Shown here: positions 1-64,000 of the stretch, in pieces | How positions within the stretch are numbered: the first letter of the stretch is position 1 | Layout of the letters: the number at the start of each line of letters is the position of its first letter | DNA from: a virus | Length of the DNA: 64,000 nt | Reading direction: 5' to 3' (one strand) | IMG/VR virus record: IMGVR_UViG_3300026484_000087 | Location: 142,245-206,244 of that record | Notes under the pieces: generated by a model | What the model was told of the DNA's origin: nothing | The model's database searches: none | Seen by the model: the letters and a program-made list of their open reading frames with translations, nothing else | Program-made: the position numbers and the translations under genes

Positions 1-3000
1 TTATCTAAGATACTTAAAGAAGTAAGTTCTAGTAGATCAGGTAATGAGGAAGAAGAACTTAGATTTGATTATGATACAGGTTCTTTTAAAACAAAATCAG
101 ATATATCTGATAACTTAACAACAAAGCTGGATAATAAGCTTTTGGATTCTGGTACAACATTTAGTATCGATAGAATATTAAACGATATAGATAAAGAAAT
201 AAAACTTAATCTATCTGAAGAAGAATTAGCAGACATTAAAGAAAATATTTTAATGTATACTATAAATGGTAAATCTTTAAATCCTAAAACTCTAGAGAAA
301 AATGGTTTTTACGACGATCTTAATCCAGAGTTGGCAGATAAATTCAAAACAGCTATAGATAAATACCTAAATGTTGAGGACGATAAATTAAGAGATACTA
401 GGGTTAGTTTCCTTAATAAAGAATTAAATAACATTAAAACAAATGCTCCAAGTCCACAAGATATACTTGAAAGCTATGATTCATCTGGAAGTATGGATGT
501 TCTGGTAGATAAAGGCTTTGTTAAACTTGATGAGAAAACAGGTGACTATAAATTAGATAAGGATAATTATAGAGAGTTACTTGGTAAGTCTGTTAGAAAC
601 ATTAAGGATAAAGAAGAAGTAAAAGATAAAGAGTATAAATCTTTTGCTGAAAAGTTACTAGCTGATAAAATGAAGAAAGCTGGAATATCTAAGGACGAAG
701 AATCTGTTACAAATGAACCATCTAGTAATACAGGTAAGTTCTTTAAGGGTATTGCCACAAGTGTAAAAGGGTTTAGTACAAATCTTGAACAAAATGCTAT
801 AGATCTAGTAGATGGCAAAAAAGATATAAGTGGTAAAATATCTGAATTAGGTAAGGGTACAAAAGAGTACATCACTGGCAAAAAAGATTTATCAAATCTT
901 AGTTTTAGTACAGAAGCCAGCGATGACTTTAATCCATTAGCACCTATAAAAGTTAAGAGGTCTTTACTTACCGATTTTAAAACTGGTAAGGATTTTGTTA
1001 GTGGAATACATTCTATATCTGATGTTAAAAATATACTGGAATCTACTGATAAATATAAAACAATAGAAAGTAAAATAAAAGCTGTTAAGAAATTGGCAGA
1101 AGAATCGGAAAATCCTAAAGAGTTTGTAGAATCTTTTAGGAAAACTGATGAATATAAAAAACTATCAACTAGCGGTAAAGCAGCGATAGATAAAGTTAGT
1201 GGTACTATAAGTACTGTTGGAAAAGCCATTAAGGAAGATGTAGAAAATACAAAAACTTTTAAAACAGCTGAAACGGCAGTTACTAGAGGTAAGAAATTAG
1301 CATCTGATGTTGTTAATAGTAAGCCAATTAAAAAGATAACTGAATCTAAGATAGTTACAAATGCTATTGAAGACTTAGATGGAATAAAAACTAAAGTTAC
1401 TAATTTAGCTAATCTATCAGATATGTCTACAGTTGTAGAAGAGTTATGGGTAAAAGTTGAAAGTAAAATAGAAGAGCTAGAAGCATTAGATAAAAATGAT
1501 GTTATAAATAAAAGAATAGAAGCTCTTAGAAATTTATCTTCAGATATAGAAAAATTTGAAGTAGATGAAAATAATATAAATGAAAGTAGAAAAACAGTAT
1601 TAGGTTTTATAAGTACTTTAAGTAAATTACTATCAACAGCTATTGCCACGGATGTTAAAGATACTATAGTTAGTAAAGTATCTCCTATTAGTAAGAAGAT
1701 AAGTCATGTTACTAATAAGTATACATTTAAGAAACCTACAATCGATGAAAAAGATACTAATGCGGAAGAAGTTAGTAAGAAAGTAGAAAAGAAAACTACT
1801 AAACAAACTTATAAACCAAAACCGAGTAGAAAATATATTAAGAAAGAAGCAGGTGAAGTAATACCTGGTAAACCTACTATTATAGCTGGTAAGGCTTCTA
1901 GTTATAAATCTGCAGTAGTTCCTGATAGAAAACCTACATTTGATTTCAGCGATAACAATGCTAAACAGGCTATAATTGATAAATTGAAGTTTACTAAAGG
2001 TGGACAGTATAAGTTCAGTTCTTCAGCGGATGTAGAGCAATTAAAAGATATACTTAAGTTACCGGCTATACCTGTTAAAATAGTTAGATTGTTATTAGAT
2101 TTTAATTTTATAGGAACAATAGGTTCTGATAGCACAATGCCAGCATCATTTAGTGCAGCATTCGTAAAAGAGGTACCTGGTCTAAAAGATGACTATCTAT
2201 TCTTAATAACTAAACAAACTTTAGATATGGCAGAGGCTAATCCAGAAGTACTTATAGAAATGATATCTCATGAACATGAGCATTTGGTTCAAACTACTGA
2301 TGGTAGATTAAGATTTCCTCAACAGGATGAAAGTATAGCTGGTCACTACTACAGTGAAATAGATTTTGATAAAGATAAATTCAAAACAGCTACACATTTA
2401 ATACCGTTTAAACATTACTTAGATTCTCCATGGGAAACAGAAGCATATAGAGAAGGTTACTCTAATGTATATGATTACTATATAGAGAATGGTATAATAC
2501 CTGAAAAGACGACTAGAGAAGAGTTTATAAAACAAGCTCAAGACACTAACTTCAAACAGATAAGAGACCAGAACAAAGTAATACTTAAACAATATGAGGA
2601 TTTATTTAAACAGAATAATGCTCCATGGTATTATGATAAAGAAGGAGATATCGATTATGATAAAATACCTTCTTTAAAAGCTATGCAAGAAACGCCTACA
2701 AGTTTCACATACGAAAGTCCAAATGGGCCAGATGACGGTGTAGTAGATGTTAATGCGGAACAGATTGATATTGGAGGCGATCCAAAAGTTGCTGCCGGTA
2801 TAAAAACTGATAGAAAAGAAACCTTAAAAGATAAGCTATCTAGACAAAAAGATAAACTTGTAAATACTGGAAAAGATATAAGTAAAAAGGTTACTGCTAA
2901 TAAAACAGTAGATAAACTATTACATAAAAATAAAGATCTTACTAAGATGTCTTTTAGTACTGAAGATAATAGCTTTAATAAGTTAGCTCCGGTTAAAAGA

Positions 3001-6000
3001 GAAAATAGAATAGATAGTTTTATACAAAGTACTAAGGATACTGTTAAGGATACAAAGGATACTGTTGTAAACAGTAAACTATATAAAGACAGCATTGAAA
3101 AAATAAAATATATAGAAACATTCTTATCTAATAAAGTAGATAAAATAGTAACTCCAGATATTAAGAGAACAGTTATAGATAAAATAGATTCTTATGTTCT
3201 TGATAAAATGACAGCTCTTGGTAAGATAGATACTGATGATAAACGTAAAACATATGATGGATTACAGAGTGCTAGGGATAAACTAAAAGCTATAGATGTA
3301 AATAAAAATACAACTAAGGATTTTATAAATAGTACAAAATCGGTATATTCAGATATAAATAAATTTGGTCCGAATGAATTTAAAGAACTGGTATCTGATA
3401 TAAAAACTAAATCTATAGATAAGCTTACTGAATTTAAAGGTAGGGTTGAAGATAACGTTGCTATAAACAATATAAAAGATGATGTTATTGAAAGAGCTAC
3501 TGACGTTAAAGAGTTTGTAGACAATAATGAAACAGTTAAAAACATAAAAAACTCTGTTAGTAATGTTGTTAAAGTTAATGATATAAAAGATAGTAAAGCT
3601 GGTAAGTTAATTAAAAAACATATTCCTAAAAGTTTTACTGATAGTATAGCCAACATTAAATCTACTGTATTTGATGCTCCTAAGGATGAGAGAGTACATG
3701 AGTTCGATGTTAATGAAGAAGATAAAACTGAACAACAGGAACTAAAAGATATTCTGTTTAAGATAACTGATAGTTCTGATTCAGATAGTCTTAGATTAAA
3801 TCTAAAAATATATTTGGAAAAAGTAAATAAAGAGATAGATAAAGTAAGTGACTTCATTTCTAAAGATAAAGAAAGAGAACTTAAGTTTAGAGGAAGAGTA
3901 GATAAGTTAAAGAACATTAGTGAAAAACTATTTAATATAGACATTAATGAAAGTTCTACTATAAAAGATCTATCTAAAGAACTTAATGAGGGATTAGGTA
4001 CTCTTATATCTGACGTTACGCCATCTAAGTTTAAAACTAGTAGCGGTCCAACGAAAGAAGAAGAGGATAAAGCTAAAGAAGAAAGTAAAGAAGATTCATT
4101 ATTAGATATACTTGATTCTGATAATCCTATAGATGCATTACAAAGTAAAATTAAGAATGCCGTTAAGTCTAAAATAAAAGGCTTATTAAAATCTGGAGTT
4201 AAAGGTGCTTTTAACTTAGGTAAAGGTATTATTCAGAGAGATATTGAACGTGGTAAAAAACTTAGAGCGTTCCTTAAAAAGAAACTATTTGATAAAAAGG
4301 ATGGTTCACCTGGATTTGTTAAAACTAAACTAAATAAAGGTTTAAACTTTGCTGGTAAGGTTTTAAGAAAAGGTAAAGATCTAGCATCTGATATAAATGA
4401 TAAAAGCATAAATGTAGTTAAAGCTGATATCAGAAATGGTGAACGTCTTAGAGGCATGCTCTTTAAAAGTAAATCTAAAGATAATGAAACAAAACATGAA
4501 GAAGCTAAAACTACAGTAGAACCTATTGTCAAGATATCTAGTGCTACAAAAGATGAAAAAGTAAAAGAGATATCCGATAATGCTAAGGGTACAGTCAAAA
4601 AGAAAAAACCTATTAAATCTAAGAAATCTCATAAACAAAAAAGAGGAATAATAGATCCTTCTACTATTATATATACTAGAGGAGAACATGGACAACGTGT
4701 ACTTAAGAAAACTAGTATAGCTGGAAGTTCTAATAAACTTAGTACTAGTGCTGACAGAGATGGTGATGGTAGACGTGATGGTTCTTGGTTGGATAAGGTC
4801 TCTAAAACAAAAGATGATAAGGTAAAAGCATCTAAGAAAACAAAACAAGTAAAAGGTATATCTGGTAGTGCCAATGTAGTTAAATCTGCTTTCGATAGAG
4901 ATGGTAGCGGTAGACGTGATGGTTCTTGGTTGGATAGACTTAAAAAGAAAAAAGATACTGCGATAAATAGTGGAAAGAACATATTAGCTAAGGCTAAAGA
5001 AAAAGGTTTTTCATGGTTGCCTATGTTAATTGGTGCTTTTGGTTTCTTAAAACCATTGTTGGGCAAATTAATTGGTGGCGTAAGTAGTTTAGGTAAATTT
5101 ATAGTAAATGGTGTTGGAAGTGCTTTTAAATCTGTTGGTAGTTTCTTATTAAATGGAATTAAAGGAATCTTCGGATCATTGGGTAAAATGTTATCTGGTC
5201 CATTAGAGGCTGTTAAGGGTTTTGTTTCTAATGGTATAGACAAAGCCAAGGCTGTTGCTGGAAAAGCTCTTGATGCTGCTAAGAATGCCGGTAGTAAGGT
5301 ATTAGAAGTAGCTAAGAATTCTAAAGCTGGCAAAATTGTTGCTAACGTTGCAAGTAAGGCAAAAAATGCCATTGTATCAGGTGGATCTAAATTATTAAAC
5401 GGAGTTAAGAATTCTAAGGTGGGTGGTGTAGTTGCTAAAGTAGCTAAGAAGATACCTACTGATGGAATACTTAAACTTCTTAAATCTTTTAAAGGTTTAA
5501 TATTTAAGAAACTAGGTAAAAAAGCAGGGGCCACAGTTGCTGCTAAATTGGCTGGTAAAGTTGCATCTAGAATTGTTCCATTTGCCGGAGCAGCATTACT
5601 TGCTTATGATGCTGCTAAAATAGGTTATGATGTCTTCCATAATGGTACTAGTCTTAAGAGTGCCATATCTAAACAGATTCTTGGATTTGATTTATTTAGT
5701 AAAGACGATGTACCTAAAGATGAGGATGGTAATCCTATAAAACCAGATGAGCAAACCTCGGAAGCTTCTAAAGGTAAAAAAGATAATTCAGCTAAAGTAG
5801 AAGCAGTTGTTAAAAAGAAAGTTAAACAAGCTGGATTCATAGATGTTGACGGTAAGAAAGTAAGGGTTTCTACTAAACAAATGGCTATGATAAAGGATTT
5901 AATGGATAAGGGTGAAAGTCAAAAAGCCTTAATGTTATTAAATACTTTAAAAGAACAACAATATAAAGATAAAGATAATGATGCTAAAAATAAAGCGTTA

Positions 6001-7620
6001 GAAGAAGAGAATAATAAAATAGACGAATTTAATTCTAAGATAGATGAAAATAAAACACAATCTAAAAAAGTAATCAAAAAGAAAAGTAAAAAACTTAATA
6101 AAGTTATTTCTATTCTTAATGGCGATAAAAAGAAAATAAGCAAGAAAATAGATAAAGTATTTGAAGATAAGAATATTAATATAAAAGAAAAAAGAAAAAG
6201 AATAAGTAAATTAACGTATATAATAAACAGCATAAATACGATAATTCATGAATTAAAAAATAGTTACGATATAAATGATCCTGAGGATATTGAAGAACTT
6301 GTTAGTTTATATGGTAAAGGCTATAAATATGCTTTAAGTAAATCATTATTAGATACTCTTAATGGCATAGATAAAAATACAAAAGATATAAATACAAAGG
6401 TAAAAAGTAAATATTTAAAAGATCTTAAAGAAGATAAGGATAACAATATAGAAAAACCTAAGGAAGAAAAAGGTTTACTTAGTAGAGCTGCAGATAGCAT
6501 AAAGAATTTCTTTGGATTTAGTAGTAAGAGAGAAGAACCTACTACAATGACCCCTAGTATTAATAGTGCCAGTACAAACAGTGGCGGTAAGATAGCAAAA
6601 CTTAAACCTATGACCGCTACTGATAGTGATCTTATCTCGGACCTTAAACGTGATGAGGGAGTTGTATTACATACATATAAAGATCATCTAGGTTATAAAA
6701 CCATAGGCACAGGACATCTTACTGATGAACGTAAAGGAGGCATTCCATTACGTAAAATAATTGGTGAAGATAAAGATAATATCACTATGGATGAAAATGA
6801 TACTATATTGAAATATGATATAGATAGAACATCTAAAGAGGTAGAATCTAAAATACCATGGTTAAAGAAAAAACCAGAACCGGTTAAAAAATCTATTATT
6901 AACATGGCGTTTAACTTAGGTACTAATGGATTACTTAAATTCAAAAATACTTTAAAACATGTTAAGAATGATGAGTACAATGAGGCTGCTCATGGCATGC
7001 TTAATAGTAAATGGGCAAGACAAGTTGGTAATCGTGCTACAAGAATAGCTAGTACCGTTGCTTCTGTAGATTATGCTACAGCAAAACAACATGATAATAA
7101 AGTTACTGAAAAGCCTTCTGTATTTAATACAGATAAAGCTATAAGTAATAGTAGAAAAGTTGTTCCAGTAGCTAATAATGTTACCTATAAACCAAGACCT
7201 AAAACTGAAGTTAAATCAGTTGCTAAAGTTGAAAGTGTAGCAGCTCCTGTTAGTACTACAAATACTAGTATAGGTAAAACTATAACTAAGAATACTACCA
7301 AAATAAAAGATCCAGCTAAAACTTTAGCGGTTGAAAGTAATAAAAAACTATCTGCTGTTGGAGAAGTTAGCGATAAATCATTAAGCGAATTAAAAACACT
7401 TAATAAGACAATGACTGATTCTCTAGATATACAGAGACAAACATTAGAAGCAATGACTCAAATGTTAAATTTGAATCACGACATGCATAATAGAAGTTTA
7501 AGTATGGATAAAGATATAGTGGATGTAGAGGTATCTAAAACAAAAAAAATAGCTCCTCCGCAAATGCAATCTATGCCTAAACCAGCTATGGGACTTGAAA
7601 AAAGAAGTTTCGCAAGTTAA
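1..7620 (+). CDS. Giant tail protein with metallopeptidase and T4-type lysozyme domains (5' end outside window)
   Basis: The reading frame is open from base 1, so the true start lies upstream; 2539 residues are visible. Most is Lys/Asp/Ser-rich helical sequence, as in tail tape-measure or tail-associated lytic proteins. A zinc-peptidase motif HEHEH lies at codons 757-761 (about 2269-2283) with a later WETEA that may supply a third ligand. A DRDGDGRRDGSWLD motif occurs twice (about 4752 and 4891) and resembles calcium-binding DxDxDG loops. Hydrophobic Gly-rich segments lie at about 5010-5200 and 5520-5640. The region about 6620-7080 matches T4 lysozyme (GH24): RDEG, YKDHLGYKTIGTGH and a C-terminal NMAFNLG keep the Glu, Asp and Thr catalytic set. 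The likely role is peptidoglycan and envelope penetration during injection, possibly with tail-length measurement. The lysozyme is certain; the tape-measure role is inferred. Confidence 0.85.
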   Translation, partial: LSKILKEVSSSRSGNEEEELRFDYDTGSFKTKSDISDNLTTKLDNKLLDSGTTFSIDRILNDIDKEIKLNLSEEELADIKENILMYTINGKSLNPKTLEKNGFYDDLNPELADKFKTAIDKYLNVEDDKLRDTRVSFLNKELNNIKTNAPSPQDILESYDSSGSMDVLVDKGFVKLDEKTGDYKLDKDNYRELLGKSVRNIKDKEEVKDKEYKSFAEKLLADKMKKAGISKDEESVTNEPSSNTGKFFKGIATSVKGFSTNLEQNAIDLVDGKKDISGKISELGKGTKEYITGKKDLSNLSFSTEASDDFNPLAPIKVKRSLLTDFKTGKDFVSGIHSISDVKNILESTDKYKTIESKIKAVKKLAEESENPKEFVESFRKTDEYKKLSTSGKAAIDKVSGTISTVGKAIKEDVENTKTFKTAETAVTRGKKLASDVVNSKPIKKITESKIVTNAIEDLDGIKTKVTNLANLSDMSTVVEELWVKVESKIEELEALDKNDVINKRIEALRNLSSDIEKFEVDENNINESRKTVLGFISTLSKLLSTAIATDVKDTIVSKVSPISKKISHVTNKYTFKKPTIDEKDTNAEEVSKKVEKKTTKQTYKPKPSRKYIKKEAGEVIPGKPTIIAGKASSYKSAVVPDRKPTFDFSDNNAKQAIIDKLKFTKGGQYKFSSSADVEQLKDILKLPAIPVKIVRLLLDFNFIGTIGSDSTMPASFSAAFVKEVPGLKDDYLFLITKQTLDMAEANPEVLIEMISHEHEHLVQTTDGRLRFPQQDESIAGHYYSEIDFDKDKFKTATHLIPFKHYLDSPWETEAYREGYSNVYDYYIENGIIPEKTTREEFIKQAQDTNFKQIRDQNKVILKQYEDLFKQNNAPWYYDKEGDIDYDKIPSLKAMQETPTSFTYESPNGPDDGVVDVNAEQIDIGGDPKVAAGIKTDRKETLKDKLSRQKDKLVNTGKDISKKVTANKTVDKLLHKNKDLTKMSFSTEDNSFNKLAPVKRENRIDSFIQSTKDTVKDTKDTVVNSKLYKDSIEKIKYIETFLSNKVDKIVTPDIKRTVIDKIDSYVLDKMTALGKIDTDDKRKTYDGLQSARDKLKAIDVNKNTTKDFINSTKSVYSDINKFGPNEFKELVSDIKTKSIDKLTEFKGRVEDNVAINNIKDDVIERATDVKEFVDNNETVKNIKNSVSNVVKVNDIKDSKAGKLIKKHIPKSFTDSIANIKSTVFDAPKDERVHEFDVNEEDKTEQQELKDILFKITDSSDSDSLRLNLKIYLEKVNKEIDKVSDFISKDKERELKFRGRVDKLKNISEKLFNIDINESSTIKDLSKELNEGLGTLISDVTPSKFKTSSGPTKEEEDKAKEESKEDSLLDILDSDNPIDALQSKIKNAVKSKIKGLLKSGVKGAFNLGKGIIQRDIERGKKLRAFLKKKLFDKKDGSPGFVKTKLNKGLNFAGKVLRKGKDLASDINDKSINVVKADIRNGERLRGMLFKSKSKDNETKHEEAKTTVEPIVKISSATKDEKVKEISDNAKGTVKKKKPIKSKKSHKQKRGIIDPSTIIYTRGEHGQRVLKKTSIAGSSNKLSTSADRDGDGRRDGSWLDKVSKTKDDKVKASKKTKQVKGISGSANVVKSAFDRDGSGRRDGSWLDRLKKKKDTAINSGKNILAKAKEKGFSWLPMLIGAFGFLKPLLGKLIGGVSSLGKFIVNGVGSAFKSVGSFLLNGIKGIFGSLGKMLSGPLEAVKGFVSNGIDKAKAVAGKALDAAKNAGSKVLEVAKNSKAGKIVANVASKAKNAIVSGGSKLLNGVKNSKVGGVVAKVAKKIPTDGILKLLKSFKGLIFKKLGKKAGATVAAKLAGKVASRIVPFAGAALLAYDAAKIGYDVFHNGTSLKSAISKQILGFDLFSKDDVPKDEDGNPIKPDEQTSEASKGKKDNSAKVEAVVKKKVKQAGFIDVDGKKVRVSTKQMAMIKDLMDKGESQKALMLLNTLKEQQYKDKDNDAKNKALEEENNKIDEFNSKIDENKTQSKKVIKKKSKKLNKVISILNGDKKKISKKIDKVFEDKNINIKEKRKRISKLTYIINSINTIIHELKNSYDINDPEDIEELVSLYGKGYKYALSKSLLDTLNGIDKNTKDINTKVKSKYLKDLKEDKDNNIEKPKEEKGLLSRAADSIKNFFGFSSKREEPTTMTPSINSASTNSGGKIAKLKPMTATDSDLISDLKRDEGVVLHTYKDHLGYKTIGTGHLTDERKGGIPLRKIIGEDKDNITMDENDTILKYDIDRTSKEVESKIPWLKKKPEPVKKSIINMAFNLGTNGLLKFKNTLKHVKNDEYNEAAHGMLNSKWARQVGNRATRIASTVASVDYATAKQHDNKVTEKPSVFNTDKAISNSRKVVPVANNVTYKPRPKTEVKSVAKVESVAAPVSTTNTSIGKTITKNTTKIKDPAKTLAVESNKKLSAVGEVSDKSLSELKTLNKTMTDSLDIQRQTLEAMTQMLNLNHDMHNRSLSMDKDIVDVEVSKTKKIAPPQMQSMPKPAMGLEKRSFAS

Positions 7621-7627
7621 AACATAT

Positions 7628-7662
7628 CATATAGTACATAGGTTAAACCTATGTACTATATG
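7628..7662. terminator. Bidirectional terminator between convergent genes
   Basis: A near-perfect inverted repeat (17-bp arms around one base, CATATAGTACATAGG...) lies between the convergent tail gene and the minus-strand gene ending at 7664. T-rich sequence follows on the plus strand. Confidence 0.8.
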
Positions 7663-7663
7663 T

Positions 7664-8269
7664 TTATATGTCTTTTATTTCTATTTCAAACGGTACGCCA
7701 TCAAACATAGATTTATTTTTATCCACTTTGGACTCTTTTATTAAATCCAATATTAGGTCATCCCATTTGCTTTTGTCATTATTTCTTATAATATTATATA
7801 CATCATTAATTATGCTAACATAACTAGTAGCTGATGTATTGTAATCGGTAACAGTGGATTCTAATCCGCATGAACTAAATTTACTTATATTAAAAGATGT
7901 AAATTTTATATCTCTATCTAATTCTAAAAGATCTTTTAATAAAGTTTTATCACCAATGATTCTACTGTAAGCTAAATGGATAACTATCGACCAGTAGTTT
8001 ATAACACTTGCTTTCTTACCTTTAGGTATCTTAGCTATATCCTTTGGAGATAGTTTGTTTTTGCTAATAAACTTTTTAGGATAATCCGGAATGAGAATAT
8101 AATCCATTGCAGTTCTTAAACAGCTAATTTTACCGATTAAAGTCATAACGGGGTTAAATGTAGCAGTATATGCTAAACGTCTACCTATCTTACTTGCAGT
8201 CTGTGAACTAACGTTAATGTAGTTTATTTCTTCTACATCTTCTGGTTTTACTTTATATAGTTTACGCAT
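7664..8269 (-). CDS. Hypothetical protein, 201 aa
   Basis: Not recognised. ATG with AAAGGATATTT upstream. It is a mixed helical soluble protein of 201 residues with no obvious signal peptide or membrane helix, a basic N-terminal half and an acidic C-terminus. It is the last gene of a minus-strand group of four unknown proteins (7664-9945) and ends at the terminator shared with the giant tail gene. Its position beside tail genes suggests a virion or assembly role, but nothing in the sequence proves it. Confidence 0.65.
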   Translation of the reverse strand: MRKLYKVKPEDVEEINYINVSSQTASKIGRRLAYTATFNPVMTLIGKISCLRTAMDYILIPDYPKKFISKNKLSPKDIAKIPKGKKASVINYWSIVIHLAYSRIIGDKTLLKDLLELDRDIKFTSFNISKFSSCGLESTVTDYNTSATSYVSIINDVYNIIRNNDKSKWDDLILDLIKESKVDKNKSMFDGVPFEIEIKDI

Positions 8270-8284
8270 AAATATCCTTTAATA

Positions 8285-8710
8285 TTATAAATCTTTTGTT
8301 ACATCATAAGCATATAGTTTAATTATAAACATTATACCCATACTACTATTAAGTTCATCTTTATCTGGTTCAACTAGATCTTTGAAACTACTTGGCATAT
8401 GTAAACTGTCCACAGTTGCATTTAAAGATGTAAATAGTTCTTCAGCTAAGTCATCTACATATAGTTCATTTACTATAAGTTTCAATTTAAGATTTAGAAT
8501 AAATTCTAATTTTAAATCCTGATCATCCTTACTCTTCTTTATGTTATCCATAATGGTATCGATACCACTCTTATTAAAGAACATAATAATATTAACTTTA
8601 GATAAGAAGTTTATAAAATCCAGTATTGTTCTAGTATCCTTGTCGCAAGTACAGACGTCCCTAATAACGCTTTTCATAGTTCTAACTATGATATCTTGTC
8701 TATTTTCCAT
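8285..8710 (-). CDS. Hypothetical protein, 141 aa
   Basis: Not recognised. A GGATTTAGAC ribosome site precedes the ATG. It is predicted to be helical and contains an acidic Asp/Lys central stretch. It overlaps the end of the upstream gene by 11 bases and lies 15 bases from the next, so it is probably translated from one transcript with its neighbours and coupled to the duplicated-domain protein upstream. Confidence 0.6.
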   Translation of the reverse strand: MENRQDIIVRTMKSVIRDVCTCDKDTRTILDFINFLSKVNIIMFFNKSGIDTIMDNIKKSKDDQDLKLEFILNLKLKLIVNELYVDDLAEELFTSLNATVDSLHMPSSFKDLVEPDKDELNSSMGIMFIIKLYAYDVTKDL

Positions 8711-9380
8711 TGTCTAAATCCTTCAAAACAGTTATCTCATGCTGGCTTTCTCTATTGCTAGCATGTTTTATATCTGTTACTAATCTTAACTTTGTTACAT
8801 TTAATAAGTTAAATATAACATCCACAAAGACACTCCATGTTATTTCTTTGGCGTTTATATTGCCATTCATAGATGATTTTGTCTTTTTCTTTATACCTTT
8901 GTCAGATTTTATATATTCGTCTAACAATTTCTTTCTAGAATCTTTATCGTCAAGTTTTAAATCCACTAACACTTTTTTTAATAGTTTAGCTAACAATCCA
9001 TCCATATCTTTAACGGATGATTTTTTATTTACGGTAACAGAATGTAATGTCGTTACTTGTTCTTCAGATTCGCTAGGTTTTCTAGTTATCTGTATGGATA
9101 AAACAAGTTCCTTTATATTAAGCAGGTTAAATAGAATATAAATAAATGTCTTCCACGTAATTTCATCAGCAGTGATGTTATTAAACATAGTTGACCTAGT
9201 TATGGTTCTATCTACATTAGTCTTATTATACTTGTTAATTCTAACGTACCTATCTACTAAATAGGTAATGCTTTTTATTAAGTTTAACTCCATAAACATT
9301 TTATGTAGTAATTTAGCTAAAACAGAATTTTCTTTATTGTTAGAAGATTTATCTGTGATCTTCTTTAACTTGTTCTTCAT
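8700..9380 (-). CDS. Hypothetical protein with internal duplication, 226 aa
   Basis: Not recognised. The start at 9380 (MKNKLKK) is chosen because AAGGAAAAAAC precedes it; an ATG 18 bases upstream has poorer spacing. The protein consists of two copies of one unit of roughly 95 residues. Each begins LAKLL(H/K)K and contains an NI(T/N)A(D/K)EITW motif followed by a hydrophobic F-x5-FNLLN segment and a beta-like stretch ending in a Val/Thr-rich strand. The copies have diverged strongly, so the duplication is old. Function unknown. Confidence 0.6.
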   Translation of the reverse strand: MKNKLKKITDKSSNNKENSVLAKLLHKMFMELNLIKSITYLVDRYVRINKYNKTNVDRTITRSTMFNNITADEITWKTFIYILFNLLNIKELVLSIQITRKPSESEEQVTTLHSVTVNKKSSVKDMDGLLAKLLKKVLVDLKLDDKDSRKKLLDEYIKSDKGIKKKTKSSMNGNINAKEITWSVFVDVIFNLLNVTKLRLVTDIKHASNRESQHEITVLKDLDNGK

Positions 9381-9465
9381 TTGTTTTTTCCTTATCATAT
9401 CTCTTATTTTTAAGATATCAGTTGCCTACCCGTTGTTTGAACATCCATTATTTTTTACATGTTTT

Positions 9466-9945
9466 TTATTCCTCCTTAACTTGGTTATTAATTATACCAT
9501 CAATGATATTTTCTATATTAATAATATATGGCTGTATCTTCATCGATATCCAGTATTTCTTTGTATCTTCAATGTTACTGTGGTAGTTATTGTATAATGT
9601 AACAAATTCTATTGCTATTGTTAGAAAGTCCAACCATTTCTTGTTACCATCTTCATAAATTACATTATCCTTATTTGTATACCACATACTAAAACGCTTA
9701 TTTTTTAATTTATTTTCTGTAATGTTATTAGCGTTAAATTCATCTATCTCTATATCATTTATCATATTTGTTATAAGATCTATATACTCACCTATCGTGG
9801 GTTCTAAAGAATTTATTATAATGCTAGAGTTTGTTTTATATGGGTCCACTTTTACATACTTATGTACACATATTAATTTTTTTATTAATGTTTTGCAGTT
9901 ATAGCATTCTTTATTATAGAAAATCTTTTTAAATATATTTAACAT
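9466..9945 (-). CDS. Hypothetical protein, 159 aa
   Basis: Not recognised. ATG follows AATAAGGATTATAT. The N-terminus carries three cysteines near residues 14, 17 and 27 (CYNC, then C), which could bind a metal. The remainder is helical and Asn/Ile/Asp-rich. It is the first gene of the minus-strand group and is divergent from the gene at 10033. Confidence 0.6.
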   Translation of the reverse strand: MLNIFKKIFYNKECYNCKTLIKKLICVHKYVKVDPYKTNSSIIINSLEPTIGEYIDLITNMINDIEIDEFNANNITENKLKNKRFSMWYTNKDNVIYEDGNKKWLDFLTIAIEFVTLYNNYHSNIEDTKKYWISMKIQPYIINIENIIDGIINNQVKEE

Positions 9946-9986
9946 ATATAATCCTTATTTATCTTTTCTCATCTATTAGTATGTCG

Positions 9987-10006
9987 TATAAATGATATTT
10001 TAATGA
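9987..10006 (+). promoter_or_regulatory. Plus-strand leader/promoter motif
   Basis: TATAAATGATATTTTAATGA lies 27 bases before the gene at 10033. An almost identical block, differing by a one-base deletion and one substitution, precedes the resolvase gene at 11320-11338. Two copies before two plus-strand genes suggest a shared promoter or leader element. Confidence 0.4.
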
Positions 10007-10032
10007 AGAATACAAGTTTATAAGGATTTGAT

Positions 10033-10440
10033 ATGGAAAATAATGAAGCAGGTCTATTAAGTCAAGAAGACTTAGATCTATTAAGAGAAACCAGAAAGGT
10101 AAGAATGGATCTTATAAAAGATATGACCGTTGATGGAGTACCTACAAGAAGTGGCGATATTAGAGTACTAAATGAAACTTTAGATGCCACTGATAGACAA
10201 GTTATGGAGTTAGCTAAATTAAAAGCTAAACAACAAGAGAATGATACTAATAATGCTGCAGTTGGTCTTGTTGTAGAGATACTTAATAAAGTTGGTGCTA
10301 GTGGACATAAGCAATTAACAAATGTTGAGGTGGAGCTACCAGATGACTTTATACCAGTTGATATAGTTCCAGGTGAAACGGATATAAACGCAGAAGAATT
10401 AGATTTAAGTAATTTTATAAGAGGTGGAGACGATGAATAG
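10033..10440 (+). CDS. Small acidic phage protein, 135 aa
   Basis: ATAAGGATTTGAT precedes the ATG. The first 70 residues are helical and charged (DLDLLRETRKVRMDLI, later LAKLKAKQQEN), and the C-terminal 40 residues are acidic. The length and helical N-terminus recall small assembly or terminase-small-like proteins of large phages, but no diagnostic motif is present and I do not assign one. It overlaps the next gene by 8 bases, so the two are co-translated. Confidence 0.6.
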   Translation: MENNEAGLLSQEDLDLLRETRKVRMDLIKDMTVDGVPTRSGDIRVLNETLDATDRQVMELAKLKAKQQENDTNNAAVGLVVEILNKVGASGHKQLTNVEVELPDDFIPVDIVPGETDINAEELDLSNFIRGGDDE

Positions 10441-11260
10441 TACAGTAAAGACTATATATAATATTGATTTGTCGCTAGCTAATTTTAAAAGAAAGGATTA
10501 TAAGCCATTACCAAATACTACGCTAAATGAAAAATTCAATGTTTTAATGGATGTAGATAGTATGAATGTTGACAATCCAATACTTAAGGGTTATTGTTTA
10601 GGTAATGGCAATATAAAAACAATAGGTCAGGATTCTAAAACTTTTCTTCATTATGGCAATCATAGATCTATAGATGGTGCATTATATTCGCATATACCAT
10701 TTTTGATTAGAGAGTTAGATAAAGATCTTGGTGTTACTGATAAAATGAAATATCGTTTAAGAAAAGAGATTCGCATTGATAATATTGATTATGTTGTTTA
10801 CTATATGAAGGTTATAGAGGATGTTTCTGTGACTAATCAGATTTTGAACATAACGTCTAAAGATGGTACTTTGCCTAAATTAAGCGTATTTAATAGTAAT
10901 GATGTGAGTATATTAAATCCAACTCCTAAAGAATATACTGATACCGTAACATCTATAAAAGATGAATATGTTACAGTATCTGATCAAATAGCTTTAATAC
11001 TAACTATGGATGAACTTAATGAAATAAAGAATGCTATGAGTATAATGGGTTTAGATTCGGTAAGTACTAAAATAAATGAGTTAGCTATTTGTAGTGGAGT
11101 TGATGTTGTTAATCCAGAAGATATGACTATAGAATCTGCTTACAGTCAAGTTATGATGTTTGTTGATTTGGATTATGATATTGAATTAGCCATTAATGAA
11201 AATAAAGGTTTTTATCGTGAGATAGAAATAGGTGGTATGGAGCCAATAAGTTTAAGGTAG
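10433..11260 (+). CDS. Putative virion structural protein, 275 aa
   Basis: The start at 10433 (MNSTVK) is preferred over a GTG nine bases upstream because AGGTGGAGA lies directly before it. The central part (residues about 50-120) has the pattern KGYCLGNGN, then a block with ALYSHIPFLIREL and YRLRKE. From memory this resembles a conserved virion protein in several jumbo myoviruses; that link is recollection, not a search. The C-terminal half is mixed alpha/beta with an acidic segment. It sits between a small acidic protein and the resolvase. Confidence 0.6.
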   Translation: MNSTVKTIYNIDLSLANFKRKDYKPLPNTTLNEKFNVLMDVDSMNVDNPILKGYCLGNGNIKTIGQDSKTFLHYGNHRSIDGALYSHIPFLIRELDKDLGVTDKMKYRLRKEIRIDNIDYVVYYMKVIEDVSVTNQILNITSKDGTLPKLSVFNSNDVSILNPTPKEYTDTVTSIKDEYVTVSDQIALILTMDELNEIKNAMSIMGLDSVSTKINELAICSGVDVVNPEDMTIESAYSQVMMFVDLDYDIELAINENKGFYREIEIGGMEPISLR

Positions 11261-11274
11261 TTTAAGTATCTGAT

Positions 11275-11305
11275 ATGGAGGCGACTTTTTTGGTTGTCTT
11301 CATAT
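11275..11305 (+). terminator. Possible weak hairpin terminator
   Basis: ATGGAGGCGAC and GTTGTCTTCAT can pair around a TTTTTTG loop in the plus-strand RNA only if G-U pairs are allowed. This may attenuate transcription before the resolvase gene. Confidence 0.35.
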
Positions 11306-11319
11306 GTTATATAAATACA

Positions 11320-11338
11320 TATAAACGTATTTTAATGA
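11320..11338 (+). promoter_or_regulatory. Plus-strand leader/promoter motif
   Basis: TATAAACGTATTTTAATGA is the second copy of the element at 9987-10006. It lies 24 bases before the resolvase start and just after the hairpin at 11275-11305. Confidence 0.4.
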
Positions 11339-11361
11339 TAATAAAGCATAAGGTTTAAAAA

Positions 11362-11922
11362 ATGAATAACAATACTATAAATATTCTGGCTATAGATCCA
11401 GGAACAACAACTATAGGTGTTTCAATATTTACTATTAATGTAATAGATTATAGTATCGTAGCAATAGAAACCATTTTAGTTGATACCAGTATACGTTTAG
11501 TGTCATCAGATACAGCATCAGATCTTTTATTAAGATTAGAACGATTATACCATCGTGTTGTAGAGCTTATAAATTATTATAAACCATATATAGTTAGTTT
11601 AGAGAATGGTTTTATAAATAGATTACGACCAGCAGCATATGGGCCATTATCACAATCAATAATGGCAATAGAGTTAGCTGTTAGAAATACTAATCCATAT
11701 ATAAAGATTTTTAAATTTGCACCTAAAACTATAAAGAAGGTTACTACTACAGCTGGTACAGCAGGTAAAAATGATATGTTAGCTGGTATAAAGACCATAC
11801 CAGAGATATCTAATAAGATCAATCCAGATCTTATAAGTGAACATGAGGTTGATAGCTTAGGTGTTAATTACACTATGCTTGAATATATAAGAGAGAACCC
11901 AATAATTCTCTTAATGATATAA
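11362..11922 (+). CDS. RuvC-like Holliday junction resolvase
   Basis: A 186-residue RNase H-fold nuclease of the RuvC type. The first strand reads NILAIDPGTTTIG, giving catalytic Asp11. A second acid follows in VSLENGF (about Glu80), and the C-terminal HEVDSLGVNY supplies further acidic residues. The length fits phage and poxvirus RuvC-like resolvases. The expected role is cleavage of branched DNA before or during packaging. ATG is preceded by AAGGTTTAAAA. It is followed closely by the spanin genes, so it appears to be co-transcribed with lysis genes. Confidence 0.85.
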   Translation: MNNNTINILAIDPGTTTIGVSIFTINVIDYSIVAIETILVDTSIRLVSSDTASDLLLRLERLYHRVVELINYYKPYIVSLENGFINRLRPAAYGPLSQSIMAIELAVRNTNPYIKIFKFAPKTIKKVTTTAGTAGKNDMLAGIKTIPEISNKINPDLISEHEVDSLGVNYTMLEYIRENPIILLMI

Positions 11923-11934
11923 AAGGAAAAACAA

Positions 11935-12459
11935 ATGATTAATTTAGCAATATTTAGAAATAAATATGTTTTAGCTGGAGCTATAGCTTTAGTTATTGGT
12001 TTAATTATAGCTATCGGTTATACAGTTACATCTATAAAAGATTTATTTAATCCAAATAACGATCAACAGATCATACAAGCCTCTAAAGCTAGAAAAGTTA
12101 TAACTGATCAAGTCATAGATACAAATGAAAAACTTAAAACTGCTATAGAAGATAAAACTAAAAGTAATAAAGTTGACAATCAAGTTGTTGTTGCATATAT
12201 TAAGAAAGAAACTAAATCTAATAATAAAATAAACAGTATTGTTAATGATTTAACAGTTAAACAAAGTAAAATAAAAATTAAGATTGATAAGATAAAAGAT
12301 GATACTATAAGTTCTATAACTGATAGGAATGAAACGTCTGATTGTTCTTATGTTATTGATGCCATAGAAATGCAATATGATGCAGAGACTAAATCAGCTG
12401 AAGCAAATATAGATGCTTTGTTTGGAGTATATAATGAAGTAAGTAAGGAAGTAAAATGA
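11935..12459 (+). CDS. Putative inner-membrane spanin (i-spanin)
   Basis: 174 residues. A single N-terminal transmembrane helix (about residues 12-33, LAGAIALVIGLIIAIGY) has a short cytoplasmic N-terminus and is followed by a long Lys/Asp/Ile-rich stretch of coiled-coil character. This is the topology of Rz-type i-spanins. The next gene overlaps it by 4 bases (ATGA) and encodes a lipoprotein, the usual Rz/Rz1 arrangement. It would act with that partner to fuse inner and outer membranes at lysis. The assignment rests on topology and pairing, since spanins share little sequence. Confidence 0.7.
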   Translation: MINLAIFRNKYVLAGAIALVIGLIIAIGYTVTSIKDLFNPNNDQQIIQASKARKVITDQVIDTNEKLKTAIEDKTKSNKVDNQVVVAYIKKETKSNNKINSIVNDLTVKQSKIKIKIDKIKDDTISSITDRNETSDCSYVIDAIEMQYDAETKSAEANIDALFGVYNEVSKEVK

Positions 12460-12776
12460 TTAAATATGTACTAATGGCAGTCATAGCGTTCATGTTTAGT
12501 GGTTGTTTTAGATGTCAACCAGTTATAGAAACAAAGGTAGTTTATAAAGATAAAGTTATTCTTGTAGCTCCTCCGAAAGAAGTACTTAACGATATCAGTA
12601 TCCCAAGACCACCAGATAGGGAGTTATTTATTCAGTCTAGTTCCATAGATAGATTAAATATGCTTACCAATTATAGCATAGATTTGATGAAAAGACTTAA
12701 CTCGTCTAATAATAGATTCAGAAGTCTTAGAGAATGGGTTGATAAACAAAAGAAAATATATAAGGAAGATAAGTAG
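12456..12776 (+). CDS. Putative outer-membrane spanin lipoprotein (o-spanin)
   Basis: 106 residues with a lipoprotein signal peptide: MIKYVLMAVIAFMFSGC, lipobox FSGC with the lipidated Cys at residue 17. The mature part contains a proline-rich stretch (VAPPKEV, IPRPPDRE) and a C-terminal helix. Together with the preceding single-helix coiled-coil protein and the ATGA overlap, this is a typical two-component spanin pair needing a Gram-negative outer membrane. It ends just before a strong hairpin. Confidence 0.7.
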   Translation: MIKYVLMAVIAFMFSGCFRCQPVIETKVVYKDKVILVAPPKEVLNDISIPRPPDRELFIQSSSIDRLNMLTNYSIDLMKRLNSSNNRFRSLREWVDKQKKIYKEDK

Positions 12777-12801
12777 TTAGAGGCAATACCTCTAACTACT
12801 T
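12771..12801. terminator. Bidirectional terminator
   Basis: AAGTAGTTAGAGG and its complement flank a 5-base loop CAATA. The hairpin separates the o-spanin gene from the convergent spike gene and overlaps both stop codons. Confidence 0.8.
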
Positions 12802-13612
12802 ATTTGTATGCCTCTAATCTGCTCTTTATTCTGGCATATGCTATTTTGGTATCGTTGTTTGGATCTGATGTAGTGCCATTAGGTGTTATATAAACCGATT
12901 CGTCCAAAACTTTTAATAGATCGGTTAATACCGACAATAGGTTTTCTGTACCATTATTGATGTTAAAATGTGAAGCGTTCAGTGTTACTGAGTTGCTTGC
13001 TGTCATTGTAAGATCACTAGCTTCTAAATTAAATGACTTAGTTTTCAACTTTATATCGTTATTAAATACCATACTAAGTAATTCAGCAGCACTGTCAAAC
13101 CCAATTTTATTACCTTTATCATCAAATATTTCAAATAGACCTACTTTAGTATCTATTTTCATATCCCATGTAGTTTCTTCTCCATCATTCTTGGCAGTAT
13201 GTAAGCTTACCAACTTTTCAATATTGTCAAATAGCATACTATATGAATTATCATTGGTTAATTCTTTTGCTTCATCGTCATTACTAAATCTAAAATAATG
13301 AGTACCTTTTGTATGTATCGCAGATTTATCTAATGTGCTAAATACAAAGAACCAATAATAAACACCAGTATCTCGATGTCTAAATATAATTACCTCTTTA
13401 CCAGCATTTAACGGTGGTACCTCATCATGAATATTCTCTAATAAACCCAGCCATGTAGCGTTTAGATTTTGTGGCGGTGCTTCATCTGCAGGAAAGAATA
13501 TCTTTATGTCTTCGTTGTCTATTCTAATACATTTTACCGTATCGTTTCCAACAGAAGTATCTTCAGTAAGTCTGTATAATCCTATAGTCTTTAATCTAGT
13601 TAACGGTTTCAT
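12800..13612 (-). CDS. Baseplate spike-like protein lacking a tip motif, 270 aa
   Basis: AAGGAGAATAA precedes the ATG. The N-terminal half is beta-rich and fits an OB-fold; it includes VPPLNAGKEVIIFRHRDTG and YYWFFVFS. The C-terminal part is a beta-helix-like run of alternating Thr/Asn/Ile residues (LTMTASNSVTLNASHF). This matches the gpV/gp5 C-terminal spike family of contractile tails. It is paralogous to the adjacent upstream gene (shared layout, including NDGEETTWDM versus NDGEHTTYDI), but ends in a helical segment instead of a metal-binding tip. It may form a spike base or a second hub layer. Confidence 0.7.
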   Translation of the reverse strand: MKPLTRLKTIGLYRLTEDTSVGNDTVKCIRIDNEDIKIFFPADEAPPQNLNATWLGLLENIHDEVPPLNAGKEVIIFRHRDTGVYYWFFVFSTLDKSAIHTKGTHYFRFSNDDEAKELTNDNSYSMLFDNIEKLVSLHTAKNDGEETTWDMKIDTKVGLFEIFDDKGNKIGFDSAAELLSMVFNNDIKLKTKSFNLEASDLTMTASNSVTLNASHFNINNGTENLLSVLTDLLKVLDESVYITPNGTTSDPNNDTKIAYARIKSRLEAYK

Positions 13613-13621
13613 TTATTCTCC

Positions 13622-14485
13622 TTATCCACATTTAGGTGGTGATGTATCTATTCCTAAGTTACCACAATGTACGTGAGTTTTATCAATACAGATATCGTCA
13701 TGGGTAATTGTACCACCAAGATATTTAACGCTACCAATGTTATGAGTATTATCGCTACTCGTAGTAGTCCATTTATTTGCGTTCATTGTTAGGTTTGGTG
13801 TAGTTATTGTCATTTTGTTTGTAGCATTATATTCTATGATTTTAGTATTGAATACTATTTTATCAATTATGTTAGCAGTGAGAGTATTTATAGAACTATC
13901 AAATAATAATTCATTGCCTTTACCATCTATAATCGAAATAACGCCCTTTTTAGTATTTATCATAATATCATATGTCGTATGTTCTCCATCGTTATCTGAT
14001 GTATGTATACTTACTTCTTTATTAATTGTATCTACTTTAGTCCAATAGGTATTATCATCATGTAGATTTTCCATGAAAACATCTGTATTACTATAATAAT
14101 GTATTACCTTCTCTTTTCTTCTAAGATCAAATTCATTATACATTGTCATCCAATAAAATTCATCTTCATTGGCATATCTAAATAACATTACTTGTTCACC
14201 TTTTTTAACCATAGGTGCAGTTTTACGGTTACTGTGTCCAAGTGCTAACCATTTAGCTTTTATAGTAACGCTTTTATTTAAAACTATTACTTCGGCTTCA
14301 TTATCTATATCTTCGTTAGATACAGTTATGCCTTCTACATAAGCTATATCGCCATCAACATGTGTCATGTTTTCTATTGGAAAACATTCTACAATAAAAC
14401 CATCTTCCTCAATATCCTTGGCTACTATAGCCACTGAGTACATGTGAAATCTACTAATATCATTAAGACGATTATTATTATTCAT
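13622..14485 (-). CDS. Baseplate central spike protein with HxH tip
   Basis: The start at 14485 (MNNNNRL) is preferred because AAAGGA lies 6 bases before it; an ATG 6 bases upstream overlaps that site. An N-terminal OB-fold-like region is followed by a triple beta-helix-like repeat region with Thr/Asn/Ile strands. The last 20 residues contain THVHCGNLG and end in PPKCG. In gpV-type spikes an HxH apex binds iron in the trimer tip. The expected role is puncturing the outer membrane on tail contraction. A conserved leader motif lies 36 bases upstream. Confidence 0.75.
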   Translation of the reverse strand: MNNNNRLNDISRFHMYSVAIVAKDIEEDGFIVECFPIENMTHVDGDIAYVEGITVSNEDIDNEAEVIVLNKSVTIKAKWLALGHSNRKTAPMVKKGEQVMLFRYANEDEFYWMTMYNEFDLRRKEKVIHYYSNTDVFMENLHDDNTYWTKVDTINKEVSIHTSDNDGEHTTYDIMINTKKGVISIIDGKGNELLFDSSINTLTANIIDKIVFNTKIIEYNATNKMTITTPNLTMNANKWTTTSSDNTHNIGSVKYLGGTITHDDICIDKTHVHCGNLGIDTSPPKCG

Positions 14486-14505
14486 CACCATTCCTTTCTT
14501 TATCT

Positions 14506-14530
14506 TTAATCAGATAAATGTTATGGGTAA
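14506..14530 (-). promoter_or_regulatory. Conserved 25-bp leader motif, copy 1
   Basis: On the minus strand this reads TTACCCATAACATTTATC followed by TGATTAA. It is identical over 25 bases to the block at 21821-21845 and nearly identical to 19155-19179. Each copy lies just before a minus-strand gene's ribosome site and behind a T-rich stretch. It could be a phage-specific promoter or an operator. Confidence 0.55.
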
Positions 14531-14551
14531 GAAAAAGAAATAGACTTTATC

Positions 14552-14581
14552 TTACATATGATACCATGGTATCATATGTAA
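14552..14581 (-). terminator. Palindromic terminator
   Basis: A perfect 30-bp palindrome centred on CCATGG lies downstream of the minus-strand spike promoter region and just beyond the stop of the 431-aa virion gene ending at 14594. Confidence 0.75.
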
Positions 14582-14593
14582 ATATTATTTAAA

Positions 14594-15889
14594 TTATAAT
14601 AAAAGATTAATAATATATGAGTACTCTTCCACTAAGTTATCAAAATTGTTTTCACTAATCAATATTGAACTATAAGTACTGGTACCAAAAGTGGGAAGTT
14701 TATAAGCAATATATTCGCCATCATCAATACCTATACTAAAAATACTTTCACCGAGTAAATTCATTTTGATTTTTGCTTTAACTCTAACATAATTGTTATT
14801 AGTTATACTTGGTATAATAATAGATTTAAGCATTAATAATAACTCATCTACATGATATAAATCACCAAAGAAACCTTTTATGTTATTAAGCGTTATAGCA
14901 TGGTCTCTAGTATCAAAATCAATATCTAATGATCTAATCGATGTCTCAAACATTAAACTTTGTAACGTTTCATTTAAGGCATATGCTATTTTACTATTTT
15001 TACTACCATCTTTTAAAGTTGAGAAGGAACCATGAAATAATGGAGCAACATCAATTATTTCAACTATATCTTTAATATCAGTGTTTATGTTATTTAGTAA
15101 ATCTAAAGTTAATGTGTTTACTATTATTGTTCCACTTAATATGCCTAAGGTATTTAGAAAATGATTTTCAAAGATCTGTCCCTCTACTAAACTACATATA
15201 GCTGTATTTAAATTATCTATTGAACCCATACTTATTTTATTCATTTCATAATCAAGTATAATGGCATTTAATAACTCAGACGTACTGTGTGATAATATGT
15301 TATTCCTAAATTTAGAATTTATTGGAATAATGCTAGAATCGTTTCTTATATCGGTATAGTCTGCAGTAAATGTGTTTTTAGCATTTATAGCTCTTATGAT
15401 ATCTTCTGGTCTACATGTTTTTAATTTTGTTTCTTTATCTGAACTACTTATTATCTGATAATTCTTCATATTGCGAACATGTGTGGGTTCTTTAAAATTA
15501 TCTACAGTATACTCTGCCACGCTATTTATGTATAGTAATGTTCTATCATTTATTGTGTTGTCATCAGTAAACCCTAATACTATTGTAACTATGTTAATAC
15601 CATTGTGCGAATGTTCAGTTTTAATCATAAAGCTGTAACGTTCACTTTCCCAGCCATTGTCAATGACTGCATCTCTAGTCTCTTCAGAATACCTAAGTAC
15701 ATCAGGGTTTATTTTACTTACGCAAAATGGTTCAACCAGTGTACCTTTATTTATAATTGTATCTATTTTGTCTATGTTTTCATATGATATATTTCCTACT
15801 ACATCCCTACTACATATGTCACTGTAACTGTTCATCTTAAAGAATTTTATTTCCTTTATTATAGGACTATTTTCTGGAATTTTAAACAT
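14594..15889 (-). CDS. Putative virion structural protein, 431 aa
   Basis: The start at 15889 (MFKIPENSP) is chosen because AGGAGTACATA lies directly before it; the open frame continues upstream but has no credible start. Residues about 90-180 contain RYSFMIKTEHSH, VLGFTDD, YINSV and TCRPEDI. This resembles a jumbo-phage virion protein pattern that I recall only from memory. The rest is helical with many hydrophobic strands. It has its own promoter and a double hairpin in the leader (15912-15960), and lies next to the spike genes. Confidence 0.6.
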   Translation of the reverse strand: MFKIPENSPIIKEIKFFKMNSYSDICSRDVVGNISYENIDKIDTIINKGTLVEPFCVSKINPDVLRYSEETRDAVIDNGWESERYSFMIKTEHSHNGINIVTIVLGFTDDNTINDRTLLYINSVAEYTVDNFKEPTHVRNMKNYQIISSSDKETKLKTCRPEDIIRAINAKNTFTADYTDIRNDSSIIPINSKFRNNILSHSTSELLNAIILDYEMNKISMGSIDNLNTAICSLVEGQIFENHFLNTLGILSGTIIVNTLTLDLLNNINTDIKDIVEIIDVAPLFHGSFSTLKDGSKNSKIAYALNETLQSLMFETSIRSLDIDFDTRDHAITLNNIKGFFGDLYHVDELLLMLKSIIIPSITNNNYVRVKAKIKMNLLGESIFSIGIDDGEYIAYKLPTFGTSTYSSILISENNFDNLVEEYSYIINLLL

Positions 15890-15911
15890 TATGTACTCCT
15901 TATTGTTAGAG

Positions 15912-15927
15912 GTATCATCTAGGATAC
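15912..15927 (-). promoter_or_regulatory. Second leader hairpin
   Basis: GTATC and GATAC arms around ATCTAG form a small hairpin in the same leader as 15945-15960, closer to the start codon. Confidence 0.35.
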
Positions 15928-15944
15928 TTAACCGACATAACTTT

Positions 15945-15976
15945 GATACTGCCACGTATCTACATATATTATATAT
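15945..15976 (-). promoter_or_regulatory. Promoter plus conserved 5' hairpin, copy 1
   Basis: On the minus strand, TTTCAACCATATATAATA gives a TATAAT -10 box (15968-15973). About 7 bases later begins the hairpin GATACGTGGCAGTATC (15945-15960). The same -10 plus hairpin order is seen at 25272, 33089 and 47153. The T-rich upstream region without a clear -35 resembles Campylobacter sigma70 promoters. Confidence 0.6.
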
Positions 15977-16052
15977 GGTTGAAAATAAGTGGAAAGTTAG
16001 ATGTATAATTATTAAACGCAATATAAATAATTGAATAATTAAAGGATATGAT

Positions 16053-18503
16053 ATGTATATAGAAAATTTAACACTTAGCAGATATAAAAGATTATTTTTG
16101 GCATATATAAATAAATTGGAATATACCCCAGAAAAAAGAATAAATATAATTGTTGGTAAAAATGGATCTGGTAAGTCCTCCACTTTAAAAGAACTTACTC
16201 CGTTGCCAGCTAATTTAACTAAAGACTATGATGAAGATGGTTATAAAAAAATAACTATAAAACATAAGGGTAGTAAATATGTGTTGACTTCTGGCATAGT
16301 AGGTAAGAATAAACATAGTTTCATGGTAGATAATGAAGAGCTTAATCCAGCTGGTACAAGAAAAGTACAACTTATGTTAGTTAAAGAACACTTTAATTTA
16401 ACACAAGATATACACGATACTCTTATAGGACTAAAGAACTTTACATCTATGTCAACCGTAGAAAGAAAAAATTGGTTTACAAATATATCAACAGTAGACT
16501 ACACTTATGCTATAGGCGTATATAATAAGATAAAGCAAAGACATAGGGATATAGTGGGAGCATTAAAGATATCTCAAACAGAATTAACCAAAGGTAGCGA
16601 TAGTATTAAAACCGAAGAGGAAATAAATTCTATAAAGGGTGAAATAAAAATACTTAAAGAGATATTGGATCTGGCTATGTCTTCTAAAGAACAATTTAGA
16701 TCACCAGTAGATATTGATGAAACCAAACTTATGATGCTTGTTGATATGGGTTATAAAGTATTGTCAGAACTCAATAAACCAGATCTAGATGTAGATATAG
16801 ATGTTGCTATTGGATCTATTAGTAATGAAATTACTCTTTTAAAGAATGAGATAGAAAAACAAAATAAAATATTGAAAGATCTAATGTTTATGGAAGATAC
16901 TAAAGATAGTTCTGATGCCAAACTTATAGATGAAACAATACTTGAGTTGCAAAAAAAGATAAGTACACTAGAAGATTCATTTATAGTGAAAATACCAAGA
17001 GATGATCTTCCTGAATTTATAAACTCTTTTAATTATAGATATCAAGACATCATAGTTATATTAAATGAAATTTCTATTAGGAATGATGCTGATTATGATA
17101 TAGACCTATATAAAAAGAATTTAACAGATATTGATGTTATAAATGCAAATATAAATACATTTGTAAATCTTAGAGAGACTTTATTTAAAACGAAGGATTC
17201 TATGGAACATAATAGAGATCATAATGAAGTTGAATGTGTTAAGTGTGGTAATATTTGGTCTATAGGTTATGACGAAAAAGAGTATAAGATAGTTATTGAT
17301 AAGATAGATAAATTAAGTGTTAAAATAGAGAAACTTAAAAAAAGACTTGATGAACTTAATGAAGTAGTAAGTACTTTTAAAGAGAAAATAACCTATACTA
17401 AACAGTTGTTATCTATTAAAGACAATGAAACTAATTTATACAATAAACAGGTTTTAGAACATGTTCTTGATAAATACAATGTTCTTACCGAAAGCAAAGC
17501 TATTATAGACTATATGTATAAAGTTAAGAATAATGTAGCAGAGCTTGAAAAGATACCTATTTATGTAAAAGAATATGAAATGCATCTTAAAGATAAAGAG
17601 ATATTAGAAGTAAAACGTAAAATGGAGGTTGAATACTTCAATACTAATAAGGATAACATAGAAGAAGAGTTAAGTAACAACAAGGTCAGATTAAAAGAAC
17701 TTGATAATAAGTTAAACTCTGTTAAATCCTATAAATCCAATTTATCTATACTTACAAAGATATCTGATACTCTTATAGATAGTATTAAGAAATTGAACTC
17801 TAATAAACAAGTAGAGATATCTATGGCCAGAAATAATAGTCTTAACGAATCCATTAAAGTTATAAATCTTGAGATAAGTAAATTAGAATCTATAATATCA
17901 GATTCTTTATATAACTCTAAACTTATAGAGAATAACAAAGAGAAAGTTATAGAGTTGGATAAAAGAAAGAAAGCCACCGCTTTATTATTGGAAGTAATGT
18001 CTCCTAATAACGGTTTAATAGCTAAATCGATAACACAATTTCTTGATATGTTCATAAACGATATGAATTCTATAATAAATAAGGTATGGAATTATAGTAT
18101 AGATGTTCTTCCTTGTAAGATAGATGATGGAGTTGATTTAGATTATAAGTTTGAGGTTAGGGTAGATGGTAGAAACGTTATGGAGGATGTTAGTAAGACT
18201 AGTTCATCTATGAAGGAGATAATTAATTTAGCTTTTAAAATAGTGAGTATGAAATATCTTAATATGGAAGATTATCCATTATACTTAGATGAGTATGCTG
18301 CATCATTTGACGCACATCATGCTATAAAAGCATATGACGGTATAGAGACGTTAGCTTCATCCAGCTTTAATCAAATTTTCATGATATCGCATTATGAAAG
18401 TACATACACCAGGTTCAGTGATTGTGATATATCTGTATTAGATGCAGAGAATATATTGCTTAATGGAGATATGGAAATAAATAGAGTATTAAAACTTAGT
18501 TAG
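16053..18503 (+). CDS. SbcC/Rad50-like SMC ATPase (T4 gp46 type)
   Basis: 816 residues. The Walker A motif GKNGSGKSS lies at residues 35-43. Two long coiled-coil arms flank a zinc-hook CVKC (Cys395 and Cys398). A C-terminal ABC half follows, with a degenerate signature around SKTSSSMKE and a Walker B YPLYLDE. This is the layout of Rad50, SbcC and T4 gp46, which work with an Mre11/SbcD/gp47 nuclease in end resection and recombination-dependent replication. The partner nuclease is not in this window. AAAGGATATGAT precedes the ATG. The gene stands alone, divergent from the 431-aa virion gene and followed by a strong hairpin. Confidence 0.9.
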   Translation: MYIENLTLSRYKRLFLAYINKLEYTPEKRINIIVGKNGSGKSSTLKELTPLPANLTKDYDEDGYKKITIKHKGSKYVLTSGIVGKNKHSFMVDNEELNPAGTRKVQLMLVKEHFNLTQDIHDTLIGLKNFTSMSTVERKNWFTNISTVDYTYAIGVYNKIKQRHRDIVGALKISQTELTKGSDSIKTEEEINSIKGEIKILKEILDLAMSSKEQFRSPVDIDETKLMMLVDMGYKVLSELNKPDLDVDIDVAIGSISNEITLLKNEIEKQNKILKDLMFMEDTKDSSDAKLIDETILELQKKISTLEDSFIVKIPRDDLPEFINSFNYRYQDIIVILNEISIRNDADYDIDLYKKNLTDIDVINANINTFVNLRETLFKTKDSMEHNRDHNEVECVKCGNIWSIGYDEKEYKIVIDKIDKLSVKIEKLKKRLDELNEVVSTFKEKITYTKQLLSIKDNETNLYNKQVLEHVLDKYNVLTESKAIIDYMYKVKNNVAELEKIPIYVKEYEMHLKDKEILEVKRKMEVEYFNTNKDNIEEELSNNKVRLKELDNKLNSVKSYKSNLSILTKISDTLIDSIKKLNSNKQVEISMARNNSLNESIKVINLEISKLESIISDSLYNSKLIENNKEKVIELDKRKKATALLLEVMSPNNGLIAKSITQFLDMFINDMNSIINKVWNYSIDVLPCKIDDGVDLDYKFEVRVDGRNVMEDVSKTSSSMKEIINLAFKIVSMKYLNMEDYPLYLDEYAASFDAHHAIKAYDGIETLASSSFNQIFMISHYESTYTRFSDCDISVLDAENILLNGDMEINRVLKLS

Positions 18504-18526
18504 TATAACCATATGGTTATACTAAC
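18499..18526. terminator. Bidirectional palindromic terminator
   Basis: A perfect 28-bp palindrome (GTTAGTATAACCAT and complement) overlaps the stops of the convergent SbcC-like gene and the gene ending at 18522. Confidence 0.8.
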
Positions 18527-19136
18527 AGTTACATTTTATTTTTTTTATATAAGATTCTAGGTTTCTTATATGGGTATCTTTTTTATCTAATAGCGTTAAT
18601 GTTTCTTGGTATCTAGTTCTAAAACTTTTCTTAACAGATGATTTGTTCTCTCTAAGTAATTCCATTTGCTTACTTGTAGTATCATCTAACAATACTTTAG
18701 CAGAGGTAGGGATCTCTTTTAAGGCAGCTTCTACTCCGAGATTGTCGTATATAACATTAATCAAATCATCTTTCAACGTTGTAAGATCTAAATCCAATGG
18801 TAATAAGCCTAATGAAATAGCCAGCATCCTTTCTTGATGTTGTTTACCAACTATAACAGGTATACTTAATATTTTATTAGCTGGTACATAAAGATATTCG
18901 TTACCAGTACTTAATAGAACTACTATAGGTACTTTATTTTCAAGATCTCTTGCTAGGTCTTCTTCAGTAAGACCTACTGGTTTATAGATATTGTCAAGAG
19001 GTTTATCTGTAGCAAGTTCATCTAGACTACGTATAGCTGTAACAAGGTATTCTTCTAAACTACTTAATACATTATCAAATGGGGCTGCTAACACAAACTT
19101 ACCTTTTGAATTTATTGGTGGTACTGTATATTCCAT
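18522..19136 (-). CDS. Putative virion structural protein, 204 aa
   Basis: AAATAAAGGAATAATA precedes the ATG. The order of motifs (KFVLAAPFDNVLSSLEEYLVTAI, given here only by its landmarks APFD and LVTAIR; then IVVLLSTGN, YLYVPANKI, LGLLPLDLDL; then a helical Glu/Lys C-terminus) resembles a conserved jumbo-phage virion protein, recalled from memory. The C-terminal 50 residues are a likely coiled coil ending in CNC. A conserved leader motif lies 34 bases upstream of the start. Confidence 0.6.
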   Translation of the reverse strand: MEYTVPPINSKGKFVLAAPFDNVLSSLEEYLVTAIRSLDELATDKPLDNIYKPVGLTEEDLARDLENKVPIVVLLSTGNEYLYVPANKILSIPVIVGKQHQERMLAISLGLLPLDLDLTTLKDDLINVIYDNLGVEAALKEIPTSAKVLLDDTTSKQMELLRENKSSVKKSFRTRYQETLTLLDKKDTHIRNLESYIKKIKCNC

Positions 19137-19154
19137 TATTATTCCTTTATTTAT

Positions 19155-19179
19155 TTAATCAATAAAATGTTATGGGTAA
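19155..19179 (-). promoter_or_regulatory. Conserved 25-bp leader motif, copy 2
   Basis: Minus-strand TTACCCATAACATTTTAT followed by TGATTAA, nearly identical to copies at 14506 and 21821. It lies upstream of the virion gene starting at 19136. Confidence 0.5.
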
Positions 19180-19206
19180 TAATTGAAAAAAAAAATAAAC
19201 ATGATA

Positions 19207-19491
19207 TTAGATATCATGCTCATCCAGATCAACTGACAGTCTGATCTTATTTGGTGTCATAGACACAACTTTAATGTTGAATTTTGTGTAGATATTAACA
19301 AGATCATTGAAATTATCAATAATATCAGTATAACAAAATCCACCACATACTAGTTCATCGAACTCTCCAGAGCTTGAAGCTATTGGAAATGTTCTTTCCA
19401 ACAACTCTTTATGTACTGTATCAAATCTTACGATAACTACCATAGTTCTTGGATCTATATTTTCTAGTTGTTCTTCAGTTAGTTTTTTCAT
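19207..19491 (-). CDS. Hypothetical protein, 94 aa
   Basis: Not recognised. AGGAGAAGACA precedes the ATG. A small alpha/beta protein with an acidic C-terminus (VDLDEHD). It overlaps the end of the upstream 132-aa gene by 17 bases and is probably co-translated with it. Confidence 0.6.
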   Translation of the reverse strand: MKKLTEEQLENIDPRTMVVIVRFDTVHKELLERTFPIASSSGEFDELVCGGFCYTDIIDNFNDLVNIYTKFNIKVVSMTPNKIRLSVDLDEHDI

Positions 19492-19873
19492 TGTCTTCTC
19501 CTATTTCCTTAATATAGTCTTTGAATCTATTTAGCTCATTAAGACTCATATTACATTCGAACTCTTCAGTCCATTCTAATGTACAAAGCTCAGCGATGCT
19601 TTTACCAGCATCTTTATAATCCTGAACAGTTCCAGGACTAACTTGATCTTTTAATACATCAACCACTATTTTGTTATTATCATTGTATTCAACAACAACT
19701 CTAACTGTTCCTACGTATATAAGATCTACTTCTCTTTTATTGTCTTGTCTTATTCTACTAGCGAAAGCCATACTATCTTTTGGATAGTTTCCTCTATTGT
19801 CAAAGTTTCTTGTTAGAGGACTAACCCCAGTAGTAGTAAAATTATTAGAAAAGTTTTGTGGATTAAATGACAT
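19475..19873 (-). CDS. Hypothetical protein, 132 aa
   Basis: Not recognised. GGAAGGAGACATT precedes the ATG. The first 40 residues are Asn/Phe/Arg-rich and probably disordered. The rest is a compact alpha/beta domain with VRVVVEYNDNNKIVVDVL and an acidic helical tail. It is the first gene of a four-gene minus-strand group with a leader of about 120 bases starting near the promoter at 19990. Confidence 0.6.
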   Translation of the reverse strand: MSFNPQNFSNNFTTTGVSPLTRNFDNRGNYPKDSMAFASRIRQDNKREVDLIYVGTVRVVVEYNDNNKIVVDVLKDQVSPGTVQDYKDAGKSIAELCTLEWTEEFECNMSLNELNRFKDYIKEIGEDNEKTN

Positions 19874-19935
19874 AATGTCTCCTTCCGTAATAGACCATTG
19901 ATTATAGGTTCTAACTTTTGTTAGATTATTTTAAA

Positions 19936-19945
19936 TTACCCATAA
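19936..19945. promoter_or_regulatory. TTACCCATAA box in opposite orientation
   Basis: TTACCCATAA reads on the plus strand here and at 22491-22500, opposite to the copies near 14521, 19170 and 21836. The flanking sequence (AAATTACCCATAATA) is shared by these two only. This may be a protein-binding site that works in both orientations. Confidence 0.35.
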
Positions 19946-19985
19946 TAAAAGAATCATTAGCTATTTGATTCTTCCCCTATTACTA

Positions 19986-20023
19986 CTTTTATTATATATG
20001 GTTGAAATATATTCGAAACTCAA
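19986..20023 (-). promoter_or_regulatory. Minus-strand TATAAT promoter
   Basis: On the minus strand the block reads TTGAGTTTC, nine bases, then TTTCAACCATATATAATA. The same two blocks occur at 23501-23534, and a weaker form at 15965-15998. It lies in the divergent 205-base gap between genes starting at 19873 and 20079. The rest of the gap holds a small inverted repeat (AAGAATCA, 19948-19974) and no gene. Confidence 0.5.
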
Positions 20024-20078
20024 TTTTAACAGTTTTTATAGACTAAGTAATTTTATGATAAAATATAAGGAAATTAAT

Positions 20079-21518
20079 ATGTTAGATAATGAAAAACAAT
20101 ATGCTGCTTGTGTGTATACTGATGGTAGTGCTAATAATATGTTGAAGATATGGGGATGGGGTTCTCACGGTTATATATATGACATTAATGAAAAGCCTAA
20201 GGTTACTAAAAATAAGCCAGTTAATATGGTAGTTACTGACATAGGATATTTAGAACCAGGAGAGTTGAAGATCAAACCAAATGAATTAGTTAATCCAGTA
20301 GTTTATTTAGATTGGTATGGATCTTACCGTAGAGCTGGTACAAATAATGTTGGAGAATTATTAGCTATAATAGAAACAGTAAAAAAATTACTAGAACATA
20401 ATGTTACTAAGATAACTTTATTCTCAGATTCTACATATGCTATTGGTGTATTTAAATCTAGCAAAACTAAAACAAAAGAATCTATAATTAAAAACGTAGA
20501 AGCTAATCAGGACTTATGGTTACTTGCTAAAGATATAAATGATACTGTAGAAAAAAGTAATATAGAGTTAACTATAGAAAAGATAAAAGCACATAATGGA
20601 CATCTTGGTAATCATACGGCAGATGATATGGCTATGCTTGGTAGATACAATTCTACTAAAATAATGAATGATGAAGAGATTGATTTTACATTAAGGGAAC
20701 CACAAGGTTATTGGAAGCCTAAAAATGAAAGACATCCTTTCTTAACAGCTAAACAAATATTCTTTACCAATAACGATAAGAATCCAAATGAGTATTCTTT
20801 ATTAGGTTATAAGGAAGAAAACGAGATAGGTAAAAAAATGCATATAGCCAACTTTGGTTTAGTTGTTTTAAAAGATAAAGATGAGACTATAGACCTTATT
20901 AAGAATACATATAATGAGTTACTGGGAGAACACTCAGTAGTGTCTACTGTTAGAATGGATCTTTTATTTAAACCAGATAACTTTAAATATGTAGAAAGAT
21001 ATGGTAAGAAATGTTTAATGCCTTTAAATAAAAATAGAAGGGGTATAAGTATACTAGAAAAAGAAATAGTGGCTAACTCTATAAATCCTCCAGCGTTAGC
21101 TTATACAGCCTTAAATAACCTAGACAACCTAAGAGTTGTATTAAATGATTTTAACGCTCTGAAGGCAGATAAAGGCTATATAACAGGCAAAGAATTTATT
21201 GACATTACAGATATGTATTATACTACTAATGATAAAGGTAAAAATGTATTTAGACAGGAATTAGGTAATGATATTAAAAGTTTAAAATATGTCTATGAAG
21301 TAGATGATAAAAAAGCAGATCTTATAATTCAATTTGGTAAAGACATACTTGCTAGAAATCCTATGAAGAAACTAGAAAAATTAGAACCTAAAGTATATTT
21401 AGTTATAGTAAATAGTAACAATGTAAAGTTGGACTATTATACCATAGTTGATATAGAAAGTACAGGCGATCAATCTGTATGGAGTAATTTTTATGCAAAG
21501 ACAGTTTTTATAAAGTAA
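20079..21518 (+). CDS. RNase H1-domain protein with long C-terminal extension
   Basis: 479 residues. The start at 20079 (MLDNEKQ) has ATAAGGAAATTAAT upstream; the open frame extends 38 codons further without a good site. Residues 8-190 form an RNase H1 domain: YTDGSANN (Asp15), GTNNVGELLAI (Glu93), LFSDSTYAIGV (Asp near 118) and KAHNGHLGNHTADDMA. It would cleave RNA in RNA/DNA hybrids, for example primers or R-loops. The C-terminal 290 residues are not recognised and are mixed alpha/beta; this makes the protein far larger than ordinary RNase H1. It stands alone, flanked by a divergent promoter region and a strong terminator. Confidence 0.85.
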   Translation: MLDNEKQYAACVYTDGSANNMLKIWGWGSHGYIYDINEKPKVTKNKPVNMVVTDIGYLEPGELKIKPNELVNPVVYLDWYGSYRRAGTNNVGELLAIIETVKKLLEHNVTKITLFSDSTYAIGVFKSSKTKTKESIIKNVEANQDLWLLAKDINDTVEKSNIELTIEKIKAHNGHLGNHTADDMAMLGRYNSTKIMNDEEIDFTLREPQGYWKPKNERHPFLTAKQIFFTNNDKNPNEYSLLGYKEENEIGKKMHIANFGLVVLKDKDETIDLIKNTYNELLGEHSVVSTVRMDLLFKPDNFKYVERYGKKCLMPLNKNRRGISILEKEIVANSINPPALAYTALNNLDNLRVVLNDFNALKADKGYITGKEFIDITDMYYTTNDKGKNVFRQELGNDIKSLKYVYEVDDKKADLIIQFGKDILARNPMKKLEKLEPKVYLVIVNSNNVKLDYYTIVDIESTGDQSVWSNFYAKTVFIK

Positions 21519-21547
21519 GAGTAGTATAGCATATGCTATACTACTCT
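21518..21547. terminator. Bidirectional palindromic terminator
   Basis: A perfect 30-bp palindrome (AGAGTAGTATAGCAT and complement) lies between the convergent RNase H gene and the gene ending at 21536, overlapping both coding ends. Confidence 0.8.
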
Positions 21548-21808
21548 ATACCTCATATTTAACATATGAATGTTATCTGCTATATTTTTAAAAAGATTAA
21601 ATTCTCTTGGATCTTTTTTACGATTAACTAAATTTTTTCTATAACCTTCATAATTCAGTTTTATTAAATGTTTGGCATAAGAATCAATATCTTTAAAATC
21701 TATAATGTTATAGTTTAAGTTATATAATTCAACAATGTCTAATAATAAATTATCTAGATCATCCTTAGTGAATGTTATTTCACCAAATTCAATTTTATCT
21801 GTTGTCAT
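21536..21808 (-). CDS. Hypothetical protein, 90 aa
   Basis: Not recognised. AAAGGAGAGAAAAT precedes the ATG. A small helical charged protein with Tyr/Asn/Asp-rich segments and a KKDPRE turn. It has the 25-bp leader motif 13 bases before its start, so it probably has its own promoter. Confidence 0.6.
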   Translation of the reverse strand: MTTDKIEFGEITFTKDDLDNLLLDIVELYNLNYNIIDFKDIDSYAKHLIKLNYEGYRKNLVNRKKDPREFNLFKNIADNIHMLNMRYRVV

Positions 21809-21820
21809 ATTTTCTCTCCT

Positions 21821-21845
21821 TTAATCAGATAAATGTTATGGGTAA
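21821..21845 (-). promoter_or_regulatory. Conserved 25-bp leader motif, copy 3
   Basis: Identical over 25 bases to 14506-14530 on the minus strand (TTACCCATAACATTTATC then TGATTAA). It runs directly into AAAGGAG of the 90-aa gene. Confidence 0.55.
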
Positions 21846-21878
21846 AAAAATAAATAGAGTAGAAACTACTCTATCTTA

Positions 21879-22475
21879 CTATCTAAGGTACTTGAACCAA
21901 AGATAGTAGTCATACATATTTTGTATAACGTTTAATATTAACATAACCATGGTAAATTGTATAATATCTATATGTAGAACTGATATAGATACTACTGCTA
22001 TACCTGAACCAATAGCTCCACCAATAGTTATAGTTAAGTCAGCTGCTTTTCTAATTAACTTAAGTGCTTTGTTTCCAGAATCTGTATTAAATTCTTTTTG
22101 CTCATAGGCTCTAGATGTTTCCCCAGTTATTTTTCTAATAATAGCAGATCCTATAATAACGCCATATACGATATAACCAGCAGTGGCTAAATCACTCGTA
22201 TATATAAGACTTATATATAATGCTATTAAGAAGATGGTTTCCTGTGTTATAGATGCTAACTGTCCACCTTTTAATGTAACCCAATTAGTATGGGCTACTT
22301 TGATTCCTACTAGAGCAGTTATAAATATAAGCATCTCAAAGATAGGTATCACATCATTACCCATTGCATTCTTAGCCATAATCATGAATGTAGTTAAAGC
22401 CATCCATGTTGTAGTTCCTAATAAATCACTTAGTATCATTGCTCTTGACCATTTTATATAATTTGTTCTTTTCAT
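21879..22475 (-). CDS. Multi-pass membrane protein, 198 aa
   Basis: AAGGAGAACATA precedes the ATG. There are about five or six hydrophobic segments (around residues 12-32, 42-58, 75-92, 98-115, 150-168, 172-190), with a soluble charged loop in the middle (TGETSRAYEQKEF). There is no recognised transporter signature. Possible roles include modification of the host membrane, but no function can be assigned. It sits in a block of small accessory genes and has a TTACCCATAA box on the opposite strand just before its ribosome site. Confidence 0.6.
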   Translation of the reverse strand: MKRTNYIKWSRAMILSDLLGTTTWMALTTFMIMAKNAMGNDVIPIFEMLIFITALVGIKVAHTNWVTLKGGQLASITQETIFLIALYISLIYTSDLATAGYIVYGVIIGSAIIRKITGETSRAYEQKEFNTDSGNKALKLIRKAADLTITIGGAIGSGIAVVSISVLHIDIIQFTMVMLILNVIQNMYDYYLWFKYLR

Positions 22476-22490
22476 TATGTTCTCCTTAAA

Positions 22491-22500
22491 TTACCCATAA
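22491..22500. promoter_or_regulatory. TTACCCATAA box upstream of membrane-protein gene
   Basis: The plus strand carries AAATTACCCATAATA, matching 19936. On the minus strand it reads TTATGGGTAATTT and lies immediately before AAGGAG of the gene starting at 22475. Confidence 0.35.
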
Positions 22501-22532
22501 TATATTTTGTTACTTAAAACTAAAAAATAACA

Positions 22533-22551
22533 GATACCAAATTGGTACCTA
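22533..22551 (-). terminator. Terminator, minus-strand only
   Basis: AGGTACCAA and TTGGTATCT pair around a short loop in the minus-strand RNA using one G-U pair. The plus strand would have a mismatch, so the hairpin is directional. It follows the stop at 22555. Confidence 0.55.
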
Positions 22552-22554
22552 TTA

Positions 22555-22803
22555 TTAAAGATACTTAGACAATCTGTCTAACTCTTTTCTATATGACTCG
22601 ATCTTAGCTGCTTTCTCTCTAGCGTCTTCAATAACCCTTTCCATATTTATGCCAACTATATGTTTGGCTGACAATAATGATTGAGTATTTATTGAAAATA
22701 TCTCAAACATATATTCACTATTTATCCTAGAATAAATTCTAGAATATACATATTTGCGTCTATCTTTTTTATTTAATCTAACTCTTTTATTTAATTTAAG
22801 CAT
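22555..22803 (-). CDS. Hypothetical basic protein, 82 aa
   Basis: Not recognised. Two adjacent ATG codons exist; the second, at 22803, is better spaced from GAGGT. The N-terminus is strongly basic (LNKRVRLNKKDRRKY), which suggests nucleic-acid binding, and the C-terminal half is helical. Its start overlaps the upstream stop (TGATG). Confidence 0.55.
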   Translation of the reverse strand: MLKLNKRVRLNKKDRRKYVYSRIYSRINSEYMFEIFSINTQSLLSAKHIVGINMERVIEDAREKAAKIESYRKELDRLSKYL

Positions 22804-23018
22804 CATAATACCTCATTAGCTTTTACAATACACTCGATATTATTTCTAATATCAGTTGCTTGTATTGGTTCATCTTCATAGTTGAATACTATTTCACCAA
22901 TATTAAAACCCATACCGTTAAAATGCGTGCTAGCCATTCTAGCATGATCAGTTAATAGCGTTAATGTTTCTAGATTAAACACTGTATCTTCTTCCACGTC
23001 CATTCTGATATTATACAT
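22803..23018 (-). CDS. Hypothetical protein, 71 aa
   Basis: Not recognised. GTGGAGGAAAGATA precedes the ATG. A small acidic protein. It overlaps both neighbours by one to a few bases, so the three small genes 22555-23200 form a coupled operon. Confidence 0.55.
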   Translation of the reverse strand: MYNIRMDVEEDTVFNLETLTLLTDHARMASTHFNGMGFNIGEIVFNYEDEPIQATDIRNNIECIVKANEVL

Positions 23019-23200
23019 TATCTTTCCTCCACTTTAACTATAATGTTACTGCATTCGGTATTTGACCATATTGTAACTGAACCATTCTTTACTTCCCAAC
23101 AATGACCTGTTCTTGTTTTACTTAAAGGCATTATTTCATATGCCCAACCATTACAAACCTCTACCATTTTCTCACATCCGTCTACTGTTATAACTTGCAT
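23018..23200 (-). CDS. Hypothetical protein, 60 aa
   Basis: Not recognised. AAGGAACTAAA precedes the ATG. A compact beta-rich protein with three Cys and several Trp (CEKMVEVCNGW, HCWEVKNGS, TIWSNTEC). It is the first clear gene of the small operon ending at 22555. Confidence 0.55.
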   Translation of the reverse strand: MQVITVDGCEKMVEVCNGWAYEIMPLSKTRTGHCWEVKNGSVTIWSNTECSNIIVKVEER

Positions 23201-23233
23201 TTTAGTTCCTTATTTATTTTTTAATAATTACCA

Positions 23234-23323
23234 TTAATTGATATAGGAAATTATTTCTTTTAGAATATCTTTTAATAAAGATATCAACACAGTTCTTAAA
23301 AGAGATATTAAAAACTTTCTCAT
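23234..23323 (-). CDS. Possible 29-aa amphipathic peptide
   Basis: ATG with AGGAATCCAC upstream opens a 29-codon frame: MRKFLISLLRTVLISLLKD, then ILKEII and a short tail. The pattern of Leu/Ile with Lys/Arg is that of an amphipathic helix, and it follows the hairpin at 23344. It may be a real miniprotein or chance in AT-rich DNA. Confidence 0.35.
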   Translation of the reverse strand: MRKFLISLLRTVLISLLKDILKEIISYIN

Positions 23324-23343
23324 GTGGATTCCTAGTCAAATTT

Positions 23344-23374
23344 TACAGTATGGTACCGTCAGTACCATACTGTA
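23344..23374. terminator. Strong hairpin, terminator or RNA end
   Basis: 13-bp perfect arms (TACAGTATGGTAC and complement) flank CGTCA. The minus strand continues AAAATTT and the plus strand GTCATTTGTTTATTTC. It could end a short minus-strand RNA started at 23501. Confidence 0.55.
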
Positions 23375-23500
23375 GTCATTTGTTTATTTCTAGTTAATCC
23401 ATCGAACTAAATCGATCCACCATATTAAATGGTCCATTCACTAACGATACGTATACCGTAAATGATGGTTCACAGTAATTACAACTGCAAACTCTAATTA

Positions 23501-23534
23501 TATTATATATGGTTGAAAAAAAATGGAAACTCAA
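23501..23534 (-). promoter_or_regulatory. Minus-strand TATAAT promoter
   Basis: Minus-strand TTGAGTTTC, a T run, then TTTCAACCATATATAATA, the best match to the block at 19986-20023. It lies directly after the terminator of the P-loop gene and would drive the leftward small-gene operon. Confidence 0.55.
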
Positions 23535-23560
23535 CTTAGAGCATTTAATGCTCTAAGTTG
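23532..23560 (-). terminator. Terminator of the P-loop ATPase operon
   Basis: 14-bp perfect arms (CAACTTAGAGCATT and complement) around one base, six bases after the stop at 23566. Confidence 0.75.
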
Positions 23561-23565
23561 TTAAA

Positions 23566-24231
23566 TTACCTTTTTTTCTCTGTACCAGATAACAAAGCCA
23601 CAGAATTAAATTTAAAATCCAATAAAAGTTTATCTTGTCTATGGTAGTAGTATTCTGTTTTCTTAACAGCTAATATGTTACTTTCACGACTAAAATGATC
23701 TTCATTGAAATCTACACCTAGATACTCTGCTCGATTTTTCTCAACTTCCATGTTTAAGAAATATATTTTTCTATAGATTTCGTACCTAGTCAATTTTGGT
23801 TGTTTATAGTAGATGCTGTTTGATTTAGATCTGGTCCATATAATATCCATTTCATTGTTGGTTTTTATACTTGGGTAGATATCTACGAACCTTTCAGCCA
23901 ATTTACCAAAATTATCTAAATGAATCTCTGGCATATCTATATAGAATCTACAGTTATTCTCTAGAATAAAACTATTTATTATCTTAACTATGTCATCTTT
24001 TGATCTGGCTTCAAGCACAGTATAATTTACATTTTTAAGCTTACCAAATGTTCTTATATCATCAGCTTTGGCACATGCTTGCTTTATGGCTTCTGCTGTT
24101 TCCTCACATGTTATGAAGATGGAGTTATAACTTGTACCACTGGTTTGTTCTGTTATAAATAACCTAATAAGCTCGGTTGTTTTACCGCTTCTTGCTTTAC
24201 CTACTATACATTTTATTTTATTCTTTTCCAT
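23566..24231 (-). CDS. Small P-loop ATPase, 221 aa
   Basis: An N-terminal Walker A motif, CIVGKARSGKTTE, lies at residues 9-21. A likely Walker B, CRFYIDMPEI, follows near residue 97. The fold order resembles RecA-like or viral packaging-independent ATPases, and thymidine-kinase-like enzymes also begin this way, but there is no zinc-binding CxxC and no lasso motif. Substrate unknown. AAAGGAAATACT precedes the ATG. It is the last of three genes transcribed from the promoter with the conserved hairpin at 25272. Confidence 0.6.
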   Translation of the reverse strand: MEKNKIKCIVGKARSGKTTELIRLFITEQTSGTSYNSIFITCEETAEAIKQACAKADDIRTFGKLKNVNYTVLEARSKDDIVKIINSFILENNCRFYIDMPEIHLDNFGKLAERFVDIYPSIKTNNEMDIIWTRSKSNSIYYKQPKLTRYEIYRKIYFLNMEVEKNRAEYLGVDFNEDHFSRESNILAVKKTEYYYHRQDKLLLDFKFNSVALLSGTEKKR

Positions 24232-24249
24232 AGTATTTCCTTTTATATT

Positions 24250-24843
24250 TTAAATTTCTACCATTAATGCTTTATCTGTATCTTTAAAATACACTTCAGC
24301 TCCATTAAACCACTTATCTATTAGATCTATTTCTTCACATATATCATCATATGTTAATATAAGATCTTTATCACTAAACATATTAGTTTTATATAGCCCA
24401 ATATCATTCATGAAGAATGTATCACCTCTAGCGTTAATAACCTTAGCATAGATTTTATCATTCTTTCTAAGGTAAGACTCTGAATAATAATAGATTCCAT
24501 AGATGTTAAATTCATTTACATTTCTGGTTTGAGGTTTAACCTTAATGTATATGTTATCAAAACTGGTTTTAGTAATGGATGCTATGCTACATTTAACTTT
24601 AGCCAAATTACTACCACCACTACCTATGACATGTTTTATTTCAATAGTAGGTACATAAATAGTAAAATTCAACTTAGGTCTGCCAATAAACTTTGTTGGT
24701 AAAAATACATAACCATCAAATTGTGCCAAATGTACTTTAAATGCTCTAAGTTCCTTTTCAGCCAACTCAAGGTTTCTATCCTCATGGACAGGATACGAAT
24801 TAAACATTCGTATATCGTCTTTATCTTTTAAAATGTTGGACAT
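24250..24843 (-). CDS. Hypothetical protein, 197 aa
   Basis: Not recognised. The start overlaps the upstream stop by one base (TAATG), indicating translational coupling. The middle is beta-rich with a Gly-Ser-Gly-Gly loop (HVIGSGGSNLAKVKCSIAS). The C-terminus is acidic with an LILTYDD segment. It precedes the P-loop ATPase and may work with it. Confidence 0.6.
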   Translation of the reverse strand: MSNILKDKDDIRMFNSYPVHEDRNLELAEKELRAFKVHLAQFDGYVFLPTKFIGRPKLNFTIYVPTIEIKHVIGSGGSNLAKVKCSIASITKTSFDNIYIKVKPQTRNVNEFNIYGIYYYSESYLRKNDKIYAKVINARGDTFFMNDIGLYKTNMFSDKDLILTYDDICEEIDLIDKWFNGAEVYFKDTDKALMVEI

Positions 24844-25247
24844 TATAAGTACTCCATCTTTGTATTTTCAGATATAGTTATGCCTTTATGCTCATATATG
24901 TTTTCTAATGTATCTGTAAAATCTGTATCAATATATGCTAAGTTATCGATATGCGATTCCTTAAGTTCAGCAACAACATCTGCATCTAGAACGATGATCT
25001 TTTTATCCTCATCAACTTTATATGTAATATCATGGTTCTTAAAGTATTTAATAAACCATACAAATATACTTTCACTTTCTTTAACATAAAGTTCGCCTAA
25101 TTCATTCTCTATTTCTTCTAATCGCTCATCGATATCATCAAGTCCATTTACATGACTCTCATCTATGTCTAAACCTTTACATCTGATAACTTCAGCTTGT
25201 GCAAGTAACTCTTCTTCTTCTTTTCTTAAACTTTCTATTCTAGTCAT
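24843..25247 (-). CDS. Hypothetical protein, 134 aa
   Basis: Not recognised. GGAGTCGTT precedes the ATG. The first 50 residues form a probable Glu-rich coiled coil (SLRKEEEELLAQAEVI), followed by a small alpha/beta domain. It is the first gene of the operon whose leader carries the conserved GATAC/GTATC hairpin. Confidence 0.6.
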   Translation of the reverse strand: MTRIESLRKEEEELLAQAEVIRCKGLDIDESHVNGLDDIDERLEEIENELGELYVKESESIFVWFIKYFKNHDITYKVDEDKKIIVLDADVVAELKESHIDNLAYIDTDFTDTLENIYEHKGITISENTKMEYL

Positions 25248-25271
25248 AACGACTCCTTTATATTTATATCT

Positions 25272-25306
25272 GATACTGCCATGTATCTATATTAATAATA
25301 TATAAG
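25272..25306 (-). promoter_or_regulatory. Promoter plus conserved 5' hairpin, copy 2
   Basis: Minus-strand ATATATTATTAATATA is followed at once by GATACATGGCAGTATC (25272-25287), then AAATATAAAGGAG of the gene at 25247. The hairpin would lie at the very 5' end of the mRNA. Confidence 0.6.
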
Positions 25307-25320
25307 TAAAAAAAATTAGA

Positions 25321-25352
25321 TAACTACTTAGGACATATGTCCTAAGTAGTTA
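25321..25352 (-). terminator. Palindromic terminator overlapping a stop codon
   Basis: A perfect 32-bp palindrome (TAACTACTTAGGACAT and complement) covers the stop of the HNH-fusion gene and lies before the promoter at 25306. Confidence 0.8.
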
Positions 25353-26831
25353 CATCTTAACGATTTTTATAAGGTTATTAACCATGCCTATTTGATGGTT
25401 TATTAAACTATAATTAGTCATTGCTATAGATATCAAACTAGCATTATTATCTAGACCAGTAGATAATGCATGTAATGTAGATTTAGTTATTTCAAACTTA
25501 TTATCTTTACTAACAATATGTTCATGTAGCATATTAGTTTTTTCAGCTATCTCTTTAACTAAGCTATCTATTTTACTAAAATTAACCTTACCAAGTTTAT
25601 TTCCTAGAATGGCAGTATCTTCAGCAAGCTTAGGCAATGAAGTTAAATTTGGTACAAGTTTACCAACTGGCATTCTATCGTTGTTAGAGTTAACATCTAT
25701 AACCCCAGATAGATTATTTTTTATCTCATAAGCAACTTCTTCGGTTTTTTCAAAAAGTGTTTTCTTAGGTTTAAAAGATTTTCTGTAATCTTCATCAGAC
25801 ATTATCTTACTTAAGATGACATTTAACTCACTAAGAGAATCTATAATTAAAGAACCTAACATATGTTCATTTTTACTAAGTTTATTTTCAAGTTCTATTA
25901 GGTTAGTGTTTAAACCAATAACGACTGGGGTTTCTCTAGATTCTATACTAGCATAACTTTTATTCTTAATAATTCTCTTAAGAGAACTAATATCACTTCT
26001 AAGTTGTCTAAGTTCTTTATTGCTTTCACCAGATATACCACTTATGGTTTCTGTAACACCAGAGAATAATTCGCTAATAGAATTTAATCTATTTAAAACA
26101 AAGTTATTTATATTACTAATTAAACCATTTTCATTACTAAGCATATTAACCGCTTCATCTACTGATTCAAAACTAAGAGTTTCTTCTAACGTTACTAACT
26201 GATTAACTTTTTCCATATTCTTTTTCCTTTTATCCCATACATCTTGTATGTTCTGTGATTGACTACCCCATTTAAGATTGGTAGCATTACAATTCTCTTT
26301 ATTATCGTCCTTATGCATAACGACAAAACCTTTTGGACCAACTCCATGAAATGCAGTACAAACCAATATATGTACATACTCCATTTTACTTTTGGTGCTA
26401 CCATCTTTAAAAATAGATACTTTAAGATAGTGTCCAGCACTAACACCTTTAGTAAAATTACCTGTTTTCAATGTAAGTATTTCTCCAAGGTTACTCGCCA
26501 GATACTTACTAAATCCAGGTATAGGTTTCCATATTCTATCCATAGCATTTAATGGGACAGGTATCCTATTTGATACATCTACATTAACTGGCAACTCAAT
26601 TGGTATTATGTTTTTATGTATATAAGGAGCTTCCTCATCTACATATAGGCCATCATCTGATAGACTAAATACTTTATAGTACCATCCATCAAGTTTTCTA
26701 TGTTTTTTCTTAATAGCTTTAACAAGGTCTTTTAATGTCTTATACATTTTTATATAACCAGTGCTATTTACCTTAATTTCTATTTTTTTATTAAGTATAT
26801 CTGTTTTATAAATTGGTAAATATAATACCAC
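25350..26831 (-). CDS. NUMOD4-HNH protein with unusual N- and C-terminal extensions, 493 aa
   Basis: GTG start with AAGGAGTAATTA upstream. Residues about 104-130 form a NUMOD4 motif (RIWKPIPGFSKYLASNLG), followed by an HNH_3-type domain to about residue 200 (YVHILVCTAFHG, VMHKDDNKENC, NLKWGSQSQN). This pairing is typical of phage homing or free-standing HNH endonucleases of 150-200 residues. Here about 100 unrecognised residues precede it and about 290 helical residues follow, rich in Leu/Ser/Asn with coiled-coil character. No gene split nearby suggests an intron. The nuclease may have been co-opted as part of a larger phage protein. Confidence 0.75.
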   Translation of the reverse strand: MVLYLPIYKTDILNKKIEIKVNSTGYIKMYKTLKDLVKAIKKKHRKLDGWYYKVFSLSDDGLYVDEEAPYIHKNIIPIELPVNVDVSNRIPVPLNAMDRIWKPIPGFSKYLASNLGEILTLKTGNFTKGVSAGHYLKVSIFKDGSTKSKMEYVHILVCTAFHGVGPKGFVVMHKDDNKENCNATNLKWGSQSQNIQDVWDKRKKNMEKVNQLVTLEETLSFESVDEAVNMLSNENGLISNINNFVLNRLNSISELFSGVTETISGISGESNKELRQLRSDISSLKRIIKNKSYASIESRETPVVIGLNTNLIELENKLSKNEHMLGSLIIDSLSELNVILSKIMSDEDYRKSFKPKKTLFEKTEEVAYEIKNNLSGVIDVNSNNDRMPVGKLVPNLTSLPKLAEDTAILGNKLGKVNFSKIDSLVKEIAEKTNMLHEHIVSKDNKFEITKSTLHALSTGLDNNASLISIAMTNYSLINHQIGMVNNLIKIVKM

Positions 26832-26867
26832 TAATTACTCCTTATAATACATTATTTCATATAAATG

Positions 26868-26878
26868 TTAGGTGGTAA
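26868..26878 (-). promoter_or_regulatory. Degenerate leader motif
   Basis: Minus-strand TTACCACCTAACATTTATATG resembles the TTACCCATAACATTTATC leader block and lies about 37 bases before the GTG of the HNH-fusion gene. Confidence 0.3.
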
Positions 26879-26895
26879 AAGAAAAATACCATTAG

Positions 26896-26921
26896 GTTAG
26901 ATGTGCCATGGCACATCTAAC
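26896..26921 (-). terminator. Palindromic terminator
   Basis: A perfect 26-bp palindrome (GTTAGATGTGCCA and complement) separates the HNH-fusion gene from the upstream operon that ends at 27003. Confidence 0.75.
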
Positions 26922-27002
26922 ATTATTTCTTAAGTTAATAAATATTGCATGACAATAGTGTATTGCTATCATTATCAATTTGATATTTAAGCTTATACTT
27001 TA

Positions 27003-27656
27003 TTAGACACCCACATTTTCATCTTCCTTCCTAATCATATGCAAGGTTAAGTTTTTATTATCTACTTTAAAATACTTAAAAGGATTACTTTCTTCAGTTA
27101 CATAGCCAGTAACTACATGTGGTCGATACCCCTTTCTAACAAAGATACCAACATTCTCCATAGAGGCTAAGTACTCTTGACCATCATACTGATCTAAATT
27201 ATTTAATTTAGTTATGATATTAATTACATTAGCATTACTTAAACCTTCATTCATGTCTATCATAACAACATTTTCTTTTGGTATCTTATTGCATTTGTTA
27301 CCACAGATATCGTCAATTTCATCATCTATAACTATATATGTTTCCACATTGTGTCCAAATTCAAACAGGTAATCCAATATCTGTTCGCCTCTAAGATTCT
27401 TCTTCCTAGGAGTTGAACCAATTATGCGATCTAGATATTTAAATCTCTGTTTCTCTAATTTTCTTTTAAGTTGATTTTCAAACCATGATGACGAAATAAC
27501 TATTTTTAAATCAGGCACTCTTTCAAGTATAAATTCTAATCTTACCATAAGATGATGTTCAATTGGATCATTTCCAATATTATTAAAGCCATGACTGTAG
27601 TAACTTGGACCCATGATATTAAGTACACCATCTACATCTAAGAATAATATTTTCAT
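27003..27656 (-). CDS. HAD-superfamily phosphatase-like protein, 217 aa
   Basis: The N-terminal MKILFLDVDGVLN supplies the HAD motif I DxDGV. Motif II lies in KIVISSSWFEN and motif IV in YIVIDDEIDDI. This is the layout of small HAD phosphatases found in phage and RNA-repair proteins, including polynucleotide 3'-phosphatase domains. The C-terminal 55 residues carry an extra beta-rich segment. Likely substrates are nucleic-acid 3'-phosphates or nucleotides, but this is not proven. ATG is placed at the upstream stop (TAATG overlap), so it is coupled to the 67-aa gene. Confidence 0.75.
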   Translation of the reverse strand: MKILFLDVDGVLNIMGPSYYSHGFNNIGNDPIEHHLMVRLEFILERVPDLKIVISSSWFENQLKRKLEKQRFKYLDRIIGSTPRKKNLRGEQILDYLFEFGHNVETYIVIDDEIDDICGNKCNKIPKENVVMIDMNEGLSNANVINIITKLNNLDQYDGQEYLASMENVGIFVRKGYRPHVVTGYVTEESNPFKYFKVDNKNLTLHMIRKEDENVGV

Positions 27657-27859
27657 TACTGACCACCAATATAAAAAACAATGGTACCATCATCTAAATT
27701 TTTTAAACCGTGCTTAGTATTAGTAAAGCGAGCTGGGTGTTCATGTAAGCTTCCATCAAGATCTTGTTGTACGAACCCCTTTCTATCAACAATAATAATA
27801 TTACTAGTAGTTCTAGATATTGGTTCGAGAAACGACTTTTCAATATTGTAATTCTCCAT
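27656..27859 (-). CDS. Hypothetical protein, 67 aa
   Basis: Not recognised. AAAGGGGATTATT precedes the ATG. A small protein with a basic/acidic mix and an IVFYIGGQ end. Its stop overlaps the HAD gene start by one base. Confidence 0.55.
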   Translation of the reverse strand: MENYNIEKSFLEPISRTTSNIIIVDRKGFVQQDLDGSLHEHPARFTNTKHGLKNLDDGTIVFYIGGQ

Positions 27860-27870
27860 AATAATCCCCT

Positions 27871-28641
27871 TTATTCCATTACAGATTCACCAGTAGACTT
27901 AAAATACTTTAAGTCTACTGTAGCATCGTGTTCTAAATACTTAGCTGTATTATAAACACACATTGTTTTATCTATTTTATGTTTTACGTTCATGCTACTT
28001 AGTAAAATAGAATGTCCTTTAACACATTGATTATAGTATTCACCAAATAAAGTTATCTCAGTATCCTCACCAATTTCAATATGTTTGTAAAAATGTTCTG
28101 CAAACTTATTTACATATGGAATGCTACCATGACTAAATTGCATAATATTTATATTATTAATCTCTAAAGATTTAAATTTATTCATATGCTGTTCGAACTT
28201 ATCCATAAAACTATAATCGCCATCAAATAGAATTCCAGAGAACTCTGTAGCCATTAAATCTTCTATATGTTTACTCCTAAATAATTTATTTAAACGATGT
28301 TCTAAATTAAATTTTCCTAACGCAATATTATTTTTATATCTTTTAGGAGTTTTTATCTTAGTTGTTAACATATCTAAGAAAATCTTTATACCTTGTTTAC
28401 GAATAGGACATGCTATGCCATCTACAATAAACTCTTTACCATATAGGTAATACTTAATAATATCACTACTAAACGCTTTAATATATATTAAACGTAGTTT
28501 AATGTCAACGGTACATTGGTATATAATAACTGTATCAAAACGTTTAATGTATTCTATATATTCATCCATCATCTTAGCATTATTGTTGTTGCCAATAGTG
28601 GACCATCCTGGATGAACCAGGATACCTACTTTAGTTTTCAT
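27871..28641 (-). CDS. Hypothetical protein, 256 aa
   Basis: Not recognised. GAGGAGGAACA precedes the ATG. The first strand (KVGILVHPGWSTIGNN) and the order of strands and helices suggest a Rossmann-like alpha/beta fold, with FDTVIIYQC following. A 13-bp inverted repeat lies inside the last codons (27891-27920). The gene overlaps the upstream 96-aa gene by 4 bases. Confidence 0.6.
   Translation of the reverse strand: MKTKVGILVHPGWSTIGNNNNAKMMDEYIEYIKRFDTVIIYQCTVDIKLRLIYIKAFSSDIIKYYLYGKEFIVDGIACPIRKQGIKIFLDMLTTKIKTPKRYKNNIALGKFNLEHRLNKLFRSKHIEDLMATEFSGILFDGDYSFMDKFEQHMNKFKSLEINNINIMQFSHGSIPYVNKFAEHFYKHIEIGEDTEITLFGEYYNQCVKGHSILLSSMNVKHKIDKTMCVYNTAKYLEHDATVDLKYFKSTGESVME
27891..27920 (-). other. 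Inverted repeat inside coding sequence
   Basis: CAGTAGACTTAAA and its perfect complement flank ATAC, in frame within the last 17 codons of the gene ending at 27871. It is as strong as the intergenic terminators but lacks a U tract, and the next ribosome site follows about 20 bases later. It could be an RNA processing or attenuation site within the operon. Confidence 0.5.
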
Positions 28642-28928
28642 TGTTCCTCCTCAATAGGATCCAGATTATACTTAGGTATGGAATATGCTTTCTTTTCTTC
28701 TTTTATTTTGTCAAGTGTTCTTTGCGTTTTTCTAACCTTTTCTAATAATGTCCTGTCTAGAGGCGTTTGTATCGCATCTTGTAAATCAACAATACTTACT
28801 TCAAACCCATCAGTACCCGTGGTTGAAGCTATGGCACTTTTAAGTTCTTCCATAAATTCATCTGGAGTTTGTTTAGATTGTGAAACTATCTTTATATCAC
28901 CAACTATCTTCTGTTTAAAGTTGTCCAT
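28638..28928 (-). CDS. Hypothetical protein, 96 aa
   Basis: Not recognised. The start at 28928 (MDNFKQK) is preferred because GGA lies 7 bases before it; an ATG at 28940 is possible. A helical, Lys/Glu/Gln-rich protein ending DPIEEEQ. Tightly coupled to both neighbours. Confidence 0.55.
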   Translation of the reverse strand: MDNFKQKIVGDIKIVSQSKQTPDEFMEELKSAIASTTGTDGFEVSIVDLQDAIQTPLDRTLLEKVRKTQRTLDKIKEEKKAYSIPKYNLDPIEEEQ

Positions 28929-28930
28929 GA

Positions 28931-29650
28931 CTAATTCCATGCATAAAGATGATCACTAACATACCCGCATGTAGCAATAATCTCTTTTTCCATAACCGCT
29001 CTACCAGCTATCATCTCAAGACTTGTTGCATCTACATACATATCGTTCTCTTCAGCAAATTCCATAAGGTCATCTGGTAAAGGTATATGGTCTATCCAAC
29101 CATCGAACCCTTCAAGTATCTCAACTTTACGATCTGGATGAACTACATATAGCCTATACCATTTACATGTATTTTCTATAGTGATAACTGGTTTATCAGC
29201 TTTAGTATGTCTATATACTAATGGTACGTTTCCTTTAGTACTATAGTATGTAGTATAGTCATCATCTATAATAGTTAAACCAATTAACAAATCTAAAGCT
29301 TTGAATATATTGAATTTAATATCGTCTGTAGCATCTTTAACTGCTTCAGGGATGCTGCAATCTAATGGTGTTAGCATGTGTAGGTTAGAGAAATCATTTA
29401 TAACTTCACCAGTACTTATATTAACTACTTTATAACACCTATATTCAGGAGATTCATTCTCAAATCTAAAGTATCCTGGTTTTATGACTACAATCATATC
29501 GCCATAGTAAGGCATGCTGTTGTGCTTATCTTGCTTATAAACTACATGGCCGAATTTAATAACTTCCCCATTAGCATCTAGATGACTTAAACATTTTTTA
29601 CCATCGTAATATAAATATCCATCTCTTATTTCAATATTTGATTTTTTCAC
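28931..29650 (-). CDS. Hypothetical protein, 239 aa
   Basis: Not recognised. GTG start at 29650 with AAAGGAGATATT upstream; the open frame runs 20 codons further without a site. It is beta-rich with many Tyr and Asp residues (GYLYYDGKKCL, TYYSTKGNVPLVYR) and ends in a helix. It belongs to the run of small accessory genes 27003-31883. Confidence 0.55.
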   Translation of the reverse strand: MKKSNIEIRDGYLYYDGKKCLSHLDANGEVIKFGHVVYKQDKHNSMPYYGDMIVVIKPGYFRFENESPEYRCYKVVNISTGEVINDFSNLHMLTPLDCSIPEAVKDATDDIKFNIFKALDLLIGLTIIDDDYTTYYSTKGNVPLVYRHTKADKPVITIENTCKWYRLYVVHPDRKVEILEGFDGWIDHIPLPDDLMEFAEENDMYVDATSLEMIAGRAVMEKEIIATCGYVSDHLYAWN

Positions 29651-29664
29651 AATATCTCCTTTTA

Positions 29665-29970
29665 TTAAATATTGCCTGTCTGAATTAACTCTATTTGCCC
29701 AGTACCCCAATCTTTATTAATGTCATGTATTTCTGGATTAAAACGGATCCTACCGTCAGCTTCTGGTAAACCAAGAGCGTATGAGTTTTTACCATTATCC
29801 TCATTCGGATAGTATTTTTCATGATTTCCATTTTTCTTAAGAAATTCAATCGTTTCCGATAAAGGAATGTTATTATTTCCAACATTTATTTTATGTTCAA
29901 TACCATATATAGAAACTATGTTGTTAGCAGTATCTACAATATGAATATTGGGTTTAATCATTTTATTCAT
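29665..29970 (-). CDS. Hypothetical protein, 101 aa
   Basis: Not recognised. AAAAGGAGAATAA precedes the ATG. Beta-strand-rich N-terminus followed by a Gly/Asn-rich C-terminus. It lies one base after the upstream stop. Confidence 0.55.
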   Translation of the reverse strand: MNKMIKPNIHIVDTANNIVSIYGIEHKINVGNNNIPLSETIEFLKKNGNHEKYYPNEDNGKNSYALGLPEADGRIRFNPEIHDINKDWGTGQIELIQTGNI

Positions 29971-30306
29971 TTATTCTCCTTTTTCAATTTTGGTTGTTAA
30001 TATTTTACATATTTCATCCGTATTTAAATTCGGACCTATAAGCAAGTCACCTGTTTCAATTGTCTTTTCTACATTTACATAATCCGTAGCCCATATTTCG
30101 ATACCAAGAATTCTTGATATCATAGTCATAACTTTTGTTCTACGTTCGTTTGTAAGTAGTTCCGATATTGGTTTAAAGCTATTAAACTCAACTCTTCTCC
30201 GTGTTGTACGTCCAAGCATACCCTTTTGTTCTATGTGGACATCTACATTATCTCTTATTAGAGTAGTTATAATATCAGCAATCATTATACTTGTTTCTAA
30301 TTTCAT
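29971..30306 (-). CDS. Hypothetical protein, 111 aa
   Basis: Not recognised. AGGAGATAGA precedes the ATG. Helical N-terminus, a basic segment (KGMLGRTTRRRVEF) and a helical C-terminus. It may bind nucleic acid through the basic loop; this is a guess. Confidence 0.55.
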   Translation of the reverse strand: MKLETSIMIADIITTLIRDNVDVHIEQKGMLGRTTRRRVEFNSFKPISELLTNERRTKVMTMISRILGIEIWATDYVNVEKTIETGDLLIGPNLNTDEICKILTTKIEKGE

Positions 30307-30314
30307 TCTATCTC

Positions 30315-30587
30315 CTATTTACTAAATGTCAATGGTCCTAGATTAATAGGATTATTAAAACCATCTATTATATGGTTATGTCCATGTATAATAATTTGAT
30401 CTTTTAGATCATGATGATCGCTTCTCACTAGATTCATATCACCAATGTGTCCATCTATTATATCTGCGATTTCATCGTTGCAGTATATAGTATAATCAGC
30501 ACTATAATTAGTAGTATCAAATTTCTTTTTTAAACCTTGGTCTATCTTTTTAAGAAGGGTAAACAGAGTTTCAGATTTATTTGTCAT
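30315..30587 (-). CDS. Hypothetical protein with GHNH motif, 90 aa
   Basis: The start at 30587 (MTNKSETLF) has GGGAGAAAAAATA upstream; an earlier in-frame ATG lies inside the preceding gene. The C-terminus contains QIIIHGHNHIID. GHxH is the last metal-binding motif of calcineurin-like phosphoesterases, but the protein is far too short for that family and lacks DxH and GNH, so catalysis is doubtful. It could be a remnant or an unrelated metal-binding protein. Confidence 0.5.
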   Translation of the reverse strand: MTNKSETLFTLLKKIDQGLKKKFDTTNYSADYTIYCNDEIADIIDGHIGDMNLVRSDHHDLKDQIIIHGHNHIIDGFNNPINLGPLTFSK

Positions 30588-31239
30588 TATTTTTTCTCCC
30601 AAACATACTAGATAAAACCTCATGTAATAGTTTAGTATCATCTACACAGAAACTCATCATTTCATCGGTAGATATATTAAAACAATCTTCAGGTTTACCG
30701 ACATATTTAATTGTTTTACCTAATTCAGCCTTAGCCATATCATTTAATGTAAAAGCATGTTCTTTTTTCTTATTGTTGTTATAGAAAGTAACCATGTCTA
30801 AGAATTTAAAGTTAATAGGCAATTCAACTGTATAAGTATACTTCCATACATCCAATGGTTTTATTTTATCACCATCCATAGTTGTTCTTTCTACAACTAT
30901 ATTGACATTCTTATCAGGATACTTATTATCAGGGTCCACAAGTTCTCTTAAAGGAACTCCTAAAGCTTCAGCACGATGACTGATGAGACTTAAGAATGTA
31001 TCTAAGAAACTTATTAAAACATAGTCATAATTAAGAGAATCTAAACTTCTAAAAAAACATTGTATCATTGATTTCTCATCTGGAAAATCGCTAATATTAA
31101 ATGTGAGCGTGCTACCGCATGGGTTGTTATCTTTTACGATAACAAACCCAAACATTGGACCATAGCCCATATTTTCTTTTAAAAATGAATACTCAAAATC
31201 TATAACAGCTATTTTACTGTGTCGATTTACATTATACAT
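30577..31239 (-). CDS. DEDD-family 3'-5' exonuclease-like protein, 220 aa
   Basis: The N-terminal KIAVIDFEYSF supplies the Asp and Glu of motif I. ISFLDTF is a candidate motif II. The C-terminal SFCVDDTKLLHEV resembles motif III of the exonuclease domain of family B DNA polymerases (YxxxD type). The length fits a stand-alone proofreading or RNase T-like nuclease. No polymerase domain is attached. The gene overlaps both neighbours by a few bases. Confidence 0.55.
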   Translation of the reverse strand: MYNVNRHSKIAVIDFEYSFLKENMGYGPMFGFVIVKDNNPCGSTLTFNISDFPDEKSMIQCFFRSLDSLNYDYVLISFLDTFLSLISHRAEALGVPLRELVDPDNKYPDKNVNIVVERTTMDGDKIKPLDVWKYTYTVELPINFKFLDMVTFYNNNKKKEHAFTLNDMAKAELGKTIKYVGKPEDCFNISTDEMMSFCVDDTKLLHEVLSSMFGRKNNDK

Positions 31240-31432
31240 GGTTAAACCCTATAAAACAATTAGGCATTTGATACTCTGGAAATTCCTTAACGAATTTATC
31301 TTTAAGGCGTCTAAACGTATCTACATCATCATCTTCAAACGATACCAACATTAACTCAAGACCATCAGCTATTGCTTTCTTGTCTAACTCTCTTAATTCA
31401 GCAATGTCCGCTCTTAAATCATCTACGCTCAT
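31232..31432 (-). CDS. Hypothetical acidic protein, 66 aa
   Basis: Not recognised. AGGAGTAGAAA precedes the ATG. A helical acidic N-terminus (DDLRADIAELRELDKK) is followed by FEDDDVDTF. It overlaps the exonuclease gene start by 8 bases. Confidence 0.55.
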   Translation of the reverse strand: MSVDDLRADIAELRELDKKAIADGLELMLVSFEDDDVDTFRRLKDKFVKEFPEYQMPNCFIGFNHV

Positions 31433-31478
31433 TTTCTACTCCTATTTTTTTATTTACATTATACATAATACATTATCT

Positions 31479-31883
31479 TTATTCTATAATGAATGCATCA
31501 TCTAATGATTTGAACTCCATCTCACTAATTTCTGAACGGATGCTATTACTATTGCCAGATAATGAGATACATGAAAACGACCCATCAGTTTCATGTACTG
31601 ATACGTTATAATTGTCACATTTTATATCCTTAACAGTTTTACCAGAAATCCATTTTTCAAAGAATATATCATTATCCATATCAGGATCTTTATCCACGTG
31701 TAATGTTAGAACATAAAGATTACCATGACAAAGCACCCATATCTCTTGTTCAGTTATAACCATTTTATCTACATCAGTAGCACTGCCAATAAAAGTCTTA
31801 TTACCATCAATAACTGTAAAGTTAACTGAATATTTAGTCTTTTCTACTTTTACTTTAAAACCATTTTTATTAAATTCTTGCAT
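31479..31883 (-). CDS. Hypothetical protein, 134 aa
   Basis: Not recognised. The start at 31883 (MQEFNKN) follows GGAGATATAAG. An all-beta pattern (VKVEKTKYSVNFTVIDG, EIWVLCHGNLYVLTLHV) with an acidic C-terminus. It is the first gene of the run down to 27003 and has a small leader hairpin at 31910. Confidence 0.55.
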   Translation of the reverse strand: MQEFNKNGFKVKVEKTKYSVNFTVIDGNKTFIGSATDVDKMVITEQEIWVLCHGNLYVLTLHVDKDPDMDNDIFFEKWISGKTVKDIKCDNYNVSVHETDGSFSCISLSGNSNSIRSEISEMEFKSLDDAFIIE

Positions 31884-31909
31884 CTTATATCTCCATTTCA
31901 TTTATTTAA

Positions 31910-31929
31910 ATACTGCTTATTGTCAGTAT
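31910..31929 (-). promoter_or_regulatory. Leader hairpin related to the GCAGTAT element
   Basis: ATACTG and CAGTAT pair around 8 bases. The minus strand reads GCAGTAT as in the four conserved leader hairpins, but the stem differs. Confidence 0.3.
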
Positions 31930-31994
31930 GTCTTATTTTACGCCAAGTTTACTATTATACCAATGATTGTCATTTTTTTATTTTTCACTAGATA

Positions 31995-33056
31995 TTATAG
32001 TTCCTTATTTAAAATCTTAGTTACAATATTAGAACCAACCTCACCTTTTTTATCATATACTGATCTAGTAAACACATCACCAACTGTTTCAGCCTGTAAG
32101 TAATCATTAGTTAAAATAAGACTGCCTGCATGTTTAATCTTTTTTATATCACCAGTAAAGTAAACTGTCTTCTTATCCTTATGAAATAAAGCATACGTTG
32201 CAACAGATACCCATGCATGAGACCTATATTTAGGTATGTATATAATTACCACTTTAGCATTGTCTACTTTAGCAAGTATATCATTCTTAATCTTTTCTGA
32301 ACTATCAAGATCATATGTTAACAATCTACGCTCCATTTGAAGTTTAGAATTGTATGTATATTTAGCCATGAAGTCTTTCTTATCATCAAGACGTTCTTGC
32401 ATCTCTTTTCTAATAGCTAAGACTTTACCACATGCTTTCATAAACATATTATTAACAGATACTTTACCTTCTAAATCAGCTCTCTTAATCTCAGCTTCAA
32501 GTTCTTCCATTCTAGAAACAGTACTATTTCTAATTGACGTTTGGCCATAGTAGAATATAATGGCATCTTTAAGTTCTTTCTTTCTAAGAACCTCATCACG
32601 CTGTTGATTTAGTTTAATAGCAAAAGCATCTACGCCCGCATTACTAATAATACTCTTAGCTCTAAATGTCAATACCGTACCATGACTATTGCTTAATCCA
32701 GTTGGCATCATACCAGTTACTAAATAATTCATTCCATAATATCCCTCAATAAGCAATATTATTTCAAAATCTGATGGTTTTGTTTCAGGTTTAAGTGGTA
32801 CATTGAAAGTTTCATATAGCTTAGTATATGCATCTATAAACTCAGTACCGCCAGGCAATGTCATTAGATCTGTGTAATCTAAATCTAAATGTACGGAACC
32901 AATCATTTTTTTAATATTATCAAATGTAACCCCACCACTAACTAATGAATCGCCTATCTTAATAACATTAACTAAACATCTACCCGTGATCTCTTCCATA
33001 CGTCTATTGCTATGCGTAGGTACCATAAAGTAATTTTCTGTTAAATCTAGTTCCAT
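31995..33056 (-). CDS. Hypothetical protein, 353 aa
   Basis: Not recognised. AAGGAGTTCATT precedes the ATG. A mixed alpha/beta N-terminal half, a Lys/Glu-rich helical centre (residues about 165-240) and a C-terminal alpha/beta part with KVVIIYIPKYRSHAWVS. Its leader carries the conserved hairpin. It is divergent from the RecA-fold ATPase gene, so the two may share regulation. Confidence 0.6.
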   Translation of the reverse strand: MELDLTENYFMVPTHSNRRMEEITGRCLVNVIKIGDSLVSGGVTFDNIKKMIGSVHLDLDYTDLMTLPGGTEFIDAYTKLYETFNVPLKPETKPSDFEIILLIEGYYGMNYLVTGMMPTGLSNSHGTVLTFRAKSIISNAGVDAFAIKLNQQRDEVLRKKELKDAIIFYYGQTSIRNSTVSRMEELEAEIKRADLEGKVSVNNMFMKACGKVLAIRKEMQERLDDKKDFMAKYTYNSKLQMERRLLTYDLDSSEKIKNDILAKVDNAKVVIIYIPKYRSHAWVSVATYALFHKDKKTVYFTGDIKKIKHAGSLILTNDYLQAETVGDVFTRSVYDKKGEVGSNIVTKILNKEL

Positions 33057-33088
33057 AATGAACTCCTTGTTTATTGTTATATTTATTC

Positions 33089-33120
33089 GATACTGCCTAG
33101 TATCTATTTTAATAATATAT
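33089..33120 (-). promoter_or_regulatory. Promoter plus conserved 5' hairpin, copy 3
   Basis: Minus-strand ATATATTATTAAAATA followed by GATACTAGGCAGTATC (33089-33104), about 33 bases before the ATG at 33056. Confidence 0.6.
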
Positions 33121-33214
33121 AACTATAATAATGTTGAAAATAAAACTTTAACAGTTAGCATATGTTTGATAATAAACATCTATAAAGATATGATGATAAA
33201 CAAAGGATAAAATA

Positions 33215-34657
33215 ATGGCTATTAAATTTAATGTACCAAAGCCTAGACAGGCTAGAATATTAATAAACATCGGTGCCTCATTTGACATCCCTACAGGTTT
33301 CCCTGTAACTGGTGCAAAAGGTGAAACAATATGGAATGGTGGTATTGGTTTAACTACAGGTATCATTGGTAGAAGCAATAACTTTAAATCTTCTATTATG
33401 CATTATATGATGTTATCTGCAGCAGATAAGATAGCATATACTCATGAAACATCTATGCATCTTTATGATACAGAGGTTACAGCTATACCTGAAAGATTGG
33501 ATGCTTTAGGTAATCAATTCGAACATCTTGGTAAGGATGTAGCTACTAGGGAAGATCCATCTTTAGTCATAACTGATAAATCGCAATACGCTGCTGATGA
33601 ATGGGGTAGTCTTTTAAAAGCGTTTCTATCTGAAAAAGAAAATGATAAGAATTCTATTATTGATTATACTGCATTCAGAGATCCAAATACTAAAGGTATG
33701 CTTAGAACACAGGTTCCCACATTTGTAGAGATAGATTCATTATCTGAATTTGAAGCAGGTACTACTATAGAGATGCTTAATAAGAGTAAGTTAGATGATG
33801 GTTCTACAAATACTTTATTCATGAGACAAGGTTTATACAAATCTAAATTCTTAGCAGAACTACCTAGACTTACCACAAACAGTAATACATTCTTTTTTAT
33901 GTCGGCTCATCTTGGCGAGGAGATAGCTATGGGTTCTAGTCCTTATTCTCCTGGACCAACTAAGAAATTACAATTTTTAAAAGTCGGCGATAAGATTAAG
34001 GGCGTATCTGATAAGTTTTTATTCTTAATGTCTAATGCATGGTATGCTAGTGGAGTATCTGTACTCAAAAATCAAACAACTAGACAAGCTGAATATCCAC
34101 TAGATAATAAAGCTGATTCTGCAGAAACTGAGTTGCAGGTAGTTAGATTAACGCAACTAAGAAGTAAGTCTGGTATATCTGGATATACATTAGATATAGT
34201 TGTTTCTCAAAATGAAGGCGTTCTACCGACACTTACAGAGTTCCACCAAATAAAAACAAATGGTAAATTTGGTATATCTGGAAGTAACCTAAGTTATAAC
34301 TTAGATCTTTTACCAGATGTTAAACTTAGTAGAACTACGGTTAGAACTAAAATAAATACAGATCCTAAACTTAGAAGAGCTATAAATATCACTAGTGAGC
34401 TAGCACAAATGTATAAGTTCCATCCGAAGTTAAATGAAGATGGCTTATTATGTAGTCCAATGGAATTATATGAAGATATAACTAAAATGGGTTATGATTG
34501 GGATTTATTATTAAATACAAGAGGTTGGTGGACTCCTAATAACTATGAAACTGAAATACCGTTTCTAAGTACTATGGATTTACTTAAAATGAGAAAAGGT
34601 TTATATAAACCATTCTGGTATCCAAAAGATAAATTAAAAGATATAAAGGAATTATAA
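33215..34657 (+). CDS. RecA-fold ATPase, recombinase or helicase-like, 480 aa
   Basis: The Walker A-like motif GIIGRSNNFKSS lies near residues 48-59 and Walker B-like TFVEIDSLSE near residue 170. The order matches RecA/DnaB-type ATPases of large phages (UvsX-like or DnaB-like). The protein lacks a canonical GKT (NNFKSS instead). The C-terminal 200 residues are not recognised. It is probably a replication or recombination ATPase. It heads a plus-strand set of four genes with short gaps. Confidence 0.65.
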   Translation: MAIKFNVPKPRQARILINIGASFDIPTGFPVTGAKGETIWNGGIGLTTGIIGRSNNFKSSIMHYMMLSAADKIAYTHETSMHLYDTEVTAIPERLDALGNQFEHLGKDVATREDPSLVITDKSQYAADEWGSLLKAFLSEKENDKNSIIDYTAFRDPNTKGMLRTQVPTFVEIDSLSEFEAGTTIEMLNKSKLDDGSTNTLFMRQGLYKSKFLAELPRLTTNSNTFFFMSAHLGEEIAMGSSPYSPGPTKKLQFLKVGDKIKGVSDKFLFLMSNAWYASGVSVLKNQTTRQAEYPLDNKADSAETELQVVRLTQLRSKSGISGYTLDIVVSQNEGVLPTLTEFHQIKTNGKFGISGSNLSYNLDLLPDVKLSRTTVRTKINTDPKLRRAINITSELAQMYKFHPKLNEDGLLCSPMELYEDITKMGYDWDLLLNTRGWWTPNNYETEIPFLSTMDLLKMRKGLYKPFWYPKDKLKDIKEL

Positions 34658-34658
34658 A

Positions 34659-35078
34659 ATGGCAATCGGACATAACTTTGGGACAGCAGACTTATCTGCT
34701 GGCAATGTAAAAAATACTGAAAAGAAGATCTCTGCATTAGAGATGTTTAATACTAAAAGAGTTGCAGGTGAACCTGATTTAGTAGCGATAGTAGCTAGAG
34801 ATATAGCTACTACTTATGGTGATGTAGCATCTGCTATGTTCTTAAATGATAGTGAAATTAGTAGTGTTAAAGAGCTTAATCCTGTTAGTCAGAGAATAAT
34901 CATTAATAAATGGTTTACTAGTAGTTTGTTAATCTACAGATCACATACTGACAATAAAGATGTTGCTGAGATCATGATGCATGTTATTAATGATGGTACA
35001 GTAGATCAATGGTTTGAACATCTTAGGGATGTAGTTATTTTATTCTTTAAAAAGAATAACGTTCTTGGTATAGCATAA
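34659..35078 (+). CDS. Hypothetical protein, 139 aa
   Basis: Not recognised. The ribosome site AAGGAATTATAAA lies in the last codons of the ATPase gene, so the two are coupled. Helical throughout, with a Gly/Asn N-terminus. Probably a partner of the RecA-fold ATPase. Confidence 0.6.
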   Translation: MAIGHNFGTADLSAGNVKNTEKKISALEMFNTKRVAGEPDLVAIVARDIATTYGDVASAMFLNDSEISSVKELNPVSQRIIINKWFTSSLLIYRSHTDNKDVAEIMMHVINDGTVDQWFEHLRDVVILFFKKNNVLGIA

Positions 35079-35115
35079 GCTATTTACTTTGATAATTAAA
35101 TAAAAGGAAACAGAT

Positions 35116-35937
35116 ATGAAAGAATCTACATTCGAGATGAGATATGCTAAAGTTCTTAATAATGAAGATGATAAAGAATGCAATAATAGAAGAGTAGCCA
35201 TAAACATTATAGGTACTCTTCCTATTTTAGCTGGTACATTTATGGATAGAATAAGTGGTGATGATGGTGCTAGTTATGGTCTTATAGATAGCATTACTAC
35301 GGATACTCCGCATGGAAAGAAAGACAACAAGAATTTCTTGTATGACGATGAAAAAGATACCGATGGTAATCTAGTTAACCCTGATAGATATGTATTCTTA
35401 GGAAATGCACAAAGTATGGTTAGCAAATTATTTGCTTCTATATATTACGATGCGTTATTTAATGACATTATAGTTATCCCTGATATTTATTCTTTAGGTA
35501 TTGAAGATGAAAATATAGATTTCTATAAGGACAATGAGATGACCTTAAATGCATATAGTGTTGGTAGAGGTCAGTTCAAGGATAGACCTTTTAAAGAACT
35601 TACTATACCTATAGATCAAATAGATAGCGACGGTATGCCGCAACCGGATAAGTTTGATAAGACTAAAACATTATTAGTTACTACATATGGTTTAGCTATA
35701 AATTCACTATGTACATCGAATACTACAGTTGTTAACGATGGTGGTGAAACAAGCTATATCGGTGCTGATAAAGTTGTGCCTTTACAATATATTCAGTTTC
35801 CAGATAATTCTGATATTTATGATGAAGTACCACCATTAAATACCCATAATCTAATACAGCAAACACATGCTGGATTGTCTGTAGATTTCGTTGGTAAAAG
35901 ACTCATTACTAAAATGATGATTCCTTTAAACTTCTAA
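35116..35937 (+). CDS. Hypothetical protein, 273 aa
   Basis: Not recognised. AAAAGGAAACAGAT precedes the ATG. Asp-rich alpha/beta protein with long polar loops (ISGDDGASYG, DDEKDTDGNLVNPD). The C-terminal VGKRLITKMMIPLNF ends hydrophobically. It lies between the ATPase pair and the RNA-polymerase-like fragment. A virion role is possible. Confidence 0.6.
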   Translation: MKESTFEMRYAKVLNNEDDKECNNRRVAINIIGTLPILAGTFMDRISGDDGASYGLIDSITTDTPHGKKDNKNFLYDDEKDTDGNLVNPDRYVFLGNAQSMVSKLFASIYYDALFNDIIVIPDIYSLGIEDENIDFYKDNEMTLNAYSVGRGQFKDRPFKELTIPIDQIDSDGMPQPDKFDKTKTLLVTTYGLAINSLCTSNTTVVNDGGETSYIGADKVVPLQYIQFPDNSDIYDEVPPLNTHNLIQQTHAGLSVDFVGKRLITKMMIPLNF

Positions 35938-35946
35938 GGATAAGTT

Positions 35947-36636
35947 ATGGATAAAAAAAGAAAAGAAGTTCAAGATTTTATCCTTAAGTATGTAGACAAA
36001 ATAGCTCCTGGTGGATATAACCATGGGCTATATGTCGATCTATTTAAGAAAATGTCAGATAAAGATTTTAAAGAGTTTATGATAAAGCTTAGAGATAAAG
36101 ATTTAACCATATCTATAATAGCTCCTGTTAGCGGTAAAGTAAAATTAGATACTAAACGTAACTTTAAGATAGGTAAAGAATTAGGCTACGATTTCTTTCA
36201 ACCTCTTATTATAGGTCCAAAAGGTAATAAAAAAGATGGTACTTATATACCTAAGTTTAAAACTAATATAAAATATCTTACATACGATCTTCCTATTAGA
36301 AGAACTGCACAGTTACTTATGAAAGGTGTTTCTGTTGGTACGGATAATAAAGTTATAGATTTAACTACTGGACAAGTTACTGGTGATTCTAAATCTGCTA
36401 AACTAACAAAACCTGAGCTTGAATTATTAGTTGGTATGGGATTAGATAAAAGTATAAAAGAGCTAATGAAAGTTAGGGGTGGTGATTTAGGTTCAGCAAG
36501 AGCAGCTGAAGCTTCTATAAGTAGAACAGGACAAGTTAGTCAAGACGCTATAGAACCGTACGGCACTGGAGTTGTATCTACTAAAACATTAAATACTATG
36601 TTCAATGCAGCACATTTAAAAACGACATTAAAATAA
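35947..36636 (+). CDS. Protein resembling the C-terminal end of RNA polymerase beta, 229 aa
   Basis: AAGGATAAGTT precedes the ATG. Residues about 115-229 align by eye with the end of bacterial RpoB: LTTGQVTGDSKSAKL with VTQQPLGGKAQFGGQR; KPELELLVGMGLDKSIKEL with EVWALEAYGAAYTLQEML; MKVRGGD with TVKSDD; and a final STKTLNTMFNAAHL with a helix ending in RSLGI. Jumbo phages of the phiKZ type have split beta subunits, and similar proteins are often labelled virion proteins. At 229 residues it lacks the beta active-site and hybrid-binding parts. The similarity is my reading; a structure search would decide. Confidence 0.5.
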   Translation: MDKKRKEVQDFILKYVDKIAPGGYNHGLYVDLFKKMSDKDFKEFMIKLRDKDLTISIIAPVSGKVKLDTKRNFKIGKELGYDFFQPLIIGPKGNKKDGTYIPKFKTNIKYLTYDLPIRRTAQLLMKGVSVGTDNKVIDLTTGQVTGDSKSAKLTKPELELLVGMGLDKSIKELMKVRGGDLGSARAAEASISRTGQVSQDAIEPYGTGVVSTKTLNTMFNAAHLKTTLK

Positions 36637-36638
36637 CT

Positions 36639-36670
36639 ACTATAGATGATGGAAATCCATCATCTATAGT
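36639..36670. terminator. Bidirectional terminator
   Basis: 15-bp perfect arms (ACTATAGATGATGGA and complement) around AA separate the plus-strand RNA polymerase-like gene and the convergent 2085-aa gene. Confidence 0.8.
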
Positions 36671-36677
36671 ATTGCCG

Positions 36678-39600
36678 TTATTTTATCTCAGTAGTATCTT
36701 TAGTAACCACATTAGGTTTATCTACAGTTTCATCTTCATAAACTATAGTTTTTAGTTCATTTATATTAACTAAACCATTTATATCTATTTCATTATTTAT
36801 AGAAATAGTATCTTTTGTTTTATCTAAACTACCTTTAAGTTTAGGACTATACATATCTACAGGAGTTCTATTATCGCCTATCACATTAGGTTTACTAGAT
36901 TTATCTCTATCCATATCATACATAATTGTTCTTGTTGTACTAACATTTATTTCACCTATTACTACATCCGTATTTATATTAGATGTTTTATTTGTTTCAA
37001 TATCTTTTGTTCTACTTAACTTAGGTTTAAACATTCCTACATCTACTTTACCATCAGTAGCTATTAAAGCTGGTGTACTATCTACCCCATCCTCATTACT
37101 ATATATAATAGTATTTAACTCGCTACTTATAGCAAGACCAGTAAGATCATTAACATTTATAACTTCAGTATCCTCTAATTCTAAAGTTTCTGTTTTTGGC
37201 ATAACTGGAACAAACATGTTGTCTAATTCATTATCTATAGAACCAACAAGTTCAGGTACTATAGTTTTAGCCAAATTGTTTTCCTCTACCCTACCAATAC
37301 CAGTAACATCCTTTTTGGTTTTACTACCTTTAATTGTATTGTCAACAACATATTCAGTATCTTTGAAAACAATCTCTACTGATTTATTTATTTTAGGTTT
37401 AAACATATCTACATTAGAACTCATATCACCTATTAATTCAGCATCATTGTTTGTATTTAAATCTTTACTATATAATAGGGCTTTAACAAACTTGCGATTA
37501 TATGTACCAGTGAATGTATCTGTAGTTAAAGTATATGTTTCATTTAACTTATATCCTTTAGCTGTACTAGTTGGACTAAACATATCATCTAGATCACTAT
37601 TTACAGAACCATATAGTACGGGGTTAAGGTCTCCCGCTATAACTGGTGACATATTAAGAAGTATACCATTGGTAGTTTTAACTCTTTTACTACCAACAAT
37701 AGTCTCAGTAATTATGCCATCTATATCATCGGCTCTATTGCTAATAACGTCTGTTACTAAAGGTTTGAATAGGTTAAGTGCAACATCATTGTTTCCTATT
37801 AAAGATCCAACTTCATATTCACTTATCTCACCATTTTCACCATACATTATTATTTTATTTATATCTTGTAGAACGTTACCTTTATAATTTATACCTTTAG
37901 GTATAGAATCAAGGATATCCTTTTCATCTACAGAACCTGTTTTAAAATCAGGTTTAAATAATGTTAATGTTGATAAATTAGTATTAAATTTACCTATAGG
38001 AGCAACATCTACCCATATATCTTTACTATTTATATCCATAGTAATTTTATTGGCATCACTTCTACTTGTACCAGAGACAGTACTCGTATTAATTGTAGTA
38101 TCCAAACCATCAACTTGTTCATTGGAGTTAACTCTAAACTTAGGATGATACATCTCTATTATGTTCTTAGTAGTATTGAAGTAAACATTAGGTTCTATAT
38201 CACCATCTATAACATTACTTGTATTATAGAACATCATTTCATTCTTACCAGTAACACTACCCATAGGAACATAGTTTTCACTGTAAGGATTTCTTACAAC
38301 TTCATCTATACCGTAAGTTATACCGTCAACTTTTGGAGAGAACATATCTATGGTTTTATAGTTTCTACTACCTCTAAGTACTGGCTTGCTTCCATCATTA
38401 GGTCTATTATCTATATCTTCTAATAATACTTCCATATGATTATTGATATATCTACCTTTACTAGTATCAAAGCTGCCAGCCACTATTCTATATGATTCAT
38501 TTATACTAAATACTTCAGATCTAGGCTTATAAAGTTTAGTATCAGCTTTTCTAACAGAACCGTATACGTTTGGTTTATTAGAGCTTTCTATATCCATTGT
38601 TTCATTAAACATAGTAAGTACATTATGATCATTATTTAAAGAACCATTGTATCCATAATTATTTTTCATTGGAACAAGATCTTCTGCTAATGGGTTATAG
38701 ATATTTGAAACATTTGGTTTAAAGTAATCCAAAACTCTCATACCAGTATCTATGATAGCAGTTGGTTTATTATTTTCTAAAATATCATCTGTATACATTC
38801 TAAGTTTGGTTGTATTTATTTGTACTCTACCAAAACCTTTGGTAAAGTTACTTACGAATGCTAATGTAGTATCCTCTACACTAGTATTTAAAGCTACAAT
38901 AGGATTAAACATATTTATAATACTATTATTAGTAGATACCTTAAATGTAGAAATTTCACTAGACCACAATTCTTTACTAATAACAGACATACTCACCATA
39001 TTTCTATGGTTATTAGTTTTACCCATAACAACCGTTTTGGATGCTGAATAATTTATACTAGATACTTCATCATTAGTTATGCCGCTAACTATAGGACTAA
39101 ACCAATTAAGTACGTCTTTATTAACGTGTCCTAGAACATTAGGTATGGTACTAAAATCCTCATATAGTTTAACATCCGTAACGCCTTTACCAAGATTACC
39201 ATACATACTTACTCTATATTCTATTTCAGAATTAAGTACTTCCCTTTCTTTCTTATCCATGCTAATATTAGGAGAATACATATTCACTGTACCAAATTCA
39301 CTAACAAAAGATAATACTGGAAGGGTGCTGTTTTCAAGATCATGATGTAATTGCATATCCATTTTAACAGGAGTATTTAAAACAGTACCTGATAATTTAT
39401 TTACGGTATTTATACCATCTATAAACGTTCTATCAAAACCACCATTGGATAACAGGATAGGACTATACATTGTTATAGAGGCTTTTTTGCTCCTACTTAT
39501 CATAGTTGTCTGTTCTACAATAATATCAGTTTTATCAACATGCATTGTAATAATATTATCATCAGTTCTAGATGAACCATGAATAAACTCATTTTCTGTT

Positions 39601-42600
39601 TTATCTATAACATCTACAATATCATTTATGTTTCCACTAACTATAGGAGAGAACCATTTAAGTAGTCTCTTACTTGTATTCATCACTAATGTAGGCATAG
39701 CATTATCGGTATTTAATCCAGTTTCCCCACTAACTATAAGTTTGGTTTCACCTCTTTTTATGTTAACGTTACTATTAAACTTATTACTTATGAATTTTAA
39801 ATCAAGAGTAATATTTAAAGTATCTGTTGTAAATGTTGGTTTAAAGAAATCAATGCCTTTTAAAGGAACATTGGCTATAAGAGTACTTGTCTCTTGATAC
39901 ATTTCAGAATCATAGTTCTCGATTCTTGTTTTTAAAGTATGGTCTTTAGCTATACCTTTAATATATGTATCTTTAAAATACTCAGTACTTTCTTTATTGT
40001 TTTTATCTATAAACGATCCTATTTTAGGAGAGTACATATTTAAACTAGACTCTATGTTTCTTATAAGATTAATAGAAGTCTCTCCAGTTATAGAATGTAT
40101 TCCATCAGACATAAGTAATTTAACCTTAGCCTTTTGTTTACCATAAGGAATCATGCTAGCGTTAAATACGTTGTCTATTGTTTTATAATAATCTTCATCA
40201 TTTTTACCACTATCTAAGCTAGGTCTAAACATATCTGGTATACCACCAATACTATAAGTAATATTAGGCATACTATAATTGAAAATACCTAAAGGCGTTT
40301 CCATAGTTATGTTTATACTATCTTGTTTAATGTAACCTGTTTGACCTCTATCTATAGTTAAAGAATCACTTTTGTTCATGGTCTTATCTGACATAGATTT
40401 AACTGTAGGTTTATACCAATCTAATAGTCTTCTGTTTGTACTCATAACCATTTCTGGTTTGCCATTTACTTCAACATTACTTGATATATCATAAAGCTTA
40501 AATTTGGTAACATCATTTATAAAATTACCATAACTTAAGTTAAATGAATTAGAACCTATGGTCTGAATTATATTATCAGACTTACTGTTAACTATCGGAC
40601 TAAATAGTCTAAAAGACAATGGTCCAGCAGTTGTGGTAATCGTAGGTGTATTAGAATAATCCAATTCTTTACTATACCACTCCATAGCAGTTTGGATGTA
40701 TCTTTTAACAACTCTACCAACTTTACTAGTCTCACTACTAGCTAATTGGATAATATCTTTCATATCATTTATTTTAGTACCTATATAAGGTCTAAACATA
40801 GTTAGATATGATTTATTGCTAAATACAACATCAGGCATTTCATTTTTAACATGTAGTACATTGGTTAACGCTAAACGTTCTTCAGGTTCGTATAACATTA
40901 ATTTAGGAGGATTTATTCTGGTATAACCTCTTGGTATCATCAATTCTATATCAGACTTTAAGAAGCATCCATAAGGAGCATCTCTGGCGGCCATATAACC
41001 ATAAAAGTCTTCAAGTGCTCTAAATGTACCTTCATGAATATCAATGATACCAGGAGTACTTATTGACATATTTGTATTATATCTAGTAGACATAACATCT
41101 AAACTATTTGTACTATTCATAAACTGTATTGTGCTAGAAGATAAGTTTTTAACTATCTTAATATATTTGTCAACCATTTCATTAACATCATCTTTATCAA
41201 AATAGAATCCAGTAAATGCATAAAGAACCTTATTTAATGTTTCTTTATAATCATATACGTCTGTAAAATAGAAATCCACAAATTGGTTAGCCATTAGTTC
41301 GTCTATAGTACTATCTCCTTGATTGAAGATAATAGTCTCTTTCATATGTAAACGTTTATACATTGTTTTTATAGAATTGTTTATGAGCATATCGTTAGAG
41401 TTTGTTGCTATATTCCAAATTACTGAATTAAAACTATTCAAGTCTTTTAAATATTGATTAAATATATCTCTATCTAAGTATGTTAGTCTATCTGGTCTTA
41501 ATTCTATAAGTTTTTTAGCTATGTCATATGTTATAGTAGGGTTTATCATGTTATAATTAAGGGCATCCACTGTTATAACGCTATTTAAAAGTTTATTTGC
41601 AGTATAAGATGGAATCTTTGGATTAACATTGCCACTAATAACTGCTAGTAACTTAAGAATTAAGAAAGCTGCTTGCTTAGCATCTAAGTCATAAGTAAAT
41701 CCAGTATTATTATCTATAAATGTTATTGATGTTTTATAAATATCTCTAAATGCCATTTGTATAAAGTTATCTAGAACCATTTTTAGTTCTATCTTATTCT
41801 CAACTACATAAGATCTATTCACTTTTATCTTAAATGTTTTAGTTTTTTGTTTATTGAATTTATTTTTATCCAATTTATATTCTAAGGTATTGTCGTAAAA
41901 ATTCGTATCTTTTATAACCATATCGTTATCTACAAATGCTTTACTAAATTGTCTAAGCAATAAAGCCTTACCACTTGTATCATCATTATCATCTATTAGA
42001 TAATAATCATTTCTTCTTTTAGATATGAACCTATTCTCTTTTTTATCATATATTGGCTTAGTTATATCTGTTAAATTCAATAAGTCTTCATCTGGTAAAC
42101 CGTTTAGAAGTTCTACCTCAGCTACGCCTATACCATTTTCAGTAAGTATCTTTTCTATAAGTATATCAAGAGTTTTGTTTTTACCTATATTATTCTTGAT
42201 ATATCTAAGATTCTTATATAACCAAAACCTAGTTTCTTTACTAAGAACCTTAACATCTACATCTATACCATAATTAGATCTAAAAAATTCATAGATATGA
42301 AAACTGTGTGCTTCAGATGTAAAGATATAATCCTGTCTTATATTCAATGTTTTTAAAACCATTTTAGTATAGAGTGTTGCTAATAGTGACGGTATATAAA
42401 GATCATCAATTATGCCATAATCTCTAATATGCCAACGTAGAAAATAGTTCTTAGAGAACTCATTAAGTCTATGTATTAAATTGGTTTCCTGCTCTTCAAC
42501 TAGATAAGGACTATGTGCAACTAATTCTCCATTAGTGCAGTTAATGACATCGTTTATATCAAGTCCATATATAATACCCTTTATAAGCAATTCATCTTCA

Positions 42601-42935
42601 GGATACTCTGCTACTAAATCATTATAGTATGTATCAAATTTCTTTAATTCATTTCTAGTAGTCTTATATTTATCAAGGAGTTCTTTAGTTAGTTTTTGAA
42701 CAGAACCATCTTCAATGATAGTTATATTTATTCGATGGTCTAATTTATGATATTCTCCAGATATGTTCATAAAGTATTTCCAGGTAGTACGATCCTCTGG
42801 TTCATCTCCTAGAATACTTGTGCCGTATATTTTAACAAGTTCATTGTTAATTTGTATTGCTGTATCTATACTGAGAATGATTAAACTTTTAATCAATCTT
42901 ACAGTATCTTCAATATATTTTGTAGTTGTAATCAT
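36678..42935 (-). CDS. Giant repeat protein, probable tail or fibre component, 2085 aa
   Basis: GAGGAAAAACA precedes the ATG. The first 700 residues are mixed helical and contain no repeat. From there to the C-terminus the sequence has about 21 copies of a degenerate unit of roughly 50-90 residues, each marked by an aromatic-Pro core: LFSPIV, WYKPTV, MFRPSL, MYSPKI, FFKPTF, WFSPIV, MFNPIV, YFKPNV, LYKPRS, MFSPKV, LFKPDF and others. Between the marks are a Gly/Ser/Asp turn and Ile/Met-Thr strands. Such arrays fit a long fibrous or shaft-like virion protein. It is divergent from the portal gene. No known domain is recognised. Confidence 0.65.
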   Translation of the reverse strand: MITTTKYIEDTVRLIKSLIILSIDTAIQINNELVKIYGTSILGDEPEDRTTWKYFMNISGEYHKLDHRINITIIEDGSVQKLTKELLDKYKTTRNELKKFDTYYNDLVAEYPEDELLIKGIIYGLDINDVINCTNGELVAHSPYLVEEQETNLIHRLNEFSKNYFLRWHIRDYGIIDDLYIPSLLATLYTKMVLKTLNIRQDYIFTSEAHSFHIYEFFRSNYGIDVDVKVLSKETRFWLYKNLRYIKNNIGKNKTLDILIEKILTENGIGVAEVELLNGLPDEDLLNLTDITKPIYDKKENRFISKRRNDYYLIDDNDDTSGKALLLRQFSKAFVDNDMVIKDTNFYDNTLEYKLDKNKFNKQKTKTFKIKVNRSYVVENKIELKMVLDNFIQMAFRDIYKTSITFIDNNTGFTYDLDAKQAAFLILKLLAVISGNVNPKIPSYTANKLLNSVITVDALNYNMINPTITYDIAKKLIELRPDRLTYLDRDIFNQYLKDLNSFNSVIWNIATNSNDMLINNSIKTMYKRLHMKETIIFNQGDSTIDELMANQFVDFYFTDVYDYKETLNKVLYAFTGFYFDKDDVNEMVDKYIKIVKNLSSSTIQFMNSTNSLDVMSTRYNTNMSISTPGIIDIHEGTFRALEDFYGYMAARDAPYGCFLKSDIELMIPRGYTRINPPKLMLYEPEERLALTNVLHVKNEMPDVVFSNKSYLTMFRPYIGTKINDMKDIIQLASSETSKVGRVVKRYIQTAMEWYSKELDYSNTPTITTTAGPLSFRLFSPIVNSKSDNIIQTIGSNSFNLSYGNFINDVTKFKLYDISSNVEVNGKPEMVMSTNRRLLDWYKPTVKSMSDKTMNKSDSLTIDRGQTGYIKQDSINITMETPLGIFNYSMPNITYSIGGIPDMFRPSLDSGKNDEDYYKTIDNVFNASMIPYGKQKAKVKLLMSDGIHSITGETSINLIRNIESSLNMYSPKIGSFIDKNNKESTEYFKDTYIKGIAKDHTLKTRIENYDSEMYQETSTLIANVPLKGIDFFKPTFTTDTLNITLDLKFISNKFNSNVNIKRGETKLIVSGETGLNTDNAMPTLVMNTSKRLLKWFSPIVSGNINDIVDVIDKTENEFIHGSSRTDDNIITMHVDKTDIIVEQTTMISRSKKASITMYSPILLSNGGFDRTFIDGINTVNKLSGTVLNTPVKMDMQLHHDLENSTLPVLSFVSEFGTVNMYSPNISMDKKEREVLNSEIEYRVSMYGNLGKGVTDVKLYEDFSTIPNVLGHVNKDVLNWFSPIVSGITNDEVSSINYSASKTVVMGKTNNHRNMVSMSVISKELWSSEISTFKVSTNNSIINMFNPIVALNTSVEDTTLAFVSNFTKGFGRVQINTTKLRMYTDDILENNKPTAIIDTGMRVLDYFKPNVSNIYNPLAEDLVPMKNNYGYNGSLNNDHNVLTMFNETMDIESSNKPNVYGSVRKADTKLYKPRSEVFSINESYRIVAGSFDTSKGRYINNHMEVLLEDIDNRPNDGSKPVLRGSRNYKTIDMFSPKVDGITYGIDEVVRNPYSENYVPMGSVTGKNEMMFYNTSNVIDGDIEPNVYFNTTKNIIEMYHPKFRVNSNEQVDGLDTTINTSTVSGTSRSDANKITMDINSKDIWVDVAPIGKFNTNLSTLTLFKPDFKTGSVDEKDILDSIPKGINYKGNVLQDINKIIMYGENGEISEYEVGSLIGNNDVALNLFKPLVTDVISNRADDIDGIITETIVGSKRVKTTNGILLNMSPVIAGDLNPVLYGSVNSDLDDMFSPTSTAKGYKLNETYTLTTDTFTGTYNRKFVKALLYSKDLNTNNDAELIGDMSSNVDMFKPKINKSVEIVFKDTEYVVDNTIKGSKTKKDVTGIGRVEENNLAKTIVPELVGSIDNELDNMFVPVMPKTETLELEDTEVINVNDLTGLAISSELNTIIYSNEDGVDSTPALIATDGKVDVGMFKPKLSRTKDIETNKTSNINTDVVIGEINVSTTRTIMYDMDRDKSSKPNVIGDNRTPVDMYSPKLKGSLDKTKDTISINNEIDINGLVNINELKTIVYEDETVDKPNVVTKDTTEIK
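36690..40810 (-). repeat. Array of about 21 degenerate protein repeats
   Basis: The coding region holds repeating units marked by (L/I/V)-x-(M/W/L)-(Y/F)-(S/K)-P. Unit length varies from about 45 to 95 codons, and DNA identity between units is low, so this is an old expansion at protein level rather than a recent tandem duplication. Confidence 0.7.
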
Positions 42936-42986
42936 TGTTTTTCCTCAATATGTAAACTGAAATAAAATAAGTAAAAGGACTTTATT

Positions 42987-45638
42987 ATGTCAAAGAAAAC
43001 AGAAGCTAAGATTCCATCTGTCATTAACGAAAATAAAAATCTGGCAGCAGTAGTTAGTAAGCTAAATACTGACGATAGAACTAGTGCTCCTAAGCAATTA
43101 AAGACTGCTAATCTACCAGACATATCTGAATCTATAAAAGATAAAATAACAAACAATGAAACCATAGTTAGATTATTTCCAGATATAGAGCTTAGCATAC
43201 AGATAATGGTGTCGTCTATCTTATCACCTAATGATATGTCTAGTACCAGCATCATCTATGGAATAGATGGTTTAGAGTTACCAACAGACGTTAAGGTAGG
43301 GTTATTAGAGAACATTAAATCTTATGTATCAAATAACTACAAGCTGGAAGATAAATTGTCAACTATTATAAGAGAAGCCTTATTTACTAAAGGGGCATAC
43401 ATAGAAACAATTATACCCGAATCATCTGTTGATGCTATGATAAATGGTAATGGTGAAGTAACAAGTTTAGAAACATTTGTTAATGATAATTTAAGGACTT
43501 CTAAACTAAAGATACTTGGTGATAATGAAAAAAGCGTAACTACATTTTCTTTAGAAGATATGGATTTAAGCTTATCTAAAGATAAAACTGTAAAATCACC
43601 GATATCCGTAGAAATATCGGATGAAGATTTAGGTATTGATATAACTGATAATTATTCTATATTGGCAGCAACTAGTCAAATGTCTAAAATAGTAAGTAAC
43701 AAGATAAGTACTGAAATGTATAAAGAAGATACGGTTACTGATGATGATGATGACTTCTTTAATAACTTATTTAAGCCAACTACAGTTAATAATAAAAGTG
43801 GTTCAGTTACAGTTCTTACTGAAGATGAAACTAATAGAGAAAGCATTGGTATGCCTTTAACTATGAAATTACCAGTAGAATCAACCATACCCGTTTATGT
43901 TAGTGGTGATGTTACTAATCATTTGGGTTACTTTGTATTGTTAGATGATAAAGGGGTTCCTATTACTAATAGTTCTGACTTTACTGTATCTAACGATGAC
44001 TTTAAAAATAACTCTAATATAAAAGCCAAGTCTATTATAGATAAAGCATCTACTGCGATCAATGGTTATTCTAAAGCCGTTCCTAAAGTTGAGAATATAG
44101 AGGAGATCTATAGTTATGTAGTTAATCAAAAACTAAAGAATAAACTTAAAAACGGCTTACTAGGTGATTTAGCAGATTTTAGTAAAGACAATAGTGAAAT
44201 ATATAGAACTATGCTTAGTAGAGTTTTATCTAAACAAAAAACCAAAATACTATTTGTTCCAAAAGAACTGGTTGCATTTTATGCTTTTAAATTTAGAGAT
44301 AATGGTACTGGTGAATCTTTATTAGAAACCATATCAGTATTGTCTAGTATTAGAGCTATTCTCTTATTCTCTAGAATAATGGCAAATATTAAGAATTCAA
44401 TAACTACAACTGAAGTATCTGCTACATTAGATGAAAATGATTTGGATCCATCTAAAACCATGGATAAAATAGTATCTGAAGTTATGCGTAGTAGAAGCAC
44501 ACAAATGCCTATTGGTGTTACTAGAGTAGAAGATCTTGTTGACTGGACCAAGAAAGTAGGTTATAAATTTAATTTTAAACATGATAGTTTACCAGATATG
44601 GAAATAAACACTAGTGAAGAAAATACGAGTAAGGTAATTCCTGATTCAGATCTAGATGAAGAAATAAGAAAACAAATACTTATGTCTTTTTCTTTGCCAC
44701 CAAAAGCAGTTGAAGATGGTTACGACAGTGATTTTGCAACTACTATTGTACAGAACAATGTTTTATTTACCAAACGTGTTATGGTGCATCAAGACATACT
44801 AGCACCTTTAGTTGCTAACCATATTAAGATTATTCTTAAAAATGATATGGTTATTTTTAATGAAATTAAAGATACTATTAGTAAAAACATAACTGCTATT
44901 ATTAGAGAACTTAAAAAAGAAAAAAATGATCTTGTGTCTAGTAAAGATATAGATAAAGACAAACTTACTATATGGCTTACAAATGCATATATAGATAAAA
45001 TAACAATAAGTTTTCCTAGAATAGAAGAACATGAAACTGATAATATGAAAGAATCTTTTGATAATTATAAAGATAGCCTTGATGATTATATAGAAACATT
45101 CTTTAGTACAGATGCTTTACCAGACGAGTTAGCTGGTCAATTAGTAGATAAAATGGATGACTTTAAGTTGGCTATACAAAATAGTTTACTTAGAAAATGG
45201 ATGAGTGATAATAATTACTTACCAGAACTACTAAATGCTACTACTGTTGATAAAGATGGGAAACCTATTTATGATGTTCTTGGCGAATACGAGACTTATC
45301 TTAAAACTCTTAGTGAGATTATTGTTCCATTTATGAAACAAAATAATAGTGACGTAGAAAAAATAGATGCTAAAGTTGATAAAGCAGAAGGAAACGATGA
45401 AGAAGAGGAAGAAGATATGGATAACGATGAAACATCTACTGATGATACAGGAAACACTGATGTAGATAATGATGACAACACTGAAGGCGGTGATGATACA
45501 GAAGAAGCAGATGATGCTGAAACCAATGATGGTGATCCAACAGATGATCTTGAGCCAAATAGTGGAGACACTGATGGTGATGATGATAACAATGAAACAG
45601 ATGATGGTACTGAACCACCTGAACCAAGTTTTGATTAA
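42987..45638 (+). CDS. Portal protein, 883 aa
   Basis: AAAAGGACTTTATT precedes the ATG. The length, the gene's position beside the capsid block and a typical portal core region support this: ILMSFSLPPKAVEDGYDS, then TTIVQNNVLFTKRVMVHQD and a long helical stem follow at residues about 560-640. An N-terminal alpha/beta wing spans residues 60-200. The last 90 residues are a highly acidic tail (runs of D and E, from about 45380). The portal forms the dodecameric DNA entry ring at one capsid vertex. The acidic tail may contact packaged DNA or packaging proteins. Confidence 0.7.
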   Translation: MSKKTEAKIPSVINENKNLAAVVSKLNTDDRTSAPKQLKTANLPDISESIKDKITNNETIVRLFPDIELSIQIMVSSILSPNDMSSTSIIYGIDGLELPTDVKVGLLENIKSYVSNNYKLEDKLSTIIREALFTKGAYIETIIPESSVDAMINGNGEVTSLETFVNDNLRTSKLKILGDNEKSVTTFSLEDMDLSLSKDKTVKSPISVEISDEDLGIDITDNYSILAATSQMSKIVSNKISTEMYKEDTVTDDDDDFFNNLFKPTTVNNKSGSVTVLTEDETNRESIGMPLTMKLPVESTIPVYVSGDVTNHLGYFVLLDDKGVPITNSSDFTVSNDDFKNNSNIKAKSIIDKASTAINGYSKAVPKVENIEEIYSYVVNQKLKNKLKNGLLGDLADFSKDNSEIYRTMLSRVLSKQKTKILFVPKELVAFYAFKFRDNGTGESLLETISVLSSIRAILLFSRIMANIKNSITTTEVSATLDENDLDPSKTMDKIVSEVMRSRSTQMPIGVTRVEDLVDWTKKVGYKFNFKHDSLPDMEINTSEENTSKVIPDSDLDEEIRKQILMSFSLPPKAVEDGYDSDFATTIVQNNVLFTKRVMVHQDILAPLVANHIKIILKNDMVIFNEIKDTISKNITAIIRELKKEKNDLVSSKDIDKDKLTIWLTNAYIDKITISFPRIEEHETDNMKESFDNYKDSLDDYIETFFSTDALPDELAGQLVDKMDDFKLAIQNSLLRKWMSDNNYLPELLNATTVDKDGKPIYDVLGEYETYLKTLSEIIVPFMKQNNSDVEKIDAKVDKAEGNDEEEEEDMDNDETSTDDTGNTDVDNDDNTEGGDDTEEADDAETNDGDPTDDLEPNSGDTDGDDDNNETDDGTEPPEPSFD
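45380..45635 (+). repeat. Acidic low-complexity C-terminus of the portal
   Basis: About 85 codons encode mostly Asp, Glu, Gly, Thr and Asn (EEEEEDMDNDETSTDD and similar), built of GAT/GAA-rich DNA. The reverse strand gives long spurious open frames here. Confidence 0.8.
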
Positions 45639-45654
45639 AAGAAAAAAGTACAGT

Positions 45655-45687
45655 ATATACTATATAGCATAACGCTATATAGTATAT
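45655..45687. terminator. Bidirectional terminator
   Basis: 14-bp perfect arms (ATATACTATATAGC and complement) around ATAAC lie between the convergent portal gene and the gene ending at 45692. Confidence 0.8.
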
Positions 45688-45691
45688 GTAT

Positions 45692-47128
45692 TTAAATTTG
45701 CTCTATAGTATAGCTGTTAGTTAATTTAGATTTAATTAATCTAAATATATCACCTTCATCAGTAGTTAGGATGATAACATTATTAACAAGATCTTGTGAA
45801 GTTAGTACTGTTTGTATTAAACTATTTAGTATAGGAGTAAGTTCATCTTTAATGTATTTAACCGTTCCTTTACTAACGTCCGTTAACTCATATTTAACAT
45901 CCATATTACATGTGTTAATAAGAGTAAGTTTTTCACCATACAATAACTTACCAACCTTATTACTGTTAACAGTATCTTCTATCTCTAAAGAACTTAATGT
46001 ACTTGCATTCTCTTTAAGAACAGTATAAAGATCAGTTAATAAAGCTTTGTGTAGACTTGCTTCTCTAACATCAGTGAAATTCTCAATCGTATGCAATAAA
46101 CTCATATAGTCATCTGCAAAGCTATCTATTTTAGTAGGAGCCCCTATCATTGATCTAAAATAGTTATTAACCAATTTAGTAATAGAATTATCTATTGATT
46201 TAAAGGCTTTAGATAAAAGTGAGTTCTTACTATATTTATATTTAGCAATGAAATCAGCAACTTCTTTAAGGTTATCGCTTTCCATTACTGTTTTATAATA
46301 GAACATCTCAGTTGGATCATTAGTAACTCTATTAACTATAAAAGTATCTACAATCATAACCTCCATAGCAGTGTTCTCAAACATACCATCTTTATTATCA
46401 TGAACAATGAAGTCCATTCTATTAAACATCTCTTTAACGCTATCAACGATCTCTATTTTATCTAACACTAGGTTTAGTTTATGATCTATTTTACCGTTAA
46501 CTATTTTACCACTTATTACATTAGCCGTATCATATACGCTAGCATGTTCTGAATATTTCATAGTCTTCTTGATCTCCTCATCTGTCTTCTTTTCTATCTT
46601 GTTTTTAAACGTACCATCTTCACTAACAATAACCCTAACACATTTTAAATCAGGTGTAGTAAGAAATAAGAATTCATTACCGTCCAAAGGAGTGGTTGCA
46701 ACTAACTCTTTCTTCTTTTGTGGTTGTGGTTGTTGAGGTGCCTGCTGTGGTTGTTGTTTACTAATCATTTCATCAACATAATCTAATGCACCAAAGTTTT
46801 TACCACTATGTTTTACATCAGTACCTTGAGATAACCCATTTCTAACATTACTATTAAATATACTGCCACCAGTGTTTTGATACATTGGATCTTGTTGTTG
46901 GTTATACATTGGTCTCTGTTGCTGTGGTTGTTGTTGAACTGGATTTATATACATACCTGTATTTTGCTGTTGCGGAGGATATATATTCTGTTGCTGATTC
47001 ATCATTTGTTGTATGTGTGGTAATAATGAATTGTAATCACTAGCTTCCTGTTGGTTGAATGGTATGCCAGCTACCCTCATAGCCTCCAGTTTATTAAAAT
47101 ACTCTACTTGACTTTGATTTAATGCCAT
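45692..47128 (-). CDS. Putative virion protein with Gln/Pro-rich N-terminus, 478 aa
   Basis: AAAGGAAAACAA precedes the ATG. Residues 1-40 are helical; 40-145 are low-complexity Gln/Pro/Asn (QQQQPQQQRPMYNQQ type). Residues 145-478 form a folded domain, starting VATTPLDGNEFLFLTTPD and ending in a beta-rich segment. It is in the capsid/portal block and has its own promoter with the conserved hairpin. The disordered arm may be a scaffold-like linker. Not recognised otherwise. Confidence 0.6.
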   Translation of the reverse strand: MALNQSQVEYFNKLEAMRVAGIPFNQQEASDYNSLLPHIQQMMNQQQNIYPPQQQNTGMYINPVQQQPQQQRPMYNQQQDPMYQNTGGSIFNSNVRNGLSQGTDVKHSGKNFGALDYVDEMISKQQPQQAPQQPQPQKKKELVATTPLDGNEFLFLTTPDLKCVRVIVSEDGTFKNKIEKKTDEEIKKTMKYSEHASVYDTANVISGKIVNGKIDHKLNLVLDKIEIVDSVKEMFNRMDFIVHDNKDGMFENTAMEVMIVDTFIVNRVTNDPTEMFYYKTVMESDNLKEVADFIAKYKYSKNSLLSKAFKSIDNSITKLVNNYFRSMIGAPTKIDSFADDYMSLLHTIENFTDVREASLHKALLTDLYTVLKENASTLSSLEIEDTVNSNKVGKLLYGEKLTLINTCNMDVKYELTDVSKGTVKYIKDELTPILNSLIQTVLTSQDLVNNVIILTTDEGDIFRLIKSKLTNSYTIEQI

Positions 47129-47152
47129 TTGTTTTCCTTTATATTTGTATTT

Positions 47153-47186
47153 GATACTGCCTGTATCTAAGTTAATAATATATCAT
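47153..47186 (-). promoter_or_regulatory. Promoter plus conserved 5' hairpin, copy 4
   Basis: Minus-strand ATATATTATTAACTTA followed by GATACAGGCAGTATC (47153-47167), 25 bases before the ATG at 47128. This copy has a loop one base shorter. Confidence 0.6.
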
Positions 47187-47204
47187 TATTAACTGTTTAA
47201 AAAT

Positions 47205-47230
47205 GATAACCTAGATTAATCTAGGTTATC
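47205..47230 (-). terminator. Palindromic terminator overlapping a stop codon
   Basis: A perfect 26-bp palindrome (GATAACCTAGATT and complement) covers the last codons and stop of the gene ending at 47216. Confidence 0.75.
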
Positions 47231-48910
47231 TATTTCAACTTCTATCTCCGAATTAAGAATCTCTTTATTCTCAATTATTTTACCATTAAACATCTTATCT
47301 AATAGTGTTATGCTTTCCATAATATCTTCTTTCGGCTTGAGTCTACCACTAGCTATATCTAATGTTATAAATGGATTTATTCTAAGCTTTGGTGTAGGTG
47401 CTTTCTTAGGTAGGTATAATATACTACCCATAAATAAATCTGGACCAGTAATAGTTCTAGTAGCCTTTGGGAATACTTGAGATTTACTCTTGGTAACATT
47501 CTTACCACGTTCCTGTAACTCAAGTACTGAAGTAATCTTATGGTACTTATTATCACTAGCATAATCCGTAAGCAACATTGTAATGTTCTGGTTTGAACTC
47601 TTAATAAGCATAAATATCTTCTTAGAGGATATGTTAGCGTTGAATATTCTAGTAACCTCATTTATAGCAAGATCTTTCTTAAGAGATTTTCTAGTAAGTT
47701 CAAAGATAGTTTTGTTTATACCAAGTATGATGTCATACATAATGTAATATAGAACATCTATGTATCTATTAAATATATTGTTATTATATGTTTTACTATT
47801 TAATAACCACTCGCTATATTTACCAAGTATAACCGCTAACAGATCAAAGAAGTCGTTAACCATAATTCCTATTTCTGCTAACTTTGTCTTAATTAGATTA
47901 TCTATATAAGACTTTAAAGATATAAAATGATCAACTATATCTGCATAGATTCTATCTGCAGAATAATTGTTCTTAAATATGATTTTACCTAACATAAGTT
48001 TCCAGTAAACCAACTCATTCTTTAAATCTCCAGAATTTATAACATCAACCATTTCATTAGCATTAGCAGGTAGTGCATCTAAGGTATATATTAGGCCTAC
48101 TATGATGTTTTCTACGTAAGGAGTAGTTTTACCCTTTGGAACTAAAACTTTAACGTTATGACCAATGTAGTGCGTTTCTTTAAGGCTTCTTGGTTTAAGC
48201 TTTATAGATTCATAAATATCATGTGTTTCTTGATACTTACTAACGTCTTGATCATATGTGATTATAGGTTCTATGCCAGCATACTTTAAGAATGTATCTT
48301 TAAAACCATACTCTGCTAATAAATACAATGCTATAGGTGGCACTATGCTTCCAAGATCATCCTTTATGGCTCTAGTAGAAACTCTATAAATAGTTGACGA
48401 TATTACTTGTCCAGCTATCTTATTGCCATTTAGGATAACGTTTCTATTTGTACGGGTAAAGATAAGTTTATCTCTTAATAGACGTATAAATACTTTCTTT
48501 TCATCTGGACTAACAACAGTATCTGAAAGCACTGGTACTATATGGTATTTAGTATCAGATATATGCATCATACCACCATCTTCTAAAAATGGCATATATA
48601 AATATCTTTTAGGCAATGGTGCTCCATTGTAACTAAATAATAGTTCTATCTTATAAATATCCGATACCGCTATATCATAATTTATTCTATTGTTACCAGT
48701 TGTAAATAAAGTATCGTATTCTTCTTTAGGAGATAACATTCTCCAGCCATGGTATTCTAACTTTTCAGTAGCTGATTTCATAGCACTTCTAATTATAGCA
48801 TCTATATATTCTGGTGCTGATTTAACAGATTCAGTTGCTATACCGTTAACCACGGCATCGTTAAAATGAGGAACACAATTATCCATCATTTTACTTAAAA
48901 CATCATTCAT
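47216..48910 (-). CDS. Protein resembling the N-terminal part of RNA polymerase beta, 564 aa
   Basis: ATAAGGAGAATAT precedes the ATG. Residues about 85-155 read YLYMPFLEDGGMMHISDTKY, then VPVLSD and VFIRLLRDKLIF. This is the place of the beta-lobe GG-x-F-x-I-x-G-x-E-K motif in RpoB-type N-terminal subunits. A phiKZ-type jumbo phage encodes a beta N-terminal fragment (gp123) near its capsid gene, and here it lies in the capsid block too. The remaining 400 residues are helical and unassigned. The similarity is by eye. If it is not a polymerase subunit, it is an abundant virion protein. Confidence 0.5.
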   Translation of the reverse strand: MNDVLSKMMDNCVPHFNDAVVNGIATESVKSAPEYIDAIIRSAMKSATEKLEYHGWRMLSPKEEYDTLFTTGNNRINYDIAVSDIYKIELLFSYNGAPLPKRYLYMPFLEDGGMMHISDTKYHIVPVLSDTVVSPDEKKVFIRLLRDKLIFTRTNRNVILNGNKIAGQVISSTIYRVSTRAIKDDLGSIVPPIALYLLAEYGFKDTFLKYAGIEPIITYDQDVSKYQETHDIYESIKLKPRSLKETHYIGHNVKVLVPKGKTTPYVENIIVGLIYTLDALPANANEMVDVINSGDLKNELVYWKLMLGKIIFKNNYSADRIYADIVDHFISLKSYIDNLIKTKLAEIGIMVNDFFDLLAVILGKYSEWLLNSKTYNNNIFNRYIDVLYYIMYDIILGINKTIFELTRKSLKKDLAINEVTRIFNANISSKKIFMLIKSSNQNITMLLTDYASDNKYHKITSVLELQERGKNVTKSKSQVFPKATRTITGPDLFMGSILYLPKKAPTPKLRINPFITLDIASGRLKPKEDIMESITLLDKMFNGKIIENKEILNSEIEVEIDNLD

Positions 48911-48957
48911 ATATTCTCCTTATATAATAATTCAATTAACTCATTTAATGACAATTT

Positions 48958-50205
48958 TTATTTATAAATTGTCGGTAAAAACTTAATAATACCACCGAGT
49001 AAACCAATGGCATTAGTTGTAGTTTTTATTCTTTCAGCATTTACTTTATGTCTATGTATTTGCTCATCTCTTATGACATTTATCGTATTGGATAAAGTAT
49101 CACTCTTGATTTTCAATAAACTTGCCTTATATCCAATAAGTTTAGTTTCTCTTTCTATTTTAGCTAAATCAACTGCTGTTACATATTTTAATTCCTCCAT
49201 TTTACTTTCATGTTTACGCTTTACTGTTTCATTACTTAATTGTTGTTTAGACAATTCAACTTTATTATCTTCTATATCCAACTTCCTATATAATAACTCC
49301 TTGTTAACATCTTCTAATATTAATTTCTTATCACCATTAAATCTAGCTAACTCCTCTGTCTTATAAATACCTATGTTATCTAATTCAGATAACTCAAATT
49401 CCGTTCTATCGGCAAGTAATTCATTATCCTTTTTAATTATGTAAGTAACACCATTGGCTTTCGTATTAGATGGATTAGATAAAAATCTTTGTACTTTATT
49501 ACCTAGTTGCATATAATAAGGCCTATATGGATTATCGTTATCAACTATATCTATAGATACAGTATTTGGATGGTCATCATTAAGTATCCTATAACGTTTT
49601 AACTTATCAGTTTCGGTTAATGAATTAGGATGCTTAACTATATCAGTTGGCATACCTTTAACTATAGCTACGTTATTATTACTAACAAATAAATACTTAT
49701 AATGGTCTATATCATATTTAGGTATATACGTAACTATGCGTACGGTAATAGAATTATTTAAACTACATGTAGCTATCTTTGATTCTATCTCCTTTATAGT
49801 ATGTTCCGTAAGATCCGCTGCTCTTCTATAATATTTCATTAATGAATGAATATTAACGCCAGTAACATCCAATATGGTATAGCGTTCTATTATATATACG
49901 CCTAAACCACTGCTCTTATCCACATCATCCTTAGTATTATACTTTATACCAAATGACGTTATATCACTATAGTTACGTATAGGCAAAGCTATGTTCCTTT
50001 CATCTATCATAAATAGATTATTACCCATATTAGTAAATACATGCTTCGTATAATCTGGATTACCGTAATGTTGATTACGTACAATATTATCATCGTTGAA
50101 AGAATTATTTATTCTATTTGATCTAAACACCTCATCATTGTATCTTTGTTCTGGACTTTCAAAAACTCTATTAAATTCGGATACAGGTGTAAAAGGTACG
50201 TTCAT
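48958..50205 (-). CDS. Putative virion structural protein, 415 aa
   Basis: AAGGAGAATATAT precedes the ATG. The N-terminal 280 residues are beta-rich with a proline/asparagine-rich start; residues 290-390 form a long Lys/Glu/Leu coiled coil; the end is hydrophobic (TTNAIGLLGGIIKFLPTIYK). It lies between the beta-like gene and the capsid gene. Not recognised, but the position and composition suggest a capsid-associated protein. Confidence 0.6.
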   Translation of the reverse strand: MNVPFTPVSEFNRVFESPEQRYNDEVFRSNRINNSFNDDNIVRNQHYGNPDYTKHVFTNMGNNLFMIDERNIALPIRNYSDITSFGIKYNTKDDVDKSSGLGVYIIERYTILDVTGVNIHSLMKYYRRAADLTEHTIKEIESKIATCSLNNSITVRIVTYIPKYDIDHYKYLFVSNNNVAIVKGMPTDIVKHPNSLTETDKLKRYRILNDDHPNTVSIDIVDNDNPYRPYYMQLGNKVQRFLSNPSNTKANGVTYIIKKDNELLADRTEFELSELDNIGIYKTEELARFNGDKKLILEDVNKELLYRKLDIEDNKVELSKQQLSNETVKRKHESKMEELKYVTAVDLAKIERETKLIGYKASLLKIKSDTLSNTINVIRDEQIHRHKVNAERIKTTTNAIGLLGGIIKFLPTIYK

Positions 50206-50419
50206 ATATTCTCCTTATATTTTGTTATACGAATAAATTTGGAGACTTTATATTTCCACACTTATTCGTATTTATACATAAATAATATATGGTTAAGATT
50301 ATTTCAAAAAAAAAAATAAGATGTACGCTACGCCAACTGAATGACGTAACATATCTTTTTGGCAGTATCTTTTCTTAACTATATTACTGCTACCGCAAAC
50401 GTACATTTCTATACGGACT

Positions 50420-50460
50420 CATACTTTAGAACTATAAGGAGTTAAGAATTCTAAAGTATG
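50420..50460. promoter_or_regulatory. Hairpin with ribosome-site-like loop
   Basis: CATACTTTAGAA and its complement form a perfect 12-bp stem around a 17-base loop containing AAGGAG (plus strand). No gene follows on the plus strand, so the role is unclear. Confidence 0.4.
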
Positions 50461-50568
50461 TTTCTCTCCCTTATAATACATCATTCGATTACTTAGGGAT
50501 TACATATATCAGCTATATGTCATGTAAATAATATATGATTAAAAAAGATTTAAAACTAATAAAGATAC

Positions 50569-50598
50569 AGTACTGTATGGAATTAACCATACAGTACT
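50569..50598 (-). terminator. Terminator of the major capsid gene
   Basis: 12-bp perfect arms (AGTACTGTATGG and complement) around AATTAA lie about 55 bases after the capsid stop on the minus strand. Confidence 0.7.
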
Positions 50599-50652
50599 AT
50601 TGTATCTAAATGCATTGTTTTTTTTTTTGGATATACTTATATCAATCAGCTA

Positions 50653-52821
50653 TTAAACTGTTGCAAAGTTTTTAGTAACTTTACCTAGTGACTCTTCAAT
50701 ACCACTAATGTTAATAACAGTTAGAATAGGTAGTTGAGGAACATGTAAGAATCTTGGTAATGTAGAAAGTTCTCTAACGATGCTTCCACCTCTGTTAGCA
50801 ACAACATCTAAAGAAACTTCTGGAGACCAGAAACATACACCAAAACCAAGTGGGTTAACTTTTTCATTTTTACTTGCACCTGTATCACCAAATGAAATGA
50901 ACATTTTACCTTTAACTAGTGGATTTTGAGTAGTAGCTAAATGTACTTCAAACTCATCACCAATTTCAATTTTACCAGTACCATTTGTTAAGTATTGTGC
51001 AGTTCTACTATCTGTACCAATGATTACCGAAGTTTTACCAGCAACACCACCATTAAGAACTTTACTAGCGATAGCGTAGTTAGATTCAATGAACATTTTG
51101 ATAACTTCATCTTTAATTTTACCAGTTAATGTACCTTTAATATCTTCCATTTTCTCACCAGATCTAACTGAGTCAATGTTGTTAGCAATATTTAAGTTTG
51201 TTTCATTATAGTAAGCATCTACAAAGAATCTTGATACACCAAGAATTGCAGCATCTTTAACATTACCATTAGATGTAATTTGTCTTAAAGTTTCAGAGAA
51301 TGAAACAAGAGTATTTACAGCTTCAAGAGACATTTTGATACCAGTGAATGCTACTTGTGAAGCAAGGTATGTTGCATCGTTGTCAGTATCATTAGAGTTA
51401 CCAACTGTTTTAAGAATTGTTACACCTGATCTAACTGGAACAGTATAGATTTGGTTATGAATATCAACACCAACTAATTGACCTCTTTGTCTAATGTTAG
51501 AGTTAGTTGTATAAGCTTCTACAGAGTAAGCTCTAGGTTTACAAGTTTCAATAACTGCAGCAATTGCTTTGTAGTTATCATTATCTTCATCAAGAATATT
51601 TCCACCAGCATCAAGAACTTCAACAAGTTTAACAGAAGAACTGTATACAGCAACATCACCAATTTGAGTATTACCATCACCATGAAGAACAAGTTCAACT
51701 CTAACAGTATAGTTTTGAGCAAGTTGTGCTAAGATTTCAGAACCAGCACCATTCCATTGTTTAGTAGCAGCAGTATTTAAGATCATTCCATCTGTTGTGA
51801 AAGAAAGCATTAAATCTTTGTTATGATCTTGTGTGCTATATGTAAAGTTTGAATGTGGTAACATAGAAATGTTAAATTTGAATGTTTCAGTAATCTCTTT
51901 ATCATCAGCATCTTTACCAGTAAGATCAAAGAATACATCTTGAACTTGAACTCTTCTATCAAGAGCATCAGTATTATCCATAACACCTTTAGCAAGTTGT
52001 GCATCAGTTTGAGAAACACCTAATACAGAAATAGCTTTACCCATTTTTAATGGAGCAGTAGTGATTTTCTCACCTTTTTCAGTATTTACAGTTTTAAGAT
52101 CAGCAGCAAGTACTGCAGCATTTTCTTCTCTTAATACAGGAACAAGTAGGTTTTTATCTACAGATAAGATAGTTGGATCAACGATAGCTTTAACAATTGA
52201 TTTTTTATTAAATTTACCTCTATCAGATGCACCATTAGTACCTCTTGTAACTTCATCATAAAGATTGATAACTCTAGCTTCAATACTAGCACCAGAAGAT
52301 GTAGGATCAATTGTAACAGTTGGGAAGAATAGTTCACCAAATGCATCTTGTTTAGAAGCAAGTAAGTTATATACAACAGAGAAGTAAACAGCAGAGTTAA
52401 TAGTTTGACCATCAAAAGACTCTACAGAGATATTTTCTGTATCCATGATATCTTCAACACCAAGTGCCATAGCATCTACAGTACCAACAACATTTTGTGC
52501 AGTAACAGCTTTAAGGTTATTTAAATTTTGTCTAGCAGCAGTTGGATCCATTGCAAGACCAGCAACTAGTTGTGCAGCTTTTAATTGTGCAGCAGTTGGA
52601 TCAAAATCTTCCATACCTTCAGAAGAGATAACTGAATCAATTGTATTTTGTACAATTTCATTAAGAGAGTCTAAACTAGACTTAGCTGTAGCGGCAGTAC
52701 CTTCATCCATGCTTTCTGAAGAGATTACAACTTGTGTAATTTCTGGTCTATTAGTAAGACCGTGTACTGTTAAACCTGTTTTCATTCCGTCAATAAGACC
52801 TACAATGTTTGTTTTATCCAT
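50653..52821 (-). CDS. Major capsid protein, 722 aa
   Basis: AAAAGGATCCCATT precedes the ATG. The first 134 residues are Ala/Gln-rich and helical, ending in NISVES; cleavage after Glu134 would fit the S-x-E sites used by jumbo-phage prohead proteases. The mature part opens with VVYNLLASKQDAFGELFFPT, a segment conserved at the start of mature jumbo-phage capsid proteins. The end reads LHVPQLPILTVINISGIEESLG. The length is close to phiKZ-type capsid proteins (about 750). Its codon use is visibly less AT-rich than neighbours, as expected for a highly expressed gene. It forms the capsid shell. Confidence 0.85.
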   Translation of the reverse strand: MDKTNIVGLIDGMKTGLTVHGLTNRPEITQVVISSESMDEGTAATAKSSLDSLNEIVQNTIDSVISSEGMEDFDPTAAQLKAAQLVAGLAMDPTAARQNLNNLKAVTAQNVVGTVDAMALGVEDIMDTENISVESFDGQTINSAVYFSVVYNLLASKQDAFGELFFPTVTIDPTSSGASIEARVINLYDEVTRGTNGASDRGKFNKKSIVKAIVDPTILSVDKNLLVPVLREENAAVLAADLKTVNTEKGEKITTAPLKMGKAISVLGVSQTDAQLAKGVMDNTDALDRRVQVQDVFFDLTGKDADDKEITETFKFNISMLPHSNFTYSTQDHNKDLMLSFTTDGMILNTAATKQWNGAGSEILAQLAQNYTVRVELVLHGDGNTQIGDVAVYSSSVKLVEVLDAGGNILDEDNDNYKAIAAVIETCKPRAYSVEAYTTNSNIRQRGQLVGVDIHNQIYTVPVRSGVTILKTVGNSNDTDNDATYLASQVAFTGIKMSLEAVNTLVSFSETLRQITSNGNVKDAAILGVSRFFVDAYYNETNLNIANNIDSVRSGEKMEDIKGTLTGKIKDEVIKMFIESNYAIASKVLNGGVAGKTSVIIGTDSRTAQYLTNGTGKIEIGDEFEVHLATTQNPLVKGKMFISFGDTGASKNEKVNPLGFGVCFWSPEVSLDVVANRGGSIVRELSTLPRFLHVPQLPILTVINISGIEESLGKVTKNFATV

Positions 52822-52839
52822 AATGGGATCCTTTTATAT

Positions 52840-53358
52840 TTATTTTGTTTTGTTTAAAATTAAAAAATTTTTAAAATATCTACTGTCATATATATCACTA
52901 GATTTAAAATACTTAAATGCAAAATTAATTAATTCCGTATGTAACGTTGCTTTATCAACATTATTACTGAACTTTATAAAATTACTAAATCCTTCTTTTA
53001 GGATCACATAGATTGTATTATTTTCATATGTCAATATAAATGTATCTTTTACGTTAACATTTTGGTTATTAGATAATGTTTCTATTACCTCTCTAGCATC
53101 TTTCGCTATGTTGTTACCATTATACAGACAATCTATTTTGAAACCAATCGTAGTTCCATCGTGGTTGATGAATAGTGTTTCATGCATAAATTTGTTAATT
53201 AGTATAAGATCTTTAAAATCCAATCTAGACATTTTAGATATCTTGTCATCTGTTTCATTTTGTATATCGTTACCTAAATCCGATATAGAAACATTAGCAT
53301 TATCCATAGATACCTTAGTATACCATGGGATAAATACTATATTCATTTCACTTTCCAT
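52840..53358 (-). CDS. Hypothetical protein beside capsid gene, 172 aa
   Basis: AAAGGATGATAAT precedes the ATG. An alpha/beta protein with a Phe/Lys-rich C-terminus (FAFKYFKSSD). It lies 18 bases upstream of the capsid gene and would be on the same transcript. It may be a head-assembly factor; no motif supports a specific call. Confidence 0.55.
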   Translation of the reverse strand: MESEMNIVFIPWYTKVSMDNANVSISDLGNDIQNETDDKISKMSRLDFKDLILINKFMHETLFINHDGTTIGFKIDCLYNGNNIAKDAREVIETLSNNQNVNVKDTFILTYENNTIYVILKEGFSNFIKFSNNVDKATLHTELINFAFKYFKSSDIYDSRYFKNFLILNKTK

Positions 53359-53403
53359 ATTATCATCCTTTGATTATTTACTTAAATAATGAATTAAAAA
53401 AGT

Positions 53404-53442
53404 TTAACAACCAATAGCGATTAACCATAACCACTTTTTCAT
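53404..53442 (-). CDS. 12-codon peptide ending in a lipobox cysteine
   Basis: TTAAAGGAGCATAC, a strong ribosome site, precedes ATG. The frame encodes MKKWLWLIAIGC and stops. Lys-Lys, a hydrophobic core and a final IAIGC resemble a lipoprotein signal peptide that ends at the lipidated cysteine. It is the first frame of the transcript that continues into the 172-aa and capsid genes. It may be a leader peptide controlling that operon or a minimal lipopeptide; chance cannot be excluded, but the ribosome site is among the best nearby. Confidence 0.45.
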   Translation of the reverse strand: MKKWLWLIAIGC

Positions 53443-53535
53443 GTATGCTCCTTTAATAAAAATATTTATATCATTAAAAATGATTTTTAGCAATGATTAA
53501 TATTAATGATATAAATAAATTATAAGGAACTATAG
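53443..53535. promoter_or_regulatory. Divergent promoter region, capsid operon and helicase
   Basis: 93 AT-rich bases lie between the leader peptide and the helicase gene. It has inverted segments (ATCATTAAAAATGAT; TTAATATTAA) and no gene. Both directions must start here. Confidence 0.4.
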
Positions 53536-55062
53536 ATGCAAAAAATGGATATAATATTCAAATCTATAACTTTACTATATAGAGAATCATTTATAGAGAA
53601 CAATGATATAAACAATAGTAACGATTTAGTTAGAACAGTTTTAAATACTATTGTAACTGATAGTAAATATAGTATGCTTGGTGCTGGTGCTGATAAAATA
53701 GAAAATCTTAAAAAGTTTACACTTGAATTATGTAATAGTAGCGATAAGCCTTTTGATAAGGAAATGATAAGACAAACTGTTGCTCTAATAATGGGTGACG
53801 ATATAGCTACTTTAGAAATACTGATGAGAACTATTGAGGATGATCTAGTTGAGGAAAAATTAAAAAGAGCCATATTGACACTTAAAAGATATCTAAACAA
53901 TTACTATAAAGAATACCAAATAAATGATGTTCTTAGCAAAGCACATTATAGGTTTAAAAACAATAGAAGTGGTATAAAAAGCACAAATGACTTTATTGCT
54001 AATTTGGTAACTAATCTAGAGGCTTTAGAATTAACCAGTAAAACAAAGGATCCAGCTATTGCAAATGAAGTTGACCTTGGAGATGAAAGTGGTTTATCAG
54101 AAGTATTAGACAGTGTTAAAGATGACAATACTACATTACCTAAATTAAAAACCGGTTGGCAGGGATTTAACACCATTACATCTGGTGGTTTCAGAAGAGG
54201 TGAAATGGTTTTATTAGCATCTCTACAGCATAAATATAAATCAGGTACCACTAATAGTCTATTCATGCAGGTAGCCATGGAGAATGAACCGAAAATGATT
54301 GATGGTACTAAAAAACCATTATTACTTTTAATTAGTTTAGAAGACGATATGGTTATTACTACTGATTTTATGTATAGATATTTATATAATGATGAACATG
54401 GAGAGCTTCCTGATTTTGATAAGGTAAGTCCTAAAGAGGCCAGTGATTATATAAAGAAAAAACTAAGTGTTAATGGATACCATATAAAGATGCTTAGAGT
54501 TAATCCAACTGAATGGTCCTTTAAACATTTATTCAATAAGATAATCTCTTATGAAGCTGATGGTTTTGAATTGCATGGAGTATTCATGGATTACCTCGGT
54601 ATGGTTCCAACTGTTGGTTGTAATTTAAGTGGTCCTATGGGTACGGATATAAGGGATTTATTTAGAAGAGTAAGAAACTTTTTCTCTGTTAGAAAATGTA
54701 CATTCTTTACACCGCATCAATTATCTGTTGATGCTAAGATGCTTATTCGTAATGGTGTTCCTGAAGCTACATTTGTTAAAGAACTTATAGGTAAAGGATA
54801 TTTTAGTGGTACCAAACAGTTAGATCAAGAACTAGATTTAATTTTATATAATCACATAGCTAAGATTAATGGTAAAGCCTGTTTGACAATAAGCAGGGAT
54901 AAACATAGAACTCCAGTAATACTTGATGATGAGTATAAATACTTCTATATGCCTTTCCCTAAGGGTGCTCCAATACCATCTGATATACATAGAGAAAAGT
55001 CTCTAGCAGTATTTCCAGATGCAAATGGTTCAGCTGGTGGAGATGATGTATTTGATTTTTAA
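53536..55062 (+). CDS. DnaB-like replicative helicase, 508 aa
   Basis: ATAAGGAACTATAG precedes the ATG. An N-terminal helical domain (1-170) is followed by a RecA-fold domain starting LKTGWQGFNTITSGGFRRGE (about 203-222). The Walker A position reads LLASLQHKYKSGTTNS, so the usual GKT is replaced by YKSGT. Walker B-like GVFMDYLGMVP, then FFTPHQLS and TISRDKHRTP match DnaB motifs. This degenerate P-loop form, as I recall, occurs in jumbo-phage DnaB-like proteins. The role is unwinding at the fork. Confidence 0.8.
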   Translation: MQKMDIIFKSITLLYRESFIENNDINNSNDLVRTVLNTIVTDSKYSMLGAGADKIENLKKFTLELCNSSDKPFDKEMIRQTVALIMGDDIATLEILMRTIEDDLVEEKLKRAILTLKRYLNNYYKEYQINDVLSKAHYRFKNNRSGIKSTNDFIANLVTNLEALELTSKTKDPAIANEVDLGDESGLSEVLDSVKDDNTTLPKLKTGWQGFNTITSGGFRRGEMVLLASLQHKYKSGTTNSLFMQVAMENEPKMIDGTKKPLLLLISLEDDMVITTDFMYRYLYNDEHGELPDFDKVSPKEASDYIKKKLSVNGYHIKMLRVNPTEWSFKHLFNKIISYEADGFELHGVFMDYLGMVPTVGCNLSGPMGTDIRDLFRRVRNFFSVRKCTFFTPHQLSVDAKMLIRNGVPEATFVKELIGKGYFSGTKQLDQELDLILYNHIAKINGKACLTISRDKHRTPVILDDEYKYFYMPFPKGAPIPSDIHREKSLAVFPDANGSAGGDDVFDF

Positions 55063-55076
55063 ACCAAAAGAAACAG

Positions 55077-55105
55077 AGTAGTATACGGTTAAACCGTATA
55101 CTACT
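55077..55105. terminator. Bidirectional terminator
   Basis: 14-bp perfect arms (AGTAGTATACGGTT and complement) around one base lie between the convergent helicase and the holin-like gene. Confidence 0.8.
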
Positions 55106-55304
55106 TACCTATTTTAATGTTATCTATAATTTTACCAAGTAAATCTTTAGTAAAATCTGATCTAAACATCATAAAGATTGAACTATATAATGCAACAAAA
55201 CCAGTAGTTTCAATAACATCCGGATCCATATTCTTATAAACAGTAAACATATATACTGCTATGAAAATAAAGAAAGCCAATGTACTTTTCCAATTCTTAA
55301 ACAT
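55101..55304 (-). CDS. Holin-like small membrane protein, 67 aa
   Basis: AAAGGATTAGT precedes the ATG. Two transmembrane segments (about residues 8-22 and 35-48) and a basic C-terminus (KDLLGKIIDNIKIGK) give the size and topology of a class II holin. The spanin pair lies far away, so this is a possible lysis-timing protein; small membrane proteins of other function look alike. Confidence 0.5.
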   Translation of the reverse strand: MFKNWKSTLAFFIFIAVYMFTVYKNMDPDVIETTGFVALYSSIFMMFRSDFTKDLLGKIIDNIKIGK

Positions 55305-55376
55305 ACTAATCCTTTAATATTAAATTTTCATATTAAAGCAAAAAAATATATTTGTTTAATTTGAAAGGATTAGCTT

Positions 55377-55586
55377 ATGGAATATATTTTAGACATAATT
55401 GGCATACTATGTTTTATGGTGATACTTTATTCATTTACAAATAAAGAAACTATGCCGTGTACAAATGAACAGTGTGACGGTACTATGGAAAGCTTTATTT
55501 ATACTGGCGATGGTGATGGACCAGCTCCAGATCATTTACATTTTAAATGCAATAAGTGTGGAAAAGAAGAACAAATATTACAATAG
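55377..55586 (+). CDS. Membrane-anchored zinc-ribbon miniprotein, 69 aa
   Basis: GAAAGGATTAGCTT precedes the ATG. An N-terminal transmembrane helix (residues 4-20) is followed by two cysteine knuckles, CTNEQC and CNKC, about 30 residues apart, typical of a zinc ribbon. It would place a zinc ribbon at the membrane. Single-gene transcript, divergent from the holin-like gene. Confidence 0.65.
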   Translation: MEYILDIIGILCFMVILYSFTNKETMPCTNEQCDGTMESFIYTGDGDGPAPDHLHFKCNKCGKEEQILQ

Positions 55587-55618
55587 TATACTAAGAGGTT
55601 TAACCTCTTAGTATACTA
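55584..55618. terminator. Bidirectional terminator containing both stop codons
   Basis: 17-bp perfect arms (TAGTATACTAAGAGGTT and complement) around one base. The first TAG is the stop of the zinc-ribbon gene and the last bases are the stop of the convergent outer-membrane protein gene. Confidence 0.85.
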
Positions 55619-56755
55619 GAAATCATACTCTATTTCAAATCTTATATCATGCTGGGGTTTTCTAGAATCTACGTCATATCTTTTAAATCCGCCATTTTGT
55701 ATAACATTATATCCATCTGGCTCATACCTACTTAATCTAAATTTGGCATGCATTTTATTGGTTGCTTCTAGGTCTATATAAACTGTATTCTGTTTACCAT
55801 TTTTAAACATACTATATGTAGATAAAAATCTACCAGTATTTAAGCTAACATAATCATCTTTTATAAGACTATGTTCAAATCCAATTGTCGCATCCCTATT
55901 TATATATGGTACCGTAATGTATTTATTAAAACCCAATACAAAAGAATATCCAGTTAACGTATTACCTAAATTCTCACTATGTGAATAAGCCCCATAGTTA
56001 AAAAACGTATAACCACTATCCATAGAATCATCAAGTATATAAGTGTAACCAAATATATCTGCATTTATATCCCCACCTAACTTTTCGCATGCTTTACCAT
56101 TTATCTTAAAATAATTAAATGATAAATTGTTTTTACTACCTTTAAAACTATACATTAAAGACAGACCACCAACTTCTTTATATGTAGGAGCATACATCTG
56201 GTCTTCATTAATTAGAATAGAATTAAAGAAAACATCTTTAGATAAATAACCTATGTTCATTACATGATTGCCTACATGATAATTTAAATAAGCTCCATCT
56301 GCTATATAATTACTCATCAATGGGTTTATGTTATTCTTACGATCTTGTGGTAAAGTAACAACCGATCCATTATCTGTTCTAAAATCTATTTTACCAGCAA
56401 TGAAACTAAGATTATCATTAATTATATATTTATAATACATCTCATCAATGATTATTAAAGTTATGCTATCCTTTTCATTAAGACTAGTATCTAAATCAGA
56501 TTTATAATCATAATTAAGATACATTATTTCAGTTGTAAGTGATATCATACCGCCATCAACATTCTTTTTATATCTACTATAAAGTAATATGTCCTCCGTT
56601 GCTATATTACCGTAATTCCTATCAACATTAAGGTAACTTAAATGTAATTCATTTTTTAATAAATAACCTTTATCTTTAAGTTCATTGCAACTAACAACAG
56701 TTGTAAATGTAAATAAAGCTAAAATGATTAAAAGTATTTTTTTATTTGTTATCAT
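55616..56755 (-). CDS. Outer-membrane beta-barrel (porin-like) protein, 379 aa
   Basis: The start at 56755 (MITNKK) follows AAAGGAGCTTTTG. The N-terminus is a signal peptide (ILLIILALFTFTTVVSC); VVSC is a possible lipobox. The rest alternates polar and hydrophobic residues over many short strands (AYLNYHVGNHVMNIGYLSKD) and ends in Phe (EIEYDF), the usual signature for BAM-inserted barrels. Size and style resemble bacterial OprD/DUF3373-type porins; family assignment is tentative. Phages rarely carry porins. It is the last gene of the operon with the kinase and receiver, so it may be their target or a receptor-masking protein. Confidence 0.65.
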   Translation of the reverse strand: MITNKKILLIILALFTFTTVVSCNELKDKGYLLKNELHLSYLNVDRNYGNIATEDILLYSRYKKNVDGGMISLTTEIMYLNYDYKSDLDTSLNEKDSITLIIIDEMYYKYIINDNLSFIAGKIDFRTDNGSVVTLPQDRKNNINPLMSNYIADGAYLNYHVGNHVMNIGYLSKDVFFNSILINEDQMYAPTYKEVGGLSLMYSFKGSKNNLSFNYFKINGKACEKLGGDINADIFGYTYILDDSMDSGYTFFNYGAYSHSENLGNTLTGYSFVLGFNKYITVPYINRDATIGFEHSLIKDDYVSLNTGRFLSTYSMFKNGKQNTVYIDLEATNKMHAKFRLSRYEPDGYNVIQNGGFKRYDVDSRKPQHDIRFEIEYDF

Positions 56756-57023
56756 CAAAAGCTCCTTTAGTTATTTCTATATCACTTCTGTAAAGGCCTT
56801 TTATGCAATCACAGATTTTTCTTTTTTTACTGTAAGAAATTTCTTTATATAAATATTGATCTATTTTATTTTTCTTACATACTCTATACCAACCTTTATT
56901 AGACTTAATATCGTAGTCTATTAAATCTCTATTATATAAAATACCACAACTTGCAATATCAGAATATAGATTTATATTAAATATTAAGATTAGTCCTAAA
57001 AAAACAAAAAAATTTTTGTTCAT
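56742..57023 (-). CDS. Secreted four-cysteine protein, 93 aa
   Basis: AAAAGGAGTAAAT precedes the ATG. Signal peptide FFVFLGLILIFNINLYS with cleavage near residue 21. The mature part has four Cys (residues 26, 49, 71 and 73) and is basic. It overlaps the outer-membrane protein gene by 14 bases and follows the kinase by 2 bases, so it is translated with both. It may be a periplasmic partner or ligand of the sensor. Not recognised. Confidence 0.6.
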   Translation of the reverse strand: MNKNFFVFLGLILIFNINLYSDIASCGILYNRDLIDYDIKSNKGWYRVCKKNKIDQYLYKEISYSKKRKICDCIKGLYRSDIEITKGAFDDNK

Positions 57024-57025
57024 AT

Positions 57026-58417
57026 TTACTCCTTTTTATAAGTATAAGGTTCTACTGGTATCAACAGTTTAAAAATAGTCCCCTCAGATGACGTCTTATG
57101 TAGACTTATCTCTCCTTTATATTTTATAAGTGTTTCTCTTATCACATACATGCCGAGTCCCCTTCCTGATTCAGACGTAAATAATTCTGGTTTATAAAAT
57201 ATCTTTTTAAATAACGATGTAAAGAAACTAGTTTTTTCATGTATTATGTCACCTGATAAAGTTTTACTAGATACTCCATATGCAAATATTAAATCATATT
57301 CTTCCTTAATAATAGGTTTATTATTTTTACCAAGTACACCTGTACCATTATCTATACAATACAGTTGTAACGTTGAATTATTTATTAATTCACATTCTAT
57401 TATAACTTTACTACATTTTGCTTCTACCGAATTTGTAACTAAATTAGAAAGTATATTCATATACTCACCATTTGGTAGACCTCTCAAATGTAATGATTCT
57501 AAAAGTTTCATATTCTTTATTTCATACTCAAAGTGTCTACTTGTAAATATAGATGTAGTAGCAAATAAATTCTTAGTAAGCATTGCCATATTTTTGTTAC
57601 CGTTACTATAGCGATTATCTTTGCTCTCTCTTAATAGAGCTAGTACGCCATGTAGTCTATCTATAGAATTACTTATCTTTTCAATGTAGTCTAATATAAC
57701 CACTCTTGGTAAATATTCATCGGAATTTCTTACTTTTAACTTCATGCTGCAAGTTTTACAATCATCTACATATTGTGTTTGTATAGCGAGCCTTATCTCA
57801 TCAAATAAATCCTTTATTACTGTTATTGGACCAAGCATCTCATGGTGCATCGAACCAGCAACAGTATATTGTAACTTACCTTCTAGAACCGTCTTAACGT
57901 TTTTGTTAGCTAACAATGCCGCAGCTACCTCATTTCTAGCATTTCTAAAATATATAAAAGCATACCATATCAAGAAAAATATAGTAACTGTATAGAATTG
58001 ATTCATTACAACAGAATAATCATATGTATTTAATTCTATAGTCATTTTATGCTTGTCATATTCTATATCAAATGTATCCTTTATAACAATATCTCTTATC
58101 TTTTTTAAGTAAGTATTATCAGTAATTGTAGCATAATCATCATCTCTCATTAAGACATTATTCCTAGATATGTCTGGACTGAAATAAACGCCATCTAACG
58201 TTATTGACTTACAATTACTAGCATAACAAAATAATGATATATCTATGTCATCACTATGATATATTTTATCTATATTAGTCTTATATTCGTTTATAAGATA
58301 AAGTCTTTTATTGTACTCAGTATACATGAATATTATAAACAAACTAATGGCTAATAGAATAGAATGTTTAAAATATATTGCCAGTATATTCCTATTTATT
58401 ATCCATTTATTTTCCAT
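57026..58417 (-). CDS. Sensor histidine kinase, phage-encoded, 463 aa
   Basis: Transmembrane helices at residues 12-33 and 141-158 flank a periplasmic domain of about 105 residues with Cys64 and Cys69. The dimerisation helix follows with MHHEMLGPITVIKD (phospho-acceptor His192). Two further cysteines (Cys220, Cys223) sit between the helices. The HATPase domain has an N box NILSNLVTNSVEA (Asn325), G1 DNGTG (356-360) and G2 GRGLG (418-422). All catalytic landmarks are present, so it should autophosphorylate. No HAMP linker is seen. It overlaps the receiver gene by 11 bases. The signal is unknown; redox or envelope sensing fits the cysteines. Confidence 0.8.
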   Translation of the reverse strand: MENKWIINRNILAIYFKHSILLAISLFIIFMYTEYNKRLYLINEYKTNIDKIYHSDDIDISLFCYASNCKSITLDGVYFSPDISRNNVLMRDDDYATITDNTYLKKIRDIVIKDTFDIEYDKHKMTIELNTYDYSVVMNQFYTVTIFFLIWYAFIYFRNARNEVAAALLANKNVKTVLEGKLQYTVAGSMHHEMLGPITVIKDLFDEIRLAIQTQYVDDCKTCSMKLKVRNSDEYLPRVVILDYIEKISNSIDRLHGVLALLRESKDNRYSNGNKNMAMLTKNLFATTSIFTSRHFEYEIKNMKLLESLHLRGLPNGEYMNILSNLVTNSVEAKCSKVIIECELINNSTLQLYCIDNGTGVLGKNNKPIIKEEYDLIFAYGVSSKTLSGDIIHEKTSFFTSLFKKIFYKPELFTSESGRGLGMYVIRETLIKYKGEISLHKTSSEGTIFKLLIPVEPYTYKKE

Positions 58418-59030
58418 CTTTCTTAATTACCTTTACTATTTTATCATAAATAACTTTATATCTAGTATCTGCTTTAGACATATAGAAATCATCAAATTTT
58501 AATTTAGTATTATCCTCAAATTTAGTTATATATTGACTCATAAGTGGATCACGTTTATTAAGACTATGTGCTGTACAAAATACTATTTGACACTCAGGAA
58601 ACTTTTCTAATATCTCTATAGCGATATCAACTCCATCGTATTCAATTATCTTACCATTAGAGAGTTTTATTGACATTTCTAGAGTCATGTCTAATATAGC
58701 TATACTAAGATCATCTATCTCTTCTAGTAATTTATGCGTAGTGAATCCTGCATAAACTCCTATTGCCTCATACACTTTAAATTCTTTAAGTATATCAAAC
58801 TCATACTGTCTCTTTACTCTGTTAAAGTCTAATTCATATAATGTAAATTGCTCTACGAAGTCATCCATAAGTAATATACTTTTACTAGCCTCTTCATTAC
58901 CCTTAATCAATATAGGATCCATAAGATTATATTGTATGCTTTCTGGGAGATTACTATTTTCTTCTTTTAAATCTGTATCAACTTTAGGTTTCTTATTTAA
59001 ACCAAATATATCTTTCAATTTATTAAACAT
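58407..59030 (-). CDS. Stand-alone response regulator receiver, 207 aa
   Basis: AAAAGGACTAAAAG precedes the ATG. Residues 50-200 form a receiver domain: SILLMDDF (Asp56, Asp57), IAILDMTLE (phospho-acceptor Asp114), IVFCTAHS (Thr153) and FYMSKAD (Lys186). All five key positions are kept. An insertion of about 25 residues lies between strands 1 and 3, and about 45 polar residues precede the domain. No DNA-binding or enzymatic output domain is present. It must act through a partner protein. It overlaps the kinase gene, its evident partner. Confidence 0.7.
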   Translation of the reverse strand: MFNKLKDIFGLNKKPKVDTDLKEENSNLPESIQYNLMDPILIKGNEEASKSILLMDDFVEQFTLYELDFNRVKRQYEFDILKEFKVYEAIGVYAGFTTHKLLEEIDDLSIAILDMTLEMSIKLSNGKIIEYDGVDIAIEILEKFPECQIVFCTAHSLNKRDPLMSQYITKFEDNTKLKFDDFYMSKADTRYKVIYDKIVKVIKKDGK

Positions 59031-59045
59031 CTTTTAGTCCTTTTT

Positions 59046-59504
59046 CTAAATTTTTAATATTGTAGTCAGTATGTATTTCTTCATACTTGAGAATGTATCG
59101 GATATGAGACCAATAACGTATTTGGTAGCTTCTGGATCATATAGATATCCTAACCAAATAAGGAAGAATACCAACATCCCACCGCCTATTATATATGGTA
59201 AATTATGAGTTGTAAATAATTTTGCTTTACTTTTCTTAACATCACCATTAACTTGCTCTGTCATTTCTAATAGCTTTTCCATAATGTTAGTAACATCAGT
59301 TAATAAAATCTCGTTTTCATTTTTCATTAGACTTACGCTATGTTTATTATATGTATGTATTAGAACTATAACTTCATGGAGATCGTCAGGAACATCTTTA
59401 AGTTTTAAAAGTATATTTAAGTCATCTGCTTCTATTCTATTGTTTCTTAAGTCGTCTTTTATTCTGGCTATAGCATCTTTAACAGTAATTATTTTCTTTT
59501 CCAT
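59046..59504 (-). CDS. Small membrane protein of the kinase operon, 152 aa
   Basis: AAAGGAGGTTATT precedes the ATG, the strongest ribosome site in the operon. A helical soluble N-terminus (1-95, Asp/Leu/Lys-rich) is followed by one transmembrane helix (about 105-122, IIGGGMLVFFLIWLGYLY) and a short C-terminus. It is the first gene of the operon. Its role is unknown; it could couple the receiver to the membrane. Confidence 0.6.
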   Translation of the reverse strand: MEKKIITVKDAIARIKDDLRNNRIEADDLNILLKLKDVPDDLHEVIVLIHTYNKHSVSLMKNENEILLTDVTNIMEKLLEMTEQVNGDVKKSKAKLFTTHNLPYIIGGGMLVFFLIWLGYLYDPEATKYVIGLISDTFSSMKKYILTTILKI

Positions 59505-59554
59505 AATAACCTCCTTTATAAATTTTATTTTTAAATATCAACTAAATAGTCGTA
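59505..59554 (-). promoter_or_regulatory. Promoter region of the two-component operon
   Basis: Fifty AT-rich bases between the terminator at 59555 and the ribosome site of the 152-aa gene contain the only place for a start of the operon. There is no clear -35, and none of the three conserved leader elements is present. Confidence 0.4.
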
Positions 59555-59584
59555 TAAGTAGACTACAATTAAGTAGTCTACTTA
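59555..59584 (-). terminator. Terminator of the nuclease/peptidase operon
   Basis: 12-bp perfect arms (TAAGTAGACTAC and complement) around AATTAA overlap the stop of the DUF1353 gene and isolate the kinase operon. Confidence 0.75.
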
Positions 59585-59922
59585 ACGCCGTATCTAATAA
59601 AATGATAGCTTCTAACACTGCTAACCATAATAAATCTAGTCACTGGTCCTATTTCCAAGGACTCTAGACATTCTTCAAATATGTCATCAGCAAGTTTATA
59701 CATTTCTTTATCAGTTAGGTAATCATGTAAGATTACCGCTGGCAAATAATCAGATCTATTTGGAGGTAAAAAAATCCAAAATAATCTTGGAACATCAGCC
59801 CCATTTGTTTCGTATCCAGCTGGTACAGTTATCCCATTATAGGTAAAATCTTCTAATAAGACATATCTATCTTTATGCAATGGACTTGTTTTAACAGCTG
59901 AATATATTTCACTTCTTGTCAT
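59578..59922 (-). CDS. DUF1353-family protein, 114 aa
   Basis: AAAGGATTATA precedes the ATG. The sequence order YVLLEDFTYNGITVPAGYETNGADVPRL (landmarks only: VPAGYETNGADVPR), LPAVILHDYL and DIFEECLE is that of DUF1353, a family common in phages near endolysin and tail genes. It may have an envelope-associated role; the biochemical function is unknown. It overlaps the nuclease gene by 14 bases. Confidence 0.75.
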   Translation of the reverse strand: MTRSEIYSAVKTSPLHKDRYVLLEDFTYNGITVPAGYETNGADVPRLFWIFLPPNRSDYLPAVILHDYLTDKEMYKLADDIFEECLESLEIGPVTRFIMVSSVRSYHFIRYGVK

Positions 59923-60580
59923 TATAATCCTTTATAATTTTTTTACAGCTTATAATATGCCTAAATGGATGATCTCCTCTGTTATAAAGTGTTCTATCAT
60001 TAACATATTTAAAGCACATCTTATCCTTACCATTTATAATAAAGATCTTATAAAATACTATAGGTAACCTCATATCAGAAGTTGAAAAATTCTTTTCACC
60101 ATATTTTATCAAATCCAATACCTGAATGGAACCGTATATATTAGAAATATTTCTACTATATGTTTCTACTCTCTTCCAATAATACCTATTTACAGAAGAA
60201 TCCTGAGGAACGCCATTTACGCCTAAAACATAAGTCATTTTTAGAACATCTTTATCATAGTCAAATGTAGCATCATTAGCTAAATGACCTATATCCATGC
60301 GTTGTTTATTTTTATAATAAGCTTTCTTATATGGCCAATATTCCTTTGGTATACCTTTTGGATACCTCCAACTAAAACGTTTTTTGATATTTCTTTTATT
60401 GTTATTGTTTGATTCTACAGAATACAAAACTGCTTTAGTACCCTTATATTTATAATCGTAACAAGATTTATAAATCTTGTTACTGTATATGAAATCACAT
60501 TTATTTTTATTTAAAAAATAATCTGATAGTCCTGATGAGAATAAATTTATTGTTAATAATAGGACTATTAATATTTTCAT
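59909..60580 (-). CDS. Secreted DNA/RNA non-specific endonuclease (NUC family), 223 aa
   Basis: Signal peptide MKILIVLLLTINLFSSGLS. The catalytic block reads QRMDIGHLANDATFDYD: Asp96 and His99 fit the DRGH motif of Serratia-type nucleases, with Arg replaced by Ile. The metal-binding Asn is in SVNRYYWKRVE (Asn131). It would degrade nucleic acid in the periplasm. The start overlaps the M15 peptidase stop by 4 bases. Possible roles: clearing host or competitor DNA in the envelope, blocking superinfection, or virion use. The Arg-to-Ile change could alter activity. Confidence 0.7.
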   Translation of the reverse strand: MKILIVLLLTINLFSSGLSDYFLNKNKCDFIYSNKIYKSCYDYKYKGTKAVLYSVESNNNNKRNIKKRFSWRYPKGIPKEYWPYKKAYYKNKQRMDIGHLANDATFDYDKDVLKMTYVLGVNGVPQDSSVNRYYWKRVETYSRNISNIYGSIQVLDLIKYGEKNFSTSDMRLPIVFYKIFIINGKDKMCFKYVNDRTLYNRGDHPFRHIISCKKIIKDYNDKK

Positions 60581-61089
60581 GTCACTTTCACTTTACTGTA
60601 GATGTTATTTATCTGTTTGATTGTCATTCTTTTATAATTGTGTTTCTTATCTTTTAATTTAAGAACACGTTTATTATTACCATCTTGTGCAGCAACATGG
60701 ATCCAACCATGTGGGAAATACTCAGCTATAAGTTCTTTGTACTCTAAATTTTTATTTATATACTTAAGTATTTTCATATACTTAATCTTCTTATTATATG
60801 GTTTAAAATCAACAGCAAAACCATAAGCATGATTAGAATGTTTAGAACTACCTATGGCTAAACATAAGGCAACAGATCTATAGCCAGACGTTATTTTAAT
60901 AGGACCAAACTTATCTCTAAGAGGTTGTAACACCGTATCTACTAAAAACTGTATTCTTTTTAAATACTTAGCTGGCATATCGTTGTTTATACCTTTTCTA
61001 AGTGCAGTATCTGAAATCAAGAATTCATCCAATGTGAAATTCTTAGATAATCTTATTTTTTTAGCTTGTTTTAATGTAATTACTTTCAC
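60577..61089 (-). CDS. M15-type peptidase (D-Ala-D-Ala carboxypeptidase-like), 170 aa
   Basis: GTG start with AAAGGGATAATT upstream. The zinc ligands are present in SKHSNHAYGFAVDF (His87 and Asp94; His84 nearby) and GWIHVA (His131). This is the M15A layout of phage endolysins and related L,D- or D,D-peptidases. There is no signal peptide. It may be an endolysin or a cell-wall trimming enzyme. Neighbours: a structural protein upstream and the nuclease downstream. Confidence 0.8.
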   Translation of the reverse strand: MKVITLKQAKKIRLSKNFTLDEFLISDTALRKGINNDMPAKYLKRIQFLVDTVLQPLRDKFGPIKITSGYRSVALCLAIGSSKHSNHAYGFAVDFKPYNKKIKYMKILKYINKNLEYKELIAEYFPHGWIHVAAQDGNNKRVLKLKDKKHNYKRMTIKQINNIYSKVKVT

Positions 61090-61091
61090 AA

Positions 61092-61370
61092 TTATCCCTT
61101 TAATCGAATATAACTATCGTGTAGTTCTGATAACAATCTTTCTTTAGTTGGATCAGCTATTCCATCTAATCTATTTATCTTTTTAATAAAAGTAGTATAA
61201 AGATCTTCTCTTATGTTGTCCAACGTACCTTTACTTATTTCTAACATATTACCATACGTTATAACCTCTTCAAATACAGATATGATGTTATTCTTATCCA
61301 CATTTTTTATAGCTTTCTTGTAGAAAGTTTTAATTTTAAAACTACTACCTATATCCTGAAAAAAACCCAT
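61092..61370 (-). CDS. Hypothetical protein, 92 aa
   Basis: Not recognised. The start at 61370 (MGFFQDI) follows GGAGATCAAT; the frame extends 10 Lys-rich codons further across an A run. A helical charged protein. It lies 2 bases from the peptidase gene. Confidence 0.6.
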   Translation of the reverse strand: MGFFQDIGSSFKIKTFYKKAIKNVDKNNIISVFEEVITYGNMLEISKGTLDNIREDLYTTFIKKINRLDGIADPTKERLLSELHDSYIRLKG

Positions 61371-61393
61371 ATTGATCTCCTTTTTTTTTTTTG

Positions 61394-61474
61394 CTAACAT
61401 AAAAAACTGTAAGCAATAATATACATTATTAAGTTAAATATTAACTCAATACCAACAATGAATAAAACAAACAT
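61394..61474 (-). CDS. Possible 26-aa membrane miniprotein
   Basis: ATG lies 5 bases after the stop of the 186-aa gene. The frame reads MFVLFIVGIELIFNLIMY, then IIAYSFLC. It is one hydrophobic helix. There is no ribosome site of its own, so translation would depend on coupling. Its place within a lysis/envelope operon makes it plausible. Confidence 0.4.
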   Translation of the reverse strand: MFVLFIVGIELIFNLIMYIIAYSFLC

Positions 61475-61476
61475 TA

Positions 61477-62037
61477 TTATTCATCAAATAAGGCTTTAAC
61501 ATCATCAGGTTGCGATGTACCTCCAAGCAATACAGCTCTTTCAAATATAACATTAACCCTATCGTAATCCTTAGATAGTATAATTGACTTGGTCTTTACT
61601 CTAAAAGCCTCTATCATACTATTAAATCTCATTAAATTATATTTATAAGCATCTCCCAACTCTATGATCTTTGTTGTCAGATCATCTATAGATATTCCAA
61701 TTAAATCTGATTCTAATTTAAAGAAATCCTCATAACTACCATCTTCTTTATATTTTTTAGCTGTAAGATACTTACTTTCATATCTCTCCATTTGTTCTAT
61801 AGATATCTCTTTACCTGCTATAAAGTGTTTAGCACCTTGTGATGTTTTATCACATATATCATTTAATAAGTATAAATAATATTCCATCATATCTTCTTCT
61901 TTAACAAGGGAGATGGCGTTATTTATTTCATCTGTAGACGGTATATTATCATTATCCAACCATTCAATCTTGTCGTCAATTATATTGTATCTTATTTCAG
62001 GAGCTATTTTTTGTATAGCTTTATCTATTACGGTCAT
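61477..62037 (-). CDS. Hypothetical protein, 186 aa
   Basis: Not recognised. AATAGGAGAAACAT precedes the ATG. A helical protein, rich in Asp, Glu and Lys. It overlaps the upstream gene by 17 bases. Probably a virion or assembly protein by context. Confidence 0.55.
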   Translation of the reverse strand: MTVIDKAIQKIAPEIRYNIIDDKIEWLDNDNIPSTDEINNAISLVKEEDMMEYYLYLLNDICDKTSQGAKHFIAGKEISIEQMERYESKYLTAKKYKEDGSYEDFFKLESDLIGISIDDLTTKIIELGDAYKYNLMRFNSMIEAFRVKTKSIILSKDYDRVNVIFERAVLLGGTSQPDDVKALFDE

Positions 62038-62641
62038 ATGTTTCTCCTATTTCTTTTACTAGTATCTTTGTAGTATAGTCAAGATTCTCATATTTACTAT
62101 TAGTATTTATAAATATGCCACCTTTATTAGAACCCACCTTTAAAATAAAATGTTTTACTGTCTTATCAGTATTGTTAAATATTATCTTGAATGTATCAAA
62201 TTTAACGTCATTATCAGTTACTTCTATATAAACATTTTCTATAAGCTTATTAGTAGTAGCTTCCCATAAACTAAACGTATTAAATATATTTGTCTTATGA
62301 AATCCAAAACGTCCATGTTTACCTTTTCTACTATGATATACCTGTATATTAAACTCTATAATAGATGTTTTGTGTTCTGGTTCTATAATAAAATCAAATA
62401 AACTATATCCATCTTCTATAGTGTTGTCCGTAGATGGTATAATATTATTTAGATTATATCTTGATTTATTTTCAATTCTAACCAAACTAATAAGATCTTT
62501 TATTTGTTTAAGATTAACCGCTTCATTATCGTCATCAGCCTCTTTTACTTTAAACTGTACGCCAGCATTGCCTTCTAATGTAGTTAATTTAAGTCTAATT
62601 ATATCGGCTTCTGTTAAATTTAAACGTTGCTTAACTATCAT
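62021..62641 (-). CDS. Putative structural protein, 206 aa
   Basis: AAGGAGTTAAAA precedes the ATG. Beta-sandwich-like sequence after a helical start (residues 90-206: SLFDFIIEP, IEFNIQVYHSRKGKHGRFG, FDTFKIIFNN). No family recognised. It may be a tail decoration or fibre protein. Confidence 0.55.
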   Translation of the reverse strand: MIVKQRLNLTEADIIRLKLTTLEGNAGVQFKVKEADDDNEAVNLKQIKDLISLVRIENKSRYNLNNIIPSTDNTIEDGYSLFDFIIEPEHKTSIIEFNIQVYHSRKGKHGRFGFHKTNIFNTFSLWEATTNKLIENVYIEVTDNDVKFDTFKIIFNNTDKTVKHFILKVGSNKGGIFINTNSKYENLDYTTKILVKEIGETYDRNR

Positions 62642-62656
62642 TTTTAACTCCTTTAA

Positions 62657-62983
62657 CTAATTATTATAATTTATTGCTCTTATTAATATCATGCTAACAA
62701 CTATAAGAGTAGGTATAGTTATTGTAGCGATAAAATCATAAACATCAGATGTATGATTATCTTTATTAACACGGTCATATAACTCTTTAAAGAATGCAAC
62801 CAGAACTACAATTAAATAAGGTGCTAGTATAGTAACCAAATAATGTTCTGAAACTATAAATGTACCAATTAAACTAAAGTAATATACGAAGAAACCGTAT
62901 ACCATATGTAAAAGTTTATCCTTAGCAAATAACGTGTTTAAACTATATAGAAGTGCTTCTATATTTTCTTTTAAATAAAGCAT
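62657..62983 (-). CDS. Three-helix membrane protein, 108 aa
   Basis: The start at 62983 (MLYLKEN) is chosen: AAGGATAAGGAT lies before it, while the earlier in-frame ATG at 63094 would run through the terminator at 63027. Hydrophobic segments at about 26-44, 45-65 and 85-104, with FFKELYDRVN between. It is holin-sized, with a DKLLHM start typical of small phage membrane proteins. It is a candidate holin, alternative to the gene at 55101. Confidence 0.55.
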   Translation of the reverse strand: MLYLKENIEALLYSLNTLFAKDKLLHMVYGFFVYYFSLIGTFIVSEHYLVTILAPYLIVVLVAFFKELYDRVNKDNHTSDVYDFIATITIPTLIVVSMILIRAINYNN

Positions 62984-63026
62984 ATCCTTATCCTTGTGTT
63001 TTATTTTATAATCAAATAAAATAGTT

Positions 63027-63058
63027 ACTATAACAGAACAATTAAGTTCTGTTATAGT
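63027..63058 (-). terminator. Terminator of the 301-aa gene
   Basis: 13-bp perfect arms (ACTATAACAGAAC and complement) around AATTAA lie just after the stop at 63066. Confidence 0.8.
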
Positions 63059-63065
63059 TTTACTA

Positions 63066-63971
63066 TTAATTTGTTTCTTCTTTAACTTTATCAACTATAT
63101 CAGCAATAGCAACTTCTCTATCGTATAGTTTATCAACTAAAGCAGTACCTTCTGCAGCGATTTGTCTATCTGCACGAGTATTAATCTGGTTAAACTTAAA
63201 TACAGCGTAATCAATTAAACCCTTTTTATCAGCAGAAATATTATCTTTTGCATCATCAGGAGTAAGTTCCCATAATGTAGCAATAACAGAGAATGCTAGT
63301 GAAACCATTTTAGCAACATCAGCAATAGAATCTTCAGAGTTACGAACAGTAAGGTCTCTCTCGTGAGCTATAAGTTTTTTAACATCTTCTTTTTCTATCT
63401 TAGCATTAGCAGCAGGGTTGGGTCTAACTGCATCTGTTTCTTCACCACGATATGCTTTTAACCACTTATTAGCTTCTTCTAACTTAAGCATCTCTGCTCT
63501 AGTTTTAGAAATAAGACCTTCAACTACATGTACTAATTTAGAAGATCTAGGTCCATCATTAGTTGTATAAGAATAACCATTAAGCTCTTTAAGTCTTTTC
63601 TCATTAGCTTCTAACTCATCTTCAGTTAGTGGGATATCTTTACCGTCATTATCTTGTTTAAGAACAATATGTTCTAACTGATATTTTTCTTCTTCTAAAG
63701 CAAGTACTTTAGTGGCAACTTTAAACCATCTCTCTTCTATAGCAATTATAGGGGCTTCAGCTTCGCCTTGTATAGCTTTAGTTAAACCCTTTTGGATGGT
63801 ACTAGTTGGTCTATTAACGGCTAAACCATTATCAAGAATATCTCTTTTTGGATAACTTTCAATAACAGTTTTATTAATTACAACTCTTGTTCTTACAACA
63901 ACATCTTCATTTTTACCAGCATTAAATTCTTTAATTTCAATAATCTCTGGCGTATATGCATACTTAATCAT
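63066..63971 (-). CDS. Hypothetical protein, probably virion, 301 aa
   Basis: AAAAGGAAAAAAAT precedes the ATG. A short beta-rich N-terminus (residues 1-60) is followed by long Glu/Lys/Ala helices and coiled coil. Its codons are less AT-rich than those of neighbours, much as in the capsid gene, which suggests high expression. A strong terminator follows. Not recognised. Confidence 0.6.
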   Translation of the reverse strand: MIKYAYTPEIIEIKEFNAGKNEDVVVRTRVVINKTVIESYPKRDILDNGLAVNRPTSTIQKGLTKAIQGEAEAPIIAIEERWFKVATKVLALEEEKYQLEHIVLKQDNDGKDIPLTEDELEANEKRLKELNGYSYTTNDGPRSSKLVHVVEGLISKTRAEMLKLEEANKWLKAYRGEETDAVRPNPAANAKIEKEDVKKLIAHERDLTVRNSEDSIADVAKMVSLAFSVIATLWELTPDDAKDNISADKKGLIDYAVFKFNQINTRADRQIAAEGTALVDKLYDREVAIADIVDKVKEETN

Positions 63972-64000
63972 ATTTTTTTCCTTTTAGGTTTTAATTATAT

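Follow-up and report, generated by a model that had tools for sequence, protein, structure and literature searches.

A deeply diverged homologue of phiKZ gp123, the predicted N-terminal half of an RNA polymerase β subunit, in the capsid block of an uncultured phage

The non-virion RNA polymerase (nvRNAP) of phage phiKZ has been solved, and its gp123 chain is available as 7ogp_E. The β side of the DNA channel of this enzyme is formed by gp123 together with gp71-73 (PMC8287921). In gp123, the middle domain represents the β2 lobe (PMC7618050), and a cleft under this lobe binds the late promoter TATG, four bases of the non-template strand (PMC12809450). Jumbo phages with two polymerases have one AT-rich early motif each, which is recognised by the virion RNA polymerase (vRNAP) (PMC7598289), and RNA polymerase subunits belong to the core genes of the Chimalliviridae (PMC10299810).

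The stretch of DNA analysed here (the window; 64,000 bases) comprises bases 142245–206244 of a 206,244-base IMG/VR record. Coordinates are those of the window unless given as contig, which denotes the whole record. The feature under study is:

47216–48910 (−): gp123 homologue, 564 aa, N-terminal half of the nvRNAP β subunit as predicted from phrog_2943, 7ogp_E and an AlphaFold2 model

The ORF (contig 189460–191154, −) consists of 564 codons, starting with ATG and with the ribosome-binding site AAGGAG just 5′ of it. Residues 1–541 of the 564 match the PHROGs family phrog_2943, annotated as "polymerase", with an E-value of 2.7e-100. A tblastn search yielded gp123 homologues from 257 phage records; the ones listed belong to jumbo phages of the phiKZ and EL kind and are at most 28% identical. 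The extent of the family match and the number of records together place the relationship with gp123 far beyond chance. A phmmer search of the PDB matched residues 28–543 to PHIKZ123 (7ogp_E, 1e-34). The segment GGMMHISDTKYHIVPVLSD corresponds to residues 112–130 and aligns with GNMVTINGAKYIGSPVLTD of phiKZ gp123; Pro126, Val127 and Asp130 are near-invariant among 14 diverse phage homologues. The nearest relative, 47% identical, is encoded on a metagenomic fragment (L014) and was the only close relative found in IMG/VR. In a FastTree phylogeny of the 14 homologues, whose deeper nodes are weakly supported, the two proteins group together on a long branch of their own (support 1.00) within the phiKZ-like phages. 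The ORF thus almost certainly encodes the front half of one of the large subunits of an RNA polymerase made by the virus itself, in a version distant from the phiKZ enzyme. It is a deeply diverged member of a known family and no new system.

Sequence profiles of the ORF and of the 14-member alignment did not reach RpoB, and Pfam gave no Rpb2 match for the ORF or for 13 homologues. Apart from one chance match to SMC3 (E 1.2), the PDB matches of both queries were to PHIKZ123 only. Weak matches of homologues to OGG_N, ENTH, MitMem_reg and SusD were regarded as noise. As RpoB has no match at the sequence level, the link to β rests on a predicted model, calculated with AlphaFold2 from 18 sequences without templates (mean pLDDT 76, pTM 0.73); the input alignment included phiKZ-like proteins. 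Using VIA-align, the model can be superposed onto phiKZ gp123 (9rjs_E) with a Z of 30.5 for 472 residues, onto the β N-terminal subunit of phage AR9 with a Z of 23.5, and onto residues ~10–650 of bacterial β with a Z of 14–15. Foldseek ranks the same three as phiKZ gp123 (7e-28), AR9 subunit (6e-16) and bacterial β (4e-8); the second-largest subunits of archaeal and eukaryal polymerases come next. Given these matches, the gp123 homologue is, in its predicted fold, the whole N-terminal half of β, and according to the model its kinship with cellular RpoB is at the level of fold only. The proposal of an earlier note that a β N-terminal fragment lies in the capsid block is therefore supported by gp123 homology and by the predicted fold, with the correction that the protein is predicted to be this entire half, not just a lobe. 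Of the comparison the note suggested with RpoB and the phiKZ and AR9 subunits, the fold matches all three, whereas the sequence profiles gave no match to RpoB.

The surroundings of the gene contain the following features:

50653–52821 (−): major capsid protein, PF25620 (PhiKZ_MCP) 6.3e-132, marking the conserved gene block
50274–50290 (−): putative early-promoter motif ATATATTATTTATGTAT of the gp122-gp123 operon, 15.8 bits
50227–50271 (−): leader hairpin between motif ATATATTATTTATGTAT and the 415-aa gene, −16.3 kcal/mol, z −5.1
48958–50205 (−): 415-aa gene at the position that gp122 has in phiKZ, and assigned on that basis; phrog_7727 (2.1e-6), function unknown
47167–47183 (−): putative early-promoter motif before the 478-aa gene, 21.2 bits
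45692–47128 (−): 478-aa gene that follows immediately 3′ of the gp123 homologue and has a separate putative early-promoter motif

The order of capsid gene, 415-aa gene and gp123 homologue is that of phiKZ 120-(121)-122-123, which bears out the suggestion that the ORF has the place of gp123 near the capsid gene. A distance of 48 bases separates the 415-aa gene from the gp123 homologue downstream of it and, judging from this spacing, the two are probably co-transcribed as an operon. The 478-aa gene has no family match of weight in PHROGs or Pfam. Elsewhere in the window, 36678–42935 (−) encodes a protein of 2085 aa. Its N-terminal part matches phrog_3222, and the remainder contains a ~63-aa unit, recognisable by a (D/N)M(Y/F)SPK-like signature, in about 20 copies. 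The L014 orthologue of this protein has 816 aa.

Searching all ORFs of the 206,244-base contig with phiKZ proteins (phmmer) identified further polymerase subunits:

contig 5676–7706 (−): gp74 homologue, nvRNAP
contig 9899–10843 (−): gp73 homologue, nvRNAP; also Pfam
contig 11514–12758 (−): gp71 homologue, nvRNAP
contig 17892–19442 (−): gp68 homologue, nvRNAP
contig 60703–62199 (−): gp55 homologue with NADFDGD, nvRNAP; also Pfam
contig 53971–55254 (−): gp80 homologue, vRNAP
contig 130105 to ~134292 (−): gp178 homologue, vRNAP, read as two overlapping stretches
contig 139407–140858 (−): gp180 homologue, vRNAP
contig 178191–178880, window 35947–36636 (+): gp149 homologue, vRNAP; phmmer 1.7e-37, phrog_3233 5.9e-67

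The nine of these homologues scanned were assigned alike by PHROGs; Pfam likewise agrees on gp55 and gp73. All five nvRNAP subunits known from phiKZ (gp123, gp55, gp68, gp71-73 and gp74) thus have homologues on the contig. For the vRNAP the search covered four subunits (gp178, gp180, gp149 and gp80), to which one paper adds gp176. Other polymerase fragments including one with NADFDGD, which the earlier note expected elsewhere in the genome, are present on the same contig, namely the gp55 homologue and the further subunits. Its view that the phage has its own split RNA polymerase holds as to the splitting, but the homologues point to two such enzymes (nvRNAP and vRNAP), not one. A homologue of chimallin, the nuclear shell protein, is encoded at contig 62738–64651 (PF25677 4e-12, above the cut-off; phrog_4795 2.8e-40). 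From this homologue, the phage is most likely a nucleus-forming member of the Chimalliviridae. No tRNA genes were found.

A stretch of ~670 bases (contig 10844–11513, −, outside the window) lies between the gp71 and gp73 homologues. The gp71 frame ends just after GYKLTDLSG and the gp73 frame resumes at AKSIVCEIRKDEDMP; the phiKZ counterparts at its intron junction are FKMTDFHG and NKGVICKVMEDEDMP. The junction falls between Lys386 and Lys394, which the phiKZ papers call conserved, and both of these catalytic lysines of the β C-terminal half are kept across the site. The Rfam group I intron model scores 87.6 bits in phiKZ; here the score of 25 bits (E 6.5e-4) is below the cut-off of 50, and Rfam gave no match at or above the gathering score. 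The gap is a probable group I intron at a site identical to that of phiKZ. It also contains ICPEHGEFQQTPHSHL, which we take to be a homing-endonuclease remnant. Introns at the same site in phages so distant suggest old inheritance or repeated homing.

Motif ATATATTATTAAnnTAG has 26 sites scoring at least 14 bits over the contig, all on the minus strand and none on the plus strand, compared to an expectation of ~0.75 per strand from order-2 shuffles. As 18 of the 26 were used to train the matrix, the independent part of this result lies in the further sites and in the strand bias. Most sites are 40–90 bases before a gene, and ~18 have a small hairpin after them (for example GATAC-TAGGCA-GTATC), often immediately ahead of the ribosome-binding site. 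Examples in the window are at 9529, 15976, 19999, 23510, 25303, 33120, 47183 and 50290. The motif stands directly before the gp74, gp68 and gp55 homologues and before a short gene leading into the gp71-73 homologues; every nvRNAP gene unit, gp122-gp123 included, is preceded by an early-type motif, directly or via its operon. The site at 50274–50290 sits in the 447 bases that separate the capsid gene from gp122-gp123, and none of 200 shuffles was as stable as the leader hairpin that follows it. After the motif at 47167–47183, the hairpin GATAC-AGGCA-GTATC has an energy of −4.3 kcal/mol (z −7.9). The GATAC-loop-GTATC hairpin might serve as a leader element in early mRNAs, and we infer that motif ATATATTATTAAnnTAG is the vRNAP promoter. 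phiKZ has ATATTAC at a comparable place before gp121-gp123, where this heptamer is neither rarer nor commoner than chance, so that the two genomes agree here in position alone; upstream of phiKZ genes, TATTAC does show a strand bias. Just past the capsid gene, 50560–50615 (−) is a strong inverted repeat (AGATACA..TACTGTATGG-TTAATT-CCATACAGTA..TGTATCT) that is probably the terminator of this gene. At either end it is similar to the GATAC/GTATC arms of the hairpins in early leaders.

By homology, an injected virion polymerase made up of the homologues of gp178, gp180, gp149 and gp80 would be expected to transcribe the early operons, presumably starting from ATATATTATT-type promoters. The early operon between the capsid gene and gp122 would yield the gp123 homologue, and others, with similarly presumed timing, would yield gp55, gp68, gp71-73 and gp74. 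The five products may assemble without α or ω into a polymerase for later genes. The gp123 homologue would provide one wall and a pincer of the DNA channel (β1 and β2 lobe), with its cleft reading the non-template strand at the start site.

The residues of this start-site pocket were mapped from phiKZ gp123 through the alignment. Phe141, which stacks on G+1, is kept and is invariant in 14 of 14 homologues, as is His328; Ser331, Gln466, Ser134 and Lys148 are also kept, with Phe403 in the place of phiKZ Tyr406 and Arg180 in that of Lys190. Around T−1 and nearby, Leu396, Ile395 and Asn399 replace Tyr399, Asn398 and Ser402, Tyr175 and Arg176 replace His185 and Asn186, and Asp327 replaces Ser330. 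Low model confidence at residues 176–186 makes that part of the mapping weak.

The position of the gene, with the capsid gene on one side and virion genes on the other, would suit a head-operon structural protein resembling β in one motif alone. This is hardly credible: the gp123 match and the fold match are both full-length, phiKZ has the same gene in the same place, and there gp123 is a purified nvRNAP subunit (PMC4666361). A polymerase of the AR9/PBS1 type, whose sigma-like subunit reads template-strand uracils, is very improbable, since phiKZ gp123 matches the model better than the AR9 subunit does (Z 30.5 versus the 23.5 that would speak for such an enzyme), the homology search finds gp68 and not an AR9-type specificity subunit, and a chimallin homologue is present.

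A subunit of the same kind with an altered start-site pocket, and hence late promoters other than TATG, is a possible but rather doubtful reading. The changes at the six phiKZ positions 399, 398, 402, 185, 186 and 330 would fit it, while the retention of Phe141, His328, Ser331, Gln466, Lys148 and an aromatic residue at 403 argues against it. Upstream of genes, TATG is no more frequent on the sense strand (58 versus 58), a count that is without power to decide, as phiKZ itself has no significant excess (64 versus 53). The simplest reading is that the mechanism is the same and the start-site preference probably similar, perhaps not identical. It seems unlikely that in this deep lineage the β N-terminal pocket has been re-tuned to late promoters unlike TATG. 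If true, the promoter specificity of this phage polymerase would evolve inside a β-type subunit rather than in a sigma-like factor. This uncultured lineage, with a gp123 at most 28% identical to the annotated phage records searched, keeps both split RNA polymerases and a nuclear shell protein homologue. With its distant orthologue, a pocket partly kept and partly changed, and a clear early motif, it offers a natural test of polymerase promoter choice.

Compared to known systems, the N-terminal half of bacterial RpoB has the same fold over ~10–650 (Z 14–15) at 8–12% identity; the gp123 homologue differs from it in lacking a Pfam Rpb2 match and in being encoded separately from the C-terminal half. 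The β N-terminal subunit of Bacillus phage AR9 (PDB 7s00) also shares the fold (Z 23.5) but only 14% identity, and the AR9 polymerase reads uracil in the template strand via a sigma-like subunit. The best annotated homologues, from Burkholderia phage FLC6/FLC8 and Erwinia phage pEa_SNUABM_54, are 28% identical over more than 90% and are distant, on separate tree branches. The 47% identical orthologue on IMGVR_UViG_3300000227_000012 (L014) lies in the same capsid block; this record is a 41-kb fragment only, on which the early motif-hairpin pair was not seen. Near its helicase and capsid genes, L014 also has a type IA topoisomerase-like ORF (306–2654, +; 782 aa). From phiKZ gp123 (PDB 7ogp, 7ogr, 8que, 9rjs), the protein differs in identity (~22%) and in several start-site pocket residues, and the block differs in that no gp121 was recognised between the capsid gene and gp122. 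The two are nevertheless alike in full-length homology and fold (Z 30.5), in their place after the capsid gene, in their partner subunits and in the early-type motif upstream.

Follow-up and report, generated by a model that had tools for sequence, protein, structure and literature searches.

A jumbo phage carries an operon of five coupled genes, one of which encodes a membrane sensor histidine kinase, and a gene for an endolysin lies in the neighbourhood. We tentatively favour the reading that this operon is an envelope-sensing phosphorelay, probably expressed late, which would work through contact between proteins at the inner membrane and would most likely affect lysis timing or the response to superinfection. 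The stretch analysed (the window, 64,000 nucleotides) is the last 64 kb of a linear IMG/VR virus record of 206,244 bases (IMGVR_UViG_3300026484_000087). By its marker genes the record is a phiKZ-type jumbo phage: it contains the major head protein (phrog_3231), the PhuZ tubulin (phrog_4733), a divergent DnaB (PF20307) with 42% identity to that of Burkholderia phage FLC9, and subunits of the multisubunit virion and non-virion RNA polymerases (phrog_3148/2987/3015). Campylobacterota are the probable host clade, because a 67-aa transmembrane (TM) protein and a secreted nuclease encoded near the operon have relatives there. Identity between the 67-aa protein and one of Sulfurimonas phage SNW-1 is 68%, and a further relative of it is encoded in a Helicobacteraceae genome; the nuclease has relatives in 25 of the 299 genomes of the host-clade (Campylobacterota) order, the best being 38% identical. 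SNW-1 is otherwise unrelated to the jumbo phage, and the likeness of the 67-aa protein may reflect gene exchange among phages of one host group.

Layout, putative promoter and neighbours of the operon

The sequence-only reading described five coupled genes on one strand, and all five open reading frames were confirmed on the minus strand, with the two overlaps and the 2-nt gap it had given. In transcription order the spacing is a 15-nt gap, an 11-nt overlap, a 2-nt gap and a 14-nt overlap. The operon and its surroundings are as follows.

60577..61089, minus strand: M15 endolysin (PF08291, E 3e-13; phrog_894, lysis, E 4e-33)
59909..60580, minus strand: secreted NUC-family nuclease (PF01223, E 2e-16)
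59578..59922, minus strand: DUF1353 phage protein (PF07087, E 4e-14; phrog_1158, E 1e-26)
59555..59584, minus strand: hairpin that follows the DUF1353 gene and may serve as a terminator ahead of the operon (12-nt perfect inverted repeat)
59534..59549, minus strand: late-promoter-like site CTATTTAGTTGATATT (class-2 motif, 10.9 bits; predicted start near 59539)
59046..59504, minus strand: 152-aa membrane-anchored protein, operon gene 1 (hydropathy; no family match)
58407..59030, minus strand: predicted divergent stand-alone receiver, 207 aa (profile rank, motif order)
57026..58417, minus strand: membrane sensor histidine kinase, 463 aa (PF02518, boxes, TM segments)
56742..57023, minus strand: 93-aa secreted four-Cys protein (signal peptide and Cys count from sequence)
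55616..56755, minus strand: 379-aa probable outer-membrane beta-barrel protein (signal peptide, beta signal, strand alternation); its ATG is at 56755, one codon downstream of the listed TTG at 56758
55584..55618, no strand assigned: hairpin closing the operon, putative terminator in both directions between convergent genes (perfect inverted repeat with 17-nt arms and a loop of 1 nt)
55101..55304, minus strand: 67-aa TM protein, holin-like by position (68% identity to the SNW-1 protein)

The proposal of flanking terminators was upheld in so far as perfect inverted repeats are present at both operon ends, but the T-runs are weak, and for this reason neither hairpin was scored by a simple terminator scan. 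In codon usage all five genes agree with the phage core (z -0.8 to +0.9), and an antisense control scored far lower, which indicates that they are real coding genes and no recent insert. This result also bears on the possibility that the contig end is a product of misassembly or is contaminated with host DNA. The operon does lie less than 9 kb from where the record ends, and the contig of the nearest relative stops just before it. However, besides the codon usage, a phage-type promoter site precedes the operon, phage genes lie on both sides of it and no match was found in 399 host-clade genomes, so that we consider such an artefact very improbable.

Two classes of promoter-like motifs were recognised. 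The class-2 motif ACATTTAAATGAT has 47 sites in 113 upstream regions, compared with 12 expected, and precedes genes for the virion RNA polymerase, the DNA polymerase and virion proteins, whereas the class-1 motif TATATTATT...GGCAGTATC has 22 sites, ahead of non-virion RNA polymerase genes. Class 2 resembles the late consensus of phage AR9, which is AACA-6N-TA/G (PMC5312081), and class 1 is similar to the early consensus of that phage. A class-2 site lies upstream of the operon, 45 nt ahead of its first ATG. Since this site is mid-ranking in score, late expression from it is something we infer, and we regard it as likely. The resemblance of both promoter classes (window 1-64000, L003-L010) is to a Bacillus phage, yet the host is probably a member of Campylobacterota.

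The operon is flanked by the endolysin and secreted nuclease genes upstream and by the gene for the 67-aa protein downstream. The nuclease gene overlaps both the endolysin and the DUF1353 genes, and the endolysin and nuclease genes are probably on a separate upstream transcript. The 67-aa protein is holin-like by position only; its SNW-1 homologue is encoded three genes from an M15 peptidase. A convincing defence family was not found by PADLOC, and a match to phrog_16666 was rejected as weak and absent from relatives. In the closest relative, which has an 86% identical capsid protein and is collinear over 104 kb, the contig extends for another 0.7 kb beyond the 67-aa gene and then ends, and the first gene there encodes a cytochrome-c-like TM protein instead of the barrel. 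This 158-aa protein (L002:12723-13199) carries a cytochrome-c-like CxxCH beside the holin-like gene; a cytochrome in a phage would be unusual.

The kinase, the probable receiver and the predicted envelope proteins

The assignment of the third gene product as a sensor kinase is solid as far as sequence can establish it. It matched HATPase_c (PF02518) with E 1.3e-10 and 42.1 bits against a curated cut-off of 26.4, and comparison with E. coli kinase cores ranked it first among 221 phage ORFs with an hhalign probability of 96%. The conserved boxes are present in order: H192-E-M-L-G-P, N (NLVTNSVEA, 325), G1 (DNGTGV, 356), F (GVSSK, 381) and G2 (GRGLGM, 418). Hydropathy predicts TM segments at ~11-30 and ~136-155, which flank a periplasmic domain (~36-134). 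The claim of a complete membrane sensor kinase thus held, with the match, all boxes and two TM segments in place; the Pfam search gave no match for the DHp domain. Its sequence departs from that of ordinary kinases in that the DHp hairpin, which carries CKTC, and the ATP lid are both longer. In addition to CKTC (57740-57775), there is a CX5C in the periplasmic domain (58195-58260), and the gene for the secreted four-Cys protein comes next. Taken together, these Cys motifs make a thiol or disulfide cue for the kinase possible.

The 207-aa protein is probably a divergent stand-alone receiver. It had been described as a receiver with all phosphorylation residues, and these were found in the proper order at strand ends (D56/D57, D114, T153 and K186), with longer spacing than in CheY. 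Against an E. coli receiver profile, the protein ranked first of 221 phage ORFs, and its score was reached by 7 of 3000 shuffles. On the other hand, it is so divergent that Pfam assigned no family at E<=1, and PF00072 was not matched in the genome scan either. A broader profile, with other phage receivers added, also speaks less clearly for a receiver, since 203 of 3000 shuffles did as well. The best PDB sequence match was the receiver 3cu5, in register at 'DG...TA', with a non-significant E of 0.21. A single-sequence model of low confidence (pLDDT 41) gave the receiver MaeR as the top Foldseek match (E 0.03); its element order fits (beta-alpha)5 with an extra beta-hairpin after D114.

The missing Pfam match and the low-confidence model would also suit a divergent Rossmann-like or cREC-type protein that is not phosphorylatable, with the kinase working alone. 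Divergent cREC domains do exist in jumbo phages, where they are linked to NAD/ADP-ribose enzymes and never occur with histidine kinases (PMC7824862). The 207-aa gene differs from them in overlapping a histidine kinase gene. Because the full DD/D/T/K set in order, the best rank in the proteome and the shuffle result argue against this interpretation as well, it appears quite improbable.

The receiver has no output domain, DNA-binding or other. The pair therefore cannot act as an OmpR-style transcription switch, and would have to act by protein contact. The 152-aa product of the first operon gene is a candidate for the contacted partner. As had been proposed, it is a membrane protein, with a cytosolic helical N-terminal part and one TM segment at ~104-122 predicted by hydropathy. 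Family searches with Pfam and PHROG, XhlA lysis accessory families included, gave no match.

Two products are predicted to be exported. The 93-aa protein has a predicted signal peptide and four Cys in the mature part, in agreement with the earlier description, and family searches gave no match. The 379-aa protein is probably an outer-membrane beta barrel, judging from an N-terminal hydrophobic segment or signal peptide with a possible lipobox VVSC, a C-terminus (DIRFEIEYDF) that is a classical beta signal, and strand alternation in 47 windows, against 23 for shuffled sequences (10 in 500 of which reached the same level). These features are in favour of the beta-barrel claim of the sequence-only reading, but the protein matched no known porin or outer-membrane protein family and had no homologue in the phage and Campylobacterota searches, and an AlphaFold model without alignment (pLDDT 31) contained no usable barrel.

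Alteromonas phage loci and the possible role of the operon

Several unrelated lineages of Alteromonas phages encode a receiver without an output domain directly after a small membrane-anchored helical protein, mostly in the lysis region (loci compared: L060:5618-6447, L061:4699-5752, L062:4630-5950, L063:2985-3962, L064:2985-3962, L065:3227-3950, L069, L071 and L072). The pair is located before a GH108 endolysin in R9Y1 and its relatives, before an M15 endolysin and a holin in PB15, after a class II holin in R8W and H4/4, and near a papain-like amidase in PT11-V22. PT11-V19 has the same pair with a receiver that lacks the phospho-Asp, and a lysis gene was not recognised nearby. Three of the receivers were scanned and matched PF00072 with E 1e-17 to 1e-23; most of the membrane proteins align and share a C-terminal L..LTMHL-like motif. 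No kinase was found in these loci, and we found no paper that describes the TM protein and the receiver as a module. R8W gp48 has been published as PhoB and read as phosphate adaptation (PMC8228385). It is a 153-aa receiver without a DNA-binding domain (L063:3501-3962), and its gene adjoins that of the class II holin.

The likeness between the window and these loci is one of architecture, without detectable sequence similarity. With a hybrid profile that included other phage receivers, 203 of 3000 shuffles were as good as the 207-aa protein, so that no relation to the Alteromonas receivers is detectable beyond the fold level. The 152-aa protein matched none of the Alteromonas membrane proteins, and its resemblance to that of PB15 is in topology alone. 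It is conceivable, if rather doubtful, that a TM helical protein and a stand-alone receiver form a recurrent lysis-region module, to which the window phage added its own envelope-sensing kinase, closing a sensory circuit for post-translational control of lysis.

In the phosphorelay that we tentatively favour, the kinase in the inner membrane would read a periplasmic or envelope cue, perhaps via the co-encoded four-Cys and outer-membrane proteins, and would pass phosphate to the stand-alone receiver. The receiver may then bind a helical partner anchored in the membrane, for which the 152-aa product of the first gene is the simplest candidate. Such binding could tune a step of late infection at the inner membrane, in the first place the timing of lysis or the reaction to superinfection. 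The kinase with all its boxes, the late-type promoter site, the endolysin and holin-like neighbours, the Alteromonas parallel and the receiver without an output domain speak for this reading. Against it are the lack of a detectable relation to the Alteromonas receivers, the absence of kinases from those loci, the middling promoter score, the probably separate transcript of the endolysin and nuclease genes, and the purely positional holin assignment. The sequence-only reading had suggested that the phage senses the envelope and remodels the surface. Its interpretation finds support as regards a kinase-receiver pair that the phage encodes in a single operon together with secreted and envelope proteins; of the outputs it had named, lysis timing gains from the neighbourhood and the Alteromonas parallel.

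The main rival to the phosphorelay is surface remodelling centred on the porin-like protein, which we hold to be somewhat unlikely. The outer-membrane and secreted proteins would be the effectors and would mask receptors, exclude superinfecting phages or take up nutrients; the kinase and receiver would regulate either these proteins or the envelope stress response of the host. Export is predicted for two of the five products, the nuclease encoded upstream could degrade periplasmic DNA of superinfecting phages, and a phage-encoded outer-membrane porin that changes receptors has a precedent in Lc (NmpC) of phage PA-2. However, the barrel identity is only predicted and no homologue was found that would support the linkage; lacking a DNA-binding output, the receiver cannot control the barrel gene as response regulators usually do, and late expression leaves little time for exclusion.

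Alternatively, the phage kinase or receiver might supply phosphate to a two-component or chemotaxis pathway of the host, or drain phosphate from it. The architecture of the stand-alone receiver is like that of CheY, and the ATPase region of the kinase matches CheA best, although weakly, in the PDB and in Campylobacterota genomes. Since adjacent genes for a cognate pair speak for a circuit closed in itself, and no close host homologue of the kinase or the receiver was found in the 399 genomes, we regard such a hijack as improbable. The kinase matches in Campylobacterota were CheA ATPase regions only; those receiver and barrel matches that were read were due to chance, the ORFs being unrelated to receivers or porins and one of them NADH-dehydrogenase-like.

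Little is understood of how large phages time lysis and respond to superinfection. A phage that carries its own kinase, a probable receiver and exported proteins beside lysis genes may sense the envelope and adjust the end of infection; if this is true, it would be measuring the cell envelope while it infects. The Alteromonas receivers make the idea testable at once in cultured phages.

Distribution and comparison with known systems

No homologue of the kinase or the receiver turned up in 22 related phage records, public phages and the 399 Campylobacterota genomes. Searches of viral contigs with the kinase, the receiver and the barrel, and of genome contigs with the kinase, found no relatives. 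HATPase_c occurs in one of 23 phiKZ-type records, that of the window phage itself, and the Pfam receiver in none. As to the proposed check, the same gene order in relatives, the contig of the closest relative ends near the operon and no homologues were found in the related records, so that the five-gene linkage is known from one genome.

The assertion that kinase and receiver pairs are very rare in phages agrees with the single HATPase_c record and with the phage collection, in which most kinase matches were by appearance bacterial contamination or prophage. The matches in Acinetobacter MD-2021a, Listeria LM, Staphylococcus SA and fecal 'Bacteriophage sp.' records looked like bacterial DNA or allowed no judgement. 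Stenotrophomonas phage Bhz63 (L066:3986-5532) was rejected as a phage with a complete pair of response regulator and kinase. Its kinase ORF near the record end runs into GVQTCALPI, presumably a translated sequencing adapter, and because the ORF is truncated at this adapter-like peptide, the record end is probably host contamination.

Phage kinases and phage receivers are already known, each separately, and the operon has precedents in phiCDHM1 and prophiGD05-1. As far as our searches show, what is new here is the pairing of both with exported proteins in a phiKZ-type phage. The porin Lc of PA-2 is likewise a phage-encoded outer-membrane protein; it is, however, an enterobacterial porin with known homologues and without a kinase. 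Clostridioides phage phiCDHM1 encodes a kinase of the AgrC type but no receiver (PMC3901668). Its AgrB/D/C cassette is similar in placing a phage-encoded histidine kinase alongside signalling partners, but the kinase is of the host quorum-sensing type and the phage is temperate. In the Mycobacterium prophage prophiGD05-1, a 'DNA binding protein' that matches a receiver and an annotated histidine kinase are encoded by adjacent genes, as in the window; the differences are that it is a prophage, that the 225-aa regulator is annotated as DNA-binding and that the kinase gene is on the opposite strand. The Alteromonas loci share with the window a TM helical protein followed by a receiver without an output domain near lysis genes, whereas their receivers are conventional, the kinase is absent from the locus, and the phages and hosts are unrelated. 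Like bacterial two-component systems, the operon encodes a membrane kinase in which the H, N, G1, F and G2 boxes are present, and the receiver gene adjoins and overlaps that of the kinase. The operon differs from these systems in that the receiver is very divergent, with longer loops and no output domain, that the DHp hairpin of the kinase is extended with CKTC and the ATP lid is long, and that the whole is encoded by a phiKZ-type jumbo phage.
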